Shown here: positions 1-48,764 of the stretch, one piece after another
How positions within the stretch are numbered: position 1 is the first letter of the stretch
Layout of the letters: the number at the start of each line of letters is the position of its first letter
Source of the DNA: an uncultured Bacteroidales bacterium
GTDB lineage: Bacteria; Bacteroidota; Bacteroidia; Bacteroidales; UBA932
Reading direction: 5' to 3'
Assembly (NCBI GenBank): GCA_944325505.1
Contig: CALVAJ010000014.1
Location: 1-48,764 of the forward strand
Length of the DNA stretch: 48,764 nt
The notes under the pieces: model-generated
Databases searched by the model: none
What the model was told of the DNA's origin: nothing
Seen by the model: only the letters and a program-made list of their open reading frames with translations
Position numbers and translations under genes: made by a program

Positions 1-28
1 TTCATTCAGGGGCCTTGATTGGCGTCAA

Positions 29-57
29 GTCCGGCCAGTTGTGTTTGTCCGGACAAA
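29..57. repeat. Short palindrome with an alternative overlapping stem
   Basis: Positions 44-57 form a perfect 14-base palindrome, TTTGTCCGGACAAA. The same right half (CCGGAC, 49-54) can pair instead with GTCCGG at 29-34, so two exclusive hairpins are possible. It is followed by an AT-rich stretch. It could be an operator or a weak terminator of a gene left of the window. No function can be assigned from sequence alone. Confidence 0.35.
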
Positions 58-113
58 ATTAATCAATTATCGCGACTGTCGGTTCTAACACACCTCGGTA
101 TTGTGCATGATGA

Positions 114-209
114 CAGGGGCATACTGTGGCCGAAGCCGGCATCGGCTCCCGAGAAGGGAAGGGGCCCGCAGCGCGGGAAGGACCGGCGGAGTGCCACAGT
201 ATGTCCCTG
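114..209. ncRNA. Large multi-hairpin element; candidate structured RNA or intergenic repeat
   Basis: A 17-base-pair closing helix pairs 114-130 with 193-209, with a single G-U pair if read on the plus strand. Inside it three small hairpins follow one another: 134-138 with 143-147 (GCAT loop), 148-150 with 156-158, and 165-169 with 173-177 (AGC loop). There is no convincing ORF here. The hydB promoter lies downstream at about 330-360, so this is not obviously part of the hydB leader. It could be a small RNA on either strand, the end of an upstream transcript, or a dispersed palindromic repeat. I matched it to no RNA family I know. Confidence 0.4.
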
Positions 210-329
210 CCGATAGGTAACCCACATGCCAGGGAAACCTTGTCCCGTCTTGAATAAAGTTTACCAGGCAGTCGGGAATACGGACGACTTATAGAATGTC
301 AAGCCCTGAAAAAATAAAAGATTGTAACA

Positions 330-360
330 TTGTATTTTCAATATCCTTTTCATATCTTTG
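330..360 (+). promoter_or_regulatory. Promoter of the hydrogenase operon
   Basis: The Bacteroidetes -7 element TATCTTTG is at 353-360. A -33 TTG is at 330-332, with 20 bases between them. Transcription would begin near 367, giving a leader of about 60 bases before the first hydrogenase gene at 431. No binding site for a known regulator is apparent. Confidence 0.65.
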
Positions 361-430
361 TTTCCGGCCTGAAAAGATTACAAATCGCAAATTATACTAA
401 CCGTAACCAATAATCCTCAATCTTTGAAAT

Positions 431-2338
431 ATGAAAATACTCACCATCGGGGATCTGAAGACCGTCAGGGAGAGGGCAGCGAAGAAACTGCAGCTCAGGG
501 AACAGAGCGACAAGGCTACCGACGGCCGGTGCTGTGGCCTGGATATCGGGACAGAGCACATGCAGGTGCTGATATGCGGAGGAACAGGCTGCAAGGCATC
601 CTCCAGCCAGGCTATCAGCGAAAAAATTTCGGAACTGATTCAGGAAAAAGGATTTTCAGACAGGGTCGACATAGTCACCACAGGCTGTTTCGGCTTCTGT
701 GAAAAAGGTCCTGTAGTCAAGATAATACCCGATAACACCTTCTATACGCAGGTAAAGCCTGAAGATGCGCAGGAGATTGTCAATGAGCATATCATAGCCG
801 GGCGTAAAGTCGAGCGGCTCCTGTATCTGGACCCGAAGTCAGGGCAGCATGTCAGCGACTCCAAGCACATGGACTTTTACCGCAAGCAGAAGCGAGTCGC
901 TTTGCGCAACTGCGGATTCATCGATCCTGAAAACATAGAGGAATACATCGCAAGGGACGGCTATAAAGCATTGGCTGACAGTCTTCTTAACAAGACTCCA
1001 GAAGAAGTCATAGACGAAGTGAAACGTTCCGGACTGCGTGGCCGCGGAGGCGGAGGATTCCCGACAGGAGTCAAGTGGGGCTTTGCCAGGAAAAGCGTAT
1101 CGGACATCAAATATGTTGTCTGCAATGCCGACGAAGGTGACCCGGGGGCATTCATGGACCGTTCCATCATGGAGGGCGACCCGCATTCGATAGTCGAGGC
1201 TATGGCCATTTGCGGCTATTCTATAGGCTCATCAAAAGGCCTGGTGTACATCCGAGCCGAATATCCTCTGGCTATACACAGGCTGCAGACCGCTATCGCA
1301 CAGGCCCGGGAATATGGCCTTCTGGGGGAGAACATCCTCGGGACGGGATTCTGTTTCGATATTGAAATTCGTTATGGTGCGGGCGCTTTCGTATGCGGAG
1401 AAGAGACGGCCCTTATCCATTCGATGGAAGGCAAGAGGGGAGAACCGACCATGAAACCTCCGTTCCCGGCCGAATCGGGATATCTCGGGAAGCCGACCAA
1501 TGTAAACAATGTCGAGACATTCGCCAACATTCCCGTAATCCTCACCCGCGGGGCAGACTGGTTCGCTTCCATCGGTACTGAAAAGTCCAAAGGGACCAAG
1601 GTATTCGCCCTTGCCGGCAAAATCAACAATGTCGGCCTTATCGAAGTCCCTATGGGCACGACCCTCCGCGAAGTCATCTATGAGATCGGCGGAGGAATCA
1701 AAGGCGGGAAGAAATTCAAGGCCGTCCAGACCGGAGGCCCTTCCGGAGGATGCCTGACAGAGAAGCATCTGGATATACCTATCGACTTTGACAACCTTCT
1801 GGCCGAAGGCTCGATGATGGGTTCCGGCGGGATGATCGTAATGGACGAAGATGACTGCATGGTTTCGGTGGCGAGGTTCTATCTGGATTTCACCGTTGAG
1901 GAATCGTGCGGGAAATGCACCCCGTGCCGGATAGGGAACAAGCGGCTGCTGGAAACTCTCAACAAGATAACGGAAGGCCGCGGCACGGAAGACGATCTCA
2001 AGACCCTGTCTACCCTCGGGAAAGTGATAAAGGACACTGCCCTGTGCGGTCTGGGACAGACGTCCCCGAACCCTGTGCTTTCGACATTGAACCATTTCTA
2101 TGACGAATATCTGGAGCATGTCCGCGACCATAAGTGCCGGGCGAAGCAGTGCAAGGCCCTGCTTACCTACAGCATTGATCCTAAACTGTGCATCGGCTGC
2201 CACCTGTGTGCCAAGAACTGTCCGGCGGACGCCATTATGGGAGATGTCCGCAAGCCTCACATCATCAATCCGTCCAAATGTATCAGATGCGGAATGTGCA
2301 TGGCGCGGTGCAAGTTCAAGGCAATATCAGTTCATTAG
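431..2338 (+). CDS. hydB: [FeFe]-hydrogenase beta subunit, NuoF-like NAD(P)H:flavin subunit
   Basis: This is the flavin subunit that passes electrons between NAD(P)H, FMN and the iron-sulfur chain of a multimeric hydrogenase in the cytoplasm. The N-terminal thioredoxin-like [2Fe-2S] domain has Cys49, Cys54, Cys86 and Cys90. The NADH/FMN-binding glycine-rich motif GLRGRGGGGFPTG is at 201-213. An SLBB-like region precedes the NuoF [4Fe-4S] site (SCGKCTPCR near 491, with CGLG near 539). Two ferredoxin-type [4Fe-4S] motifs (CxxCxxC near 585 and 616) close the protein. The length of 635 residues matches HydB of trimeric bifurcating hydrogenases and HndC. It is the first gene of a B-A-C operon. The family suggests electron bifurcation with ferredoxin; NAD versus NADP preference cannot be read here. 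Confidence 0.93.
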   Translation: MKILTIGDLKTVRERAAKKLQLREQSDKATDGRCCGLDIGTEHMQVLICGGTGCKASSSQAISEKISELIQEKGFSDRVDIVTTGCFGFCEKGPVVKIIPDNTFYTQVKPEDAQEIVNEHIIAGRKVERLLYLDPKSGQHVSDSKHMDFYRKQKRVALRNCGFIDPENIEEYIARDGYKALADSLLNKTPEEVIDEVKRSGLRGRGGGGFPTGVKWGFARKSVSDIKYVVCNADEGDPGAFMDRSIMEGDPHSIVEAMAICGYSIGSSKGLVYIRAEYPLAIHRLQTAIAQAREYGLLGENILGTGFCFDIEIRYGAGAFVCGEETALIHSMEGKRGEPTMKPPFPAESGYLGKPTNVNNVETFANIPVILTRGADWFASIGTEKSKGTKVFALAGKINNVGLIEVPMGTTLREVIYEIGGGIKGGKKFKAVQTGGPSGGCLTEKHLDIPIDFDNLLAEGSMMGSGGMIVMDEDDCMVSVARFYLDFTVEESCGKCTPCRIGNKRLLETLNKITEGRGTEDDLKTLSTLGKVIKDTALCGLGQTSPNPVLSTLNHFYDEYLEHVRDHKCRAKQCKALLTYSIDPKLCIGCHLCAKNCPADAIMGDVRKPHIINPSKCIRCGMCMARCKFKAISVH

Positions 2339-2368
2339 TATCTATTATTGACCAAAAACACCGGAACA

Positions 2369-4132
2369 ATGGAAGAAAAACAGATAACACTCCAGATAGA
2401 CCATCATTTCGTGACCGTCCCGGAGGGTACGACCATACTTGAGGCCGCGCAGAAAATCGGGATAGACATCCCGACATTGTGTCATATCGACCTGAAAGGA
2501 ACCTGTATCAAGAACAACCCTGCGTCCTGCCGTATATGTGTGGTGGAAATAGAAGGGAGGAGGAACCTGGCGCCTGCCTGCGCTACCAGATGTACCCAGG
2601 ATATGGTGGTGCGCACGAGCACGTTGAGGGTGATGAACGCCCGCAAGATAGTCGCCGAGCTCATCCTGTCCGACCATCCCAACGAGTGCCTGACCTGTCC
2701 GAAGGCCGGGGACTGCGAGCTGCAGAATCTGGCGCTCCGCTTCAATATCAGGGAAATGCCTTTCAACGGTGGCGAACTTTCCCAGCGAAAGAGAGAAGTC
2801 ACAGCATCGATTGTCCGGAACATGGACAAATGCATTTTCTGCCGCAGGTGCGAGAGCGTCTGCAACGAGGTGCAGACCGTCGGTGCGCTCGGCGCAATAC
2901 GCAGAGGGTTCAACACGACCATAGCCCCAGCTTTCGACAAGATGATGTCGGAGAGCGAATGTACCTATTGCGGCCAGTGCGTGGCCGTATGCCCGGTGGG
3001 GGCATTGACAGAGAGGGACCATACCAACCGTCTGGTCGAGGATCTTGCCGATCCTGACAAAGTGGTGATAGTCCAGACGGCGCCGGCTGTAAGGGCGGCG
3101 ATAGGGGAGGAATTCGGACTCCCGGCGGGGACTCTGGTGACCGGCAAGATGGTGGCCGCGCTCCGTGAACTGGGGTTTGATTATGTGTTCGATACTGATT
3201 TCGCGGCGGACCTTACCATTATGGAGGAAGGAGCGGAGATACTGGACAGGCTTACCAGATATCTGGACGGAGACAGGAGCGTACGGCTTCCTATTCTGAC
3301 ATCATGCTGCCCGGCGTGGGTGAATTTCTTCGAGCATCAGTTCCCTGACCTGCTTGATATCCCTTCGACAGCAAGGTCTCCGCAGCAGATGTTCGGCTCT
3401 ATAGCCAAGACATGGTGGGCGCAGAAGATGGGCGTCCCTCGCGAAAAACTGGTGGTAGTGTCCATAATGCCTTGTCTTGCAAAGAAATACGAGTGCGACA
3501 GGGATGAATTCAAAACGAATGGAAACCCTGATGTGGACTATTCCATCACTACACGGGAGCTCGCGCGGCTCATCAAGAGGGCTAATATCAGTTTCACTCT
3601 GCTGCCGGATATGGATTTTGACCTTCCGCTCGGCGCATCTACAGGAGCGGGAGTGATTTTCGGGGCAACAGGAGGAGTGATGGAGGCCGCCCTCAGAACT
3701 GTTTACGAACTTTATACCGGCAAGAGTCTCAAGTCTGTCAATTTCCAGGCTGTCAGAGGAATGGACGGAGTCAGAAGGGCGACAGTCGATCTGGACGGAT
3801 TCGAGCTCAAGGTAGGTATCGCCCATGGCCTGGGCAATGCGCGCCACCTTTTAGAGGACATCCGTCACGGCAGGAATGAGTACCATGCAATAGAGATCAT
3901 GGCATGTCCGGGAGGCTGCATCGGCGGAGGCGGGCAGCCGCTTCATCACGGGCATTCGGAGATACTTTACGCCAGAGCGAATGCCCTTTACAGGGAAGAC
4001 GCAGGCAAGACTCTCCGCAAGTCCCATGAGAACCCTTACATCAAATCTCTTTATGAGGAATTCCTCGGGAAACCTTTGAGTGAAAAGGCAGAACATCTGC
4101 TTCATACCCATTATTTCAATAAATCATTATAA
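2369..4132 (+). CDS. hydA: [FeFe]-hydrogenase catalytic subunit
   Basis: This subunit interconverts protons and H2 at the H-cluster. I chose the ATG at 2369; a TTG at 2348 would add seven residues. With this numbering, a plant-type [2Fe-2S] site uses Cys38, Cys54, Cys57 and Cys71. The His-ligated [4Fe-4S] site uses His103, Cys107, Cys110 and Cys116. Two ferredoxin clusters use Cys155/158/161/165 and Cys198/201/204/208. The three H-cluster signatures are TSCCPAW (Cys313), MPC (Cys369) and CPGGCIGGGG (Cys513, Cys517). The small-subunit-like tail follows. All ligands are present, so the protein should be functional once matured. It starts 30 bases after hydB. At 587 residues it lacks the extra C-terminal ferredoxin-like part of longer HydA proteins. 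Confidence 0.95.
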   Translation: MEEKQITLQIDHHFVTVPEGTTILEAAQKIGIDIPTLCHIDLKGTCIKNNPASCRICVVEIEGRRNLAPACATRCTQDMVVRTSTLRVMNARKIVAELILSDHPNECLTCPKAGDCELQNLALRFNIREMPFNGGELSQRKREVTASIVRNMDKCIFCRRCESVCNEVQTVGALGAIRRGFNTTIAPAFDKMMSESECTYCGQCVAVCPVGALTERDHTNRLVEDLADPDKVVIVQTAPAVRAAIGEEFGLPAGTLVTGKMVAALRELGFDYVFDTDFAADLTIMEEGAEILDRLTRYLDGDRSVRLPILTSCCPAWVNFFEHQFPDLLDIPSTARSPQQMFGSIAKTWWAQKMGVPREKLVVVSIMPCLAKKYECDRDEFKTNGNPDVDYSITTRELARLIKRANISFTLLPDMDFDLPLGASTGAGVIFGATGGVMEAALRTVYELYTGKSLKSVNFQAVRGMDGVRRATVDLDGFELKVGIAHGLGNARHLLEDIRHGRNEYHAIEIMACPGGCIGGGGQPLHHGHSEILYARANALYREDAGKTLRKSHENPYIKSLYEEFLGKPLSEKAEHLLHTHYFNKSL

Positions 4133-4146
4133 AAGGAATACAGATT

Positions 4147-4623
4147 ATGCCAGATACAAAACTGCCTTGTGATGTCGCCGAAAAGGTGAATGCCATCTGT
4201 GAGAAACATGGGGACAATCCCGGCGAACTCATCAATATACTGCATGAAGCCCAGCACCTTATGGGATATCTTCCGGAAGAGATGCAGCGCATGATAGCCA
4301 GACGGCTCAATATTCCTGTGTCCAAGGTCTACGGTGTCGTGACTTTCTATGCCTTTTTCACCATGACTGCCAAAGGCAGATATCCTATTTCGGTATGTAT
4401 GGGTACGGCCTGCTATGTCCGTGGCTCGGAAAAGCTCCTTGACGAGTTCAAGCGCGTGCTGGGCATCGATGTCGGGCAGACCACACCTGACGGAAAGTTT
4501 TCCCTTGACTGCCTTCGCTGTGTAGGTGCATGCGGACTTGCCCCTGTAGTCATGATCGGGGACAAGGTTTACGGAAGGCTGCAGCCGGTGGATGTTAAAC
4601 GTATCTTAGATGAACTAGAGTAA
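4147..4623 (+). CDS. hydC: [FeFe]-hydrogenase gamma subunit, NuoE-like [2Fe-2S] protein
   Basis: This thioredoxin-like [2Fe-2S] subunit works beside HydB in electron transfer between NAD(P)H and the hydrogenase. It is 158 residues long, the usual size for NuoE/HydC. A helical N-terminal region is followed by the ligand pairs Cys84/Cys89 (C-x4-C) and Cys125/Cys129 (C-x3-C). It starts 14 bases after hydA, so the three genes form one transcript in the order B-A-C. A long inverted-repeat element begins two bases after the stop and probably ends the operon. A stand-alone NuoE is unlikely because no other complex I genes are present. Confidence 0.93.
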   Translation: MPDTKLPCDVAEKVNAICEKHGDNPGELINILHEAQHLMGYLPEEMQRMIARRLNIPVSKVYGVVTFYAFFTMTAKGRYPISVCMGTACYVRGSEKLLDEFKRVLGIDVGQTTPDGKFSLDCLRCVGACGLAPVVMIGDKVYGRLQPVDVKRILDELE

Positions 4624-4624
4624 T

Positions 4625-4747
4625 TTATGGTGACTGAAAAGGGTACTTTCTGCGTTACGCTTGATTCGAAAATCCTCATGTACGACAGTACACTGCGGTT
4701 TTCTCATCTGCGCAAGCCTTGAAATTCCACCTTTTCAGTCACCATAA
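4625..4747. repeat. Long inverted-repeat element after hydC (copy A)
   Basis: Perfect 18-base arms at 4625-4642 and 4730-4747 enclose a structured loop. Inside, 4669-4712 carries a small hairpin (TGTAC-GACA-GTACA). The sequence just inside the left arm (TACTTTCTGCGTTACGCTTG) and the GCAAGCCTTGAAA near 4712-4723 recur in the element at 47611-47681, which lacks the 44-base inner part. It lies between the convergent hydrogenase and maturase operons. It could act as a two-way terminator, and it looks like a dispersed repeat of the REP kind. The rest of the gap to 4848 holds AATGCCTTGCAT near 4765, a motif shared with the element at 41194-41334. Confidence 0.7.
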
Positions 4748-4848
4748 TTGTGTTAATTACAATAAATGCCTTGCATCTTGCCATTTCTGACGAATATTCC
4801 AATGCCAGGCAGATATGTGGATTTTGACAGAAAATGCCCTTTTTAGTG

Positions 4849-6042
4849 TTAAGGAAGGGCGACCTTATCGAGAATCCCTTTCAGCCAGGCTATGGCTATG
4901 CCGTAGTTGGTGATGGGGATTCCCTGTTTTCGGGCAGCGGAGATGCGGCTGAGGACATACCTGCGGTTGAACATGCATGCCCCGCAGTGGATAATGAGAC
5001 TGTACGGGGAAAGGTCATCCGGGAAATCCGTGCCGCCCACAATGTCTATCCTCAGTCCGTCTCCGAACCTCTGGCGCAGCATCCTCGGGATTTTCACCCT
5101 TCCGATGTCTTCTGACGCCGGGGCGTGGGTGCAGGCTTCTGCGATGAGGATTCTGGAATTTCCGTTGAGGTGCTCCAACGCCCTGGCACCTTCTGTAAAA
5201 GCATTGATATCACCCTTGTAGGCAGCGAAAAGCACAGAGAAAGATGTAAGCCGGCATTCTGCCGGTTTTGCTGCCACGACTTCCTGAAATACTTGTGAAT
5301 CAGTGATTATGAGATCTGGATGGGCAGCCAGTCCTGCCAGAGATTCCTTGATGCGGCCGGCGGTACAGCTGACCACGGTACATTCCTTGTCAAGCAGCTC
5401 GCGCAAAGTCTGGACTTGAGGAAGTATCAGTCGGCCTTTAGGCGCCTGGATATCCTGGGGCATCACCAGAAGTACCGTGTCACCTTTCTTTACCAGATTT
5501 CCCGTAATGGTTTGATGCCCGTAGTCTTCAGGAAGTCTTCGCTGTACAGCCCGTATGATGCTGTCTGTGCCTTCTCCTGTCAATGCATTGACCGTCAGGG
5601 GTTCGTCTTTGCATATAGCCAGTATGTCTTTCTTGAGGAGTCCGAGACTTCCGGGGCCGGTGCTTCCTGTCTTGTTTATAACCGGGATTACAGGTATGCC
5701 GTTCCCTTTAAGTTTTTCGTACCATTCTTTTTCGACTGCATCGCAATCCCGGAAAATCATCAGTGCGATGTCTGTCTTTTCCAAAGCCTTGGCCGTAAGT
5801 CCGATCCTTTTGTCTCCAAGCTCGGCTGCATCATCGTCAAACCCGGCGGTATCCGTAAAAAGGCACGGCCCTATGCCCGGGATTTCCATCGCCTTGTGCA
5901 CCGGGTCTGTCGTAGTCCCCGGAGTATCGGACACAAGCGCAACCTTCTGGCCCGTTATCGCATTGACCAGCGAAGATTTCCCGGCATTCCGTTTCCCGAA
6001 AACCGTTATGTGAAGCCTTTCGGATGATGGTGTGTTGTTCAT
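4849..6042 (-). CDS. hydF: [FeFe]-hydrogenase maturation GTPase
   Basis: HydF is the scaffold that carries the 2Fe subcluster and delivers it to HydA. The N-terminal GTPase domain has the P-loop GKRNAGKSS at 16-24, a TPGTT switch, DTAG, and NKTG in place of the usual NKxD. The C-terminal cluster-binding signature is complete: Cys304-x-His306 and His352-Cys353-x2-Cys356. The length of 397 residues is normal. The gene is last in the hydE-hydG-hydF operon, 12 bases after hydG, and faces the structural operon tail to tail. No lesion was seen. Confidence 0.93.
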   Translation of the reverse strand: MNNTPSSERLHITVFGKRNAGKSSLVNAITGQKVALVSDTPGTTTDPVHKAMEIPGIGPCLFTDTAGFDDDAAELGDKRIGLTAKALEKTDIALMIFRDCDAVEKEWYEKLKGNGIPVIPVINKTGSTGPGSLGLLKKDILAICKDEPLTVNALTGEGTDSIIRAVQRRLPEDYGHQTITGNLVKKGDTVLLVMPQDIQAPKGRLILPQVQTLRELLDKECTVVSCTAGRIKESLAGLAAHPDLIITDSQVFQEVVAAKPAECRLTSFSVLFAAYKGDINAFTEGARALEHLNGNSRILIAEACTHAPASEDIGRVKIPRMLRQRFGDGLRIDIVGGTDFPDDLSPYSLIIHCGACMFNRRYVLSRISAARKQGIPITNYGIAIAWLKGILDKVALP

Positions 6043-6054
6043 TGCCGATTTTGT

Positions 6055-7509
6055 TTAAAACCTGAAGTCGCGCAGACCTGCTTCGATATCTTGCAGATGA
6101 CGGACGGTGAGGTCGCGGACCTTGTCGCTGCCGATATGGTCAAGTTCCCGGCGGATGGCTTCCAGTCCTTTGGCCTTAGTCTGCGGGGAAGCGTAGTCCT
6201 GGAGGTATTCCATAAGAGTCATCAGGGCGTTCGGCTGACAGCAGTCAGCGATCTTGCCTCGCTTTACCAGTGACATGAATCTGTCTCCGGTGCGGCCTTC
6301 CCTGTAGCAGGCGGTGCAGAAGCTCGGTATGTGTCCCATGTCCAGAAGCCAGCCGACCACTTCGTCCAGGGTCCTGCTGTCGCTGATGTCGAACTGGGCG
6401 CTGTTTTCCTCATCGGCTACAGCCTTGCCTGCCTTCCTGTCCAGCTCGTCCGCATAGCCTCCCACGCTGGTCTTCGAGCCCCCGCTGATCTGGGAAATTC
6501 CCAGCTCCAGGACCCTTTCCCTTACACGCTGCGACTCTCTGGTGGAAATGATCATCCCTGTATACGGCACGGCGAGCCTGATGACAGCCACTATACGGCA
6601 GAACACATCATCCGGCACGGCATTCGGGAAATCCTTTGTGTCGATATCGTCTGCTGGGCATATCCTCGGCACGCTTATCGTGTGCGGACCTACTCCGAAA
6701 CGGGCCTCGAGATGTTCTGCGTGCATGAAAAGTCCTGTCAGGTCATATCTGTATGTGTCCAGGCCGAAAAGCACCCCTATCCCCACATCGTCTATCCCGC
6801 CCTGCATTGCCCTGTCCATGGCTTCGGTATGCCAGGCGTAGTCGCTTTTGGGACCTGTCGGGTGGAGGGCTTCATAGTTCGTCTTGTGGTAAGTCTCCTG
6901 GAAAAGTATGTAGGTGCCGATACCGGCATCTTTCAGTTTCCGATAGTTCTCTACGGTAGTGGCTGCTATATTCACATTCACCCTGCGGATTGCCCCGTTG
7001 CGGTGATGAGTCCCGTAAATTGTCCCGATGGACTCCAGAATATACTCAATAGGGTTGTGCACCGGGTCTTCACCGGACTCGATCGCCAGTCTCTTGTGCC
7101 CCATGTCCTGCAGGGCGATGACCTCCCTGCGGATTTCATCCTGAGAGAGCTTCTTCCTGAGGATATGTCTGTTCTTTGCATGGTAAGGACAATACACACA
7201 GCCGTTTACACACCAGTCGGAAAGGTACAGCGGTGCGAACATGACTATCCTGTTTCCGTAGAATTTCCGTTTGATTTCCTTTGCGAGACTGAACATCCTG
7301 CCGACCAGGTCCGGTTCGTCGCACTCCATCAGTACTGCCGCCTCCCGATGAGAAAGCCCCCGGCATTCCGCGGCTTTTTTCAGGATATTCTCTACAAGCG
7401 CCCTGTCATTCTTGTGGGCTGCAGCATAGGCTATGGTATCGAGGATTTCTCCGTGGTTTATGAATTCTTCCGCTTTCTCTGAAGCAGGGTTATATGGTAT
7501 ACTGTTCAT
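6055..7509 (-). CDS. hydG: [FeFe]-hydrogenase maturase, radical SAM tyrosine lyase
   Basis: HydG cleaves tyrosine to make the CO and cyanide ligands of the H-cluster. I chose the ATG at 7509 (protein begins MNSIPYNPAS). A longer frame to 7560 would run back into hydE and adds nothing family-like. The radical-SAM cluster motif is Cys100-x3-Cys104-x2-Cys107. The second cluster motif near the C-terminus, CTACYREG followed about 22 residues later by CC, is the mark that separates HydG from the thiazole synthase ThiH. The protein is 484 residues, as expected. It follows hydE by 16 bases and precedes hydF by 12. Confidence 0.94.
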   Translation of the reverse strand: MNSIPYNPASEKAEEFINHGEILDTIAYAAAHKNDRALVENILKKAAECRGLSHREAAVLMECDEPDLVGRMFSLAKEIKRKFYGNRIVMFAPLYLSDWCVNGCVYCPYHAKNRHILRKKLSQDEIRREVIALQDMGHKRLAIESGEDPVHNPIEYILESIGTIYGTHHRNGAIRRVNVNIAATTVENYRKLKDAGIGTYILFQETYHKTNYEALHPTGPKSDYAWHTEAMDRAMQGGIDDVGIGVLFGLDTYRYDLTGLFMHAEHLEARFGVGPHTISVPRICPADDIDTKDFPNAVPDDVFCRIVAVIRLAVPYTGMIISTRESQRVRERVLELGISQISGGSKTSVGGYADELDRKAGKAVADEENSAQFDISDSRTLDEVVGWLLDMGHIPSFCTACYREGRTGDRFMSLVKRGKIADCCQPNALMTLMEYLQDYASPQTKAKGLEAIRRELDHIGSDKVRDLTVRHLQDIEAGLRDFRF

Positions 7510-7525
7510 TTTATGTCGTGTCAGG

Positions 7526-8611
7526 TCAGTTATCTGTGGCGCGGAAGTCTCCGCGGTCAATCGTTATATTGTATCCTATATTTTCTATCTGTCTTTTCAG
7601 ACTTCCAAGCCCTTCGGCAGCTTCGGCTCCTCTCGAGGCTTTATTGTCATACAGAGAATAGTTGCCCCGTACCCGTGGCGGAGAGAGGTTCGGCATTATC
7701 ACATTGGCCCCGGCAAGGATTCCTTTTTCATGTCCGTCCGGAACGAGCGTCGCAAGTGCCGTAGTTGCAGGGATGAGGCTGTCAGGAAGCATCAGCCGGA
7801 AAACGGATATGAGCTTCAGTGTCAGGTCCAGCCCTTCCTCTTCATGGCTTTTCCCTGGAAGTATGGAAGTAGTTGTTTTCCAATAATCTGCAAATACCGT
7901 ATCCTTATGGGGTATGAACGGTCCGAGACCGATCATCTCAGGTCTGTATTGTCCTATATAGATGATGTCTTCGACAATATTGTCAGCACTCTGGAACGGA
8001 CTCCCTACCATGATGCCTGTACCGGTCTGGTAGCCGTATCCTTTCAGAATATCCAGGCAATGCAGCCTGTTTCCTATCGACATTCCCTCCGGGTGGAGCC
8101 TGGAATAATGTTCCGGATTATGCGTTTCATGGCGGAGGAGATACCGTGTCGCTCCGGCTTCACGGAACCTTCGGTAACTGTCCGGGGAGCGTTCTCCGAG
8201 CGACAGGGTAATGGCACAGTCGGGAAATTCCTCATGTATTGCCCTGCACAGGGCTGTTGTCTTACTGTCAGCGCTTTCCGGGAGTTCCCCTCCCTGGAGG
8301 ACGAATGTCCGGAACCCGAGTCCGTACCCGTACCGGCAGCATTCCAGGATTTCTTCATCTGACAGCATGTACCTGGATATGTTACCGTTGCTTTTCCGTA
8401 TGCCGCAGTAAAGGCAGTCGTTGCGGCAGATGTTGGTGATTTCTATCAGTCCTCTGATGTATATGTTCTTGCCGAATCTCTCCACAGCCGTTTCCCGGGC
8501 TGCTTCGTGCAGACTCTCAATGGTTTCCCGGTCATTGCATAAAAGCAGAGACCTGTATTCACAGGCCTCGAGTCTTCTTTCCTTATGTAATTTTCTGACC
8601 AGGTCTATCAT
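7526..8611 (-). CDS. hydE: [FeFe]-hydrogenase maturase, radical SAM protein HydE
   Basis: HydE is the radical-SAM enzyme thought to help form the dithiomethylamine bridge of the H-cluster. The cluster motif is Cys62-x3-Cys66-x2-Cys69, within ITNICRNDCLYCGIRK. The remaining sequence resembles biotin-synthase-like barrels (GE.PE near 115, then LSLGER). At 361 residues it is of normal size. It opens the maturase operon, and a good promoter lies at 8634-8662 on the minus strand. With hydG and hydF next to it and hydB-A-C facing it, the assignment to hydrogenase maturation rather than to PylB or BioB is firm. Confidence 0.93.
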   Translation of the reverse strand: MIDLVRKLHKERRLEACEYRSLLLCNDRETIESLHEAARETAVERFGKNIYIRGLIEITNICRNDCLYCGIRKSNGNISRYMLSDEEILECCRYGYGLGFRTFVLQGGELPESADSKTTALCRAIHEEFPDCAITLSLGERSPDSYRRFREAGATRYLLRHETHNPEHYSRLHPEGMSIGNRLHCLDILKGYGYQTGTGIMVGSPFQSADNIVEDIIYIGQYRPEMIGLGPFIPHKDTVFADYWKTTTSILPGKSHEEEGLDLTLKLISVFRLMLPDSLIPATTALATLVPDGHEKGILAGANVIMPNLSPPRVRGNYSLYDNKASRGAEAAEGLGSLKRQIENIGYNITIDRGDFRATDN

Positions 8612-8633
8612 CCTTAAGGCTGCTCAATCGTTA

Positions 8634-8663
8634 CAAAGTTACTTGTTTGACAGACAATTCAAA
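8634..8663 (-). promoter_or_regulatory. Promoter of the hydEGF maturase operon
   Basis: Read on the minus strand, TAACTTTG (8641-8634) fits the -7 consensus. A TTTG (8663-8660) lies 18 bases upstream as the -33 element. The start codon of hydE is at 8611, so the leader is short, about 20 bases. Confidence 0.65.
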
Positions 8664-8686
8664 CTTCCGCGTTTCCCTTCATGCTT

Positions 8687-9403
8687 TCAGACAGAGAAGA
8701 AAAGCCATGCGGATGCGGCTATCATGACGGCGGCGACTATCTTGCGGAAGTTCTTGCGCTTGATGTTCCTGATGTTCTTCATCGCTATGAAGTTGCCGGC
8801 GGACATGGCCACTCCTATATATATTCCGTCTCTGAGGACATGGATATTCAGCAGGTCGAATTCTCCGTACATGACCATCTGTACTACATGCATCAGGGTT
8901 GCAGATGCGGCTTCGGTAGCGATGTAGGCTACAGGGGCGAGCCCGAGTGTGAGGAAAACCGCGCTGCTGACAGGACCGGACAGGCAGAGCAGTCCGTTGA
9001 TGACACCGGATATGCCGCCTCCCACGAGCATGGTCCATCTGGAGCGCGGCAGCCTGACTTTTTCGTACATTTCCAGCAGGGCGAAAATAATGAGCATTAT
9101 GCTCAATATCCTGGTCATCATTTCCTTTTGGACAACGATGAATCCGTATGCCCCTACGATGGTAAGCGGAATCGCCGGAATCAGGAAAAGTCCTACCTGC
9201 CTCCACCGTATAGCCTTGAATCCGGCACCCATACGGAAGATATTGCTCAGCAGCTGCGCGACGGTTGCCATCGGTACGGCTACTTCGATTCCTGAGAATG
9301 TGGTGATTATAGGAAGAAGAATCAGGCTGCCTCCGAAACCGACTGTTCCGGAGATAAGGCCGGAGACCAGTCCGGCAGCTATCATGATAATGTCTTCCAG
9401 CAT
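8687..9403 (-). CDS. TauE/SafE (TSUP) family membrane permease
   Basis: This 238-residue protein is almost entirely hydrophobic, with about seven to eight membrane segments. It carries the glycine-rich turns typical of the TSUP family (GTVGFGGSLILLP near 20-32, and GGGISGVINGLLCLSGP in the second half, the internal duplicate). Members move sulfite, organosulfonates or related anions across the inner membrane, but the substrate cannot be read here. It is last in a minus-strand run after the MFS and cation exporter genes, 28 bases after the latter. A role in sulfur supply for the neighbouring iron-sulfur enzymes is possible but only a guess. Confidence 0.8.
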   Translation of the reverse strand: MLEDIIMIAAGLVSGLISGTVGFGGSLILLPIITTFSGIEVAVPMATVAQLLSNIFRMGAGFKAIRWRQVGLFLIPAIPLTIVGAYGFIVVQKEMMTRILSIMLIIFALLEMYEKVRLPRSRWTMLVGGGISGVINGLLCLSGPVSSAVFLTLGLAPVAYIATEAASATLMHVVQMVMYGEFDLLNIHVLRDGIYIGVAMSAGNFIAMKNIRNIKRKNFRKIVAAVMIAASAWLFFSV

Positions 9404-9431
9404 GTCCAGTTATTGGTAATAGTGTTTCCTG

Positions 9432-10388
9432 TCATTTCCGGCCGGGGGCGGAATCTGGGGCACAGCCGTCCTCATTTACTCCGTAGACATCTTCAGGACA
9501 GGTCCCGTGCGGTTCCAGATGGACGACTATGTCATATACTTCAGGGATGCTGCTGCGGATATTCTCTTCCACTTTATTGGCAAGGGCATGGGCCTGGGAG
9601 AGGGTGATGTCACCGTCGGCTTCCACATCAAGGGTGATCATATATTTGCCTCCGATACTGCGGGAACGGACCCTGTGCGGGTTGCTTACACCATCCACGG
9701 AGTTTATGGCGTCGAAAATTTTCTGATATACTGATGTATCCTTCACTCCGTCCATAAGCTCGACATTCGAGTCCATGAATATCCTGATGGAGGAACGTAT
9801 GATGAAGCAGCTGACCAGCAGCGCGGTAATGGCATCGAATACCGGCATTTTCAGGACGAGCGAGAAAAACAGCCCGGCAAGTACACTGAGGGAGATGATC
9901 ACGTCGTTGCGCATGTTTATGCCGTTGGCTATAAGCATTGAAGATCCTGTCTTGCGCCCGACTGAAGTCTGGTATAGGGACAGAAGAAGCTTGCATACGA
10001 TAGAGGCGACCGTGACATATATCGCTATCATCCCCGGCATTTCGCGTGGCTCGCTGGAAAAAAGCCGCTCCACTGCGGAGAACAGCATCTGGCCGCCGGC
10101 AAAGAATATCGCCATGGAGAGTATCTTGGTGGCTATGGATTCGGCCTTGGCGTAACCGTATGCATACCTGGTGTTCGGCCGCTTTTCCATTATTTTGGCG
10201 GTTACCGCTATGACCGCTGATATGGCTACGTCAGAAGCGGAGTCTATACCGTCGCTTATGACGGCGAAACTCCCGCTTATGGCCCCCACTACCAGTTTTG
10301 CTGCGGAAAGTATTCCGTTTCCGATGATGCTGCCGTAAGAAGCCCTCAATATCTGCTTCTGAGTATTGTTCAGATCCCCGTTTGCCAT
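9432..10388 (-). CDS. Cation diffusion facilitator exporter, probably Mn/Fe type
   Basis: This inner-membrane antiporter exports divalent metal ions. The 318-residue protein has six predicted membrane segments and a C-terminal cytoplasmic domain (GVSNPHRVRSRSIGGKYMITLDVEAD). The metal site in segment two reads SDGIDSASD, a D-x3-D where zinc exporters have H-x3-D. Segment five reads NGINMRND, giving N-x3-D. These replacements are typical of manganese- or iron-selecting members such as MntE-like proteins. That specificity is inferred from motif comparison only. The gene sits between the MFS exporter (77 bases upstream) and the TSUP permease (28 bases downstream). The C-terminal tail has a short acidic, cysteine-containing extension (about GTCPEDVYGVNEDGC). 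Confidence 0.85.
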   Translation of the reverse strand: MANGDLNNTQKQILRASYGSIIGNGILSAAKLVVGAISGSFAVISDGIDSASDVAISAVIAVTAKIMEKRPNTRYAYGYAKAESIATKILSMAIFFAGGQMLFSAVERLFSSEPREMPGMIAIYVTVASIVCKLLLSLYQTSVGRKTGSSMLIANGINMRNDVIISLSVLAGLFFSLVLKMPVFDAITALLVSCFIIRSSIRIFMDSNVELMDGVKDTSVYQKIFDAINSVDGVSNPHRVRSRSIGGKYMITLDVEADGDITLSQAHALANKVEENIRSSIPEVYDIVVHLEPHGTCPEDVYGVNEDGCAPDSAPGRK

Positions 10389-10465
10389 ATCAGCCTGCTA
10401 AGTTATTAAAATAATGCTGAAAAATTATGATAATATTGAAAAAGCTGACCTATGGCAGGAAAGAA

Positions 10466-11689
10466 TCAGGCGGCTCCGGCAGGTTTTATATTCGGAAGGA
10501 ACCATGCGACGATACCCATAAGCGGCAGCCATGTGCTGACCTTGAAAATGAATCCGATGCTGGTCAGATCGGCAAGCCATCCGAAAAATGCGGAACCTAT
10601 CCCGCCGAGCCCGAACATCAGCCCGAAGAATATGCCGGAAACCAGCCCCACTTTGTCCGGCTTGAGGTCGGTCGCGTAGACCACTATAGCCGAGAATGCG
10701 GAAGCTATTATCAGTCCCGTGACAATTGCTGTCACTATGGTTCCGAAAAGGTTCAGGTAAGGCATGATGAGCGTGAAAGGGGCGGCTCCGAGGATGGAGA
10801 ACAGTATCACGTATTTGCGGCCGTATCTGTCCCCGAGGAATCCTCCGGCGAGAGTCCCTACTGCAAATGCCGCCAGATATGCGAACAGGCATACCTGCGA
10901 CTGTTGGACGGTGACTCCGAACTTTTCTATCAGGTAGAATGTGAAATAGCTGGTCATGCAGGCGTTGAAGAAGTATTTTGAGAAGATCATCAGCACCAGG
11001 ATGGCCATGGCGGAATTCACTGTCTTTGACGGCAGAGAGCAGACCGCATGCTGTACTTTGTGCTGCGCTGTCCTTGCCGAGGACAGGAGCATGCTGTACC
11101 AGCAGCCCACGCGTGTCAGCAGGACGGCAGCCAGCATCGCCGCCAGGGCGAACCATCCGATGGCATGCTGTCCGAACGGTATGACTATCGCGGCGGCCAG
11201 GAGCGGTCCTATGGCGTTGCCTCCGTTCCCGCCTACCTGGAAGATGGACTGGGCCAGGCTTTTCTTTCCTCCTGAAGCCAGTTGGGCCACCCTTGATGCT
11301 TCAGGGTGGAAAACGGACGAACCGCACCCTATGACAGCTACCGATGCCAGAATAAGCATGAAACCGGACGAGTAGGCAAGTGCCAGCAGCCCCAGGAGCA
11401 TGAATCCCATTCCCATGGCCATGAAATATGGCTGCGGATGCCTGTCAGCGTAGTTGCCTATGAACGGCTGGAAAATCGATGATGTCATCTGGAACACCAG
11501 GGTGATGATGCCTATCTGGGCGAAAGTAAATCCGTAACTGTCTTTCAGAAGCGGGTATATGGCCGGTATGACCGACTGGATCATGTCGTTGAGCAGGTGG
11601 CACAGCCCCATTGTGAACAGGATTGCGTATGCTGTCCCTTCAGTGATGTGCGGATGGCCTTTGATTTTGTCCAATATAATATTTGCCAT
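10466..11689 (-). CDS. MFS transporter, fosmidomycin-resistance (Fsr) type
   Basis: This is a twelve-segment major facilitator protein of 407 residues. I chose the ATG at 11689 (MANIILDKIKG). The open frame continues to 12376, but that extension overlaps the opposite-strand nuclease gene and the promoter region. Family marks are the first helix around LCHLLNDMIQSVIPAIYPLL, the loop GNYADRHPQP and the segment SSVFHPEASRVAQLASGGKKS, which is characteristic of Fsr proteins. Fsr exports fosmidomycin in E. coli; the natural substrate is unknown. It is the first gene of the MFS, cation exporter, TSUP run, with a -7 element at 11720-11727. Confidence 0.87.
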   Translation of the reverse strand: MANIILDKIKGHPHITEGTAYAILFTMGLCHLLNDMIQSVIPAIYPLLKDSYGFTFAQIGIITLVFQMTSSIFQPFIGNYADRHPQPYFMAMGMGFMLLGLLALAYSSGFMLILASVAVIGCGSSVFHPEASRVAQLASGGKKSLAQSIFQVGGNGGNAIGPLLAAAIVIPFGQHAIGWFALAAMLAAVLLTRVGCWYSMLLSSARTAQHKVQHAVCSLPSKTVNSAMAILVLMIFSKYFFNACMTSYFTFYLIEKFGVTVQQSQVCLFAYLAAFAVGTLAGGFLGDRYGRKYVILFSILGAAPFTLIMPYLNLFGTIVTAIVTGLIIASAFSAIVVYATDLKPDKVGLVSGIFFGLMFGLGGIGSAFFGWLADLTSIGFIFKVSTWLPLMGIVAWFLPNIKPAGAA

Positions 11690-11719
11690 GTGATTTTGCC
11701 TAAATCTTTTTTGCGCGGG

Positions 11720-11727
11720 CAAAGATA
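11720..11727 (-). promoter_or_regulatory. Candidate -7 promoter element of the MFS gene
   Basis: On the minus strand TATCTTTG is an exact -7 match about 30 bases upstream of the start codon. No clear -33 TTG lies at the right distance. A small inverted repeat, GTGCAA-ATA-TTGCAC, lies further upstream at about 11788-11802 and might be an operator. Confidence 0.45.
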
Positions 11728-11860
11728 CTAAATGCTGTTCATTACTTGTCCTGTTCTGGAATTGTTTTGCCTGAATCGAATATGCAGTGCAAATATTGCA
11801 CAAAGACATTAAGAAAAAGAAATTCACATAAAAAAGAGAAAAAGTTTCATAAAGAAAAAG

Positions 11861-11898
11861 AAAAACAGGCCCCGGGGATGCGTCTGGGGCTTGTTTTT
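11861..11898. terminator. Terminator-shaped hairpin in the divergent gap
   Basis: Arms at 11861-11873 (AAAAACAGGCCCC) and 11886-11898 (GGGGCTTGTTTTT) pair over 13 bases with one G-U. A- and T-runs flank the stem, so it has the shape of an intrinsic terminator on either strand. Its place between two divergently transcribed genes, just upstream of the nuclease promoter, is unusual. It may insulate the two genes, or be a relic of a lost gene. Confidence 0.5.
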
Positions 11899-11922
11899 GT
11901 CGTTGCCATGCACTTATCTTTG
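11891..11922 (+). promoter_or_regulatory. Promoter of the Rpn-type nuclease gene, with a long leader
   Basis: TATCTTTG at 11915-11922 is an exact -7 element. TTG at 11891-11893 lies 21 bases upstream and overlaps the terminator-shaped hairpin. The predicted leader runs about 150 bases to the ATG at 12078. It holds a 14-base direct repeat, CCGCCTGGGGCAGT, at 11926-11939 and 11983-11996, and a GC-rich stem (GCCGG with CCGGC) between them. No ORF is seen in this leader. Confidence 0.5.
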
Positions 11923-12077
11923 CATCCGCCTGGGGCAGTCCGGTACACCGTGCAGTGCCGCCGGCATCGACATTCCGGCCGGCCGCCTGGGGCAGTGGGT
12001 GCTGCGTGCAGGCAAGAGGAACGGATACTCCGGTGAATCTACGGAATAAGGAATAACCATTAAACGAAAATATCATT

Positions 12078-13031
12078 ATGGAGAAGGAATCGGGAGGGAG
12101 TAAAGGTGAGACACTCCAGAAGTATGTGGACATCCTTACGGATGCGGGATTCAAGGCTGTGTTCGGGGACAGGAGGAACAAGGAGGTACTGATCGACTTT
12201 CTTAACGTTGTGCTTCCGGCACACAGGAAGGTCAGGGACCTTGAGTATTCTACGACGGAGATACCGTCGTTCACGTTGGAGACGAAGAGCGTGCGGCTGG
12301 ACCTGCGCTGCCAGGGGGATGACGGGACGAGGTTCATAGTGGAGATGCAGCAGTCGGGCCAGCGGCACTTTTTCAAGAGATGCGTTGAGTATGCGGCGAA
12401 GGTTTACGATTCGGGGTCGCACCGTGGCGGGGACTACGACATAGAGCCGGTGTACTTCATCGGCATCCTCGGAAGGGACAGGATTTTCGGGAGGGTAGGA
12501 CCGGAATGGGAAGACAGGTACATATCCGAATACACTTTCCGGGAAAAACACACGGGAGAAGTACCGGATGAAAGTATTTCCCTTATCTTTGTAGAGCTGG
12601 ACCGGTTCGTCAAACCGCTTGACGAGTGCGTCAGCCTGACCGATAAGTGGTGCTACGCCCTGAAATACGTCGGGAAGCTGCACGAGCTTCCGGAAGGGCT
12701 CCGGGTGCAGGCGTTCGGGCGCCTGTTCGCGGCATGCGAGATAGCGAGGTTCAGCAGGGACAAGAAACTCCAATACGAGAAGGATATGATAACCGAACGA
12801 GACTATAGGAACATTCTGGAGACAGCCAGGGAGAACGGGTTCGCTGCAGGGAAAACTGCAGGTCTTGCCGAGGGCGAAGTCAAGGGACATGCCGCTGGTC
12901 TTGCTGCCGGGAAAGCCGAGCGGACGACTGAAGTAGCGCGGAGAATGTTGTCGATGGGGCTGTCGGACGAGGTGATATTGCAGGCCACGGGGCTGTCGGA
13001 GGCTGAACTTGACGGGCTGAAGGAGGAGTGA
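12078..13031 (+). CDS. Rpn family PD-(D/E)XK nuclease / putative transposase-like protein
   Basis: This belongs to the recombination-promoting nuclease family, many copies of which occur in Bacteroidales genomes. The N-terminal domain has the typical opening (FKAVFGDRRNKEVLIDFLNVVL, about 25-46). The nuclease core has Asp75 (SVRLDLRC) and Glu89-x-Gln91 (FIVEMQQ), fitting the D...ExQ form of the PD-(D/E)XK fold. The C-terminal part (about 250-317) is a low-complexity run of Ala-Gly-Lys-Glu repeats ending in a short helix-turn-like segment (SDEVILQATGLSEAELDGL). At 317 residues it looks full length. Relatives in E. coli promote RecA-independent recombination. Its host role here is unknown. It stands alone between divergent and convergent neighbours. 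Confidence 0.85.
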   Translation: MEKESGGSKGETLQKYVDILTDAGFKAVFGDRRNKEVLIDFLNVVLPAHRKVRDLEYSTTEIPSFTLETKSVRLDLRCQGDDGTRFIVEMQQSGQRHFFKRCVEYAAKVYDSGSHRGGDYDIEPVYFIGILGRDRIFGRVGPEWEDRYISEYTFREKHTGEVPDESISLIFVELDRFVKPLDECVSLTDKWCYALKYVGKLHELPEGLRVQAFGRLFAACEIARFSRDKKLQYEKDMITERDYRNILETARENGFAAGKTAGLAEGEVKGHAAGLAAGKAERTTEVARRMLSMGLSDEVILQATGLSEAELDGLKEE

Positions 13032-13101
13032 GTACGATGTGTCACTAAAGAGTGCGGCAGTTTTGTGGCGGGCAGATTACTCCATGTCGTCTGTCTTCCG
13101 G

Positions 13102-14169
13102 TCAGTCCGATTTGCCGTTTCCGGCCATGTACCTGTAGACTGTTTCTGAAATATCGGCAATTATTTTTGCCGTGGTAGTCGGTGTCTCACGTGAACTCCT
13201 GACGAAAACTGCCAAGGTGTAGCACCGTCCGTCCGGGAGCACGATGAACCCTATATCGTTCAGGCCGGTTATCCTGCCCCTGCCATCGGTATCTCCCGTA
13301 CCTGTCTTGTGTCCTATCAAGGCATCCGTTCCGGTGAGCGGTGCCGCAAGGCGGTCCTGCCCCGTAGTACACTCCATCATGGTTCGGAGAATAAAGTCCA
13401 AATAGCGGTTTCCTGCAAGGCGGGATGACAATGCTGTATCGGACCGGCATCCCGGGCTATCCTTGTCTGCTGATACCATCATCCATAGCAGCATTGCGGC
13501 GGAAGAAGGTCTGCTCCGGTTTTTCCGGCACAGCCCGGGATCCTGATGCATCTGCTCCTCAGTGACTTTGACGGAAAAACCTTTGATGCCGAGCGTCCTG
13601 ATGTATGCATCTGTGGCGGACGGGCCCGAGAAATGCCTGAAAAGAATGTCGCAGGCATTGTTGTCACTCAGCTGGAGAGTGTAGCGTAGCAGGGTCCTGA
13701 TAGGAATCCTGCAAGAAAAGCCGTTCCATTGAGTTCCGCATCCTGTATCGTTCCACGCCGCCGTCAGGCTGTCCCTTAAAGGACTGTATGTGCCGCTTTT
13801 CAGGTCATCTCCGGTTATGCCGATACAGGTTTCCAACGGCAGTCCGGCCCGGCTGAGCGAATCCGTAACGTACAGTGCCTGATGCATCTTCATGACGCTC
13901 ATCAAAGGATACCTCCGGAAATCATTGATCCTGATAATATACGGACGGCTCTTTCTGTCGTTTCCAGCATTTGCTCCGTTTTGGCCGGAGGCAGGGATGA
14001 CAGCTACCCCTACATCGGCATCCGCATCCCTGATTATACGGCGTATTTCAGATTTCAGACGTCCGGCATCCAGGTTTGTCGGGACTGTACCGGAGAGCCT
14101 CTGTGCATATGCATGGCAGGCAAGGCTCAGGAAAAGGCAGGCGACAGTGGTTTTAAGAAAAACATTCAT
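13102..14169 (-). CDS. Class A beta-lactamase, Bacteroidetes/PER-like subclass
   Basis: This secreted serine enzyme opens the beta-lactam ring. I chose the ATG at 14169, which gives a clean signal peptide (MNVFLKTTVACLFLSLACHAYAQ); an ATG six bases upstream is also possible. With this numbering the catalytic motifs are Ser91-Val-Met-Lys94, Ser168-Asp-Asn170, the omega-loop Glu204-x-x-Met-His208, and Lys287-Thr-Gly289. Histidine in place of the usual Asn170 of the omega loop is a mark of the PER/CfxA/CepA subclass, which often hydrolyses cephalosporins. The region before the first motif is longer than usual, and the total of 355 residues exceeds the common 290-310. It follows an unknown protein gene by 39 bases. 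Substrate range cannot be predicted. Confidence 0.9.
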   Translation of the reverse strand: MNVFLKTTVACLFLSLACHAYAQRLSGTVPTNLDAGRLKSEIRRIIRDADADVGVAVIPASGQNGANAGNDRKSRPYIIRINDFRRYPLMSVMKMHQALYVTDSLSRAGLPLETCIGITGDDLKSGTYSPLRDSLTAAWNDTGCGTQWNGFSCRIPIRTLLRYTLQLSDNNACDILFRHFSGPSATDAYIRTLGIKGFSVKVTEEQMHQDPGLCRKNRSRPSSAAMLLWMMVSADKDSPGCRSDTALSSRLAGNRYLDFILRTMMECTTGQDRLAAPLTGTDALIGHKTGTGDTDGRGRITGLNDIGFIVLPDGRCYTLAVFVRSSRETPTTTAKIIADISETVYRYMAGNGKSD

Positions 14170-14208
14170 GTGCATCTCGGTATTGCGTATATCCTTATCC
14201 CGGTTTTG

Positions 14209-14832
14209 TTATGATACCGGACGGCCGTTCCTGTCCACAGTGTTCAAAGTGACTTTCCGGAACTTGTAGCCGTCTTTTTTCAGCTGGACAGCGGCACCGA
14301 TGCGGAACATTGCACGTGCGGTCCTGGCAAATACATGAAATGCCATTATACTCTGGCTTTCGATGTGCTCGTGCCTGATTCTGGAAATAGCCTGCTGGGT
14401 GCAGGCCAGCAGCAGCCGTGTTATTACTCCTGCTTCCGTAGAGCCCGGTCCGTATCCGAGTATATCCTGCATTATATGGTCGTCCATGTCATCGAAACCG
14501 CGCGGTCCGTGCAGAGCCTCGTACTTTTCACTGTGGTGTTTTCCCCAGTCCAGGTCCCACCATTTGGCTACTGCCATTCCGATATAGCCGGCCCAGCCGA
14601 TGGCCGCTTCAGGGAACGGATTGAGGTTCGGAACGGCTTCCGCCATGTACTCAGGTGCGAACTCTTTCCATTTCCCGTCTATGTCATCCGAAGCCAGCAG
14701 CTCGCCGTCCAGAAGACCGAATGAAGTGCAGAGTCTGACGAGCTCATCCACCAAAGATGCCTCGTAACGGTCGAGATATTCTATGTCTTTTGTTTCCATA
14801 ATGTTATCAGAATTCATCAGTTGTTTTGCCAT
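14209..14832 (-). CDS. Conserved-looking protein of unknown function
   Basis: I do not recognise this 207-residue protein. It lacks a signal peptide and membrane segments and looks soluble and largely helical. It is acidic and rich in aromatic residues in the middle (GWAGYIGMAVAKWWDLDWGKHH, broken here only as a description near 80-101). The C-terminal half (ITRLLLACTQQAISRIRHEHIESQS and onward) looks like paired helices. Start codons at 14832, 14817 (MNSD) and 14799 (METKD) are all possible; the last removes a weak N-terminus. It lies between the rhodanese lipoprotein and the beta-lactamase with gaps of about 30-40 bases, so the three genes may be co-transcribed. No function is proposed. Confidence 0.7.
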   Translation of the reverse strand: MAKQLMNSDNIMETKDIEYLDRYEASLVDELVRLCTSFGLLDGELLASDDIDGKWKEFAPEYMAEAVPNLNPFPEAAIGWAGYIGMAVAKWWDLDWGKHHSEKYEALHGPRGFDDMDDHIMQDILGYGPGSTEAGVITRLLLACTQQAISRIRHEHIESQSIMAFHVFARTARAMFRIGAAVQLKKDGYKFRKVTLNTVDRNGRPVS

Positions 14833-14863
14833 ATGAAAGACCGGCTTCCCGGCCCTATCGCGT

Positions 14864-15259
14864 CTATTTTTCGTCAGGGCATGGTCCCGTAACAGGACCG
14901 TCCCAGCCCAAGATGCCGTTTTTCAGATTGCAGACCTTGAATCCGTTGCCTGCAAGTATCTTTGCAGCATTCATGCTCCTGACACCGCTTCTGCAGTAGA
15001 CGGCTGCTGTCTTGCTTTTATCGAGAGACGATATTCTGTCCTTGAAATCCGGTGATTTTACATCGATATTCAAGGCACCCGGTATATGTCCTGCAGCGTA
15101 CTCCTCCGGAGTCCTTACGTCTATGAGTATCACGGTCGCCGTATCGGAGACAGTACCGGCAAATTCTTCATTGTCCATGGATATGATATCCTTTCCAAGG
15201 CCGCACCCGTACAGGACGGCTATTATGGATATCAGCAGCGTTCCGAAAATTTTTCCCAT
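14864..15259 (-). CDS. Rhodanese-domain lipoprotein
   Basis: This is a single-domain sulfurtransferase-like protein anchored by a lipid in the cell envelope. I chose the ATG at 15259; the open frame extends 33 bases further. The signal peptide MGKIFGTLLISIIAVLYGC ends in a lipobox with Cys19. The rhodanese domain (about 28-125) includes ILIDVRTPEEYAAGHIPGALN and the active-site loop Cys89-Arg-Ser-Gly-Val-Arg94. A six-residue CRSGVR loop of this size is typical of thiosulfate or persulfide sulfurtransferases. The donor and acceptor are unknown. It probably opens the minus-strand unit that ends with the beta-lactamase. A -7 element (TATTTTTG) lies at 15281-15288 on the minus strand. Confidence 0.85.
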   Translation of the reverse strand: MGKIFGTLLISIIAVLYGCGLGKDIISMDNEEFAGTVSDTATVILIDVRTPEEYAAGHIPGALNIDVKSPDFKDRISSLDKSKTAAVYCRSGVRSMNAAKILAGNGFKVCNLKNGILGWDGPVTGPCPDEK

Positions 15260-15280
15260 ATGATGATAATTTTCCGGCAG

Positions 15281-15341
15281 CAAAAATAGCAATATTCGGA
15301 TATAATTGAAATTCCGGAAAATCAGAAGTTGATTAAATTTG
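15281..15341. promoter_or_regulatory. Divergent promoter region
   Basis: Two -7 elements face away from each other. TATTTTTG at 15288-15281 on the minus strand serves the rhodanese lipoprotein. TAAATTTG at 15334-15341 on the plus strand serves the metallophosphoesterase. Clear -33 partners are weak for both: the plus-strand TTG at 15306-15308 lies 25 bases away. Confidence 0.4.
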
Positions 15342-15375
15342 CACCCGTTAATGTAATATATGCAAAGAATCTGAA

Positions 15376-16377
15376 ATGGAAATCATTTTCGTTGTGACGG
15401 CATTGGCCTTCGCAAGCGTGCTTGTCCTGCTGGTCCTTCTCGCAGCAGCCGGTATTTCAGCTGTGTTCGGAGCAAGTTTCCATGCGGTATTCGTAAACGG
15501 ACTGTGGGCTCTCCTCCTTCCTCCGGCACTTGTCCTGCTGGGGTATCTTTTCGGACGCAATTCCCTGGATGTGAATCATCCGGAGATAGTATCCGACAGG
15601 ATACCTGCCTCGTTCGACGGGTACAGGATCGTCCAGATATCCGACATGCACCTGCGTTCGTTCAGGGACCGTCCGGAAGTGCTGTCGGGGATAGTAGACA
15701 GGGTAAATGCTGAAAATCCGGATCTTATAGTCTTCAGCGGAGATCTCGTAACGGTGCATCCGGATGAGATAACTCCGTTTGCGGATATTCTGAAAGGCCT
15801 GAAGGCCAAAGACGGTATCGTTTCCGTTATGGGGAATCATGACTACTGCCCTTATAACAAATGGGAATCCGAAAAGGAACGTGTCGCGGCCATAGATTCG
15901 GTCCGGGCAAAAGAGAAGGCCCTGGGATGGATACTGCTGGATAACGCGCATGTCGATATAGTCCGCTGCAGTATTACAGGACAGTCCAGGGATACCGTAT
16001 CGGTGATCGGTGTCGGGAACATTTCCTCCATGAAACAGTTCGAGACGCATGGAGATCTGGAAAAAGCCATGAAAGGGGTGAAAGGTACATTCAGGATACT
16101 TGTCTCGCATGATCCTACGCACTGGCGCGCAGAAGTGCTCGGAAAGGAAGATATCTGCCTGACTCTTTCCGGACATACGCACAATGCGCAGTTCAGACTG
16201 TTCGGTCTTGAACCAAGCCGTCTGGTATTCAAAGAAAACAGCGGCCTCTATACCGAAGAGACCGCTTATGGAAAGCAGCAGCTTTATGTAAATGACGGAT
16301 TAGGCACGACCCTGTTTCCTGCGCGCATAGGCGTGAAAGCTGAAATCACCGTATTTACGCTGCATCATGCCGGATAA
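15376..16377 (+). CDS. Membrane-anchored calcineurin-like metallophosphoesterase
   Basis: This is a two-metal phosphoesterase of the YkuE/YaeI kind, anchored by two N-terminal membrane segments (about 3-32 and 38-60). The metal-binding signature is complete: Asp90-Met-His92, Gly122-Asp123, Gly-Asn-His-Asp at 153-156, SHDPTHW, and SGHTHNAQ near 265-272. At 333 residues it looks full length. Related proteins act on UDP-2,3-diacylglucosamine or other envelope substrates, but the substrate is not readable here. Its stop lies five bases from the stop of a convergent, broken transglutaminase-like gene. A 5'-truncated second copy lies at 18198-18911, alike over most of its length. Confidence 0.88.
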   Translation: MEIIFVVTALAFASVLVLLVLLAAAGISAVFGASFHAVFVNGLWALLLPPALVLLGYLFGRNSLDVNHPEIVSDRIPASFDGYRIVQISDMHLRSFRDRPEVLSGIVDRVNAENPDLIVFSGDLVTVHPDEITPFADILKGLKAKDGIVSVMGNHDYCPYNKWESEKERVAAIDSVRAKEKALGWILLDNAHVDIVRCSITGQSRDTVSVIGVGNISSMKQFETHGDLEKAMKGVKGTFRILVSHDPTHWRAEVLGKEDICLTLSGHTHNAQFRLFGLEPSRLVFKENSGLYTEETAYGKQQLYVNDGLGTTLFPARIGVKAEITVFTLHHAG

Positions 16378-16382
16378 CCCTT

Positions 16383-18206
16383 TTATTTCCGGAAATCTCT
16401 CAGAAGCCTTTCCCCGATACCTATAATATAACCGCTGGAAAGGAATGAAATATTCCCGAATCCGTCGACGACAGCCACTATAGGAAGAGCCTCTTTCGTA
16501 GAATTCGCACCTTTTACCAGTGCGTCCTTTACGGCTCCGTCCTTGTCCGTGCCGAGCACAATGTTTTCCGGCAGATCAGGGAAGTCGGTAGATCTGAAAC
16601 GCTTTGCGTTGTCCTCGTCGGCAAACAGCATCAGCATCTTCGCTCCGGTGTTTTCAATGTCCTGTTTGAATGCCGAGATATCGTTGAGGATATGGTTGGT
16701 AGGCTCTTCTCCGGCCCCGAGTACAGCGACTACGCACTTGTCTGTCCCGATGAAGTCTTTCAGACTTGCGGTTTTACCCTCTGATGTAATATACCGTGCA
16801 TCGAGACCGGCTGTTCCGAGTATCTCTGATGAATTGACTTTTTCAGGCAGCACGAGACTTACTTTGACTGTTCCGTCTTTCGGAACGGTGAATACAGCCA
16901 TTTCAGAAAGCACTTCGCCTCCGTCCAGACGTGTGCCGCTTACCAGGGCATAGTCTCCGGCTTCAAGCCTTGCACCGGAAGTGAACAGCCTGTCTGCTTC
17001 CTTCTCGTCATCGAAATTCATCAGGATTAGCTTACCGTCCTCTATTCTTGAAATACTGTAGTGAACATAGTAGCGCGGATTCTTGACATCTTTATTCATC
17101 CTGTATTCCAGAATCAAGGTGCCGTAGTCATTCGGCTGCGGTTGTGGCGCCTCGAAATCCACATCGTATTCTTTCCCGCCTGCAATATAGCGGACTTTTC
17201 CGCTTACCTCATCTATCCATGCCGGGATTTCAAGGCTTCTGCATGCCGCCACGAAGAACAGATCACGCGAATATTTGTCTGAAACCTTTGATTTCCATGT
17301 TCCTACAGGTCTTGTAGGAACCAGTCTCAGACTGTAGTCGTCCGCCATCGACAGATTTTCACGGCACCAGGACACAAGATTCTGCGGATCCTGTCTGAAT
17401 GTTTCAGCCAGGTCTGCAGGTATGTTCTCCTGGAGGTATGCCCTGTATTCGCTGAGGAGTTCCATGCGGACTCTCGGGTTAAGGATGCGGTCAGAGGAAC
17501 TTTTACTGTTGTAAAGATGGTCGTCGAGAACTGATTTGGGTGTATCGCTCAGGTCTTTGGGAAGGATATGTCCCAGCAGGTCGAGAGCCTTGTCCGCCAT
17601 GCCTTTGTTTTTTGGCTTCTGTCAGGAATGCCTCGATTACGGCATGGTTCCCTTTCGAGTTGGCCAGGAATACGGAAGTCCTGGCCGGATCCAGCCCGTT
17701 CTTTACGGCAAATGCCTTTCCTTCTTCAGCCGTCAGGAAGGTTGAAACATATGCGTTCCTGATGGAATCTTCCTGAGCCATGCGCCGGGTATTCTCTGCT
17801 CTCTGTTCTTCCGTTACAGGCGGAAGTTTCTCGTTCTCTTTAGGCGGTACGACGAATATTTCCGTGCGGAAACTTTCCCCGGCACTGTGTCCAAGAACGA
17901 TGTCCACAGAATTTTCTTTACCGAAGGTTACAAGGCGGAATCCGTATTTCTGCCCGTCTGTGGCCCATATGAGTGCATCTCCGCATCCTGCCTCTATTGA
18001 GGTCATGCCGTCTTTCCCTGCTGTCTTTTTCGCCGCAGTATAGAACTCGGAATAGTTGTAAATCTTGAACTCTACCAGAGCACCCGGTACAGGTTTCCCT
18101 TCAGTGTCCGTTACCCGTATGTCCACGGAAGCTGTCTGTGCATAGTTGCCGGTGACATTGATTTCCGTCAGCAGCTCTGACTTGCCCATAACCTGCTCGG
18201 GACCGT
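16383..18206 (-). pseudogene. Broken transglutaminase/thioredoxin-like gene: 5' end lost and frameshifted
   Basis: This is a degraded copy of the intact gene at 41341-43956. The residues still present match its C-terminal two thirds closely, ending in the same thioredoxin-like domain (DKCVVAVLGAGEEPTNH). Two lesions are visible. The 5' end is missing: homology begins at GPEQVM, residue about 266 of the intact protein, so the Cys and His of the transglutaminase site are lost. In addition a run of six T at 17608-17613, against five in the intact copy, shifts the frame, splitting it into 17503-18189 and 16383-17600. At its lost 5' end it runs into a truncated phosphoesterase copy. The 3' part could still be translated from ATG at 17600, but that seems unlikely to matter. 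Confidence 0.88.
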
Positions 18207-18911
18207 CCGAAAGTGCTGTCGAAGATAATCGACAGGGTCAATGCAGAAAATCCTGACCTGATAGTGTTCAGCGGTGATCTCGTGACCACCCATCCGGACG
18301 AGATCCGTCCGTTCGTGAATGAGCTGAAACGTCTGAAGGCGAATGATGGCATCGTATCGGTGATGGGGAACCATGACTACTGCCCGTACAACAGCTGGAC
18401 ATCCGACAGCCAGCAGCAGGCTGCAACGGATAAAGTGCGTGAATCGGAACGCCGTATAGGATGGAACCTTCTGGACAATTCCAATATCTCCCTTGTCCGC
18501 CGGAGTCCGGACGGAAACTCTGATGATATCCTGTCTGTAATCGGAGTGGAGAATATTTCGGCAATGAAGCAGTTCGAGTCGCACGGTGACCTGAAGAAGG
18601 CCATGTCCGGAGCGGAAGGGCAGTTCAAGATACTTGTTTCACATGATCCGACCCACTGGAGGGTGGAAGTCCTCGGCAAGACGGATATCGGCCTCATGCT
18701 TTCAGGTCATACGCACAATGCCCAGCTGCGCCTTCTCGGGCTGGAACCGAGCCGTCTGGTCTTTAAAGAGAACAGCGGACTGTATACTGAGGATACTGTC
18801 AACGGCAGGCAGTATCTGTATGTAAACAACGGGCTGGGAACCACCCTGTTCCCAGCCCGTATAGGCGTAAAAGCTGAAATTACGGTCTTTACCTTGCGGC
18901 ATGCCGAATAG
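18198..18911 (+). pseudogene. 5'-truncated second metallophosphoesterase copy
   Basis: This fragment matches residues from about 97 to the end of the intact phosphoesterase at 15376-16377. The two are nearly identical in the last 60 residues and more diverged in the middle. The membrane anchors and the first metal-binding motif (DMH) are missing, so it should not be active. It retains SGDLV, MGNHDY and SGHTHNAQ. The first possible start is a GTG at 18213. The joint with the broken transglutaminase-like gene lies at 18198-18206, where both homologies overlap for about nine bases, as expected for a microhomology deletion. The stop is four bases from the stop of the convergent lipoprotein gene of the mannan locus. 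Confidence 0.85.
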
Positions 18912-18915
18912 AGGT

Positions 18916-20484
18916 TTACTCGGTAGTTGAAGTCAATGCCGGATCTTCAAGCCAGGTAGTGACCGGAGAATTGGCAATGGCCTCATACGGAGTACCTGCA
19001 GCCGAAACGAAAGAACTTACGTTGTTGCGGACATCAGTGAAAATCCAGTTCGCGGCCAGACTTTCCGAACTTTCAGGCACCGTTTTTCCGGCATTGGCCG
19101 CGATTTCGGCATCACTGAGGGCTCTGGTCCAGATACGTGCGAAAGTGATGGCTCCATTAAGATGCCTCCTGTTGTCGGATCTTCCGATGAAGAAGTTGGA
19201 AGTCAGGTCTATGTCCCTCAAATCGTCCGGGTTACCGTTACTGAGCTGGAGGGTCTCTTTCTGTCCGTTCACATACAGGGAGATACGGTCAGAGCCGCTC
19301 TTGCTTCCGTCCAGGACGACAGCCACGTCGTACCAGGTGTTTGTCTCTATCTTAGTAGAACCCTCGTATCTGATTCCTCCCTTGTCATCAGCGGACAGCT
19401 GGAGATAGCGGTCTTCCTTGTTGCCGTCCTTATGCACGTCTACTCGCAGCAGGAAAATCTTCTCGATACCCATGACAGTATTTATATTGGCATTGTCATC
19501 CCCGTTCAGAGAGGCTATGTTTATTCTCGACTCGAACGTAATGGTGTTCAATCCGTTGAGAGTCTCATCCACGACTCCGTCCAGAGTAAACGGAACAGAG
19601 AAATAGTTTCCGCTGCCCAGATTTGCCGCATTGGTGGCATTGACTACGGTTACATTTACTGTCAGGCTCTGTTCCATAGCATCAGTCACTGTGACCGTTG
19701 CCGTTCCCTCGCTGATTCCTTTCAGGCGGAACAGGTCTTCACCATCCATCTCGGCGATGACGACAGCCTCATCGGACGATACAACGCCATACTCCCCGTT
19801 GCCCTGCTCGATCTCTACCGTATAGATACCGCCGACACCCACTCTCGGAAGAAGATCCGACACGATGATCTCGAACGGATTCACTGTCACATTCAGGACA
19901 GCAGTCTTTCCCTTGACATCCTTGAAGGTAATGGTCGTAGTGCCAACGGCCAGAGCCCTGACATTAAAGTACGGGCGCAGAGGGTCGGTATTTTCTATCG
20001 TCACCACGCTTTCGTCCGCCACGGTGATTTCCAGTTCATCATTCGATGAGAAGTTTCCCATGCTGACGTTTATCTGCTGCTGGCCCTCCGGCTCCAGAGA
20101 CATTTCGGTCTGGCTCAGTTGAAGATCGAAAAGCCCCACATTTACGGAAATATCGGCACTGACGCCCTTCCCGTCAGTCACTGTCACGGTGGTGGCACCG
20201 TTTTTCGAGCCGCTGGCAATGGTTATCAGATCTCCCGAAACCGATGCCTCGGCTATTTCCGTATCATAGCTGACGACCGAGTAGTCTTCATTTCCTATGA
20301 CCACCCTTACCTCTACAGATTCGTTCTGGCCGATACGGATTACAGGCTTGTTCACGATTACTTCATACAGATCCTCGGGAACATCAGGTTCCGCATTGTC
20401 CTTGCATCCGGACAGACAGAAAACAGATGCCGCAGAGAGTACAAGCCCTGTCAAAACTGATAAATATTTCGATATATGTTTCAT
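18916..20484 (-). CDS. Surface lipoprotein with Ig-like repeats and a LamG-type domain
   Basis: This is probably a surface glycan-binding protein of the mannan locus. It starts with a lipoprotein signal (LSAASVFCLSGCKDN). Three Ig-like, BACON/Big2-like repeats follow at about 40-115, 120-205 and 206-285. Two carry the turn seen in its paralogue (VIGNEDYSV, IEQGNGEYGV). The C-terminal part (about 300-500) looks like a concanavalin A/LamG fold (TFESRINI, WYDVAVVLDGS, ISLYVNGQKE, FARIWTRALSDAEI). It is the last gene of the operon, 24 bases after susD. Its paralogue is the first gene at 28385-30349. Glycan specificity is not readable; binding of mannan is inferred from context. Confidence 0.8.
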   Translation of the reverse strand: MKHISKYLSVLTGLVLSAASVFCLSGCKDNAEPDVPEDLYEVIVNKPVIRIGQNESVEVRVVIGNEDYSVVSYDTEIAEASVSGDLITIASGSKNGATTVTVTDGKGVSADISVNVGLFDLQLSQTEMSLEPEGQQQINVSMGNFSSNDELEITVADESVVTIENTDPLRPYFNVRALAVGTTTITFKDVKGKTAVLNVTVNPFEIIVSDLLPRVGVGGIYTVEIEQGNGEYGVVSSDEAVVIAEMDGEDLFRLKGISEGTATVTVTDAMEQSLTVNVTVVNATNAANLGSGNYFSVPFTLDGVVDETLNGLNTITFESRINIASLNGDDNANINTVMGIEKIFLLRVDVHKDGNKEDRYLQLSADDKGGIRYEGSTKIETNTWYDVAVVLDGSKSGSDRISLYVNGQKETLQLSNGNPDDLRDIDLTSNFFIGRSDNRRHLNGAITFARIWTRALSDAEIAANAGKTVPESSESLAANWIFTDVRNNVSSFVSAAGTPYEAIANSPVTTWLEDPALTSTTE

Positions 20485-20508
20485 ATTCTCGTCAATCTAT
20501 AAAAATTA

Positions 20509-22443
20509 CTACCATCCAGGATTCTGTACCAGTGAAGGAGTCTTCTGCAGTTCGCTCTGTCTGATAGGGAACAGGTAATGCTGTATGGCGAATACCCTCT
20601 CTTCCACACAGAAACGCTCCATCCTGTAACGGACTCCGTTCACTTCAATTGGACCGTTGGCATCCTGTACAGGCCTCATACCGTTTATCATCCTCTGGCA
20701 ACGTGGAAGAGGTCCGTTGTTGGCAGCCCAGTAGGCCTGTGTCCTGGATGTGTTGTCACTGCCGCTTGCCTGCCAGATGCTTTCCCTCGCAAGTTCGGTC
20801 TGGCTCGTAGGTTCACAGTAAAGCCTGCTGGTCCACATACGTTTCCCTTCATAGAACAGTTCCACACGTCTCTCCCTCTGGATGTATTCGCGCATCAGCT
20901 GTTTGTCTGTCATCACAGTCGGCGGCATAGGCTTCATGAATGACCTTGCACGCACTTCGTTGACCCTGTCGTATGCATCCTGCAGGTCCTCGCCGAGTTC
21001 GTTGCAGGCTTCCGCGTAAATGTAGATGAACTCCGGAAGTCTCCATATGGCAGGGGCGTTGATGCTGAAATTTCCGGAATTGTTCCAGGATTCCTGCTGG
21101 AACTTGCGGAGGTAGTACCCTGTCGTTGTGGCATTGCTCGCTCCGATCATATCGGAACCGGAAGCGGTGTTCATGGTCTGCGACTCGTTATTGTTGTTCC
21201 TGTACGGGCATCCGTGATATATTACATCCCGATAGAAACGAGGGTCGCGTGTTCCTTTCGCGTAAGGGTTTGAGTCGTCATAGCCTCCGCTTCGGGCCTC
21301 TGCCGAATAGATCGGATAGCCATAGTCACCGACTATGTATTCATACTCGTCCACCTGTTCCTGTACCGGCTGCTGACGGGAACTTCCGCTTCTGCTCGGC
21401 GGATAGATATCCCCCTGCCATGCCTGGTCCTTGCTCTTGGTCATGAAGAACACATATTCGTTTGCAAAAGCATCCATATCGTAGAACATGTCCCAGAGAC
21501 GGGCATATACCCGGCTGTCATTGAGATTTCCGCCTGCAGGGTCCTGAAAATCATCCTCGCCGTGCTTAGTGTATAGAGAATAGCGTTTCGTTCCTCCTAC
21601 TTCGAAATCGAGAACGGCCTTTGCCGCATCCTTGGCGCGTCTCCAGCGTTCGATGTCATAGCCGTACTCGTCTTCGAAGACACGTTTTCCTGTATAGCCG
21701 TACTGTGCGGCTCCGTTCCACAGAGGAGTGGCGACTGTCCACCTTGCTATGGCTATCAGCCCTAAGCAGGCTCCCTTGTCGACACGGCCGAAATTCTCGG
21801 AAGTCTTTACGTATTTGTTCGGCACCATATCGTATGCAGTCTGCGCATCGGCGACGATTTTCTCGACCATGGTGTGTACCGACTCCTTTTTGAAGTCCAT
21901 GTTGTCACCCGCTTTGACCACATAATCGATATACGGAGCCTCGCCGTACATGCGCATCAGGAGATAGTGGAAATATCCGCGCATGAAATACATTTCCCCG
22001 ATACGGTTTCTCAAGTCGCCGTCCTGCTGCGGATTGTCCGGGGTATTGTACTTCTTTACGTTCTCTATGATGAGGTTAGTCTTGCGTATACCTTCGTACA
22101 GGTTCTCCCAGTACTGCCCGCAGCTTCCCGGAAGGGAATTCGGATTCCATGCGCCGTTGTTGAAGTTGTTCGTGATGTTGCCCTCGACATTGGTGCCTTC
22201 GCATTCGTCTGTAATGGCACTGTTGCTGAAATGCTCGAAGAACACGAGCGGGCGGTCTGCTCTCTTTGCCGCTGCATAAACGTCGGAGACCATCCCGTTC
22301 ACCCTTTCATATCGGGAGAAGGCCTCTTCCTCGGTAATATTGTCGTCATCCTCCCTGTCCAGGAAATCACCGCAGGAAGAAAACTGCAGCATAAGCGCAG
22401 GCAGGGCAATGGCGGTCATTATATGTCTGAATTTCATATTCAT
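20509..22443 (-). CDS. SusD-like outer-membrane nutrient-binding lipoprotein
   Basis: SusD-like proteins are surface lids that bind glycan and sit on the SusC channel. The 644-residue protein has a lipoprotein signal ending in QFSSCGDFLD, the usual SusD opening, followed by TPR-like helices (GEMYFMRGYFHYLLMRMYGEAPYI near 150-175). The end of the family domain is seen in the C-terminal region (VNEVRARSF, YIQRERRVELFYEGKRMWTS). A start six bases downstream at 22437 is also possible. It lies six bases after susC, as is normal for the pair. Given the GH76, GH92 and GH130 genes beside it, the cargo is probably alpha-manno-oligosaccharide. Confidence 0.92.
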   Translation of the reverse strand: MNMKFRHIMTAIALPALMLQFSSCGDFLDREDDDNITEEEAFSRYERVNGMVSDVYAAAKRADRPLVFFEHFSNSAITDECEGTNVEGNITNNFNNGAWNPNSLPGSCGQYWENLYEGIRKTNLIIENVKKYNTPDNPQQDGDLRNRIGEMYFMRGYFHYLLMRMYGEAPYIDYVVKAGDNMDFKKESVHTMVEKIVADAQTAYDMVPNKYVKTSENFGRVDKGACLGLIAIARWTVATPLWNGAAQYGYTGKRVFEDEYGYDIERWRRAKDAAKAVLDFEVGGTKRYSLYTKHGEDDFQDPAGGNLNDSRVYARLWDMFYDMDAFANEYVFFMTKSKDQAWQGDIYPPSRSGSSRQQPVQEQVDEYEYIVGDYGYPIYSAEARSGGYDDSNPYAKGTRDPRFYRDVIYHGCPYRNNNNESQTMNTASGSDMIGASNATTTGYYLRKFQQESWNNSGNFSINAPAIWRLPEFIYIYAEACNELGEDLQDAYDRVNEVRARSFMKPMPPTVMTDKQLMREYIQRERRVELFYEGKRMWTSRLYCEPTSQTELARESIWQASGSDNTSRTQAYWAANNGPLPRCQRMINGMRPVQDANGPIEVNGVRYRMERFCVEERVFAIQHYLFPIRQSELQKTPSLVQNPGW

Positions 22444-22449
22444 ATGTTT

Positions 22450-25400
22450 TTAGAATGTAATGTCGATACCGAAATTGAATACTTTCTGTATAGGATACCA
22501 TGATGCTCCGTCTCCGGACTTGGTCTCCGGATCGATGTCCACATCTTCCAGCTTGTCGAATGTCAGCAGGTTCAGACCCTGGAAATAAATCCTCGCCTTC
22601 TGCATTTTCAGTTTCTGCATCCATTTCTGAGGCAGGCTGAAGCCGATTTCGACATTTTTGAGACGTATGTAGGAAGCGTCATACAGGAAGAGACTGCTGT
22701 TGGAGTTCTTGTTGTTGTCATGTGTCCCGTAGTGCAGGGCCGGATATTTGGCCGTGGATGCCGTCTCCGGAGTCCATCTCTGCAGGTGCATCTTCTTCAC
22801 TTTTCCTATCTTGTCCTGGTCGAACTGCGGGAAGTCATATACTGCTGCACCGTTCAGCAATATCGAAGTCAGAGCCGCACCCTGGAACAACAGGCTGAAA
22901 TCCAGGTTTTTCCACTGGATGCCTACAGGTATGCCGAACATCAGTTCAGGGCTGCGCGGATTTCCCATGGCTGCACGGTCCTCGTCATCGATGACACCGT
23001 TCCTGTCCAGATCCTTGTATACCACGTCTCCCGGAATAAGCGTTCCCCACGGCTGGTATCCTATGGCATTGAGGCGGTCAGCCTCGTTCTGGTCAGAGAC
23101 GAAATGGTCGAAGACATAGACGTAGTTCTCGTAAAGTCTCTTTCCCGTTTCCCTTCTCCAAGGATTTTTCCTGGCGACCTCAGCCTTGTATTCCAGACGG
23201 TTGCGGGCAAACGTGAGGTTCGGACGGATATAGTAGCTGAAATTCCTGCCGATCCTGTCGCTCCAGCTGATTTCGATATCTACGCCACGGTTCGTGACAA
23301 TACCGAGATTCTGCAGGGCGGCATCCTTTCCGACCACGTCCGGATATCCCATAATTCCTTCGGATGTCATATCTGTAATGATGTCATAACGGTACTCGTG
23401 GAAGAAATCCACATTCAGCGAAAGCCTGTCGGACAGAGTGGTGAAATCGAGTCCGACGTTGAGCTTGCGGGCCTTTTCCCATGTCAGGTTCTCGTTGGCA
23501 AGATTTCCTTCGGCGGTACCACCTACATTTGAACCGAAATTGTTTCCGAAGTCATAGCCGCTGCCGCCGCCGTAGAAAGCAAGATACGGGAAACGAGAGC
23601 TCACGGCATCGCTGCCGACAAGACCGTACGAAGCCCTGATCTTGAGGAAGTTTATCCAGGAAGCGTTGTCCCTGACGAAATTCTCGTCGGATATTACCCA
23701 GCCGATGGAGCCTGCCGGGAAGAAACCGTAGCGTTTGCCCGGGGCGAAATTCTCGGACCCGTTGTATCCGAAATTGAATTCAAAGAGGTATTTGCCTGAG
23801 AAGTAATAGGCAAGACGACCTGTAAGTCCCTGGCTGTGATATGCTATCTCATTGTTGACTGTCCGGTTTCCGCGGTTGGCCAGGAGCATTGCAGTCACTT
23901 CGTGCTTTTCATTGAAAGTCCTGTGGTAGTCGATACGTGCCTGAAGGTAGGTCCTTCCGTCGGAAGCGTTGTGGGTAAAGCCGTTGCCGAGCGTCTGGTC
24001 TATTTCAAACTTGTTTCCTGTCTTATACGCACCGGAATAGTGTCCGCCTTCCATGTAGACATCTGACCCGCCGATAGGCATGAAGGTGGCATAGCTCGGG
24101 TACTCTCTGTATCCGTCCTTATAGGTGTCGAGCCTTCGGTTTATCCAGCGGCCTTCTGAGGCGTCATACGAGAAGAGAAGGTTGGCGCTGAGTCCTTCCG
24201 TGAGGAATCCCATGTCAAGATTCATGGAGAAACTTCCGTTCAGGTAGGTGTTTTTTTCGTTCAGGTAGCCGGTACGGCTGAGCTCTCCGAGGATGTTGTA
24301 CCTGTAGACATTGTCTCCGTAAAGCATTCCGAGAGGGTTCTGTGAAATGTATTCCTCATTCTGGGGATGTGAATTCTCTTCTACTAAGATAGGCAGGTAA
24401 GGAGGCTGTGTGGCGGCGATGGTCATCAGCCGGCCTGCAGTGGTTCCAGGGGCGTTCCTATTCGTGATACGGGCTCCGAGATCAAGCCGTGCCGTGAGAT
24501 ACTTGCTGATATCGATGTCGACATTCGACCTGAAGTTGTAGCGTGTAAAACGGGACTGGGAGTTATAAGGACCTGCATTCGTGTACTTGTAGTTCCCGCC
24601 CTGGTTGAAGAAGTTAGCCAGGACATAGTAGCGCACCTTGTCGGTACCGCCCCTGATGGAGAGGCTGACATCTTCCTGGACACCGGGCTTGAAGGCGAAG
24701 TCGTAGTAATCCCAGTTGTATCCGAGACCGTCGGAATTGTCACCTTTGGCACGACGGAAATTCGCGATGGCTTCGTCTGAAAACAGATTCAAGGAACTGA
24801 CTTCCGCGCCGGTCATGAGGGCATCGTTGGTCCTTGCTTCATTGTAAAGCATTGCGTAGTCTGCCGAGCCGAGATACTCTGGAAAGCCGATAGGCTGGTT
24901 TATGCCGACTGATGCTTTCAGGTTCACGGTGGCTTTTTCAGCAGCCTTGCCTCGCTTGGTAGTAATGACTATGACACCGTTCGCACCTCTGATACCGTAG
25001 GCTGCCGTTGCCGATGCGTCTTTCAGAATCGTGAAAGTCTCTATCTCGTCAGGAGCCAGATACGACATGTCCCTTTCGATCCCGTCGACTATAACTATCG
25101 CGCCCTGGTCTCCGTACGTGGATTTTCCACGGATGAAAATCTCACTCTGGTCCACTCCAGGCTCGCCACCGGCATACTGGTTCACGATAAGACCGGGCAG
25201 ACGGCCCGCAAGGGCGTTGTTTATGTTGGCCGCAGGGCTCTGTGCAAGTTCTTTGGTAGTGATGGTCGCAACGGAACCTATCATCGTCTCTTTCCGCTGG
25301 GTGCTGTAACCGACTACCACCACTTCACGCAGGGCCTGCGAATCCTCGGCAAGGAGTATGGTGAGGTTGTCCCTGCCGCCGGGAACGATTTCCTTTGGCT

Positions 25401-25695
25401 GGTAGCCGAGATATGAGAATACAAGAGGGGCATCGGCGTAAGGGAGCTCGATTGTGAATTTTCCGTCGAGGTCAGTGACGACACCCTGATTTTTCAGTCC
25501 TTTGATAAGGACGGCCACACCGATAAGCGGCTCCTTGGATGTCTGATCCAGGACCGTACCGGATACTGTCACTTTGCCGGGCTGCTCTGCCGGAGCGGAT
25601 TCAGGTCGTGTTTCTGCAGCACCATAGACCGGTATTCCGGCTGATAAAGCCACGGAGACAGCTGTCAGGCAAATAGTTTTTACCAGATTTATCAT
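22450..25695 (-). CDS. SusC-like TonB-dependent outer-membrane transporter
   Basis: This is the outer-membrane channel that imports glycan fragments using TonB energy. The 1081-residue protein has a signal peptide and an N-terminal carboxypeptidase-regulatory-like domain (VSGTVLDQTSKEPLIGVAVLIKG, about 43-120 as a domain). A TonB-box region (REVVVVGYSTQRKE near 128) and a plug domain (AGRLPGLIVNQ, FIRGKSTYGD, IVIVDGIERD, YGIRGANGVIVITTKRG) follow. The rest is a 22-strand-type barrel, ending in phenylalanine (FNFGIDITF), a normal barrel end. It lies between the GH76 gene and susD. A role in mannan uptake is inferred from the enzymes around it. Confidence 0.94.
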   Translation of the reverse strand: MINLVKTICLTAVSVALSAGIPVYGAAETRPESAPAEQPGKVTVSGTVLDQTSKEPLIGVAVLIKGLKNQGVVTDLDGKFTIELPYADAPLVFSYLGYQPKEIVPGGRDNLTILLAEDSQALREVVVVGYSTQRKETMIGSVATITTKELAQSPAANINNALAGRLPGLIVNQYAGGEPGVDQSEIFIRGKSTYGDQGAIVIVDGIERDMSYLAPDEIETFTILKDASATAAYGIRGANGVIVITTKRGKAAEKATVNLKASVGINQPIGFPEYLGSADYAMLYNEARTNDALMTGAEVSSLNLFSDEAIANFRRAKGDNSDGLGYNWDYYDFAFKPGVQEDVSLSIRGGTDKVRYYVLANFFNQGGNYKYTNAGPYNSQSRFTRYNFRSNVDIDISKYLTARLDLGARITNRNAPGTTAGRLMTIAATQPPYLPILVEENSHPQNEEYISQNPLGMLYGDNVYRYNILGELSRTGYLNEKNTYLNGSFSMNLDMGFLTEGLSANLLFSYDASEGRWINRRLDTYKDGYREYPSYATFMPIGGSDVYMEGGHYSGAYKTGNKFEIDQTLGNGFTHNASDGRTYLQARIDYHRTFNEKHEVTAMLLANRGNRTVNNEIAYHSQGLTGRLAYYFSGKYLFEFNFGYNGSENFAPGKRYGFFPAGSIGWVISDENFVRDNASWINFLKIRASYGLVGSDAVSSRFPYLAFYGGGSGYDFGNNFGSNVGGTAEGNLANENLTWEKARKLNVGLDFTTLSDRLSLNVDFFHEYRYDIITDMTSEGIMGYPDVVGKDAALQNLGIVTNRGVDIEISWSDRIGRNFSYYIRPNLTFARNRLEYKAEVARKNPWRRETGKRLYENYVYVFDHFVSDQNEADRLNAIGYQPWGTLIPGDVVYKDLDRNGVIDDEDRAAMGNPRSPELMFGIPVGIQWKNLDFSLLFQGAALTSILLNGAAVYDFPQFDQDKIGKVKKMHLQRWTPETASTAKYPALHYGTHDNNKNSNSSLFLYDASYIRLKNVEIGFSLPQKWMQKLKMQKARIYFQGLNLLTFDKLEDVDIDPETKSGDGASWYPIQKVFNFGIDITF

Positions 25696-25719
25696 TGTTT
25701 TCGTTTTTTCGAGGTGAAA

Positions 25720-27117
25720 CTAATTTTCCGGATTGAATTCAGGTCCGGTCCAGTTTTCGGATTCGCTTTCCCTGCCCTGGACCCAGTCTTCGTACCGTGC
25801 CCGGATTTCTATCGCGGTGGCACCCGGCACTTCTGCATTGAGTTCTATCGTAAGGCGGTCGGGATTGTCGTTACGGTTTCCGAAGTCAGGAGCCGATGAC
25901 CAGCTGTATTCCCATACATACCAGCCTTCCGGATGGGCAAGAGACCACATTACATCGGTGCAGCTGCGGAGAGCCGCGATGAATTTTGACTTCGTGGACT
26001 CCGTATAGACATCATTTGTCGGCTGTTTCAGCATGTCGAGGAAGTAGCGGACGAAAATGCCCCTGAAAAGAAGGTTGTCTCCGCTGTTGCCCTCTCCGCT
26101 GAAAACCGGATAGTCCGAATCCATCTTCCTGTTTACCTGATAGGAAGCGAATGAAACGGCGTTCCGCAGATACTCGTCCTCTCCGGTCGCGTTGTAGAGG
26201 GCCAGGGCCGAAGCCATGAATGTACCCTGATTGTAAGAGAGGGCCACCTGGTCCGGAGTGCCGATCGTACCGTCGCTGTTGATGCCGAGGTTGTCATAGA
26301 CCTGTCCTGTGGATGTATCGCAGAGGTATGAGGTCATCCAGCTGTAGACTTCCTTGGCGAAGTTCAGGTAATATTCCGCCTGTGCCTCCCAGCCTTCCTT
26401 TGCCTCCCTGACCGTCAGCTGGTACAGCTTCATGGCAAGCAGACAGCCAGGGCCGTTCGAGCAGGACATCCTTGATGCCGGAGCATCTGTCTTCCATGCC
26501 ATGCCGCCGACACCCATATAGTTGTTCTTCGCCTCCTTGATATGGTTCCACATCTTCATCAGGGCATCATAGTAGTCCGTATCCCCGGTCAGTTCGTACA
26601 CACGGAGGCAGGCCAGTGCCATCCACTCCATATCATCGTAGAAGTTGTTCCAGAAATTGTCACCGCCGTAGCCGCAGGTCCTGTTCCACTCGTCGAACGC
26701 AGGCAGGAACGGTATCATGATGTCATTATAGATCTGAGCCTGCAGCTCAGGATCATCGGAATGCCTTAAATAATAATCCGTTACAATATCCAAGGCATGT
26801 CCCTGAGACCATCCTCCGCTGCCGTCGGCGCTTGACGGCTCTCCTGTCTGCGGTGTATTCGGTTTCTCCCACCAGATACTGCCGCCGAAAGTGTCCCGGC
26901 CGCCGGCATTTTCAAAGAAATATTTGATGTAGGTCTCTGTACTCAGGTCGGCCGCCTCGGTCCAGTCCACGTCCGAAACGTATTCGCCTGACGGATCGCC
27001 TCTGTAGATATCATCGATATCGCCGTTGTCGCAGGATACTGCAGCGGCTGCCGCAACAAAGGACCCTGCTGCAATAAAGAACGGGTGAAGTATCAAATCT
27101 TTTTTCATCTTATTCAT
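25720..27117 (-). CDS. GH76 endo-alpha-1,6-mannanase, lipoprotein
   Basis: GH76 enzymes cut the alpha-1,6-mannose backbone of fungal and related mannans. The protein begins with a lipoprotein signal (SFVAAAAAVSCDNGD), so it probably sits on the cell surface or in the periplasm. The catalytic pair is Asp161-Asp162 in NFYDDMEWMALACLR, the mark of this (alpha/alpha)6-barrel family. Other family blocks are GGWSQGHALDI, GVGGMAWKTDAP and VALSYNQGTFMASALALYNAT. At 465 residues it is of normal size. Its start overlaps the stop of the SusE-like gene (ATGA), suggesting translational coupling; an ATG nine bases further on (27108) is an alternative. Confidence 0.9.
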   Translation of the reverse strand: MNKMKKDLILHPFFIAAGSFVAAAAAVSCDNGDIDDIYRGDPSGEYVSDVDWTEAADLSTETYIKYFFENAGGRDTFGGSIWWEKPNTPQTGEPSSADGSGGWSQGHALDIVTDYYLRHSDDPELQAQIYNDIMIPFLPAFDEWNRTCGYGGDNFWNNFYDDMEWMALACLRVYELTGDTDYYDALMKMWNHIKEAKNNYMGVGGMAWKTDAPASRMSCSNGPGCLLAMKLYQLTVREAKEGWEAQAEYYLNFAKEVYSWMTSYLCDTSTGQVYDNLGINSDGTIGTPDQVALSYNQGTFMASALALYNATGEDEYLRNAVSFASYQVNRKMDSDYPVFSGEGNSGDNLLFRGIFVRYFLDMLKQPTNDVYTESTKSKFIAALRSCTDVMWSLAHPEGWYVWEYSWSSAPDFGNRNDNPDRLTIELNAEVPGATAIEIRARYEDWVQGRESESENWTGPEFNPEN

Positions 27118-28358
27118 TCATTTACAGTATTTTCTGTACCGGAGGCCGTCCACCTGTGGGTGTAGACTCCGAATTCCGCATTAAAATACAGGGTAACATC
27201 GGTCTTTACCGTTGCAAGCCACACTCCGTTCTGTTCGTCGCCCCACTGGAGCAGCTCATCGTTGTACCTGAAACTGTAGTCCCAGGAATCTGTCCCGAGG
27301 GCAAGCTGATAGAGGTTATAGTAGCTGTCGTCGGTAGTCAGGTTCGGGCTTCCCTCGTCCCGGCCTCTGTTGCCCCAGCGGTATTCCGTCCCGTCGATGA
27401 CCATCTTGAAACTGTGACGGGTCTCGCCCGAGCCTGCCCAGCTTTCCCTCTGTTTGCGGGCCGTGTAGTCCTTGATACCCCAACATCCTTTGCCGAGATA
27501 CTCGAAATCCTGTCTGTACGAACCGGAAACATTGAAAAGGAAGACATCGCCGATGGTCTCATACCTGACAGTCTGGTCACCCATGTTCACGGTAATACGG
27601 TAGATACCTGACTGAGGCACAGTAGTGGTGTTCTCTTCACCTTCATTTCTCTGGCGGAGCACTCCGTTTTCATTTACATAGTACCAGCATTTCGTGCCGG
27701 AGACTGTTGCCGTAAAGACGAACGGCTGATCTGCTTTCAGTCTGGTAAAGGTCTGGTAGATACCCTCGCCCTGACGCAGCATCTGCTGAGCCTGGGATTC
27801 GTCACCGTTATCTTCGGTCCCGATACCTGTAATATAGACAGGTTCGTTTTCTGCCGGAATATCATCGATTCCGTCCATCATGAATATCGAGAACCATCCT
27901 TCCACGCTGCTCATCGCTTCATCGAGGCCGCAGTAGGCACGGACTTTCCAGCGGAGGATACCTTCGGTGTTGCTGCGGAAACCGGCAAGCCTTCCGATGG
28001 TATTCAGCTGATAATGGGTGAGGGTCAGAGTGGTTTCAATACCGTTGTTGTCAGAAAAGGAGGTTTCCACAGGAGAGGAAAAGTCACCGTCTTCCGTATC
28101 TATCAGGACTTCATAACGGTAGACGGTATTTCCGTGCGGCTCTGTCGGAGTCCAGGAAAGAACGACATCCGTCAGAGAACCTTCAGAGAGAACTACCCGT
28201 TCTCCGCTTGCCATCGTATCAAGGGTGCGGACAGGATCGGGTGGTACAATAGGTTCATAGTCACCCTCGTCAAAGCCGGGATTGACCACATTTTCGCAGG
28301 ATACCGCCGCCAAAAGGCTAATGGACAGCATCGCTGCAGTCAGTCTGCTAAAATTCAT
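27114..28358 (-). CDS. SusE/SusF-like outer-membrane glycan-binding lipoprotein
   Basis: This 414-residue lipoprotein (signal MNFSRLTAAMLSISLLAAVSC) looks like a surface starch-binding-type accessory protein. An N-terminal SusE-like fibronectin fold (about 40-160: LSWTPTEPHGNTVYRYEVLID, then LRWKVRAYCGL) is followed by two or three beta-rich modules (VYITGIGTEDNG, then FLFNVSGSYRQDFEYLGKG, near 180-410). Such proteins help capture glycan beside SusC/SusD. It follows the first lipoprotein of the operon by 26 bases and overlaps the GH76 start by four bases. The target, probably mannan, is inferred from context. Confidence 0.78.
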   Translation of the reverse strand: MNFSRLTAAMLSISLLAAVSCENVVNPGFDEGDYEPIVPPDPVRTLDTMASGERVVLSEGSLTDVVLSWTPTEPHGNTVYRYEVLIDTEDGDFSSPVETSFSDNNGIETTLTLTHYQLNTIGRLAGFRSNTEGILRWKVRAYCGLDEAMSSVEGWFSIFMMDGIDDIPAENEPVYITGIGTEDNGDESQAQQMLRQGEGIYQTFTRLKADQPFVFTATVSGTKCWYYVNENGVLRQRNEGEENTTTVPQSGIYRITVNMGDQTVRYETIGDVFLFNVSGSYRQDFEYLGKGCWGIKDYTARKQRESWAGSGETRHSFKMVIDGTEYRWGNRGRDEGSPNLTTDDSYYNLYQLALGTDSWDYSFRYNDELLQWGDEQNGVWLATVKTDVTLYFNAEFGVYTHRWTASGTENTVNE

Positions 28359-28384
28359 CGTTTATAGTTTTTTCTAAGTATAAA

Positions 28385-30349
28385 TCAATATGAATGAGGA
28401 CATTCTACGGGTCTGTACTGTCCGTTGAACGGAGTTTGGGAGATAGATGAGGTATTGTTGTATACGATACCGTTGAGACCTTCTCCGACATATCCGTAGT
28501 TCGGGAACATGTCTAAGCCGACTGTCCCTTCCGAAGGTACCCAGTATCCTGCAAGACCTTCTTTCTCTGCAGCTTCTTCAGGGGTGTAATATGTGCACAT
28601 GTCAGCCTTGATCTGCTCTTCGGTCCTCGCGACTGTCCACATGCGGGCCTGGGCGATGGCACAGTAACCGAGCCTGTACTCGCTGTTTCCTGAGCGTCCT
28701 ATCATAAGGGCTTCATCTCCAGCTACTGAAGACAGTACGAGATACGGGTCCGGAGAAACATTGGCATAGTCTTCCGAAGCCGGGGTCAGCTCCTCGCGCA
28801 CTCCGTTGATATACATTTTGTAAGCCTCTTTTGTGCTGGACTGTGTGCCATCGAAGACGATGGCAATATGATACCATTGGGCATTCCCCTGACGGTCATT
28901 TCCCATCTTCTGCTGGCTTCTGAACCGAGGGTCGTTATAGGTGTCTCCGGAGAGATTGGCTGGATCCTTATGTATTTTTGTCGCTATTTCAAAGCGAAGA
29001 TCCGTGTCACCGTTGTTCTCACATCTCAAAAGGAATACTCCTTCAAGTCCTATGAAAGATTGGAGAGCCCTCGAATATGTCGGCCAGAAGACCATTTCGA
29101 AAGTCAGCTGCTGCTGATGGTCGAAGTCCGGATGGCTTTCTATGTATTCCCTGATACCCATCCTGAAACAATAGTCGGAACTGAGTTCCGCTGCCACCGG
29201 AGCGACTGTCACAGGGACATCAAGAGACTGTCCCGCCTCATCGGTAATGGTCAGTTCCGTGGTGCCGAACCATTTCGCTTTCACGACGAGGTTGTCATTT
29301 TTGTCTATTTCAGCCGACTCTATGTATTTGCTGTTTTCTTCAGTGAGCGGAGAAAGTGTGTATCCTCCGTTCCCGCGTGCGATGGCTACCGAAAGTGTGT
29401 TAGCAAACCCATTGACAGTCAGTGATGTAGGGTTGCCTTCCAGCTGCAGTTCATACGGGTTCACCGTCACCGCTATGGTCTCGGACGAGCCTTTCTGGTC
29501 TGTCACTATTACATTTACGTTCCCTCTTGACATCGGTTCTATTGTAATCATGTTGCCGGATACGGAGGCTTCCACGATGTCCGAAGTCTCGGTAGGTTCG
29601 CTATCACCGGTACTGTATTCTATTGCATAGTTCCCGTTGCCTTGTTCTATGGCGATATATTGGGCCTCCGCATCAGGAGCGGAGAATACCGCCTCGTTTT
29701 CGGCAAGCATCAGATCCACTATATTCACCCTTACAGGGAAAGCCACGGTTTTTCCTTCGCTGTCGGTCAATGTCAGCTGTACAGGTGTATCACCGGTTTC
29801 TAAAAGACCTGTCAGAGTGAATGTCTGTCCTGTTATCTCGCCGATTTCCACGAAGTCTCCGGCACCTTCAGTTGCCGAAATCCCATATCCTCCGTTTCCA
29901 GTCAGGATTTTCACGGTACGGGTCTCGCCTATGAACAGATCGATGCCCTCTTCTGACGGTACATCTACAGTCAGATCCCAGAGCCTGGCCACAAGGACTT
30001 CTACTCTGGCGACTTTCTTCCTCCCGTCGAGGACGAGAACCGTAGTCTTCAGGATGTCATCTTCGCCAAGCTGGCTGTTTTCCACCGCATGAATGGTCAC
30101 GGCGGTACCGTTTACTGTTGCCGTAACCACACTTTCATCGAAAGATCTCACGGAATAGTCTCCGTTTCCGGAAGTGATGTTCACTGTGATGTCATGTCCC
30201 TGGACCAATGTAACCGAATCGTTGTCCAGAACAAGACTTGCCGCTTCCCCGGTATTTTCAACGCCGGTTTCTTCCGTACACGATGTCAGTGTCATGGACA
30301 TTGGAAGAAACATAGCCTGGGTAAGCAGCAGGAGTAGTTTCTTTTTCAT
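28385..30349 (-). CDS. Surface lipoprotein with four GNGxY Ig-like repeats and a LamG-type domain
   Basis: This is the first gene of the susCD operon and a likely surface glycan-binding protein. It has a lipoprotein signal (MTLTSCTEETG). Four Ig-like repeats follow, each with the same turn: SGNGDYSV, TGNGGYGI, QGNGNYAI and RGNGGYTL. These span about 40-410. The C-terminal LamG-like fold (about 415-600) has LTFEMVFWP, WYHIAIVFDGT, YKMYINGVREEL and QARMWTVARTEEQI. The protein of 654 residues is a longer paralogue of the last gene in the operon (18916-20484). The repeats would hold the binding domain away from the membrane. Ligand unknown; mannan is inferred. Confidence 0.8.
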   Translation of the reverse strand: MKKKLLLLLTQAMFLPMSMTLTSCTEETGVENTGEAASLVLDNDSVTLVQGHDITVNITSGNGDYSVRSFDESVVTATVNGTAVTIHAVENSQLGEDDILKTTVLVLDGRKKVARVEVLVARLWDLTVDVPSEEGIDLFIGETRTVKILTGNGGYGISATEGAGDFVEIGEITGQTFTLTGLLETGDTPVQLTLTDSEGKTVAFPVRVNIVDLMLAENEAVFSAPDAEAQYIAIEQGNGNYAIEYSTGDSEPTETSDIVEASVSGNMITIEPMSRGNVNVIVTDQKGSSETIAVTVNPYELQLEGNPTSLTVNGFANTLSVAIARGNGGYTLSPLTEENSKYIESAEIDKNDNLVVKAKWFGTTELTITDEAGQSLDVPVTVAPVAAELSSDYCFRMGIREYIESHPDFDHQQQLTFEMVFWPTYSRALQSFIGLEGVFLLRCENNGDTDLRFEIATKIHKDPANLSGDTYNDPRFRSQQKMGNDRQGNAQWYHIAIVFDGTQSSTKEAYKMYINGVREELTPASEDYANVSPDPYLVLSSVAGDEALMIGRSGNSEYRLGYCAIAQARMWTVARTEEQIKADMCTYYTPEEAAEKEGLAGYWVPSEGTVGLDMFPNYGYVGEGLNGIVYNNTSSISQTPFNGQYRPVECPHSY

Positions 30350-30409
30350 TTAAAAGATAATTTAGTGTTACGTTAAAATGATTTTTCAGAAGGTTCAGTT
30401 CTGACGGCC

Positions 30410-30417
30410 CAAAAGTA
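30410..30417 (-). promoter_or_regulatory. Candidate -7 promoter element of the susCD operon
   Basis: TACTTTTG on the minus strand lies about 60 bases upstream of the first gene of the operon (start 30349). No good -33 TTG is found upstream of it. This is common for promoters that need an activator, which would fit control by the AraC-type regulator encoded just upstream. The gap 30350-30489 holds nothing else I recognise. Confidence 0.4.
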
Positions 30418-30489
30418 GAGAGTTTGAAAATACGTTTTACTCCGGTCCAGGTCCGTGTTTTTCGATTGGCACAGAATTAAACTATATTA

Positions 30490-33400
30490 TCACATATCTT
30501 TACTTTTTCCTTTGGCTGATTTGTGCATGCTGTCGAGGTATGCGGTACGGTATTCCTTTGGCGTGCAGCCGTACTTTTCCTTGAAGGCCTTGAAGAAGGT
30601 GACCTTGTTGGTGAAGCCGGAGGCGAAAACGATCTCATCGATGGTCTTCTGTGTGGTCTGCAACATGTTTTTCGCGACATGCAGACGGCTCGAACGTATC
30701 AGTCCGGTCAGGTTCTCCCCGCCCATGGCTTCCATTTTACGGTACAGGCTTCTCGTACTGATGGCAAGGGCATCAGCGATGAAATGCGGCGACAGGTTCT
30801 TGTCCGTGATATTGTCATTTATGATTTTCAGCACTTTCTGGAGGAATTTTCTGGATTCCTTGTGGGTGAGTTTGCCTTCTGTCTTTTCGTACGAGCTGAT
30901 AGGGGAGCTGAAATAGTCTTTCAGGTCTTCCTTGCGCCGGATCAGCTGCCGGACGGAAGCTTTCAGGAAGTCCGCGCTGAACGGCTTGGTGACATATAGC
31001 TGGGCCCCTGCAGACAAGGCTTCTATCTGCTGTTCGGTTTCATATTTCCCTGATATGATAATCACAGGAATATGCGCTGTTTCTTTCGAGGATTTGACAG
31101 TATTGATCACTCCTATTCCGCCTGTCACCGGTATGTCAGAGTCACAGATGATTACGCTCGGGTAGATTTCGCCGAGCAGCTGCTCCAGACCCGAAGTGTC
31201 CTGCAGTGTCATGACATTGAATTCCTTAGAGAAAATGCCGCCGATGAACCAGAGCATTTCCACTTCATCGTCCATCACCAGTACGGTAGGGCGCATCTCG
31301 TCGAATTCATAATGAGGCAGCGATACCGGACTTGAATCCATTGCAGGGATGTATCCGGTATCAGTCCAGACTGCGGGCTTTATCACATGCTCCGTGTCTA
31401 TATGGGGAAGTGACATGGTAAAGTTTACTGTTCCGGTCGTGGATTTCCCTGCTTCAAGCCTTCCTCCGAGAAGCTGTACCATGGACCTCGCTATCGACAT
31501 ACCCAGACCGGAGCGGTTGAACGCGGTCCCGGATGTATTCCCGATACTGTCAAGAGCCGTGTATCTGTTGAAAAGGCCGTCCAGTTCCTCTTCACGTATG
31601 TCACATGCCGTACAGGAGAGAGTCAGTACCAGTTCTCCGCGCTCTGTCAAAGATATTCCGAGACTTACTCTCTGCTTAGGCAGAGTGTGCCGGAACGCAT
31701 ATGTCGTCAGGTTGATGAGCACTACATTTATAAATGCCTTGTCCGAATTGATTTCGATTTTGTCTGGTACTGTACAGTCGAAAGCGATTCCCCTGCTTTT
31801 GGCCGCTTCTCCGAATGCCGGGGACATATCCTTGATCAGAGCGGAAACATCCACCTTTTCTATACGCGGAGTCCTGTGCCCTGTCTCTATATGCCTGAAT
31901 TCCACCAGTTCGTGTATCAGGTTGTCAAGGCGGCTGGCATTGGTCTGAATCATTTTCGCATACCCGGATACATCCGGCGTCAGGCTCCTGTCTGAGAGAA
32001 TCTGGCCGCAAGAACCGTATATCAGCGTCAGAGGTGTACTGAATTCACTTGCGACATCAGTGAAGAAACGCAGTTTTGACTCGAAAATTTCTTCCTTGTG
32101 CCTGGCTTCCAGCTCATCGAGCATCTTCTGCTTGCGTGCCTTGTGTCTCTGGACTTCCGTCCTGATGACGAGCGCCGCGACCGCGGAAATGCACATGACA
32201 TAGAGAATATATGCCCACCAGGACGTATACCACGGTCCGGCAATGTGTATTTTCATGGAATAGACATCGCTGTCCAGATCGAATACACTGTTGTGGTACT
32301 TCACCTGAAGCGTGTATTCCCCGGGAGCAATGCCGGTAAACGGTATCTCATGCTTGTGTCCGTTGTTTATCCATTGCTCACCGGATTCTTTAAGTCTGTA
32401 ATAATAGGTACAGTTGTTTCCGTTGATGTAGTCTACGGCAGTAAAGGATACGGAAAAGAAATTCTGGCCGTGGTCAAGATCCAGGACCTGTGCGTAATCT
32501 TTTCCTGAACTTTTCCGGGACAGGTGCTCTGACAGGACCGCTTTTTCACCGAGGATGGACAACCCGTCAAAATATACGGGCGGCATATAAGGATGCTCCT
32601 GCCTGCCGTCAGCCGAGACCGATGCGAAACCGTTTATCCCACCGAAATAAAGGGTTCCGTCGGTTCTGTCGTAAAATGCCGCACCGTCACTGAATTCGAC
32701 CACATCGAGTCCGTCATTGAAACCATAGGTCCTGAAAGAATCATCCCGCGAGTTGAAATTCACCAGGCCGAGGTTCGTGCTAAGCCAGAAATCATCGGGA
32801 CCGGATTTCAGAATGGCATGAACGGTACTGTTCGGGAAGCCGTTCCGGGTATTGAACAGAGTGTATTCAGTGTCGCTGTCATACCTGACAAGCCCGTAGC
32901 TCGTACCCTGAAGCCAGCGCCCGGAACTGTCCCGGCTGATATCGAGGATACTGTTCAGTGTCACATTGTCGAATTTTATATCTGACAGCGGTTCTATCCC
33001 GTCGGAAGAAGGGTTGTAGCGGAATGCTCCATAGCCTTTGTTTGCAAAAAGCACCAGACTGTCGCTTTCTGCGTAAATGCTGAAAAAATAGTTGGAGCCC
33101 ATATCACCGTTGTTTATGACGTACCGTTTCGCTCCTGTAAGTACAGGCGCATCGTCCGGTCCGGAGATTTTGGCTCGCACTACTCCCATGCCGACGCTTG
33201 CCAGCCAGATTTCCCCGTCCGAAGTCTCGTAGACATCGTGTATGTATTTGAAATCCACGCCGTCCACCTGCACCGGGACCCGGACGATTTTCCTGTCGCG
33301 GTAGGACCAGCAGCACAGCCCTTCTTCTTCTCCTATCCAGAGAATCGGCCGCGAACTCTCTGCGAAACAATATACAGCATTGCTTCGCAGTCCGGATGCG

Positions 33401-34554
33401 GATGCCGTCAGCGTTTCTTTCGAAGATTTCGCCGGATTTTTTTCCGGACTGTAGTCGAATATCTTGAAAATGCCGTTCCCCTTCGTTGCTATCCACATGG
33501 TCCTGTCGTCATCTATATGAACCGCCCTTACAGGTCTCTGTATATTGTCTTCATATCTGCTCAGTTCGACAGACCGTATCGAATACAAGGGTTCCGAATA
33601 TATGTAGACACCCTGTCCGTCAGTCCCTATCCATACTATATCCTGGAAAAGGTCCTTTTTCAGGCAGAATACTCCGCTGTTTATCGGCAATGGGGAGATT
33701 TCATATCTGTTCCCGGCTTTTTCCACCATGAGGAGTCCGTCCATGAGAAATCCGACAAAGAAACTGTCGTGATGTCTGACAATGGAAGATATCTTTCCGC
33801 GCCTGTCCATCTCGTCTCCGAGCCATGCGATCCTCTCAGTTTCTCCCGTACTTATTTCATAGGAATACAGATATTTGTCTTCATCTATATATGATATGTA
33901 TTCTCCGTCGCTGTAGCAGTTGACCAATGGAGAATTATGTGACATCAGGCTTTCCTGAGGCAGAAGTGTGATCCCGTTCTCTGACTGAAGTATCCTGAAA
34001 CACTTGCTGTAACCCTGCATCACCACCCACATCATGTTGTCCTTGTCTACGAAGAAGCACAGCACATCCGATATCGGGATGCCTGTGAGGGTGATTTTCA
34101 CAAATATGCCTTTGATCTCATCGTAATGGTATACGCTGTTGCTGTCGTTTAGTACGAAAAAATTTCCGTTCCGGTCGCTTGCCATAAAGAAAAGTTTCTG
34201 GAACTGGTTGAAATGCGTGATGGAGCCGGTATCGAAATCGAATCTGTTCAGTCCGTAATAGGTCTGGATCCAGCATATCCTGTCAGAGGAATTTACTATA
34301 TTGTCAATAAGGTTTCCGGACAGGTAATCCGGACCTTCTGAAATCCGGTACTCCATTATTTGCTGCCCGTCATAGACATTGAGTCCGTCGCAGGTCCCTA
34401 TCCACATAAGACCACGGCTGTCCTGACACATCGAAGTAATGGAACTGTTGGTCATGTATTCCTTGTCGGAAATCTGTTTGAGGTTATAAGAATAAAGATT
34501 GAAAATCAGCGGGTTAAGCGTAATCAAAAGCGCCAGGATACAAAGCCTTTTCAT
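30490..34554 (-). CDS. Hybrid two-component regulator with degenerate kinase core
   Basis: Regulators of this type sense glycan fragments in the periplasm and activate the neighbouring locus. Order: N-terminal signal/anchor (1-22); two seven-bladed Reg_prop-type propellers (about 25-660, repeats such as DSRGLMWIGT and DGEIWLASVGMG); Y_Y_Y domain (about 700-770); membrane segment (about 775-800); dimerisation/phosphoacceptor region (about 825-890); ATPase-like domain (about 930-1050); receiver (about 1090-1205); AraC DNA-binding domain (about 1240-1354). The phosphoacceptor block reads FFTDVASEFSTPLTLI, with Ser836 where these kinases have histidine. The N-box reads INLTTYAFRHT and the D-x-G-x-G box is lost (CTACDIREEEL), though a GLG remains. 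The receiver retains MDDE, Asp1138 (CDSDIP) and Lys1190 (TKPF). It lies between, and probably controls, the susCD operon and the GH92/GH130 genes. Signalling without its own kinase activity is an inference. Confidence 0.9.
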   Translation of the reverse strand: MKRLCILALLITLNPLIFNLYSYNLKQISDKEYMTNSSITSMCQDSRGLMWIGTCDGLNVYDGQQIMEYRISEGPDYLSGNLIDNIVNSSDRICWIQTYYGLNRFDFDTGSITHFNQFQKLFFMASDRNGNFFVLNDSNSVYHYDEIKGIFVKITLTGIPISDVLCFFVDKDNMMWVVMQGYSKCFRILQSENGITLLPQESLMSHNSPLVNCYSDGEYISYIDEDKYLYSYEISTGETERIAWLGDEMDRRGKISSIVRHHDSFFVGFLMDGLLMVEKAGNRYEISPLPINSGVFCLKKDLFQDIVWIGTDGQGVYIYSEPLYSIRSVELSRYEDNIQRPVRAVHIDDDRTMWIATKGNGIFKIFDYSPEKNPAKSSKETLTASASGLRSNAVYCFAESSRPILWIGEEEGLCCWSYRDRKIVRVPVQVDGVDFKYIHDVYETSDGEIWLASVGMGVVRAKISGPDDAPVLTGAKRYVINNGDMGSNYFFSIYAESDSLVLFANKGYGAFRYNPSSDGIEPLSDIKFDNVTLNSILDISRDSSGRWLQGTSYGLVRYDSDTEYTLFNTRNGFPNSTVHAILKSGPDDFWLSTNLGLVNFNSRDDSFRTYGFNDGLDVVEFSDGAAFYDRTDGTLYFGGINGFASVSADGRQEHPYMPPVYFDGLSILGEKAVLSEHLSRKSSGKDYAQVLDLDHGQNFFSVSFTAVDYINGNNCTYYYRLKESGEQWINNGHKHEIPFTGIAPGEYTLQVKYHNSVFDLDSDVYSMKIHIAGPWYTSWWAYILYVMCISAVAALVIRTEVQRHKARKQKMLDELEARHKEEIFESKLRFFTDVASEFSTPLTLIYGSCGQILSDRSLTPDVSGYAKMIQTNASRLDNLIHELVEFRHIETGHRTPRIEKVDVSALIKDMSPAFGEAAKSRGIAFDCTVPDKIEINSDKAFINVVLINLTTYAFRHTLPKQRVSLGISLTERGELVLTLSCTACDIREEELDGLFNRYTALDSIGNTSGTAFNRSGLGMSIARSMVQLLGGRLEAGKSTTGTVNFTMSLPHIDTEHVIKPAVWTDTGYIPAMDSSPVSLPHYEFDEMRPTVLVMDDEVEMLWFIGGIFSKEFNVMTLQDTSGLEQLLGEIYPSVIICDSDIPVTGGIGVINTVKSSKETAHIPVIIISGKYETEQQIEALSAGAQLYVTKPFSADFLKASVRQLIRRKEDLKDYFSSPISSYEKTEGKLTHKESRKFLQKVLKIINDNITDKNLSPHFIADALAISTRSLYRKMEAMGGENLTGLIRSSRLHVAKNMLQTTQKTIDEIVFASGFTNKVTFFKAFKEKYGCTPKEYRTAYLDSMHKSAKGKSKDM

Positions 34555-34585
34555 ACCATTCTGAAATATGTGGTGATATCTTCTG

Positions 34586-34603
34586 CAAAGTTACCCAAAT
34601 TTA
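34586..34603 (-). promoter_or_regulatory. Candidate promoter of the hybrid regulator gene
   Basis: Two overlapping -7-like elements read on the minus strand, TAACTTTG (34593-34586) and TAAATTTG (34603-34596), lie 30-50 bases upstream of the start codon at 34554. Neither has a clear -33 TTG at the expected distance. Confidence 0.35.
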
Positions 34604-34719
34604 TATTCTGTGATTTGGAGAGGCCAGGATTGTTGTTAATCTCCGCGCCATTGTAGTATAATATCGCGCCAACGGACCCGGCGGTCGGACGGAGCCTGAA
34701 GAACAGTCCGTTTTCATTA

Positions 34720-34727
34720 TATATTTG
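34720..34727 (+). promoter_or_regulatory. Candidate -7 promoter element of the GH92/GH130 operon
   Basis: TATATTTG at 34720-34727 fits the -7 consensus and lies about 70 bases before the first GH92 start. The -33 position has no TTG, again compatible with activator dependence. The gap between the regulator and GH92 (34555-34795) holds nothing else that I recognise. Confidence 0.4.
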
Positions 34728-34795
34728 CCGCAAGGTTCAGTTAAGACAGCAATATTGTATCATTAAGGATTAATTTTTATGATTATTGGAATGAA

Positions 34796-37075
34796 ATGAA
34801 CAGATACCTGCGTTTATCATTACTCGTACCGGTGTTCGCCGTCCTGCCGGCATATGCCGCGGACGGACCGGTCGACTATGTAAGTACACTTGTCGGTACG
34901 GACTCCAGGTTTGAACTTTCCACCGGCAATACCTACCCGGCTACTGCGCTTCCATGGGGGATGAATGCCTGGACCCCACAGACAGGAAGGATGGGTGACG
35001 GATGGACATACTGCTATGACGCGGAGAAAATCCGGGGCTTCAAACAGACACACCAGCCAAGTCCGTGGATGAACGACTACGGGCAGTTTTCCGTCATGCC
35101 CGCTACCGGAAAGGTGGTTTTCGACCAGGACATGAGGGCAAGCTGGTTCTCCCACAAGGCCGAGACCGCAAAGCCGTACTATTACAGGACATACCTTGCC
35201 GACCACGATGTGACAGTGGAGCTTGCACCTACGGAAAGGGCCGCATGCTTCCGGCTCACATATCCGGCTTCGGACAGTTCGTATGTGATCATCGATGCCT
35301 TTGACCGGGGTTCATATATTAAGGTGATACCTCAGGAAAGAAAGATAGTCGGATATACCACCAAAAACAGCGGCGGTGTCCCTGAAAATTTCAGGAACTG
35401 GTTCGTGGCTGTCTTCGACAAGCCTTTCGACTTTGTCAGGACGGTCAGGGACGGCAAGATTCTCGAAGGTGTAACGGAAGTACAGTGCGACCATGCCGGT
35501 GCCATAGCCGGATTTTCCACTGTATCGGGTGAAACCGTGCACATGCGTGTAGCATCTTCATTCATAAGCCTTGAGCAGGCAGAAAGGAACCTGCTGGAAA
35601 TAGGAGACAGGACTTTCGATGAAGTGGCGGCTGCGGGGAAGGACATCTGGAACGACGTGCTCGGCCGGATAGAAATCGAAGACGGGGATATCGATAATCT
35701 CAGGACATTCTATTCATGCCTGTACAGATGCCTGCTGTTCCCAAGGGCTTTCTACGAAACGGATGCGGAAGGGAAAACAGTACACTACAGTCCGTACAAC
35801 GGGGAAATCAGGGAAGGGTATCTGTTCACCGATACAGGATTCTGGGATACATTCCGCAGTCTTTTCCCTCTGATCAACCTCGTGTATCCGTCCATGGGAG
35901 AAAAGATGCAGGAAGGATTGGTAAATGCCTATCTTGAAAGCGGCTTCCTTCCCGAATGGTCAAGCCCTGGACACAGGGACATCATGGTCGGCAACAATTC
36001 CGCTTCCGTAGTGGCTGATGCATACGTCAAGGGGCTGCGCGGCTATGACATCGAGACTCTTTGGGAGGCTCTCGTCCATGGTGCGAATGACTGGCTTGAA
36101 GGTACGGCATCCGGGCGCAAAGGCTATGAATGGTACAACAGGCTCGGTTATATCCCCGACAATGTCGGTATCGGCCAGAATGTGGCACGCACACTCGAAT
36201 ACGCCTACAACGACTGGACTATCTATACTCTCGGAAAGAAACTCGGCAAGCCGGAAAGCGAGATAAGGGTATATGTCGACCGGGCGCTCAACTACAGGAA
36301 TGTCTACAACCCTGACAGAAAACTTATGTGTGGAAAGAATGACCGTGGTGTATTTGACCCGGATTTCGATCCGGCAGACTGGAGCGGGGCTTTCTGCGAA
36401 GGCAACAGCTGGCACTGGAGCTTCTGCGTTTTCCATGACCCTAAGGGACTGATGGACCTGATGGGCGGGAAAGAGGAACTGAATGCCATGATGGACTCCG
36501 TATTTGTATTGCCGGGAAAACTCGGACTGGAAAGCCGCGGCATCATCCATGAGATGCGTGAAATGCAGATAATGGATATGGGCCAGTACGCCCACGGCAA
36601 CCAGCCGATCCAGCACATGGTCTACCTGTATAACTATACAGGACAGCCTTGGAAAGCGCAGTACCGGGTCCGCGAAATCATGGACAAGCTGTATTCCGCC
36701 ACTCCTGACGGATATTGCGGAGACGAGGACAACGGACAGACCTCCGCATGGTATGTATTCTCCGCCCTCGGTTTCTATCCAGTGTGTCCCGGAACTGATC
36801 AGTATATCATCGGTTCTCCGCTTTTCAAGTCAGCAAGAATCCAGCTTGAAAACGGAAAGACCGTGACTGTTTCTGCAGAAAACAACGGTGTGTCGAACCG
36901 GTATATAAGTTCCATGCGTCTCAACGGAAAACCATACGGGAAAAACTATATGACCCACACGGACCTGCTCAAAGGGGCTAAGATAGTCTTCCGTATGTCC
37001 GGCACACCGGAATACGGGCGGGGGACATCAGAGGAAGCTGCTCCATATTCATTTTCAGACACAATAACCGAGTAA
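34796..37075 (+). CDS. GH92 exo-alpha-mannosidase (first copy)
   Basis: GH92 enzymes are calcium-dependent exo-acting alpha-mannosidases that invert configuration. The 759-residue protein has a signal peptide (MNRYLRLSLLVPVFAVLPAYAA), so it works in the periplasm. Family blocks are GNTYPATALPWGMNAWTPQT and GFKQTHQPSPWMNDYGQF in the N-terminal beta domain. The helical barrel has TGFWDTFRSLFPL, EWSSPGHRDIMVGNNSAS, FCEGNSWHWSF, YAHGNQPIQHMVYLYNYTG and EDNGQTSAWYVFSALGFYPVCPG. All look intact. It differs from the second GH92 (38210-40474) throughout, so the two probably take different linkages, for example alpha-1,2 and alpha-1,3. It heads a plus-strand operon that also holds the GH130 gene. Confidence 0.93.
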   Translation: MNRYLRLSLLVPVFAVLPAYAADGPVDYVSTLVGTDSRFELSTGNTYPATALPWGMNAWTPQTGRMGDGWTYCYDAEKIRGFKQTHQPSPWMNDYGQFSVMPATGKVVFDQDMRASWFSHKAETAKPYYYRTYLADHDVTVELAPTERAACFRLTYPASDSSYVIIDAFDRGSYIKVIPQERKIVGYTTKNSGGVPENFRNWFVAVFDKPFDFVRTVRDGKILEGVTEVQCDHAGAIAGFSTVSGETVHMRVASSFISLEQAERNLLEIGDRTFDEVAAAGKDIWNDVLGRIEIEDGDIDNLRTFYSCLYRCLLFPRAFYETDAEGKTVHYSPYNGEIREGYLFTDTGFWDTFRSLFPLINLVYPSMGEKMQEGLVNAYLESGFLPEWSSPGHRDIMVGNNSASVVADAYVKGLRGYDIETLWEALVHGANDWLEGTASGRKGYEWYNRLGYIPDNVGIGQNVARTLEYAYNDWTIYTLGKKLGKPESEIRVYVDRALNYRNVYNPDRKLMCGKNDRGVFDPDFDPADWSGAFCEGNSWHWSFCVFHDPKGLMDLMGGKEELNAMMDSVFVLPGKLGLESRGIIHEMREMQIMDMGQYAHGNQPIQHMVYLYNYTGQPWKAQYRVREIMDKLYSATPDGYCGDEDNGQTSAWYVFSALGFYPVCPGTDQYIIGSPLFKSARIQLENGKTVTVSAENNGVSNRYISSMRLNGKPYGKNYMTHTDLLKGAKIVFRMSGTPEYGRGTSEEAAPYSFSDTITE

Positions 37076-37088
37076 TATCCACAACTGT

Positions 37089-38201
37089 ATGAAAACAAGA
37101 AAATTTTTTCTTGCCGCGATGTGCTGTGCCGCAATATGCTGCGCATGTAAAAACGAATCCGGGGACGGGCTGCCAGACTGGGCAATCGGGGAATTTTCCC
37201 GTCCTGAAGGAGTCAACCCGGTAATATCTCCGGACAGCCAGACAAGATTCTGGTGCCCTATGGTAAAAGATTCCGTCGACTGGGAGTCCAATGACACCTT
37301 TAATCCGGCAGCAACGGTACATGACGGGAAAGTCGTGGTCATCTACCGTGCCGAAGACAGGTCCGGCACTGGCATCGGCCACAGGACATCCAGGCTCGGA
37401 TACGCAGTAGCTGAAGACGGACTGCACTTCGTCCGGGACAGGCAGCCAGTGCTGTATCCGGCCGAAGATTCCTGCAAGGAATACGAATGGCCCGGCGGCT
37501 GCGAAGACCCGAGAATCGCCATGACCGAAGACGGCCTGTATGTGATGTTCTACACCCAGTGGAACAGACAGATACCGCGACTTGCCGTCGCCACTTCGAG
37601 GGATCTGAAGAACTGGACAAAGCATGGTCCTGTCTTCGCAGATGCCTGTGATGGAAAATTCAGGGACATGGCTTGCAAATCAGCTTCAATCCTTACCGAA
37701 ATCAAAGACGGGAAACAGACAATCAGGAAAATCGACGGGCATTACTTCATGTACTGGGGTGAAGAAAACGTCCATGCAGCGACATCTGACGACCTCATCA
37801 GATGGACACCTGTCATGAATTCGGACGGGTCGGTCAGGAAACTGTTTTCACCTCGGGACGGCTATTTCGACAGCCAGCTCACGGAATGCGGCCCGCCGGC
37901 AATCTATACCCGGAACGGGATTGTGCTCCTTTACAACGGAAAAAACTCCGCTTCGCGCGGCGATACTGCTTACACGGCGAATGTATATGCTGCCGGTCAG
38001 GCATTGTTCGATGCTGAAGACCCTCTGAAGTTTATCACCAGACTTGACAAGCCGTTCTTCGTTCCGACTGAAGCATTCGAGAAAAGCGGACAGTACAAGG
38101 ACGGGACGGTGTTCATAGAAGGTATGGCCTGGTTCAATGGGAAGTGGTTTCTGTATTACGGCTGCGCCGATTCAAAGGTAGGGGTTGCCATTTCAAAATA
38201 A
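37089..38201 (+). CDS. GH130 beta-mannoside hydrolase or phosphorylase, lipoprotein
   Basis: GH130 proteins act on beta-mannosides; some are phosphorylases, and those of yeast-mannan loci are beta-1,2-mannosidases that remove capping mannose. The protein of 370 residues has a five-bladed propeller pattern with the family signature GGCEDPRI, followed by YVMFYTQWNRQIPRLAVATS and YMYWGEENVHAATSDDLIRW. Its signal (FFLAAMCCAAICCACKNES) predicts an exported lipoprotein. Export favours hydrolysis over phosphorolysis, but this is inference. It lies 13 bases after the first GH92 and 8 bases before the second, so it belongs to the mannan-degrading operon. Confidence 0.85.
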   Translation: MKTRKFFLAAMCCAAICCACKNESGDGLPDWAIGEFSRPEGVNPVISPDSQTRFWCPMVKDSVDWESNDTFNPAATVHDGKVVVIYRAEDRSGTGIGHRTSRLGYAVAEDGLHFVRDRQPVLYPAEDSCKEYEWPGGCEDPRIAMTEDGLYVMFYTQWNRQIPRLAVATSRDLKNWTKHGPVFADACDGKFRDMACKSASILTEIKDGKQTIRKIDGHYFMYWGEENVHAATSDDLIRWTPVMNSDGSVRKLFSPRDGYFDSQLTECGPPAIYTRNGIVLLYNGKNSASRGDTAYTANVYAAGQALFDAEDPLKFITRLDKPFFVPTEAFEKSGQYKDGTVFIEGMAWFNGKWFLYYGCADSKVGVAISK

Positions 38202-38209
38202 AATACGGT

Positions 38210-40474
38210 ATGAAAATCAATGTATTAGGGACAGTGATCCTGTCCGTTTTTATGGCAGCCGCAGCGGCTGCACATGGACGTGATTATTCAAAAAGCGAAG
38301 GCCTGCTGCAGTATGTCGACCCGTATATCGGGTCCGGAGGTCATGGGCACGTATTTGTCGGGACCAGTGTGCCTTACGGAATGGTACAGCTCGGTCCGAG
38401 CAATATCCATAAAGGCTGGGACTGGTGCTCTGCCTACCATTACAGCGACAGCGTCCTCATCGGCTTCTCGCATACCCATCTGAGCGGGACCGGATGCACG
38501 GACCTGGGGGACATACTCGTTATGCCTCTGAACGAAATCCGGACTCCACGGGGAAACCAGGATGATTTCGAGGGAGGATATGCCTCCCTATATTCTCATG
38601 ATACCGAAATCGCCCGGCCTGAATACTATTCTGTCATGGTAGAACGCTATGGAATCAAAGCCGAACTTACTTCTACCGACAGGACCGGATTCCATCGCTA
38701 TACCTACCCTGCAGGAAAGCCTGCGTCGCTCCTGATAGATCTCCGTGAGGGCAACGGGGCCAACGCCTGGGAAAGCTACATCAGGAAAATCGATGACTAC
38801 ACCGTGGAAGGCTACAGGTATGTCAGAGGCTGGAGTCCGTCCAGAAGAGTGTATTTCGTCCTTAAAAGCGATACCCCGATAGTCTCCTTTACGGCCTATG
38901 ACGACAATGATCCCCAGCCTGGAAACCAGCTCAGGACCGCTTCAGTAAAGAGTGTCCTCGGTTTCGGAAATGTCAGTCAGGTAAGAATCAAGGTGGCCCT
39001 TTCCTCCGTCAGCTGCGAGAATGCCGCGATGAACCTCGAGGCGGAACTCCCGCACTGGAATTTTGACAGGGTAGTGGATGAAAACGCTGACAGGTGGAAC
39101 CGGCTGCTCCAGAAAATGACCGTATATACCGATGATGAAAAATCCATGAGAATTTTCTATACGGCTCTGTACCATACCATGATAGCCCCTACATTGTACT
39201 GTGACGTAAACGGAGAATACCGGGGAATGGACGACATGATCTATACAGACCCGGAGGTATCCAATTATACCACCCTTTCCCTGTGGGATACCTACCGGAC
39301 TCTGCATCCGCTTATGACCATCATTTCTCCGGAAATGGTTGACAGGACTGTCAGATCGATGATTTCCATATACCGTCAGCAGGACAAGCTCCCGATATGG
39401 CCGCTGATGAGCGGTGAGACGAACCAGATGCCTGGGTACAGCTCGGTCCCGGTCATAGCGGATGCTTATCTGAAAGGTTTTGACGGATTCGATGCCGAAG
39501 AAGCCTTCACCGCGATGAAAGCCACTGCCACATACAGGCATCAGAAAGGGGTCCCGTATATAATGGAGAAAGGCTACATTCCTGCGGACAAGATCCATGA
39601 AGCCACTTCCATAGCTCTGGAATACGCCGTTGATGACTGGGGTATAGCCGCCATGGCAGAAAAGATGGGGAAAACCGATGATGCGGCGGTATTCTCGGCA
39701 AGAGCCGGATACTACAGGAATTATTTCGACAGTTCCATCGGGTTTATCCGGCCTAAATTGGATGACGGCACATGGCGTACCCCATATGATCCGGCCAGGT
39801 CCATACACACTGTCGGGGATTTCTGTGAAGGGAACGGCTGGCAGTACACCTTTTTCGTTCCTCAGGATCCTTACGGCCTGATATCTATGTTCGGTGGAGA
39901 CAAGGCATTCACTGACAGACTCGACAGCTTTTTCACCAATACTGACAGTATGGGAGACGCTCCATCCAGCGACATTACCGGACTTATAGGCCAGTACGCC
40001 CACGGCAATGAGCCGAGCCACCATATCGCCTATCTCTATGCATATGCCGGAGAGCAATGGAAAACCGCTGAAAAGGTCCGTTTCATTATGGATGAGTTCT
40101 ATACAGATGCCCCTGACGGACTTATCGGAAACGAAGACTGCGGACAGATGTCCGCCTGGTATCTGATGTCTGCATTAGGATTCTACCAGGTGAACCCGTC
40201 TGACGGGATTTTCGTATTCGGAAGTCCGAAATTCAGAAAAGTGGAAATGAAGGTGCGCGGAGGCAATACCTTTGTCGTCGAAGCACTGGACAACAGCCCG
40301 GAGAACATCTATATCAGAAAGGTGTATCTGAACGGCAAACCGTATGCGAAAAGCTATATCACCTACCAGGATATCATCAAAGGAGGTACTCTGACTTTCG
40401 AAATGGGGAAGAAACCTGACAGGAAATTCGGTACTGCACCGGAAAACCGACCTGCAGTAACACAGGTTTTCTGA
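38210..40474 (+). CDS. GH92 exo-alpha-mannosidase (second copy)
   Basis: This is a second exported alpha-mannosidase of family GH92. I chose the ATG at 38210, which gives a signal peptide (MKINVLGTVILSVFMAAAAAAHG); the open frame goes back to 38144, inside the GH130 gene. Family blocks include VDPYIGSGGHGHVFVG, GFSHTHLSGTGCTDLGD, LSLWDTYRTLHPL, MPGYSSVPVIADAYLKG, FCEGNGWQYTFFVPQD, YAHGNEPSHHIAYLYAYAG and EDCGQMSAWYLMSALGFYQVNP. The form GFSHTHLSGTG is the commoner GH92 variant, unlike GFKQTHQPSPW in the first copy. At 754 residues it is complete. It is the last gene of the operon, followed by a long hairpin. Confidence 0.94.
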   Translation: MKINVLGTVILSVFMAAAAAAHGRDYSKSEGLLQYVDPYIGSGGHGHVFVGTSVPYGMVQLGPSNIHKGWDWCSAYHYSDSVLIGFSHTHLSGTGCTDLGDILVMPLNEIRTPRGNQDDFEGGYASLYSHDTEIARPEYYSVMVERYGIKAELTSTDRTGFHRYTYPAGKPASLLIDLREGNGANAWESYIRKIDDYTVEGYRYVRGWSPSRRVYFVLKSDTPIVSFTAYDDNDPQPGNQLRTASVKSVLGFGNVSQVRIKVALSSVSCENAAMNLEAELPHWNFDRVVDENADRWNRLLQKMTVYTDDEKSMRIFYTALYHTMIAPTLYCDVNGEYRGMDDMIYTDPEVSNYTTLSLWDTYRTLHPLMTIISPEMVDRTVRSMISIYRQQDKLPIWPLMSGETNQMPGYSSVPVIADAYLKGFDGFDAEEAFTAMKATATYRHQKGVPYIMEKGYIPADKIHEATSIALEYAVDDWGIAAMAEKMGKTDDAAVFSARAGYYRNYFDSSIGFIRPKLDDGTWRTPYDPARSIHTVGDFCEGNGWQYTFFVPQDPYGLISMFGGDKAFTDRLDSFFTNTDSMGDAPSSDITGLIGQYAHGNEPSHHIAYLYAYAGEQWKTAEKVRFIMDEFYTDAPDGLIGNEDCGQMSAWYLMSALGFYQVNPSDGIFVFGSPKFRKVEMKVRGGNTFVVEALDNSPENIYIRKVYLNGKPYAKSYITYQDIIKGGTLTFEMGKKPDRKFGTAPENRPAVTQVF

Positions 40475-40505
40475 AAATGAAAATCTTCAAATCCTATTAA
40501 AAACA

Positions 40506-40569
40506 AATATCCCCTGACTTTTACCATTGCGGCCCGCTGTGCTGCTGCGGATGAGAGTCAGGGGATATT
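40506..40569. terminator. Long hairpin between convergent genes
   Basis: A perfect 14-base-pair stem joins 40506-40519 (AATATCCCCTGACT) with 40556-40569. The 36-base loop is GC-rich and can fold further. It lies between the second GH92 (plus) and the His-rich protein gene (minus), so it probably ends both transcripts. The flanking T and A tracts are modest. Confidence 0.65.
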
Positions 40570-40592
40570 CTTAACAGGTTTGTTGTGAGAAT

Positions 40593-41135
40593 CTACCGTA
40601 CCGGACAGCATCCTCCGTGTACCGGCCCGTGTCCTGCATGGTATCCTGCATCATGGTATGGTCTTCTGCCGGGAACCGGACATCCGTCGTGATGCGGACC
40701 GTTGTGGAAATGTCTTCCCATCATATGCCTCTGCATTTCGTAGAGTTTCTGTATCTGGCGAGGATTCAGGAATTTGCTGTACTCTTCATAGTATTTTTCC
40801 TTAAGATCAAGCATCTTCCTGCTTCTGTCGAGCCTCTCTCTCATCGCCTGGTCCAGTTCCTTGTCGCTCAGACGGGCGGTACATTTTTCCGGATCCCGTC
40901 TGTCCTGCCAAGGGCAGATTTCTTTCATTTCCTTGAAATAGCTGCAGTACGTGTCGATGAATTTTGTCCTGGCCCTGTCGTCCAATGCCAGTTCATCTGC
41001 GATGCGTTCCGCCCTCTCCTGGGTGAACTGTTCGGGATTCATTTCCTTGCCTTTTGGTGCGTCCTGCGCAAATGAACTTACGGCACAGGCCGACATTACG
41101 GCCGCTGTCATGATAAATTTTGATAAAGTATTCAT
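40593..41135 (-). CDS. Exported Spy-like protein with His/Cys-rich tail
   Basis: This is a small periplasmic protein of 180 residues. I chose the ATG at 41135 (signal MNTLSKFIMTAAVMSACAVSSFAQ); the frame extends 33 bases further upstream. The middle is strongly helical and charged (QERAERIADELALDDRARTKFIDTY, then a run rich in Arg and Lys), reminiscent of Spy/CpxP or LTXXQ-type chaperone and metal-sensor proteins. The last 45 residues are rich in His, Gly, Pro and Cys (about HHDGCPVPGRRPYHDAGYH), likely to bind metal. The exact family is not certain. It stands alone between the GH92 terminator and a palindromic element. Confidence 0.7.
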   Translation of the reverse strand: MNTLSKFIMTAAVMSACAVSSFAQDAPKGKEMNPEQFTQERAERIADELALDDRARTKFIDTYCSYFKEMKEICPWQDRRDPEKCTARLSDKELDQAMRERLDRSRKMLDLKEKYYEEYSKFLNPRQIQKLYEMQRHMMGRHFHNGPHHDGCPVPGRRPYHDAGYHAGHGPVHGGCCPVR

Positions 41136-41193
41136 GTCATTAAATTTAAAAACCGCTATATAAGACACATGCCTGGTCTTATGGTTTAAATGC

Positions 41194-41334
41194 GGGGTGT
41201 CAGAATTGCAAACTGCTGCGTTATTATCGGGATTCGGGCTCAGTCATTTAACAAGTTCCGGCAGATTTTAAAATCTGCCGGAACAGAGTCGCCCTCACCC
41301 TTAATGCCTTGCATTTTATCAATTCTGACACCCC
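41194..41334. repeat. Nested palindromic element (copy C)
   Basis: Perfect 15-base outer arms, GGGGTGTCAGAATTG at 41194-41208 and its complement at 41320-41334, surround a perfect 30-base palindrome at 41255-41284. Inside the right arm AATGCCTTGCAT recurs from the gap near 4765, and the left part (CTGCGTTATTATCGGGATTCG as a pattern) resembles the left part of copies A and B. It ends six bases before the stop of the transglutaminase-like gene on the minus strand, so it could end that transcript. It looks like a non-coding mobile repeat (MITE or REP-like). Confidence 0.7.
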
Positions 41335-41340
41335 TTAGCA

Positions 41341-43956
41341 CTACTCTTGAAAATCTTTCAGCAGCCTTTCTCCGATACCTATTATATATCCGCTTGAGAA
41401 GAATGAAATGTTTCCGAACCTGTCTACGACAGTCACTATCGGAAGCGCTTCTTTTGAGGAATTGGCACCGTTGACCAAGGCTTTCTTCACAGCACCGTCC
41501 TTGTCTGTACCGAAAACGAAATTGTCCGGCAGGTTAGGGAAGTCTGCGGCTTTGAATCTTTTTGCATTGTCTTCATCGGCAAAAAGCATGAGCATTTTCG
41601 CACCGGTATTTTCGATTTCCTTTTTGAATGCGGAGATGTCGTTAAGGATATGGTTTGTAGGTTCTTCTCCGGCTCCGAGTATTGCCACAACGCATTTGTC
41701 AGTACCTATGAAATCAGCGACTTTCGCGGTATTTCCGTCACTGGAAATGTATTCTGCCTGAAGGTCTGCCGTACCGAGGATTTCGGTAGCGTCCGCTTTT
41801 TCCGGAGTATTGAGCTGTACTGTCACCTTGCCGTCCTGAGGCACTGTGAAAACCGTCATTTCTGACATGACCTCTCCACCGTCGAACCTTGTACCGCTGA
41901 CAAGGGCGTAGTCTCCGGCTTCAAGCCGTACGCCTCCCTTGAAGAGTTCGTCTACAGCCTTTTCGTCATCGAAATTCATCAGGACCATGCTGCCGTCCTC
42001 TATTCTGGAGATACTGAAATTGGTATAATATCGAGGGGCATTCGTATTTTTGTCCTGCTTGTATGACAGTACTACGGTGCCGTAGGCATCCGGCTGAGGC
42101 TCCGGGGCCTCGAAATCCACATCGAATTCTTTTCCGTCATGACTGTAGCGTACTTTCCCGCTTATTTCGTCTACCCAGGCAGGAATTCCGAGGCTCCTGC
42201 AGGCGGCCACGAAGAAAAGGTCTCTCGAATAGCGGTCGGAAATTCTTGATTTCCATGTGCCGACAGGTCTTGTCGGCACCAGTCTCATGCTGTAGTCGTC
42301 GGCCATGGTCAGGTTTTCCCGGCACCATGATACGAGGTTCTGCGGATCCTGTATGAACTTCGCGGCCAGTTCGACAGGGATATTCTCCTGCAGATATGAA
42401 CGGTAAGGGCTGAGAAGTTCCATGCGCACTCTCGGACCGAGAACATTCTTCGAGAAGTCTGTTGAAGTGTACAGGTGGTCGTCAAGGACTTCCTTAGGCG
42501 TGTCGCTCAGGTCTTTCGGAAGGATATATCCCAGAAGGTCGAGAGCCTCGTTGGCCATGTCCTTGTTTTTCGCCTCGGTCAGGAAGGCCTTGATGACAGC
42601 ATGGTTGCCTTTTGAGTTTACAAGGAATCCGGCTATCCTGTCAGCATCCAGTCCGGTTTCCTTTGCGAATGCCTTTCCTTCTTCAAGAGTGCAGAAAGTG
42701 CCTGTATAAGCATTCCTGATGGAATCCTCCTGGAACATTCTGCGTGTATTCTCCGCCCTCTGCTCGTCTGTTACCGGAGGAACTTTCTCATTTTCCTTAG
42801 GTGGAACGATGAAAAATTCGGAACGGAAATTGTCTCCGGCCTTATGGTCCAGTACAATGTCTGCCGCCTTGTCCTTTCCGAATGACACCATGCGGAACCC
42901 GTATCTCTGTCCGTCTGTAGCCCAGACGAGAGCGTCTCCGCAGCCGGCTTCGATAGACGTGTGTCCTTGACTGTCAGCGGTTTTTCTGGCTGCAGAATAG
43001 AATTCGGCATAGTTGTATATCTTGAATTCTATCCGTGCTTCCGGAACAGGGTTGCCTTCTGTGTCCACTACTCTGATATCCACAGATGCAGTAGGGGCAT
43101 AATTGCTTGTCACATTGATTTCAGTGGTCATTTCAGTCCTGCTCATCACCTGTTCAGGTCCGTTATAGCGTCCGAACACATTGGTGTGCATGAGCATCCC
43201 CCGGCTTGCCGAACTGTTGAACCATCCTAAGTTCAGCACAGGTTCAGGCTCGCATGCTCCGAGAAAATACCAATGTCCGTCAGCCCAGGCTTCTACCCAT
43301 GCATGGTTGTCATCCGTATGGGCCCATCTCGGTGTGTACACCTGACGTGCGGGGATGCCGACAGACCTTAGTGCAGCCACCAGGAAAGTAGATTCCTCTC
43401 CGCATCTTCCGGCCCCGCTGCTCACCAGTGACAGAGGGCCTCTGGTACGGGAGTCGGTAGGCGTATAGATGACTTTTTCATGGCACCAGTGGTTTACTTC
43501 GAGGATTGCCTCCTTGATAGGAAGGTCCTTGACTCTCGGTGCGAGTTCCTTGAAGAAAACGGCTCTGGATTCGTCCAGATCTTCATTGTTGATTCTGACA
43601 GGAACGACAAAATGCCTGTAGAGCATTTCAGGGATTTCTTTCCCCCAGGAGAATGTCTCTCTGGTCTGTTCGCTCAGCCTTATATTCTGCAGAAAATATT
43701 CTCCGCTGTAGTTGATCATGTCCCCGTACGGCATATACGCGTACAGGAACTGCAGCATTTCCTTTTCACGGTTTGTCAGTGACGGGTCATTGACTATTGC
43801 CGTTGCATTATAGCCGTTAAGCAGCTCTACCCTTCGGTTATAGTCTTCCAGTACAGTCTTTCTGTAAGATCTGTCCGAGATGAAACTGTCGCCGGAACTG
43901 CAGGACGCCAGAATCAGAGTGGCAGCAAAGACCGCTGCCGGAAAGAAATGTTTCAT
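41341..43956 (-). CDS. Transglutaminase-like lipoprotein with C-terminal thioredoxin-like domain
   Basis: This large exported lipoprotein (signal LILASCSSGD) is 871 residues. A transglutaminase/protease-like core (about 140-240) has Cys185 in GRCGEESTFL and His218 in DDNHAWVEAWADGHWYF, followed by an acidic third residue not placed with certainty. A carboxypeptidase-regulatory-like beta domain (about 275-370) comes next, then a helical linker. A second transglutaminase-like segment appears near 520-570 (YSRDLFFVAACRSLGIPAWVDE). The C-terminus (about 745-871) is thioredoxin-like but without a CxxC motif (DKCVVAILGAGEEPTNH). Such proteins may process peptides or peptidoglycan; the substrate is unknown. 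A frameshifted, 5'-truncated copy lies at 16383-18206. Confidence 0.82.
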   Translation of the reverse strand: MKHFFPAAVFAATLILASCSSGDSFISDRSYRKTVLEDYNRRVELLNGYNATAIVNDPSLTNREKEMLQFLYAYMPYGDMINYSGEYFLQNIRLSEQTRETFSWGKEIPEMLYRHFVVPVRINNEDLDESRAVFFKELAPRVKDLPIKEAILEVNHWCHEKVIYTPTDSRTRGPLSLVSSGAGRCGEESTFLVAALRSVGIPARQVYTPRWAHTDDNHAWVEAWADGHWYFLGACEPEPVLNLGWFNSSASRGMLMHTNVFGRYNGPEQVMSRTEMTTEINVTSNYAPTASVDIRVVDTEGNPVPEARIEFKIYNYAEFYSAARKTADSQGHTSIEAGCGDALVWATDGQRYGFRMVSFGKDKAADIVLDHKAGDNFRSEFFIVPPKENEKVPPVTDEQRAENTRRMFQEDSIRNAYTGTFCTLEEGKAFAKETGLDADRIAGFLVNSKGNHAVIKAFLTEAKNKDMANEALDLLGYILPKDLSDTPKEVLDDHLYTSTDFSKNVLGPRVRMELLSPYRSYLQENIPVELAAKFIQDPQNLVSWCRENLTMADDYSMRLVPTRPVGTWKSRISDRYSRDLFFVAACRSLGIPAWVDEISGKVRYSHDGKEFDVDFEAPEPQPDAYGTVVLSYKQDKNTNAPRYYTNFSISRIEDGSMVLMNFDDEKAVDELFKGGVRLEAGDYALVSGTRFDGGEVMSEMTVFTVPQDGKVTVQLNTPEKADATEILGTADLQAEYISSDGNTAKVADFIGTDKCVVAILGAGEEPTNHILNDISAFKKEIENTGAKMLMLFADEDNAKRFKAADFPNLPDNFVFGTDKDGAVKKALVNGANSSKEALPIVTVVDRFGNISFFSSGYIIGIGERLLKDFQE

Positions 43957-44016
43957 ATGAATTGTATGGTTATGTTAATATGTAAAATGATTTTTCCGAA
44001 AAATCCTTACAATCTT

Positions 44017-44046
44017 CAAATATAAATAATTCTGATGACAATCCAA
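44017..44046 (-). promoter_or_regulatory. Promoter of the transglutaminase-like gene
   Basis: Read on the minus strand, TATATTTG (44024-44017) is a -7 element and TTG (44046-44044) lies 19 bases upstream. The start codon is at 43956, leaving a leader of about 50-55 bases. Confidence 0.6.
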
Positions 44047-44109
44047 CCTGATCGACGGCATAGAATTGTCTTTTATGAATTTAAACCGGGGTTTGGGTTT
44101 ACATTATTA

Positions 44110-44138
44110 TTGGATTTGCCATAAAAAAATTATCTTTG
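44110..44138 (+). promoter_or_regulatory. Promoter of the fucosidase gene
   Basis: TATCTTTG at 44131-44138 with TTG at 44110-44112 (18 bases apart) is a strong Bacteroidetes promoter. Transcription would start about 20 bases before the ATG at 44168. It faces away from the promoter of the transglutaminase-like gene. Confidence 0.68.
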
Positions 44139-44167
44139 TAAGTTTAGCAGTATAAATTTAACCACAT

Positions 44168-45520
44168 ATGAAAGTCAGAGATATTTTATTGACGTCTTTA
44201 GCACTGGTGTCAGCGACGTCTGTGCCGATGAAAGCGGAAACTCCTGAGCAGAAGGCCGAACGTATGGAATGGTTCTCGAGGGCGAAGCTCGGGATTTTCA
44301 TCCATTGGGGAATCTATTCCAAGGGAGAGACTTCGGAAAGCTGGGCTTTCCATAACGGGACCGTTTCCATCGAGGATTACATGAAGCAGCGAGAGGCATT
44401 CACGGCTGCCGATTACGACCCTGCATACTGGGCACGTCTTATAAAAGAGAGTGGTGCGCAGTACACGGTCATCACTACCAAGCATCACGACGGGTTCGCC
44501 CTGTGGGATACAAAGGCAGGCGATGACAGTGCCGTAAAGAATTCGCCTGCGGGATGTGATGTTATCGCCCCTTTTGCAGAGGAAGTGAGGAAACAGGGGC
44601 TGAAACTCGGTTTCTATTTTTCCCTTATAGACTGGCCGAGAGAGGACTATCCGAACATTTACCGTAACGGTCCTGCCAAATACGACATTCATAAGGAACC
44701 GAAGAGGTGGCAGCATTTCGTGGATTTCAATTTTGCACAGCTGCGAGAACTGAATGCCTGGAAACCTGACCTTTACTGGTTTGACGGAGACTGGGAGCAG
44801 ACGGCCGAGGACTGGAGAGCGAAGGAAATAGTGGAGATGCTCCGGGAGACCAATCCGGGGGTCATCGTGAATTCACGTATACAGGGTTACGGAGACTATG
44901 CTACGCCTGAACTCGGAGTCCCTGTCACCCGTCCTGAATCCCAGTGGTGGGAGACCTGTATGACCATGAACGATTCTTGGGGATACAGGGTCGGGGATAC
45001 CGACTACAAGAGCGATATGGTCCTTCTTCGTATGCTCGTGGACTGCATCAGTCTCGGCGGGAACCTTCTCCTCGATATCGGTCCGAGAGCTGACGGCTCC
45101 ATCCCTGACGAGCAGGTGGCCATCCTGAAGGAGTTCGGAAGATGGACATCGAAGCACGCGGAGGCCATTTATGATACGAAGGCAGGCATTCCTGCCGGAC
45201 ATGTACACGGGTACACTTCTCTCAGTCTGGACAGCAAGACACTTTATATCTATCTTCCTTACAGGCCGAACGAGAGTGTCGAACTCAAAGGTCTCAAAAG
45301 CCGTATCAAGGATATCAGGGTAGTAGGCAGCGATGTGAAGCTCGACTGGGTGCGCTACAACGACATTTCATGGAGCGAGGTGCCAGGCGTTTGCTATATC
45401 GATGTCCCAGAGGATGTCCTGGACGAAAAGATCACTGTCCTTGCGGTCGATCTTGAAGAACCTCTCGTGCTTTACCGCGGTTCAGGCCAGGTGCTCAGTT
45501 TCAACGATTACGACGAGTGA
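44168..45520 (+). CDS. GH29 alpha-L-fucosidase
   Basis: This exported retaining glycosidase releases alpha-linked L-fucose. The signal peptide is near MKVRDILLTSLALVSATSVP. The catalytic barrel begins WFSRAKLGIFIHWGIYS and has TTKHHDGFALWDT and LGFYFSLIDW. The nucleophile is Asp206 in DLYWFDGDWE. The general acid is not placed; it varies between GH29 subgroups. A C-terminal beta domain (about 350-450) completes the protein, which at 450 residues is of normal size. No fucose-utilisation genes are near. The next gene, 39 bases on, is a CBM9-like protein with a hydrolase-like barrel, so the pair may act together on a fucose-containing glycan. Confidence 0.9.
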   Translation: MKVRDILLTSLALVSATSVPMKAETPEQKAERMEWFSRAKLGIFIHWGIYSKGETSESWAFHNGTVSIEDYMKQREAFTAADYDPAYWARLIKESGAQYTVITTKHHDGFALWDTKAGDDSAVKNSPAGCDVIAPFAEEVRKQGLKLGFYFSLIDWPREDYPNIYRNGPAKYDIHKEPKRWQHFVDFNFAQLRELNAWKPDLYWFDGDWEQTAEDWRAKEIVEMLRETNPGVIVNSRIQGYGDYATPELGVPVTRPESQWWETCMTMNDSWGYRVGDTDYKSDMVLLRMLVDCISLGGNLLLDIGPRADGSIPDEQVAILKEFGRWTSKHAEAIYDTKAGIPAGHVHGYTSLSLDSKTLYIYLPYRPNESVELKGLKSRIKDIRVVGSDVKLDWVRYNDISWSEVPGVCYIDVPEDVLDEKITVLAVDLEEPLVLYRGSGQVLSFNDYDE

Positions 45521-45559
45521 CCGTCTGCCGGTTTGAAAATTTAATCAATATTGTCATAA

Positions 45560-47602
45560 ATGAAGAGAATATTCTTGTTTACTTTGGCCATGTGCCTTTC
45601 GGCGCTGGCATTCGCACAGCCTCTGTATGAGCGCTACAAGGCCGTTCTGACTGAACCGCGCAGTTATGACTGTTTCCGTACGGTGGATCCGATCAGGATA
45701 GACGGCAAACTCAAAGAAGATTCATGGCTTCGCGCCAGACCGACCGAGGCATTCGTGGATATCAGAGGCGAAGGCTATCCAGAACCTTGCAAGGAGACCA
45801 CTGTCAGAATGCTTTGGGATGACGATTATCTCTATATAGCCGCTACTCTGATGGAGGACAATATCGTTGCCAAACTGACTCAGCGTGATACGATTATCTA
45901 TCATGACAACGATTTCGAGGTTTTCCTCGATCCTGACGGGGACGGAGTGCATTATTTCGAAATAGAGAACAATGCACGGGGAGTCATCTTTGACCTTACC
46001 CTTGACAAGCCTTACCGTAGCGGAGGGTCGTTCTTCATCCCGTGGAACTGCGAAGGCCTTCAGCTCGCGGTAGTCTATGACGGGACCCTGAACAAGGAGA
46101 AGGATACCGACCGCAGCTGGACTGTCGAGATGGCCATACCGTTCGATGCGCTTACCTGGAATTTCGATAACCCTAAAAAATATACTACCTGGAGAATCAA
46201 TTTCTCCCGCGTGCAGCATTTGGTGAAGGGCCAGCCTGAAGAAAACTGGGTATGGTCTCCTACAGGACGCGTGGACATGCACATGCCTGACCGTTGGGGT
46301 TTCCTCAATTTCGTGGACGCTCCTGCAGGGGCGCGTATGGCCGGCGGGCATACACTGGATATGGATGCCTACAAGCTCCTGTGGGCGATGTTCTATGCCC
46401 AGCTGGACAACAAGGCTGCAAAAGGCAATTTCCTCCGCACTGTGGATGACTTTTTCCTTACCGATGCGGAACTCTCTTCGATAGGGCCGGACGACCGTAT
46501 TTCCGTAGAGGGGACCATTTCAAGTTTCCAGATAAAGATAACCCTTGCCGACAGGAAGGAGTATTACACTGTGGATCAGGACGGCAGGTTTTCCATCGGT
46601 AAAGTGGAGCCGAGGGTAGTGAAGAACTGGATGTGGATGAGGTTCAAGCCGGAATGGAGCGATGACCAGTACAGGGAGCATTTCGCCAAGGTACACAGCT
46701 GCGGCATCAGCGGTATCCTGTTCGAGGGATATGACGAGGATGTCTTCCGTATGTGCAAGGAGGCAGGTCTGGAGGCGCATTACTGGAAATGGACCATGAA
46801 CAGGGCCGAGTGCCTCGAGACGCATCCTGACTGGTTTGCCGTGAACAGGAAAGGGGAGTCGTGCTTCGACCATCCTGCGTATGTGGACTATTACAGGTTC
46901 CTCTGCCCTTCACATGAAGGTGTTGCCGAGTATCTGGCAGATGACTATCTGAAAATGGCCAATCTTCCTTATGTCGACGGCATGCATCTGGACTATGTAC
47001 GCTTCCCGGATGTCATCCTGCCGGTAAGCCTCTGGAAGAACTACGGTATCGAACAGGTCCAGGAACTCCCTGAATATGACTTCTGCTACTGTGACGTTTG
47101 CCGCGAGAAGTTCAAGGCTCTTACCGGAAAGGATCCTCTCGAACTGAAATATCCTATGGAAGACCAGTCATGGCTGAACTTCAGGTATGACGCCATCACC
47201 CGTGTGGTAAAGACCATCACTGCCAAACTCAAGACAGAAGGGAAGACTCTTACGGCAGCCGTATTTCCTGGGCCGACGATGGCAAAGAGGATGGTCCGCC
47301 AGGACTGGGGCAACTGGCCTCTGGACGCCTATTTCCCGATGATCTACAACGGGTTCTACTATGAAGGGCCTGAGTGGGTAGGCCGCTCTGTGGCTGAGAG
47401 TGTCAAGGCCGTAGGCGGAAGGGCCTGTGTCTATGCCGGTCTGATGTTTCCGGACATCAAGGGCGATGATTTCGAGAAAGCCCTTGACGCGGCCTACAGC
47501 AACGGCGCCAGCGGAGTCTCTTTCTTCGACGGTCCTGACTACGAGTACCTTGAAAGACTGAAAGCCTATATGGACAGCCATAATATGGTGCCGGCCAATT
47601 AG
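45560..47602 (+). CDS. Exported CBM9-like protein with TIM-barrel hydrolase-like domain
   Basis: This protein of 680 residues has a signal peptide (MKRIFLFTLAMCLSALAFAQ). Residues about 35-260 match a CBM9-like (DOMON-type) fold: PIRIDGKLKEDSWLRAR, VRMLWDDDYLYIAATL, DNDFEVFLDPDGDGVHYFEIE and MAIPFDALTW. Residues about 350-680 look like a glycosidase barrel of the GHL10 kind: WMWMRFKPEWS, GISGILFEGYD, the strand motif DGMHLDYVRFPD near 473-484, and AYFPMIYNGFYYEGPEWV. DGMHLDYVRFPD holds acidic residues where such barrels keep catalytic ones. The activity is unknown. It follows the fucosidase gene and is itself followed by a long inverted-repeat element. Confidence 0.78.
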   Translation: MKRIFLFTLAMCLSALAFAQPLYERYKAVLTEPRSYDCFRTVDPIRIDGKLKEDSWLRARPTEAFVDIRGEGYPEPCKETTVRMLWDDDYLYIAATLMEDNIVAKLTQRDTIIYHDNDFEVFLDPDGDGVHYFEIENNARGVIFDLTLDKPYRSGGSFFIPWNCEGLQLAVVYDGTLNKEKDTDRSWTVEMAIPFDALTWNFDNPKKYTTWRINFSRVQHLVKGQPEENWVWSPTGRVDMHMPDRWGFLNFVDAPAGARMAGGHTLDMDAYKLLWAMFYAQLDNKAAKGNFLRTVDDFFLTDAELSSIGPDDRISVEGTISSFQIKITLADRKEYYTVDQDGRFSIGKVEPRVVKNWMWMRFKPEWSDDQYREHFAKVHSCGISGILFEGYDEDVFRMCKEAGLEAHYWKWTMNRAECLETHPDWFAVNRKGESCFDHPAYVDYYRFLCPSHEGVAEYLADDYLKMANLPYVDGMHLDYVRFPDVILPVSLWKNYGIEQVQELPEYDFCYCDVCREKFKALTGKDPLELKYPMEDQSWLNFRYDAITRVVKTITAKLKTEGKTLTAAVFPGPTMAKRMVRQDWGNWPLDAYFPMIYNGFYYEGPEWVGRSVAESVKAVGGRACVYAGLMFPDIKGDDFEKALDAAYSNGASGVSFFDGPDYEYLERLKAYMDSHNMVPAN

Positions 47603-47610
47603 TCACTGCG

Positions 47611-47681
47611 GGCGACTCAAAAGGGTACTTTCTGCGTTACGCTTGATTCGCAAGCCTTGAAACTCCTCCTTTTGAGCCACC
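47611..47681. repeat. Inverted-repeat element after the CBM9-like gene (copy B)
   Basis: Arms at 47611-47624 and 47668-47681 pair at 12 of 14 positions. From ACTCAAAAGG to GCTTGATTCG (47615-47650) it matches copy A at 4625-4747 with one difference, but the 44-base inner part of copy A (4669-4712) is absent. It lies nine bases after a stop codon and may act as terminator. The sequence on to 47819 contains no gene; it holds only an AT-rich promoter region. Confidence 0.68.
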
Positions 47682-47794
47682 CTCTTTTGGGTTTATTTAA
47701 GTTATTGGAAAGGGAGGGGGAAAATGTAACTCCTGTCATCTTTTATCTGCCAGCCTGTCGGATTGTTATCTCAGCTTTATGGCATTTTTATAAG

Positions 47795-47827
47795 TTGAGG
47801 AAAGTACTGTTATTTTATTTATTTTTG
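47795..47827 (+). promoter_or_regulatory. Promoter of the guanine deaminase gene
   Basis: TATTTTTG at 47820-47827 fits the -7 consensus; TTG at 47795-47797 lies 22 bases upstream. The ATG at 47849 follows closely, so the leader is at most about 15 bases. Confidence 0.5.
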
Positions 47828-47848
47828 CTTCTGTATTGATTTATTGTT

Positions 47849-48316
47849 ATGACAAAAGAAGAACTGATGAGGAAAGCCATAGAACTGTCTGTCAAGAATA
47901 TAGAAGAAGGCGGCGGGCCTTTCGGTGCGGTAATCGCGAAAGACGGGGAGATAATAGCTACAGGAGTGAACAGAGTGACGGCAGACCATGACCCGACGGC
48001 TCATGCCGAGGTCAGCGCAATAAGGGAGGCAGCCAGGAAACTGGGGACATTCGATCTGGGCGGCTGCGAGATCTATTCTTCATGCGAGCCTTGCCCCATG
48101 TGCCTGGGAGCCATATACTGGGCCCGTCTCGACAGGCTGTATTACGGGAACGACAAGCACGATGCGGCGGCAATCGGATTTGACGATGCCTTCATCTATA
48201 AAGAACTGGCCATAGAACCGGAAAACCGCCGCCTGGAATCGCACAGACTGCTTCCCCGGGAGGCGATAAAAGCATTTGAAGACTGGCAGTCGAAGACCGA
48301 CAAGACCGAGTATTAG
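47849..48316 (+). CDS. guaD: Guanine deaminase of the cytidine-deaminase fold
   Basis: This cytoplasmic zinc enzyme converts guanine to xanthine and ammonia in purine salvage. The 155-residue protein has the zinc ligands His52, Cys82 and Cys85 and the proton shuttle Glu54 (TAHAEVSAI; SSCEPCPMCLGAIYWARLD). The C-terminal FDDAFIYKEL segment and final acidic-aromatic tail (TEY) match Bacillus GuaD closely and set it apart from tRNA adenosine deaminase TadA. It is monocistronic, with its own promoter. A related nucleoside deaminase activity cannot be excluded. Confidence 0.88.
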   Translation: MTKEELMRKAIELSVKNIEEGGGPFGAVIAKDGEIIATGVNRVTADHDPTAHAEVSAIREAARKLGTFDLGGCEIYSSCEPCPMCLGAIYWARLDRLYYGNDKHDAAAIGFDDAFIYKELAIEPENRRLESHRLLPREAIKAFEDWQSKTDKTEY

Positions 48317-48424
48317 GAACTCCGGCTACACACTCTCTCTGTCGATAAAAACCGCTTTTCCGTCTATTCCTTTTTATCTTTATTGCAGGCTTATATATCT
48401 TCACGGCCGTTTAAATACGGCATT

Positions 48425-48691
48425 ATGAAGAAATTGCAATACCTCTTATGCGTTTTTGCCGCCATGCCGGCCTTTGCCTCGGGACCCCATGCGGGAGCAC
48501 AGGCCATGCAGCCGGTCAGGACAGAGCAGTCCCCGCAGACAAAGGAATGGTCGCTTCAGGACTGTATAGATTACGCCCTGCAGAACAATATATCCCTGCA
48601 GCAGAGCAGGATTACGGCGGAATCTTCAGCCATAGACGTAAAGACTGCCAGGTCGGCACTGTTTCCCAACCTTTCATTCTCTACTTCGCAT
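48425..48691 (+). pseudogene. 5' part of a TolC-type outer-membrane efflux gene, interrupted
   Basis: The protein begins with a signal peptide (MKKLQYLLCVFAAMPAFASG) and continues into the first helices of an outer-membrane efflux protein (WSLQDCIDYALQNNISLQQ, then ARSALFPNLSFSTS). Family members are about 450 residues, but here homology ends after about 90 residues near 48691. The frame then runs through unrelated sequence and stops at 48730. The new sequence is AT-rich and begins with an inverted repeat, so an insertion has probably split the gene. The rest would lie beyond the window. A candidate -7 element (TATCTTTA, 48375-48382) lies upstream; the 48317-48424 gap otherwise holds only a small palindrome near the start. 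Confidence 0.7.
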
Positions 48692-48764
48692 CACTACTGT
48701 CCACTAAAAATGGACAAGGTTAAAAATTAAATAAATTCAGTTCACTAGAATCATATCGGTCTTT
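48692..48764. mobile_element. Probable end of an insertion sequence at the window edge
   Basis: From about 48692 the base composition turns AT-rich and the efflux-protein homology ends. The first bases hold TGTCCA and TGGACA as an inverted repeat around CTAAAAA. No transposase is visible because the window stops. The call rests on the abrupt break in the gene; the IS family is not recognised. Confidence 0.4.

Follow-up and report, generated by a model that had tools for sequence, protein, structure and literature searches.

The hybrid two-component system (HTCS) gene on the minus strand of the analysed stretch of DNA (48,764 nucleotides, from an uncultured Bacteroidales bacterium; hereafter the window) encodes a regulator whose kinase, to judge from its motifs, is catalytically dead. 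We give about an even chance to the reading that this kinase has been kept dead and that the protein acts as a membrane-tethered activator driven by the conformation of its sensor. Phosphorylation of the receiver is most likely either optional or supplied from elsewhere.

Domain architecture and state of the kinase

The features of the gene are as follows.

30490..34554, minus: HTCS gene with a degenerate kinase, 1354 amino acids, no internal stop
32185..34485, minus: periplasmic propeller and Y_Y_Y sensor, residues 24-790 (Pfam Reg_prop and Y_Y_Y)
31879..32097, minus: DHp (HisKA) domain with the histidine replaced, residues 820-892 (Pfam)
32047..32049, minus: Ser836 codon AGT at the phosphoacceptor position (alignment; His in relatives)
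31390..31878, minus: CA (HATPase) domain, fast-evolving, residues 893-1055
31699..31701, minus: Tyr952 codon TAT, replacing the second N-box Asn (alignment)
31600..31614, minus: degenerate G1 box CTACD, residues 981-985, aligned to NTGKG of L061
30940..31293, minus: receiver domain with intact phosphorylation site, residues 1088-1205
31141..31143, minus: Asp1138, the receiver phosphoacceptor (alignment)
31066..31077, minus: AHIP in place of the S/CHIP contact motif between receiver and DNA-binding domain (REC-DBD), residues 1160-1163 (motif from PMC11253607, excerpt)
30853..30855, minus: Ser1234 at the Asp position of the contact motif (motif from PMC11253607, excerpt)
30544..30780, minus: AraC-type DNA-binding domain HTH_18, residues 1259-1337 (Pfam)

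Matches to Reg_prop, Y_Y_Y, HisKA, HATPase_c, Response_reg and HTH_18 were all above the Pfam cut-offs, and the protein is an HTCS by its architecture, i.e., a sensor, HisKA, HATPase_c, receiver and AraC domain in a single chain. The HisKA match (residues 827-892) scored 30.0 bits against a cut-off of 26.9, and those to HATPase_c, Response_reg and HTH_18 spanned residues 938-1050, 1091-1201 and 1259-1337, respectively. The sensor boundaries (residues 24-790) were set for the domain-by-domain comparison given below.

The phosphoacceptor histidine and the ATP-binding N and G1 boxes of a working phosphorelay are all altered. Besides Ser836, the N-box reads NLTTYAF, in which the first asparagine (Asn948) is retained and Tyr952 occupies the position of the second, which we take to be a metal-binding residue; the G1 box is CTACD, against NTGKG in the Dysgonomonas orthologue (L061), and the G2 box G-L-G is retained. 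The original prediction was right about the serine and the tyrosine and, as far as G1 is concerned, about a lost glycine box, as well as about the open frame over 1354 codons and the whole AraC domain; its coordinates for the gene stand, with the strand corrected to minus. The residues of a phosphorelay receiver (D1095, D1096, D1138, S1168 and K1190) are all present. Asp1138 and Lys1190 had been described as an acidic pair; both exist, but they are the acceptor and the conserved lysine, and the acidic pair is D1095/D1096. The S/CHIP-DK lock motif of the REC-DBD contact is absent, with AHIP, Ser1234 and K1273 in the corresponding places.

The AF2 model of the kinase, from a two-row alignment, has a histidine-kinase fold (pLDDT 75.7, pTM 0.75), with HK853 and CpxA as top PDB matches and the pseudokinase DivL at rank 27. 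With its histidine replaced and its fold taken from this predicted model, the domain can be placed among the pseudo-histidine kinases. The AF2 model of REC-DBD is weak for domain arrangement (pTM 0.51).

Operators and the mannan locus

The following features flank the gene.

34635..34672, plus: operator 1, 17-bp units with a 21-bp period, upstream of GH92-GH130-GH92
34720..34727, plus: promoter element TATATTTG, 47 bp after operator 1
34796..37075, plus: GH92, putative alpha-mannosidase
37089..38201, plus: GH130, NCBIfam BetMansidBT3780 beta-1,2-mannosidase
38144..40474, plus: second GH92
30466..30503, minus: operator 2, the same direct repeat, upstream of the LamG-like, SusE, GH76 and SusC/D genes
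30410..30417, minus: promoter element TACTTTTG, 48 bp after operator 2
28385..30349, minus: putative surface glycan-binding protein (LamG 27.1 against a Pfam cut-off of 27.6, just under)
27114..28358, minus: SusE-like protein
25720..27117, minus: GH76, putative alpha-1,6-mannanase
22450..25695, minus: SusC-like TonB-dependent receptor (Plug domain)
20509..22443, minus: SusD-like lipoprotein

Control of the mannan locus had been proposed from gene position, and this is strengthened by a predicted operator common to both flanking promoters. By sequence it has the form of an HTCS operator, i.e., a direct repeat with a period of about 21 bp at the controlled promoters, and it was present in both flanking promoters in 5/5 loci of the clade described below. 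Both operators of the window precede a TAnnTTTG element, by 47 and 48 bp; these elements, TATATTTG and TACTTTTG, are presumably -7-type promoter elements. The motifs of mannan HTCSs have been described as a pair of 16-bp sites 5 bp apart (PMC3878776, excerpt).

The exact operator core occurred in the 2.36-Mb draft host genome only at the two flanking sites. With exact matches only, one of the two flanking sites was found in each of G366, G138 and G227; the scan of G049 matched neither, and its single match lay elsewhere. The reversed-core control matched once in each of G366, G227 and G049 and nowhere in G000. Three similar repeats lie at the locus of a Dysgonomonas orthologue with an intact kinase.

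Conservation of the kinase loss

Four orthologues with 63-81% identity, at the same mannan locus, were found in the genus. The clade loci (the window, L038, L039, L040 and L009) represent four distinct members, L039 being a C-terminal copy of L040 that was left out of the alignments. The histidine was absent and the tyrosine present in 4/4 orthologues, i.e., in 5/5 loci including the window, and gene order was kept in 4/4 within the compared stretches, with one locus lacking GH130. The closest intact relatives, one of them from Dysgonomonas sp. 511, are 41-45% identical and retain His, Asn and NTGKG.

Because the histidine loss is common to all four orthologues, it is neither an error nor a recent mutation. 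The phosphoacceptor codon is CAT in L061 (the nearest intact relative), AAT in three orthologues, and AGT in the window and L038, and the path CAT to AAT to AGT requires a single base per step. Similarly, the N-box codon is AAT (Asn) in L061 and TAT or TAC (Tyr) in the window, L038, L039 and L040. Sequencing error or a fresh mutation is ruled out by the five loci and the codon path, and the five genomes and the two steps likewise exclude a histidine codon emerging on re-sequencing, which the original prediction had named as a refutation. Orthologues with the normal histidine, also named there, were found only among distant relatives (at most 45% identity), and so a single recent mutation is not thereby shown. 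What is conserved is the loss of histidine together with the tyrosine, but not the serine itself, which is Asn in three orthologues.

The whole-gene dN/dS against the 81% orthologue was about 0.10 (NG86; dS about 1.1). By domain it was 0.08 for the sensor, 0.04 for DHp, 0.06 for REC, 0.11 for HTH and 0.26 for CA, and the DHp domains of the two proteins are 88% identical. Among pairs with 60-87% sensor identity, CA minus sensor identity averaged -16.7 in the kinase-dead clade (6 pairs, -21.8 to -8.7) and +7.7 in intact HTCSs (19 pairs, -2.5 to +22.3). On these comparisons the ATPase domain is relaxed in the clade, and the DHp helices, the receiver and the DNA-binding domain are constrained. The view that the gene looks selected is thus upheld by the loss in all the orthologues found, the low dN/dS, and the conserved locus and operator.

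Repeated kinase loss across HTCSs

Kinase death appears to have occurred in at least four lineages on our trees, all of which came from 'quick' searches on sensor columns. A single loss for all dead HTCSs was rejected on the 35-row tree (AU p about 1e-5), in a test that excludes a single origin only and whose group was named after the first tree was seen. The His label must change 3 times on the 35-row tree and 4 times on each of the larger trees, of 72 and 82 rows; L043 retains His within the branch in which kinase and receiver are both dead, and a further tree, of 31 rows, brought in lineage D (L211-L213). L138 (sensor only) and the copies L139 and L110 were left out, as was L124 (short sensor) from the trees.

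One kinase-dead lineage is also without the receiver site, and in this other large dead group the acceptor Asp and/or Lys was lost in 19/19 kinase-dead rows. For example, L002, a second His-less HTCS in the same genome as the window, has a dead receiver (Glu for Asp, Leu for Lys); the same genome also carries the intact HTCSs L003 and L004. In another lineage, erosion appears to have gone as far as L214 (start cut), an apparent fusion whose sensor is joined directly to the AraC domain, with kinase and receiver missing within the frame. The AraC domain persists in other lineages without kinase and receiver.

Further HTCSs of the genus had His, Asn, Asp and Lys in 59/59, which is no frequency estimate, since these were chosen among places with a match spanning the kinase to the AraC domain, a choice that favours intact genes, and the short-match places were degenerate. 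L210, chosen for its early-stopping match, was degenerate, and each of L211-L214 proved degenerate in both kinase and receiver; L213 and L210 are one and the same gene. Because relatives share the loss and losses recur in the family, the regulators of these kinase-dead clades probably work without a kinase of their own.

Possible modes of action

In the explanation favoured here, the window protein would act as an activator in the form of a membrane-tethered dimer. A glycan bound in the periplasm would shift the DHp helices, which would continue to keep the dimer together and probably serve to dock the receiver, and this shift would set the placement of the two DNA-binding domains on the repeat. 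With the REC-DBD contact, the lock of ordinary HTCSs, altered in this protein (AHIP, Ser for Asp), the DNA-binding domain would be released without any need for self-phosphorylation. Phosphate from elsewhere may still tune the output through the intact phosphorylation site.

A changed S/CHIP-DK contact makes DNA binding independent of phosphorylation (PMC11253607, excerpt). Such changes are common in intact relatives and therefore do not alone imply phosphate independence: 91/145 rows with His and Asn lacked the strict contact motif and kept the receiver site. The motif is retained in 2/24 dead rows (L045 and L074). Since AHIP without the Asp is found even in L061 and L111-L113, whose kinases are intact, the contact change seems earlier than the kinase loss there. 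Lock loss as the cause of kinase death is unsupported, most lock-less rows having an intact kinase.

It is possible, though on the whole unlikely, that phosphate arrives in trans from another kinase (an intact HTCS or an orphan) or from acetyl phosphate, with the pseudokinase only gating access to the receiver. The five receiver residues listed above are intact throughout the clade, whereas the other dead group lost Asp and/or Lys, and the intact site is no less compatible with a real phosphate input than with the conformational reading. Moreover, DHp, the domain to which receivers dock, ranks among the best conserved, L003 and L004 could be partners in the same genome, and DivL offers a pseudokinase that prefers DivK~P (PMC5361649, excerpt). 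However, no candidate partner kinase was found at the locus, and the invariance of 6/6 active-site residues in the four distinct clade members is only modestly improbable by chance at 60% invariance (71/118 over all receiver positions). The drift of the receiver also resembles that in the both-dead group, with REC minus sensor identity of +2.8 in the clade, +3.3 in the both-dead group and +7.7 in intact HTCSs, in overlapping ranges.

A constitutive DNA binder, always on its operators as a repressor or basal activator and unresponsive to glycan, is improbable. Non-consensus HTCSs were predicted to be able to bind unphosphorylated, and BT2391 represses its own locus (PMC11253607, excerpt). Against this stands the strong constraint on the sensor (dN/dS 0.08). 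The position of the operators, 47-48 bp upstream of the presumed -7-type elements, is moreover typical of activators. Residual or altered kinase activity, in which Ser836 or another residue is phosphorylated or ATP is still turned over, would agree with the retained G2 box and fold, but the variable serine, the loss of both the N-box Asn and G1 and the relaxed CA domain make it very improbable. Decay of the gene or an assembly artefact might be suspected from the loss of several catalytic motifs, but is scarcely credible given the 1354-codon open frame, five genomes, low dN/dS and conserved operators.

Comparison with known systems

The window protein is similar to the alpha-mannan HTCSs of Bacteroides (HTCS_Man: BT2628, BT3302, BT3786) in its sensor propeller, its DHp-CA-REC-AraC order, its mannan locus with GH92, GH76 and BT3780-type GH130, and its operator units of about 16 bp with a 21-bp period (PMC3878776, excerpt), but is without the phosphoacceptor His, N-box Asn and G1 box. 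The BT3786 locus is pointed to by the GH130 equivalog only, and the likeness to BT3786 is by description, not sequence. These three proteins are among the HTCSs deviating from the REC-DBD motif (PMC11253607, excerpt).

BT4236 is likewise an HTCS without the histidine (Gln848), for which a phosphorylation-independent mechanism was suggested by its authors; it is, however, a single protein treated in one sentence, and the excerpt of that paper (PMC11253607) does not mention its N-box, G1, orthologues, or repeated or receiver loss. DivL and other pseudo-histidine kinases also keep the kinase fold with the histidine replaced, and the residue is missing from about 1% of the histidine kinases sequenced; DivL, however, responds to a receiver outside its own chain (DivK~P) and acts by modulating another kinase (PMC5361649, excerpt), whereas the window protein has its receiver and DNA-binding domain in the same chain. 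Aspartate-less receivers (PMC4395418, excerpt) resemble part of the both-dead group, e.g., L002, but not the window protein, which retains Asp and Lys.

In the literature searched, partly in excerpt and with most subscription papers outside the search, the only mention of His-less or kinase-less HTCSs was that of BT4236, and conserved clades, repeated losses or graded erosion were not found. A His-less HTCS is thus already known, and conserved kinase-dead clades, repeated losses and graded erosion are apparently unreported.

A possible path from two components to one

It is tentatively suggested, as a quite possible course of events, that mannan-type HTCSs in Bacteroidales have repeatedly been converted from two-component into one-component membrane regulators, with the window gene as a conserved intermediate. 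The REC-DBD lock would weaken and then the kinase die, with the receiver still alive, as in the window clade. The receiver phosphorylation site would be lost next (a 17-row branch, another family included), and DHp, ATPase and receiver would then pass beyond recognition (L211-L213). Finally, about 275 residues would be lost in frame, which would leave the sensor and membrane part directly continuous with the AraC domain (L214).

As switches of glycan use, HTCSs have a major role in gut Bacteroides, and they are usually assumed to act by phosphorelay; annotation by domain names would label the window protein a kinase. The clade without a working kinase, set against an intact orthologue with a similar operator, offers a natural test of whether phosphorylation is necessary for signalling from sensor to DNA. 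If the conversion occurred as suggested, the window gene would exemplify transmembrane signalling through shape alone, and the graded series, ending in a sensor-AraC fusion, would trace the change of a two-component system into a one-component one.

Window protein and its orthologues

The hybrid two-component regulator (HTCS) of the window reads as a single open frame and retains the complete HTCS order of Pfam domains (Reg_prop, Y_Y_Y, HisKA, HATPase_c, Response_reg and HTH_18), with a sequence-derived hydrophobic stretch between Y_Y_Y and HisKA.

34554 down to 30490, minus strand: HTCS gene, 1354 residues
34280-34317, minus strand: operator-like repeat, weaker (score 15.1), inside the HTCS coding sequence and close to the 5' end
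431-10388: genes for NuoF-like and [FeFe]-hydrogenase proteins, HydF and two radical-SAM proteins, followed by TauE and cation-efflux genes; seemingly unconnected with the mannan locus

The phosphoacceptor position is occupied by Ser836, the second N-box Asn is replaced by Tyr952 and the N-T-G-K-G site reads C-T-A-C-D, while the receiver keeps D1095, D1096, D1138, S1168 and K1190. The genus was sampled with 400 genomes, chosen evenly from a larger set and including that of the window; four others among them carried a protein 63-81% identical to the window protein over its full length (L038, L039, L040 and L009, with 99.7% identity between L039 and L040). Searching the order (393 genomes) and the family (199 genomes) recovered L039 again and no additional orthologue above 45%. 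His was absent from all four orthologues, where Asn (three) or Ser (one) replaced it, and Tyr stood at the N-box in every one. The closest relatives beyond this clade were all intact, i.e., L061/L110 (45%; L061 is from Dysgonomonas sp. 511), L111-L113 (41-43%) and L127-L131 (36-39%). The codons at the His position suggest a path from CAT (L061) through AAT (three sequences) to AGT (two).

Constraint by domain

Between the window protein and its 81% orthologue, identity was 83% in the sensor, 88% in the HisKA domain (DHp), 68% in the ATPase domain (CA), 88% in the receiver and 81% in the HTH domain; the corresponding values against L039 were 67, 79, 45, 67 and 74%. Domain-minus-sensor differences were compared over pairs with 60-87% sensor identity, which share sequences and hence are not independent. 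For CA the difference was -16.7 (-21.8 to -8.7) over the 6 pairs of the window clade, -13.2 (-25.2 to +3.3) over the 12 pairs of the group with both kinase and receiver site lost, and +7.7 (-2.5 to +22.3) over 19 pairs of intact HTCSs; the range of the clade lies apart from that of the intact proteins, whereas the both-dead range overlaps it. The receiver differences (+2.8, +3.3 and +7.7, respectively) had overlapping ranges. Based on these ranges, the ATPase domain of the window clade is freed from constraint, but its receiver is not clearly so.

Repeated loss and erosion of the kinase

On these trees, kinase losses occurred in at least four lineages. In a 72-row tree built from sensor columns alone, His-less proteins fell in three places: the window clade (A), sister to intact L061/L110; a 17-row branch (B), including L002 of the window's genome and L114 of another family; and L086 (C), sister to intact L125. 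A single clade for all His-less HTCSs was rejected on 35 rows. Receivers of branch B were also damaged, with Lys replaced by Leu or Phe in every row and Asp gone in some. L043, inside this branch, retains His with a dead receiver, which would reflect either a reversal or parallel loss in its relatives. L086 (genome G366, contig C100) has Asn for His and an N-box Tyr and retains the acceptor Asp and Lys; it shares its genome with orthologue L038, its kinase death being independent. An N-box Tyr is found repeatedly, namely in A, C and L114/L124. Overall, His or the N-box Asn was lost in 24 of 169 tabulated rows, and the receiver site too in 19 of these.

Two of the four HTCSs with receiver and AraC domain found in the window genome (L001-L004) are kinase-dead, i.e., the window protein and L002, and both adjoin GH76 genes. 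L002 (L068:11156-15130, contig C32), in which both kinase and receiver are dead, has Gln for His, Glu for Asp and Leu for Lys, and its neighbours are two GH76-like genes and SusC/D/E-like genes.

The fourth lineage (D; L211-L213) grouped with intact L115, L117 and L050 (6 rows, SH-aLRT 99), separate from A, B and C. DHp was not alignable in L211 and L212, and none was recognisable in L213. L211 and L213 had intact Pfam Reg_prop, Y_Y_Y and HTH_18 domains and no Pfam kinase domain; a Pfam receiver was missing from L211 and below the cut-off in L213. The graded series would reach complete kinase absence in L214 (3-2534, genome G028, contig C72), whose start is cut by the contig. It aligned in one frame, at 76-77% identity, first with residues 148-831 of L211 and next with 1106-1266; about 275 residues that once formed kinase and receiver are thus absent, and the sensor/membrane part runs directly into the AraC domain. 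This gap is seen on one contig of a draft genome and may be a misassembly. In the propeller regulators L211-L214, DHp, ATPase and receiver are barely recognisable. On contig C8 of the window's genome, a propeller frame of 818 aa and a nearby frame of 195 aa with an AraC-type match (about 45107-47841) are perhaps a split propeller regulator.

His-less histidine kinases are already known (about 1%; PMC5361649), and one published HTCS lacks the His. In the literature searched, mostly as listings, no conserved kinase-dead HTCS clade with measured ATPase-domain relaxation was found, nor HTCS kinase losses in multiple lineages or a graded series to kinase absence.

Locus and putative operator

With loci compared only to their fetched ends (L064 stops inside the LamG-like gene and L062 at GH76), the HTCS gene was flanked in all four orthologues by GH92(-GH130)-GH92 and by LamG-like, SusE, GH76 and SusC genes; GH130 was missing between the two GH92 genes in L062 (G366). 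The window GH130 is a BT3780-type beta-1,2-mannosidase (NCBIfam score 643.5 bits; cut-off 550).

Alignment of the two intergenic regions revealed one shared element of 17-bp units with a 21-bp period. In the mannan HTCS motif described in PMC3878776, two 16-bp sites are separated by a 5-bp spacer. The 17-bp units match each other at 10-13 of 17 positions and end in GYGCCAA (ACGCCAA at one G049 site), and the window operators end 47 and 48 bp ahead of TAnnTTTG elements. The pattern GTNNAATNNNGYGCCAA had exactly two window matches without mismatch, both at the operators; when one mismatch was allowed, shuffles gave 0.34 matches, with two reached in 6 of 100. Across the 2.36-Mb draft genome, the core GTNNAANNNNGYGCCAA occurred only at the two operator places and its reversed control had zero matches.

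The operator matrix was trained on the sites themselves, and their scores of 45-53 are therefore circular. On the Dysgonomonas locus it found three repeats (23.3, 16.7 and 15.5; next 0.4); the top score on 14 other non-orthologous loci was 10.9 (L145), and intact relatives L141-L144 scored 8.3, 6.3, 1.9 and 0.0. From these scores, a similar putative operator is present at one intact relative and not at the others scanned. The repeat inside the HTCS coding region, with weaker matches near the same place in orthologous loci (6.4 in L062; 2.0 in L063 and L064), may be a chance product of coding conservation.

Possible mode of action

In ordinary HTCSs, as described by Gao, Wu and Stock (PMC11253607), an S/CHIP-DK contact between receiver and DNA-binding domain silences the latter until the receiver is phosphorylated, and breaking it gives phosphate-independent binding; the same source suggests that BT4236, in which Gln replaces His, may act independently of phosphate. 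The contact motif of the window protein is AHIP, with Ser for Asp. AHIP also occurs in the intact relatives L061 and L111-L113, with His or Asn in place of Asp, so a weakened lock probably preceded the death of the kinase. The window protein may act as a conformational activator, its receiver perhaps being tuned from elsewhere.
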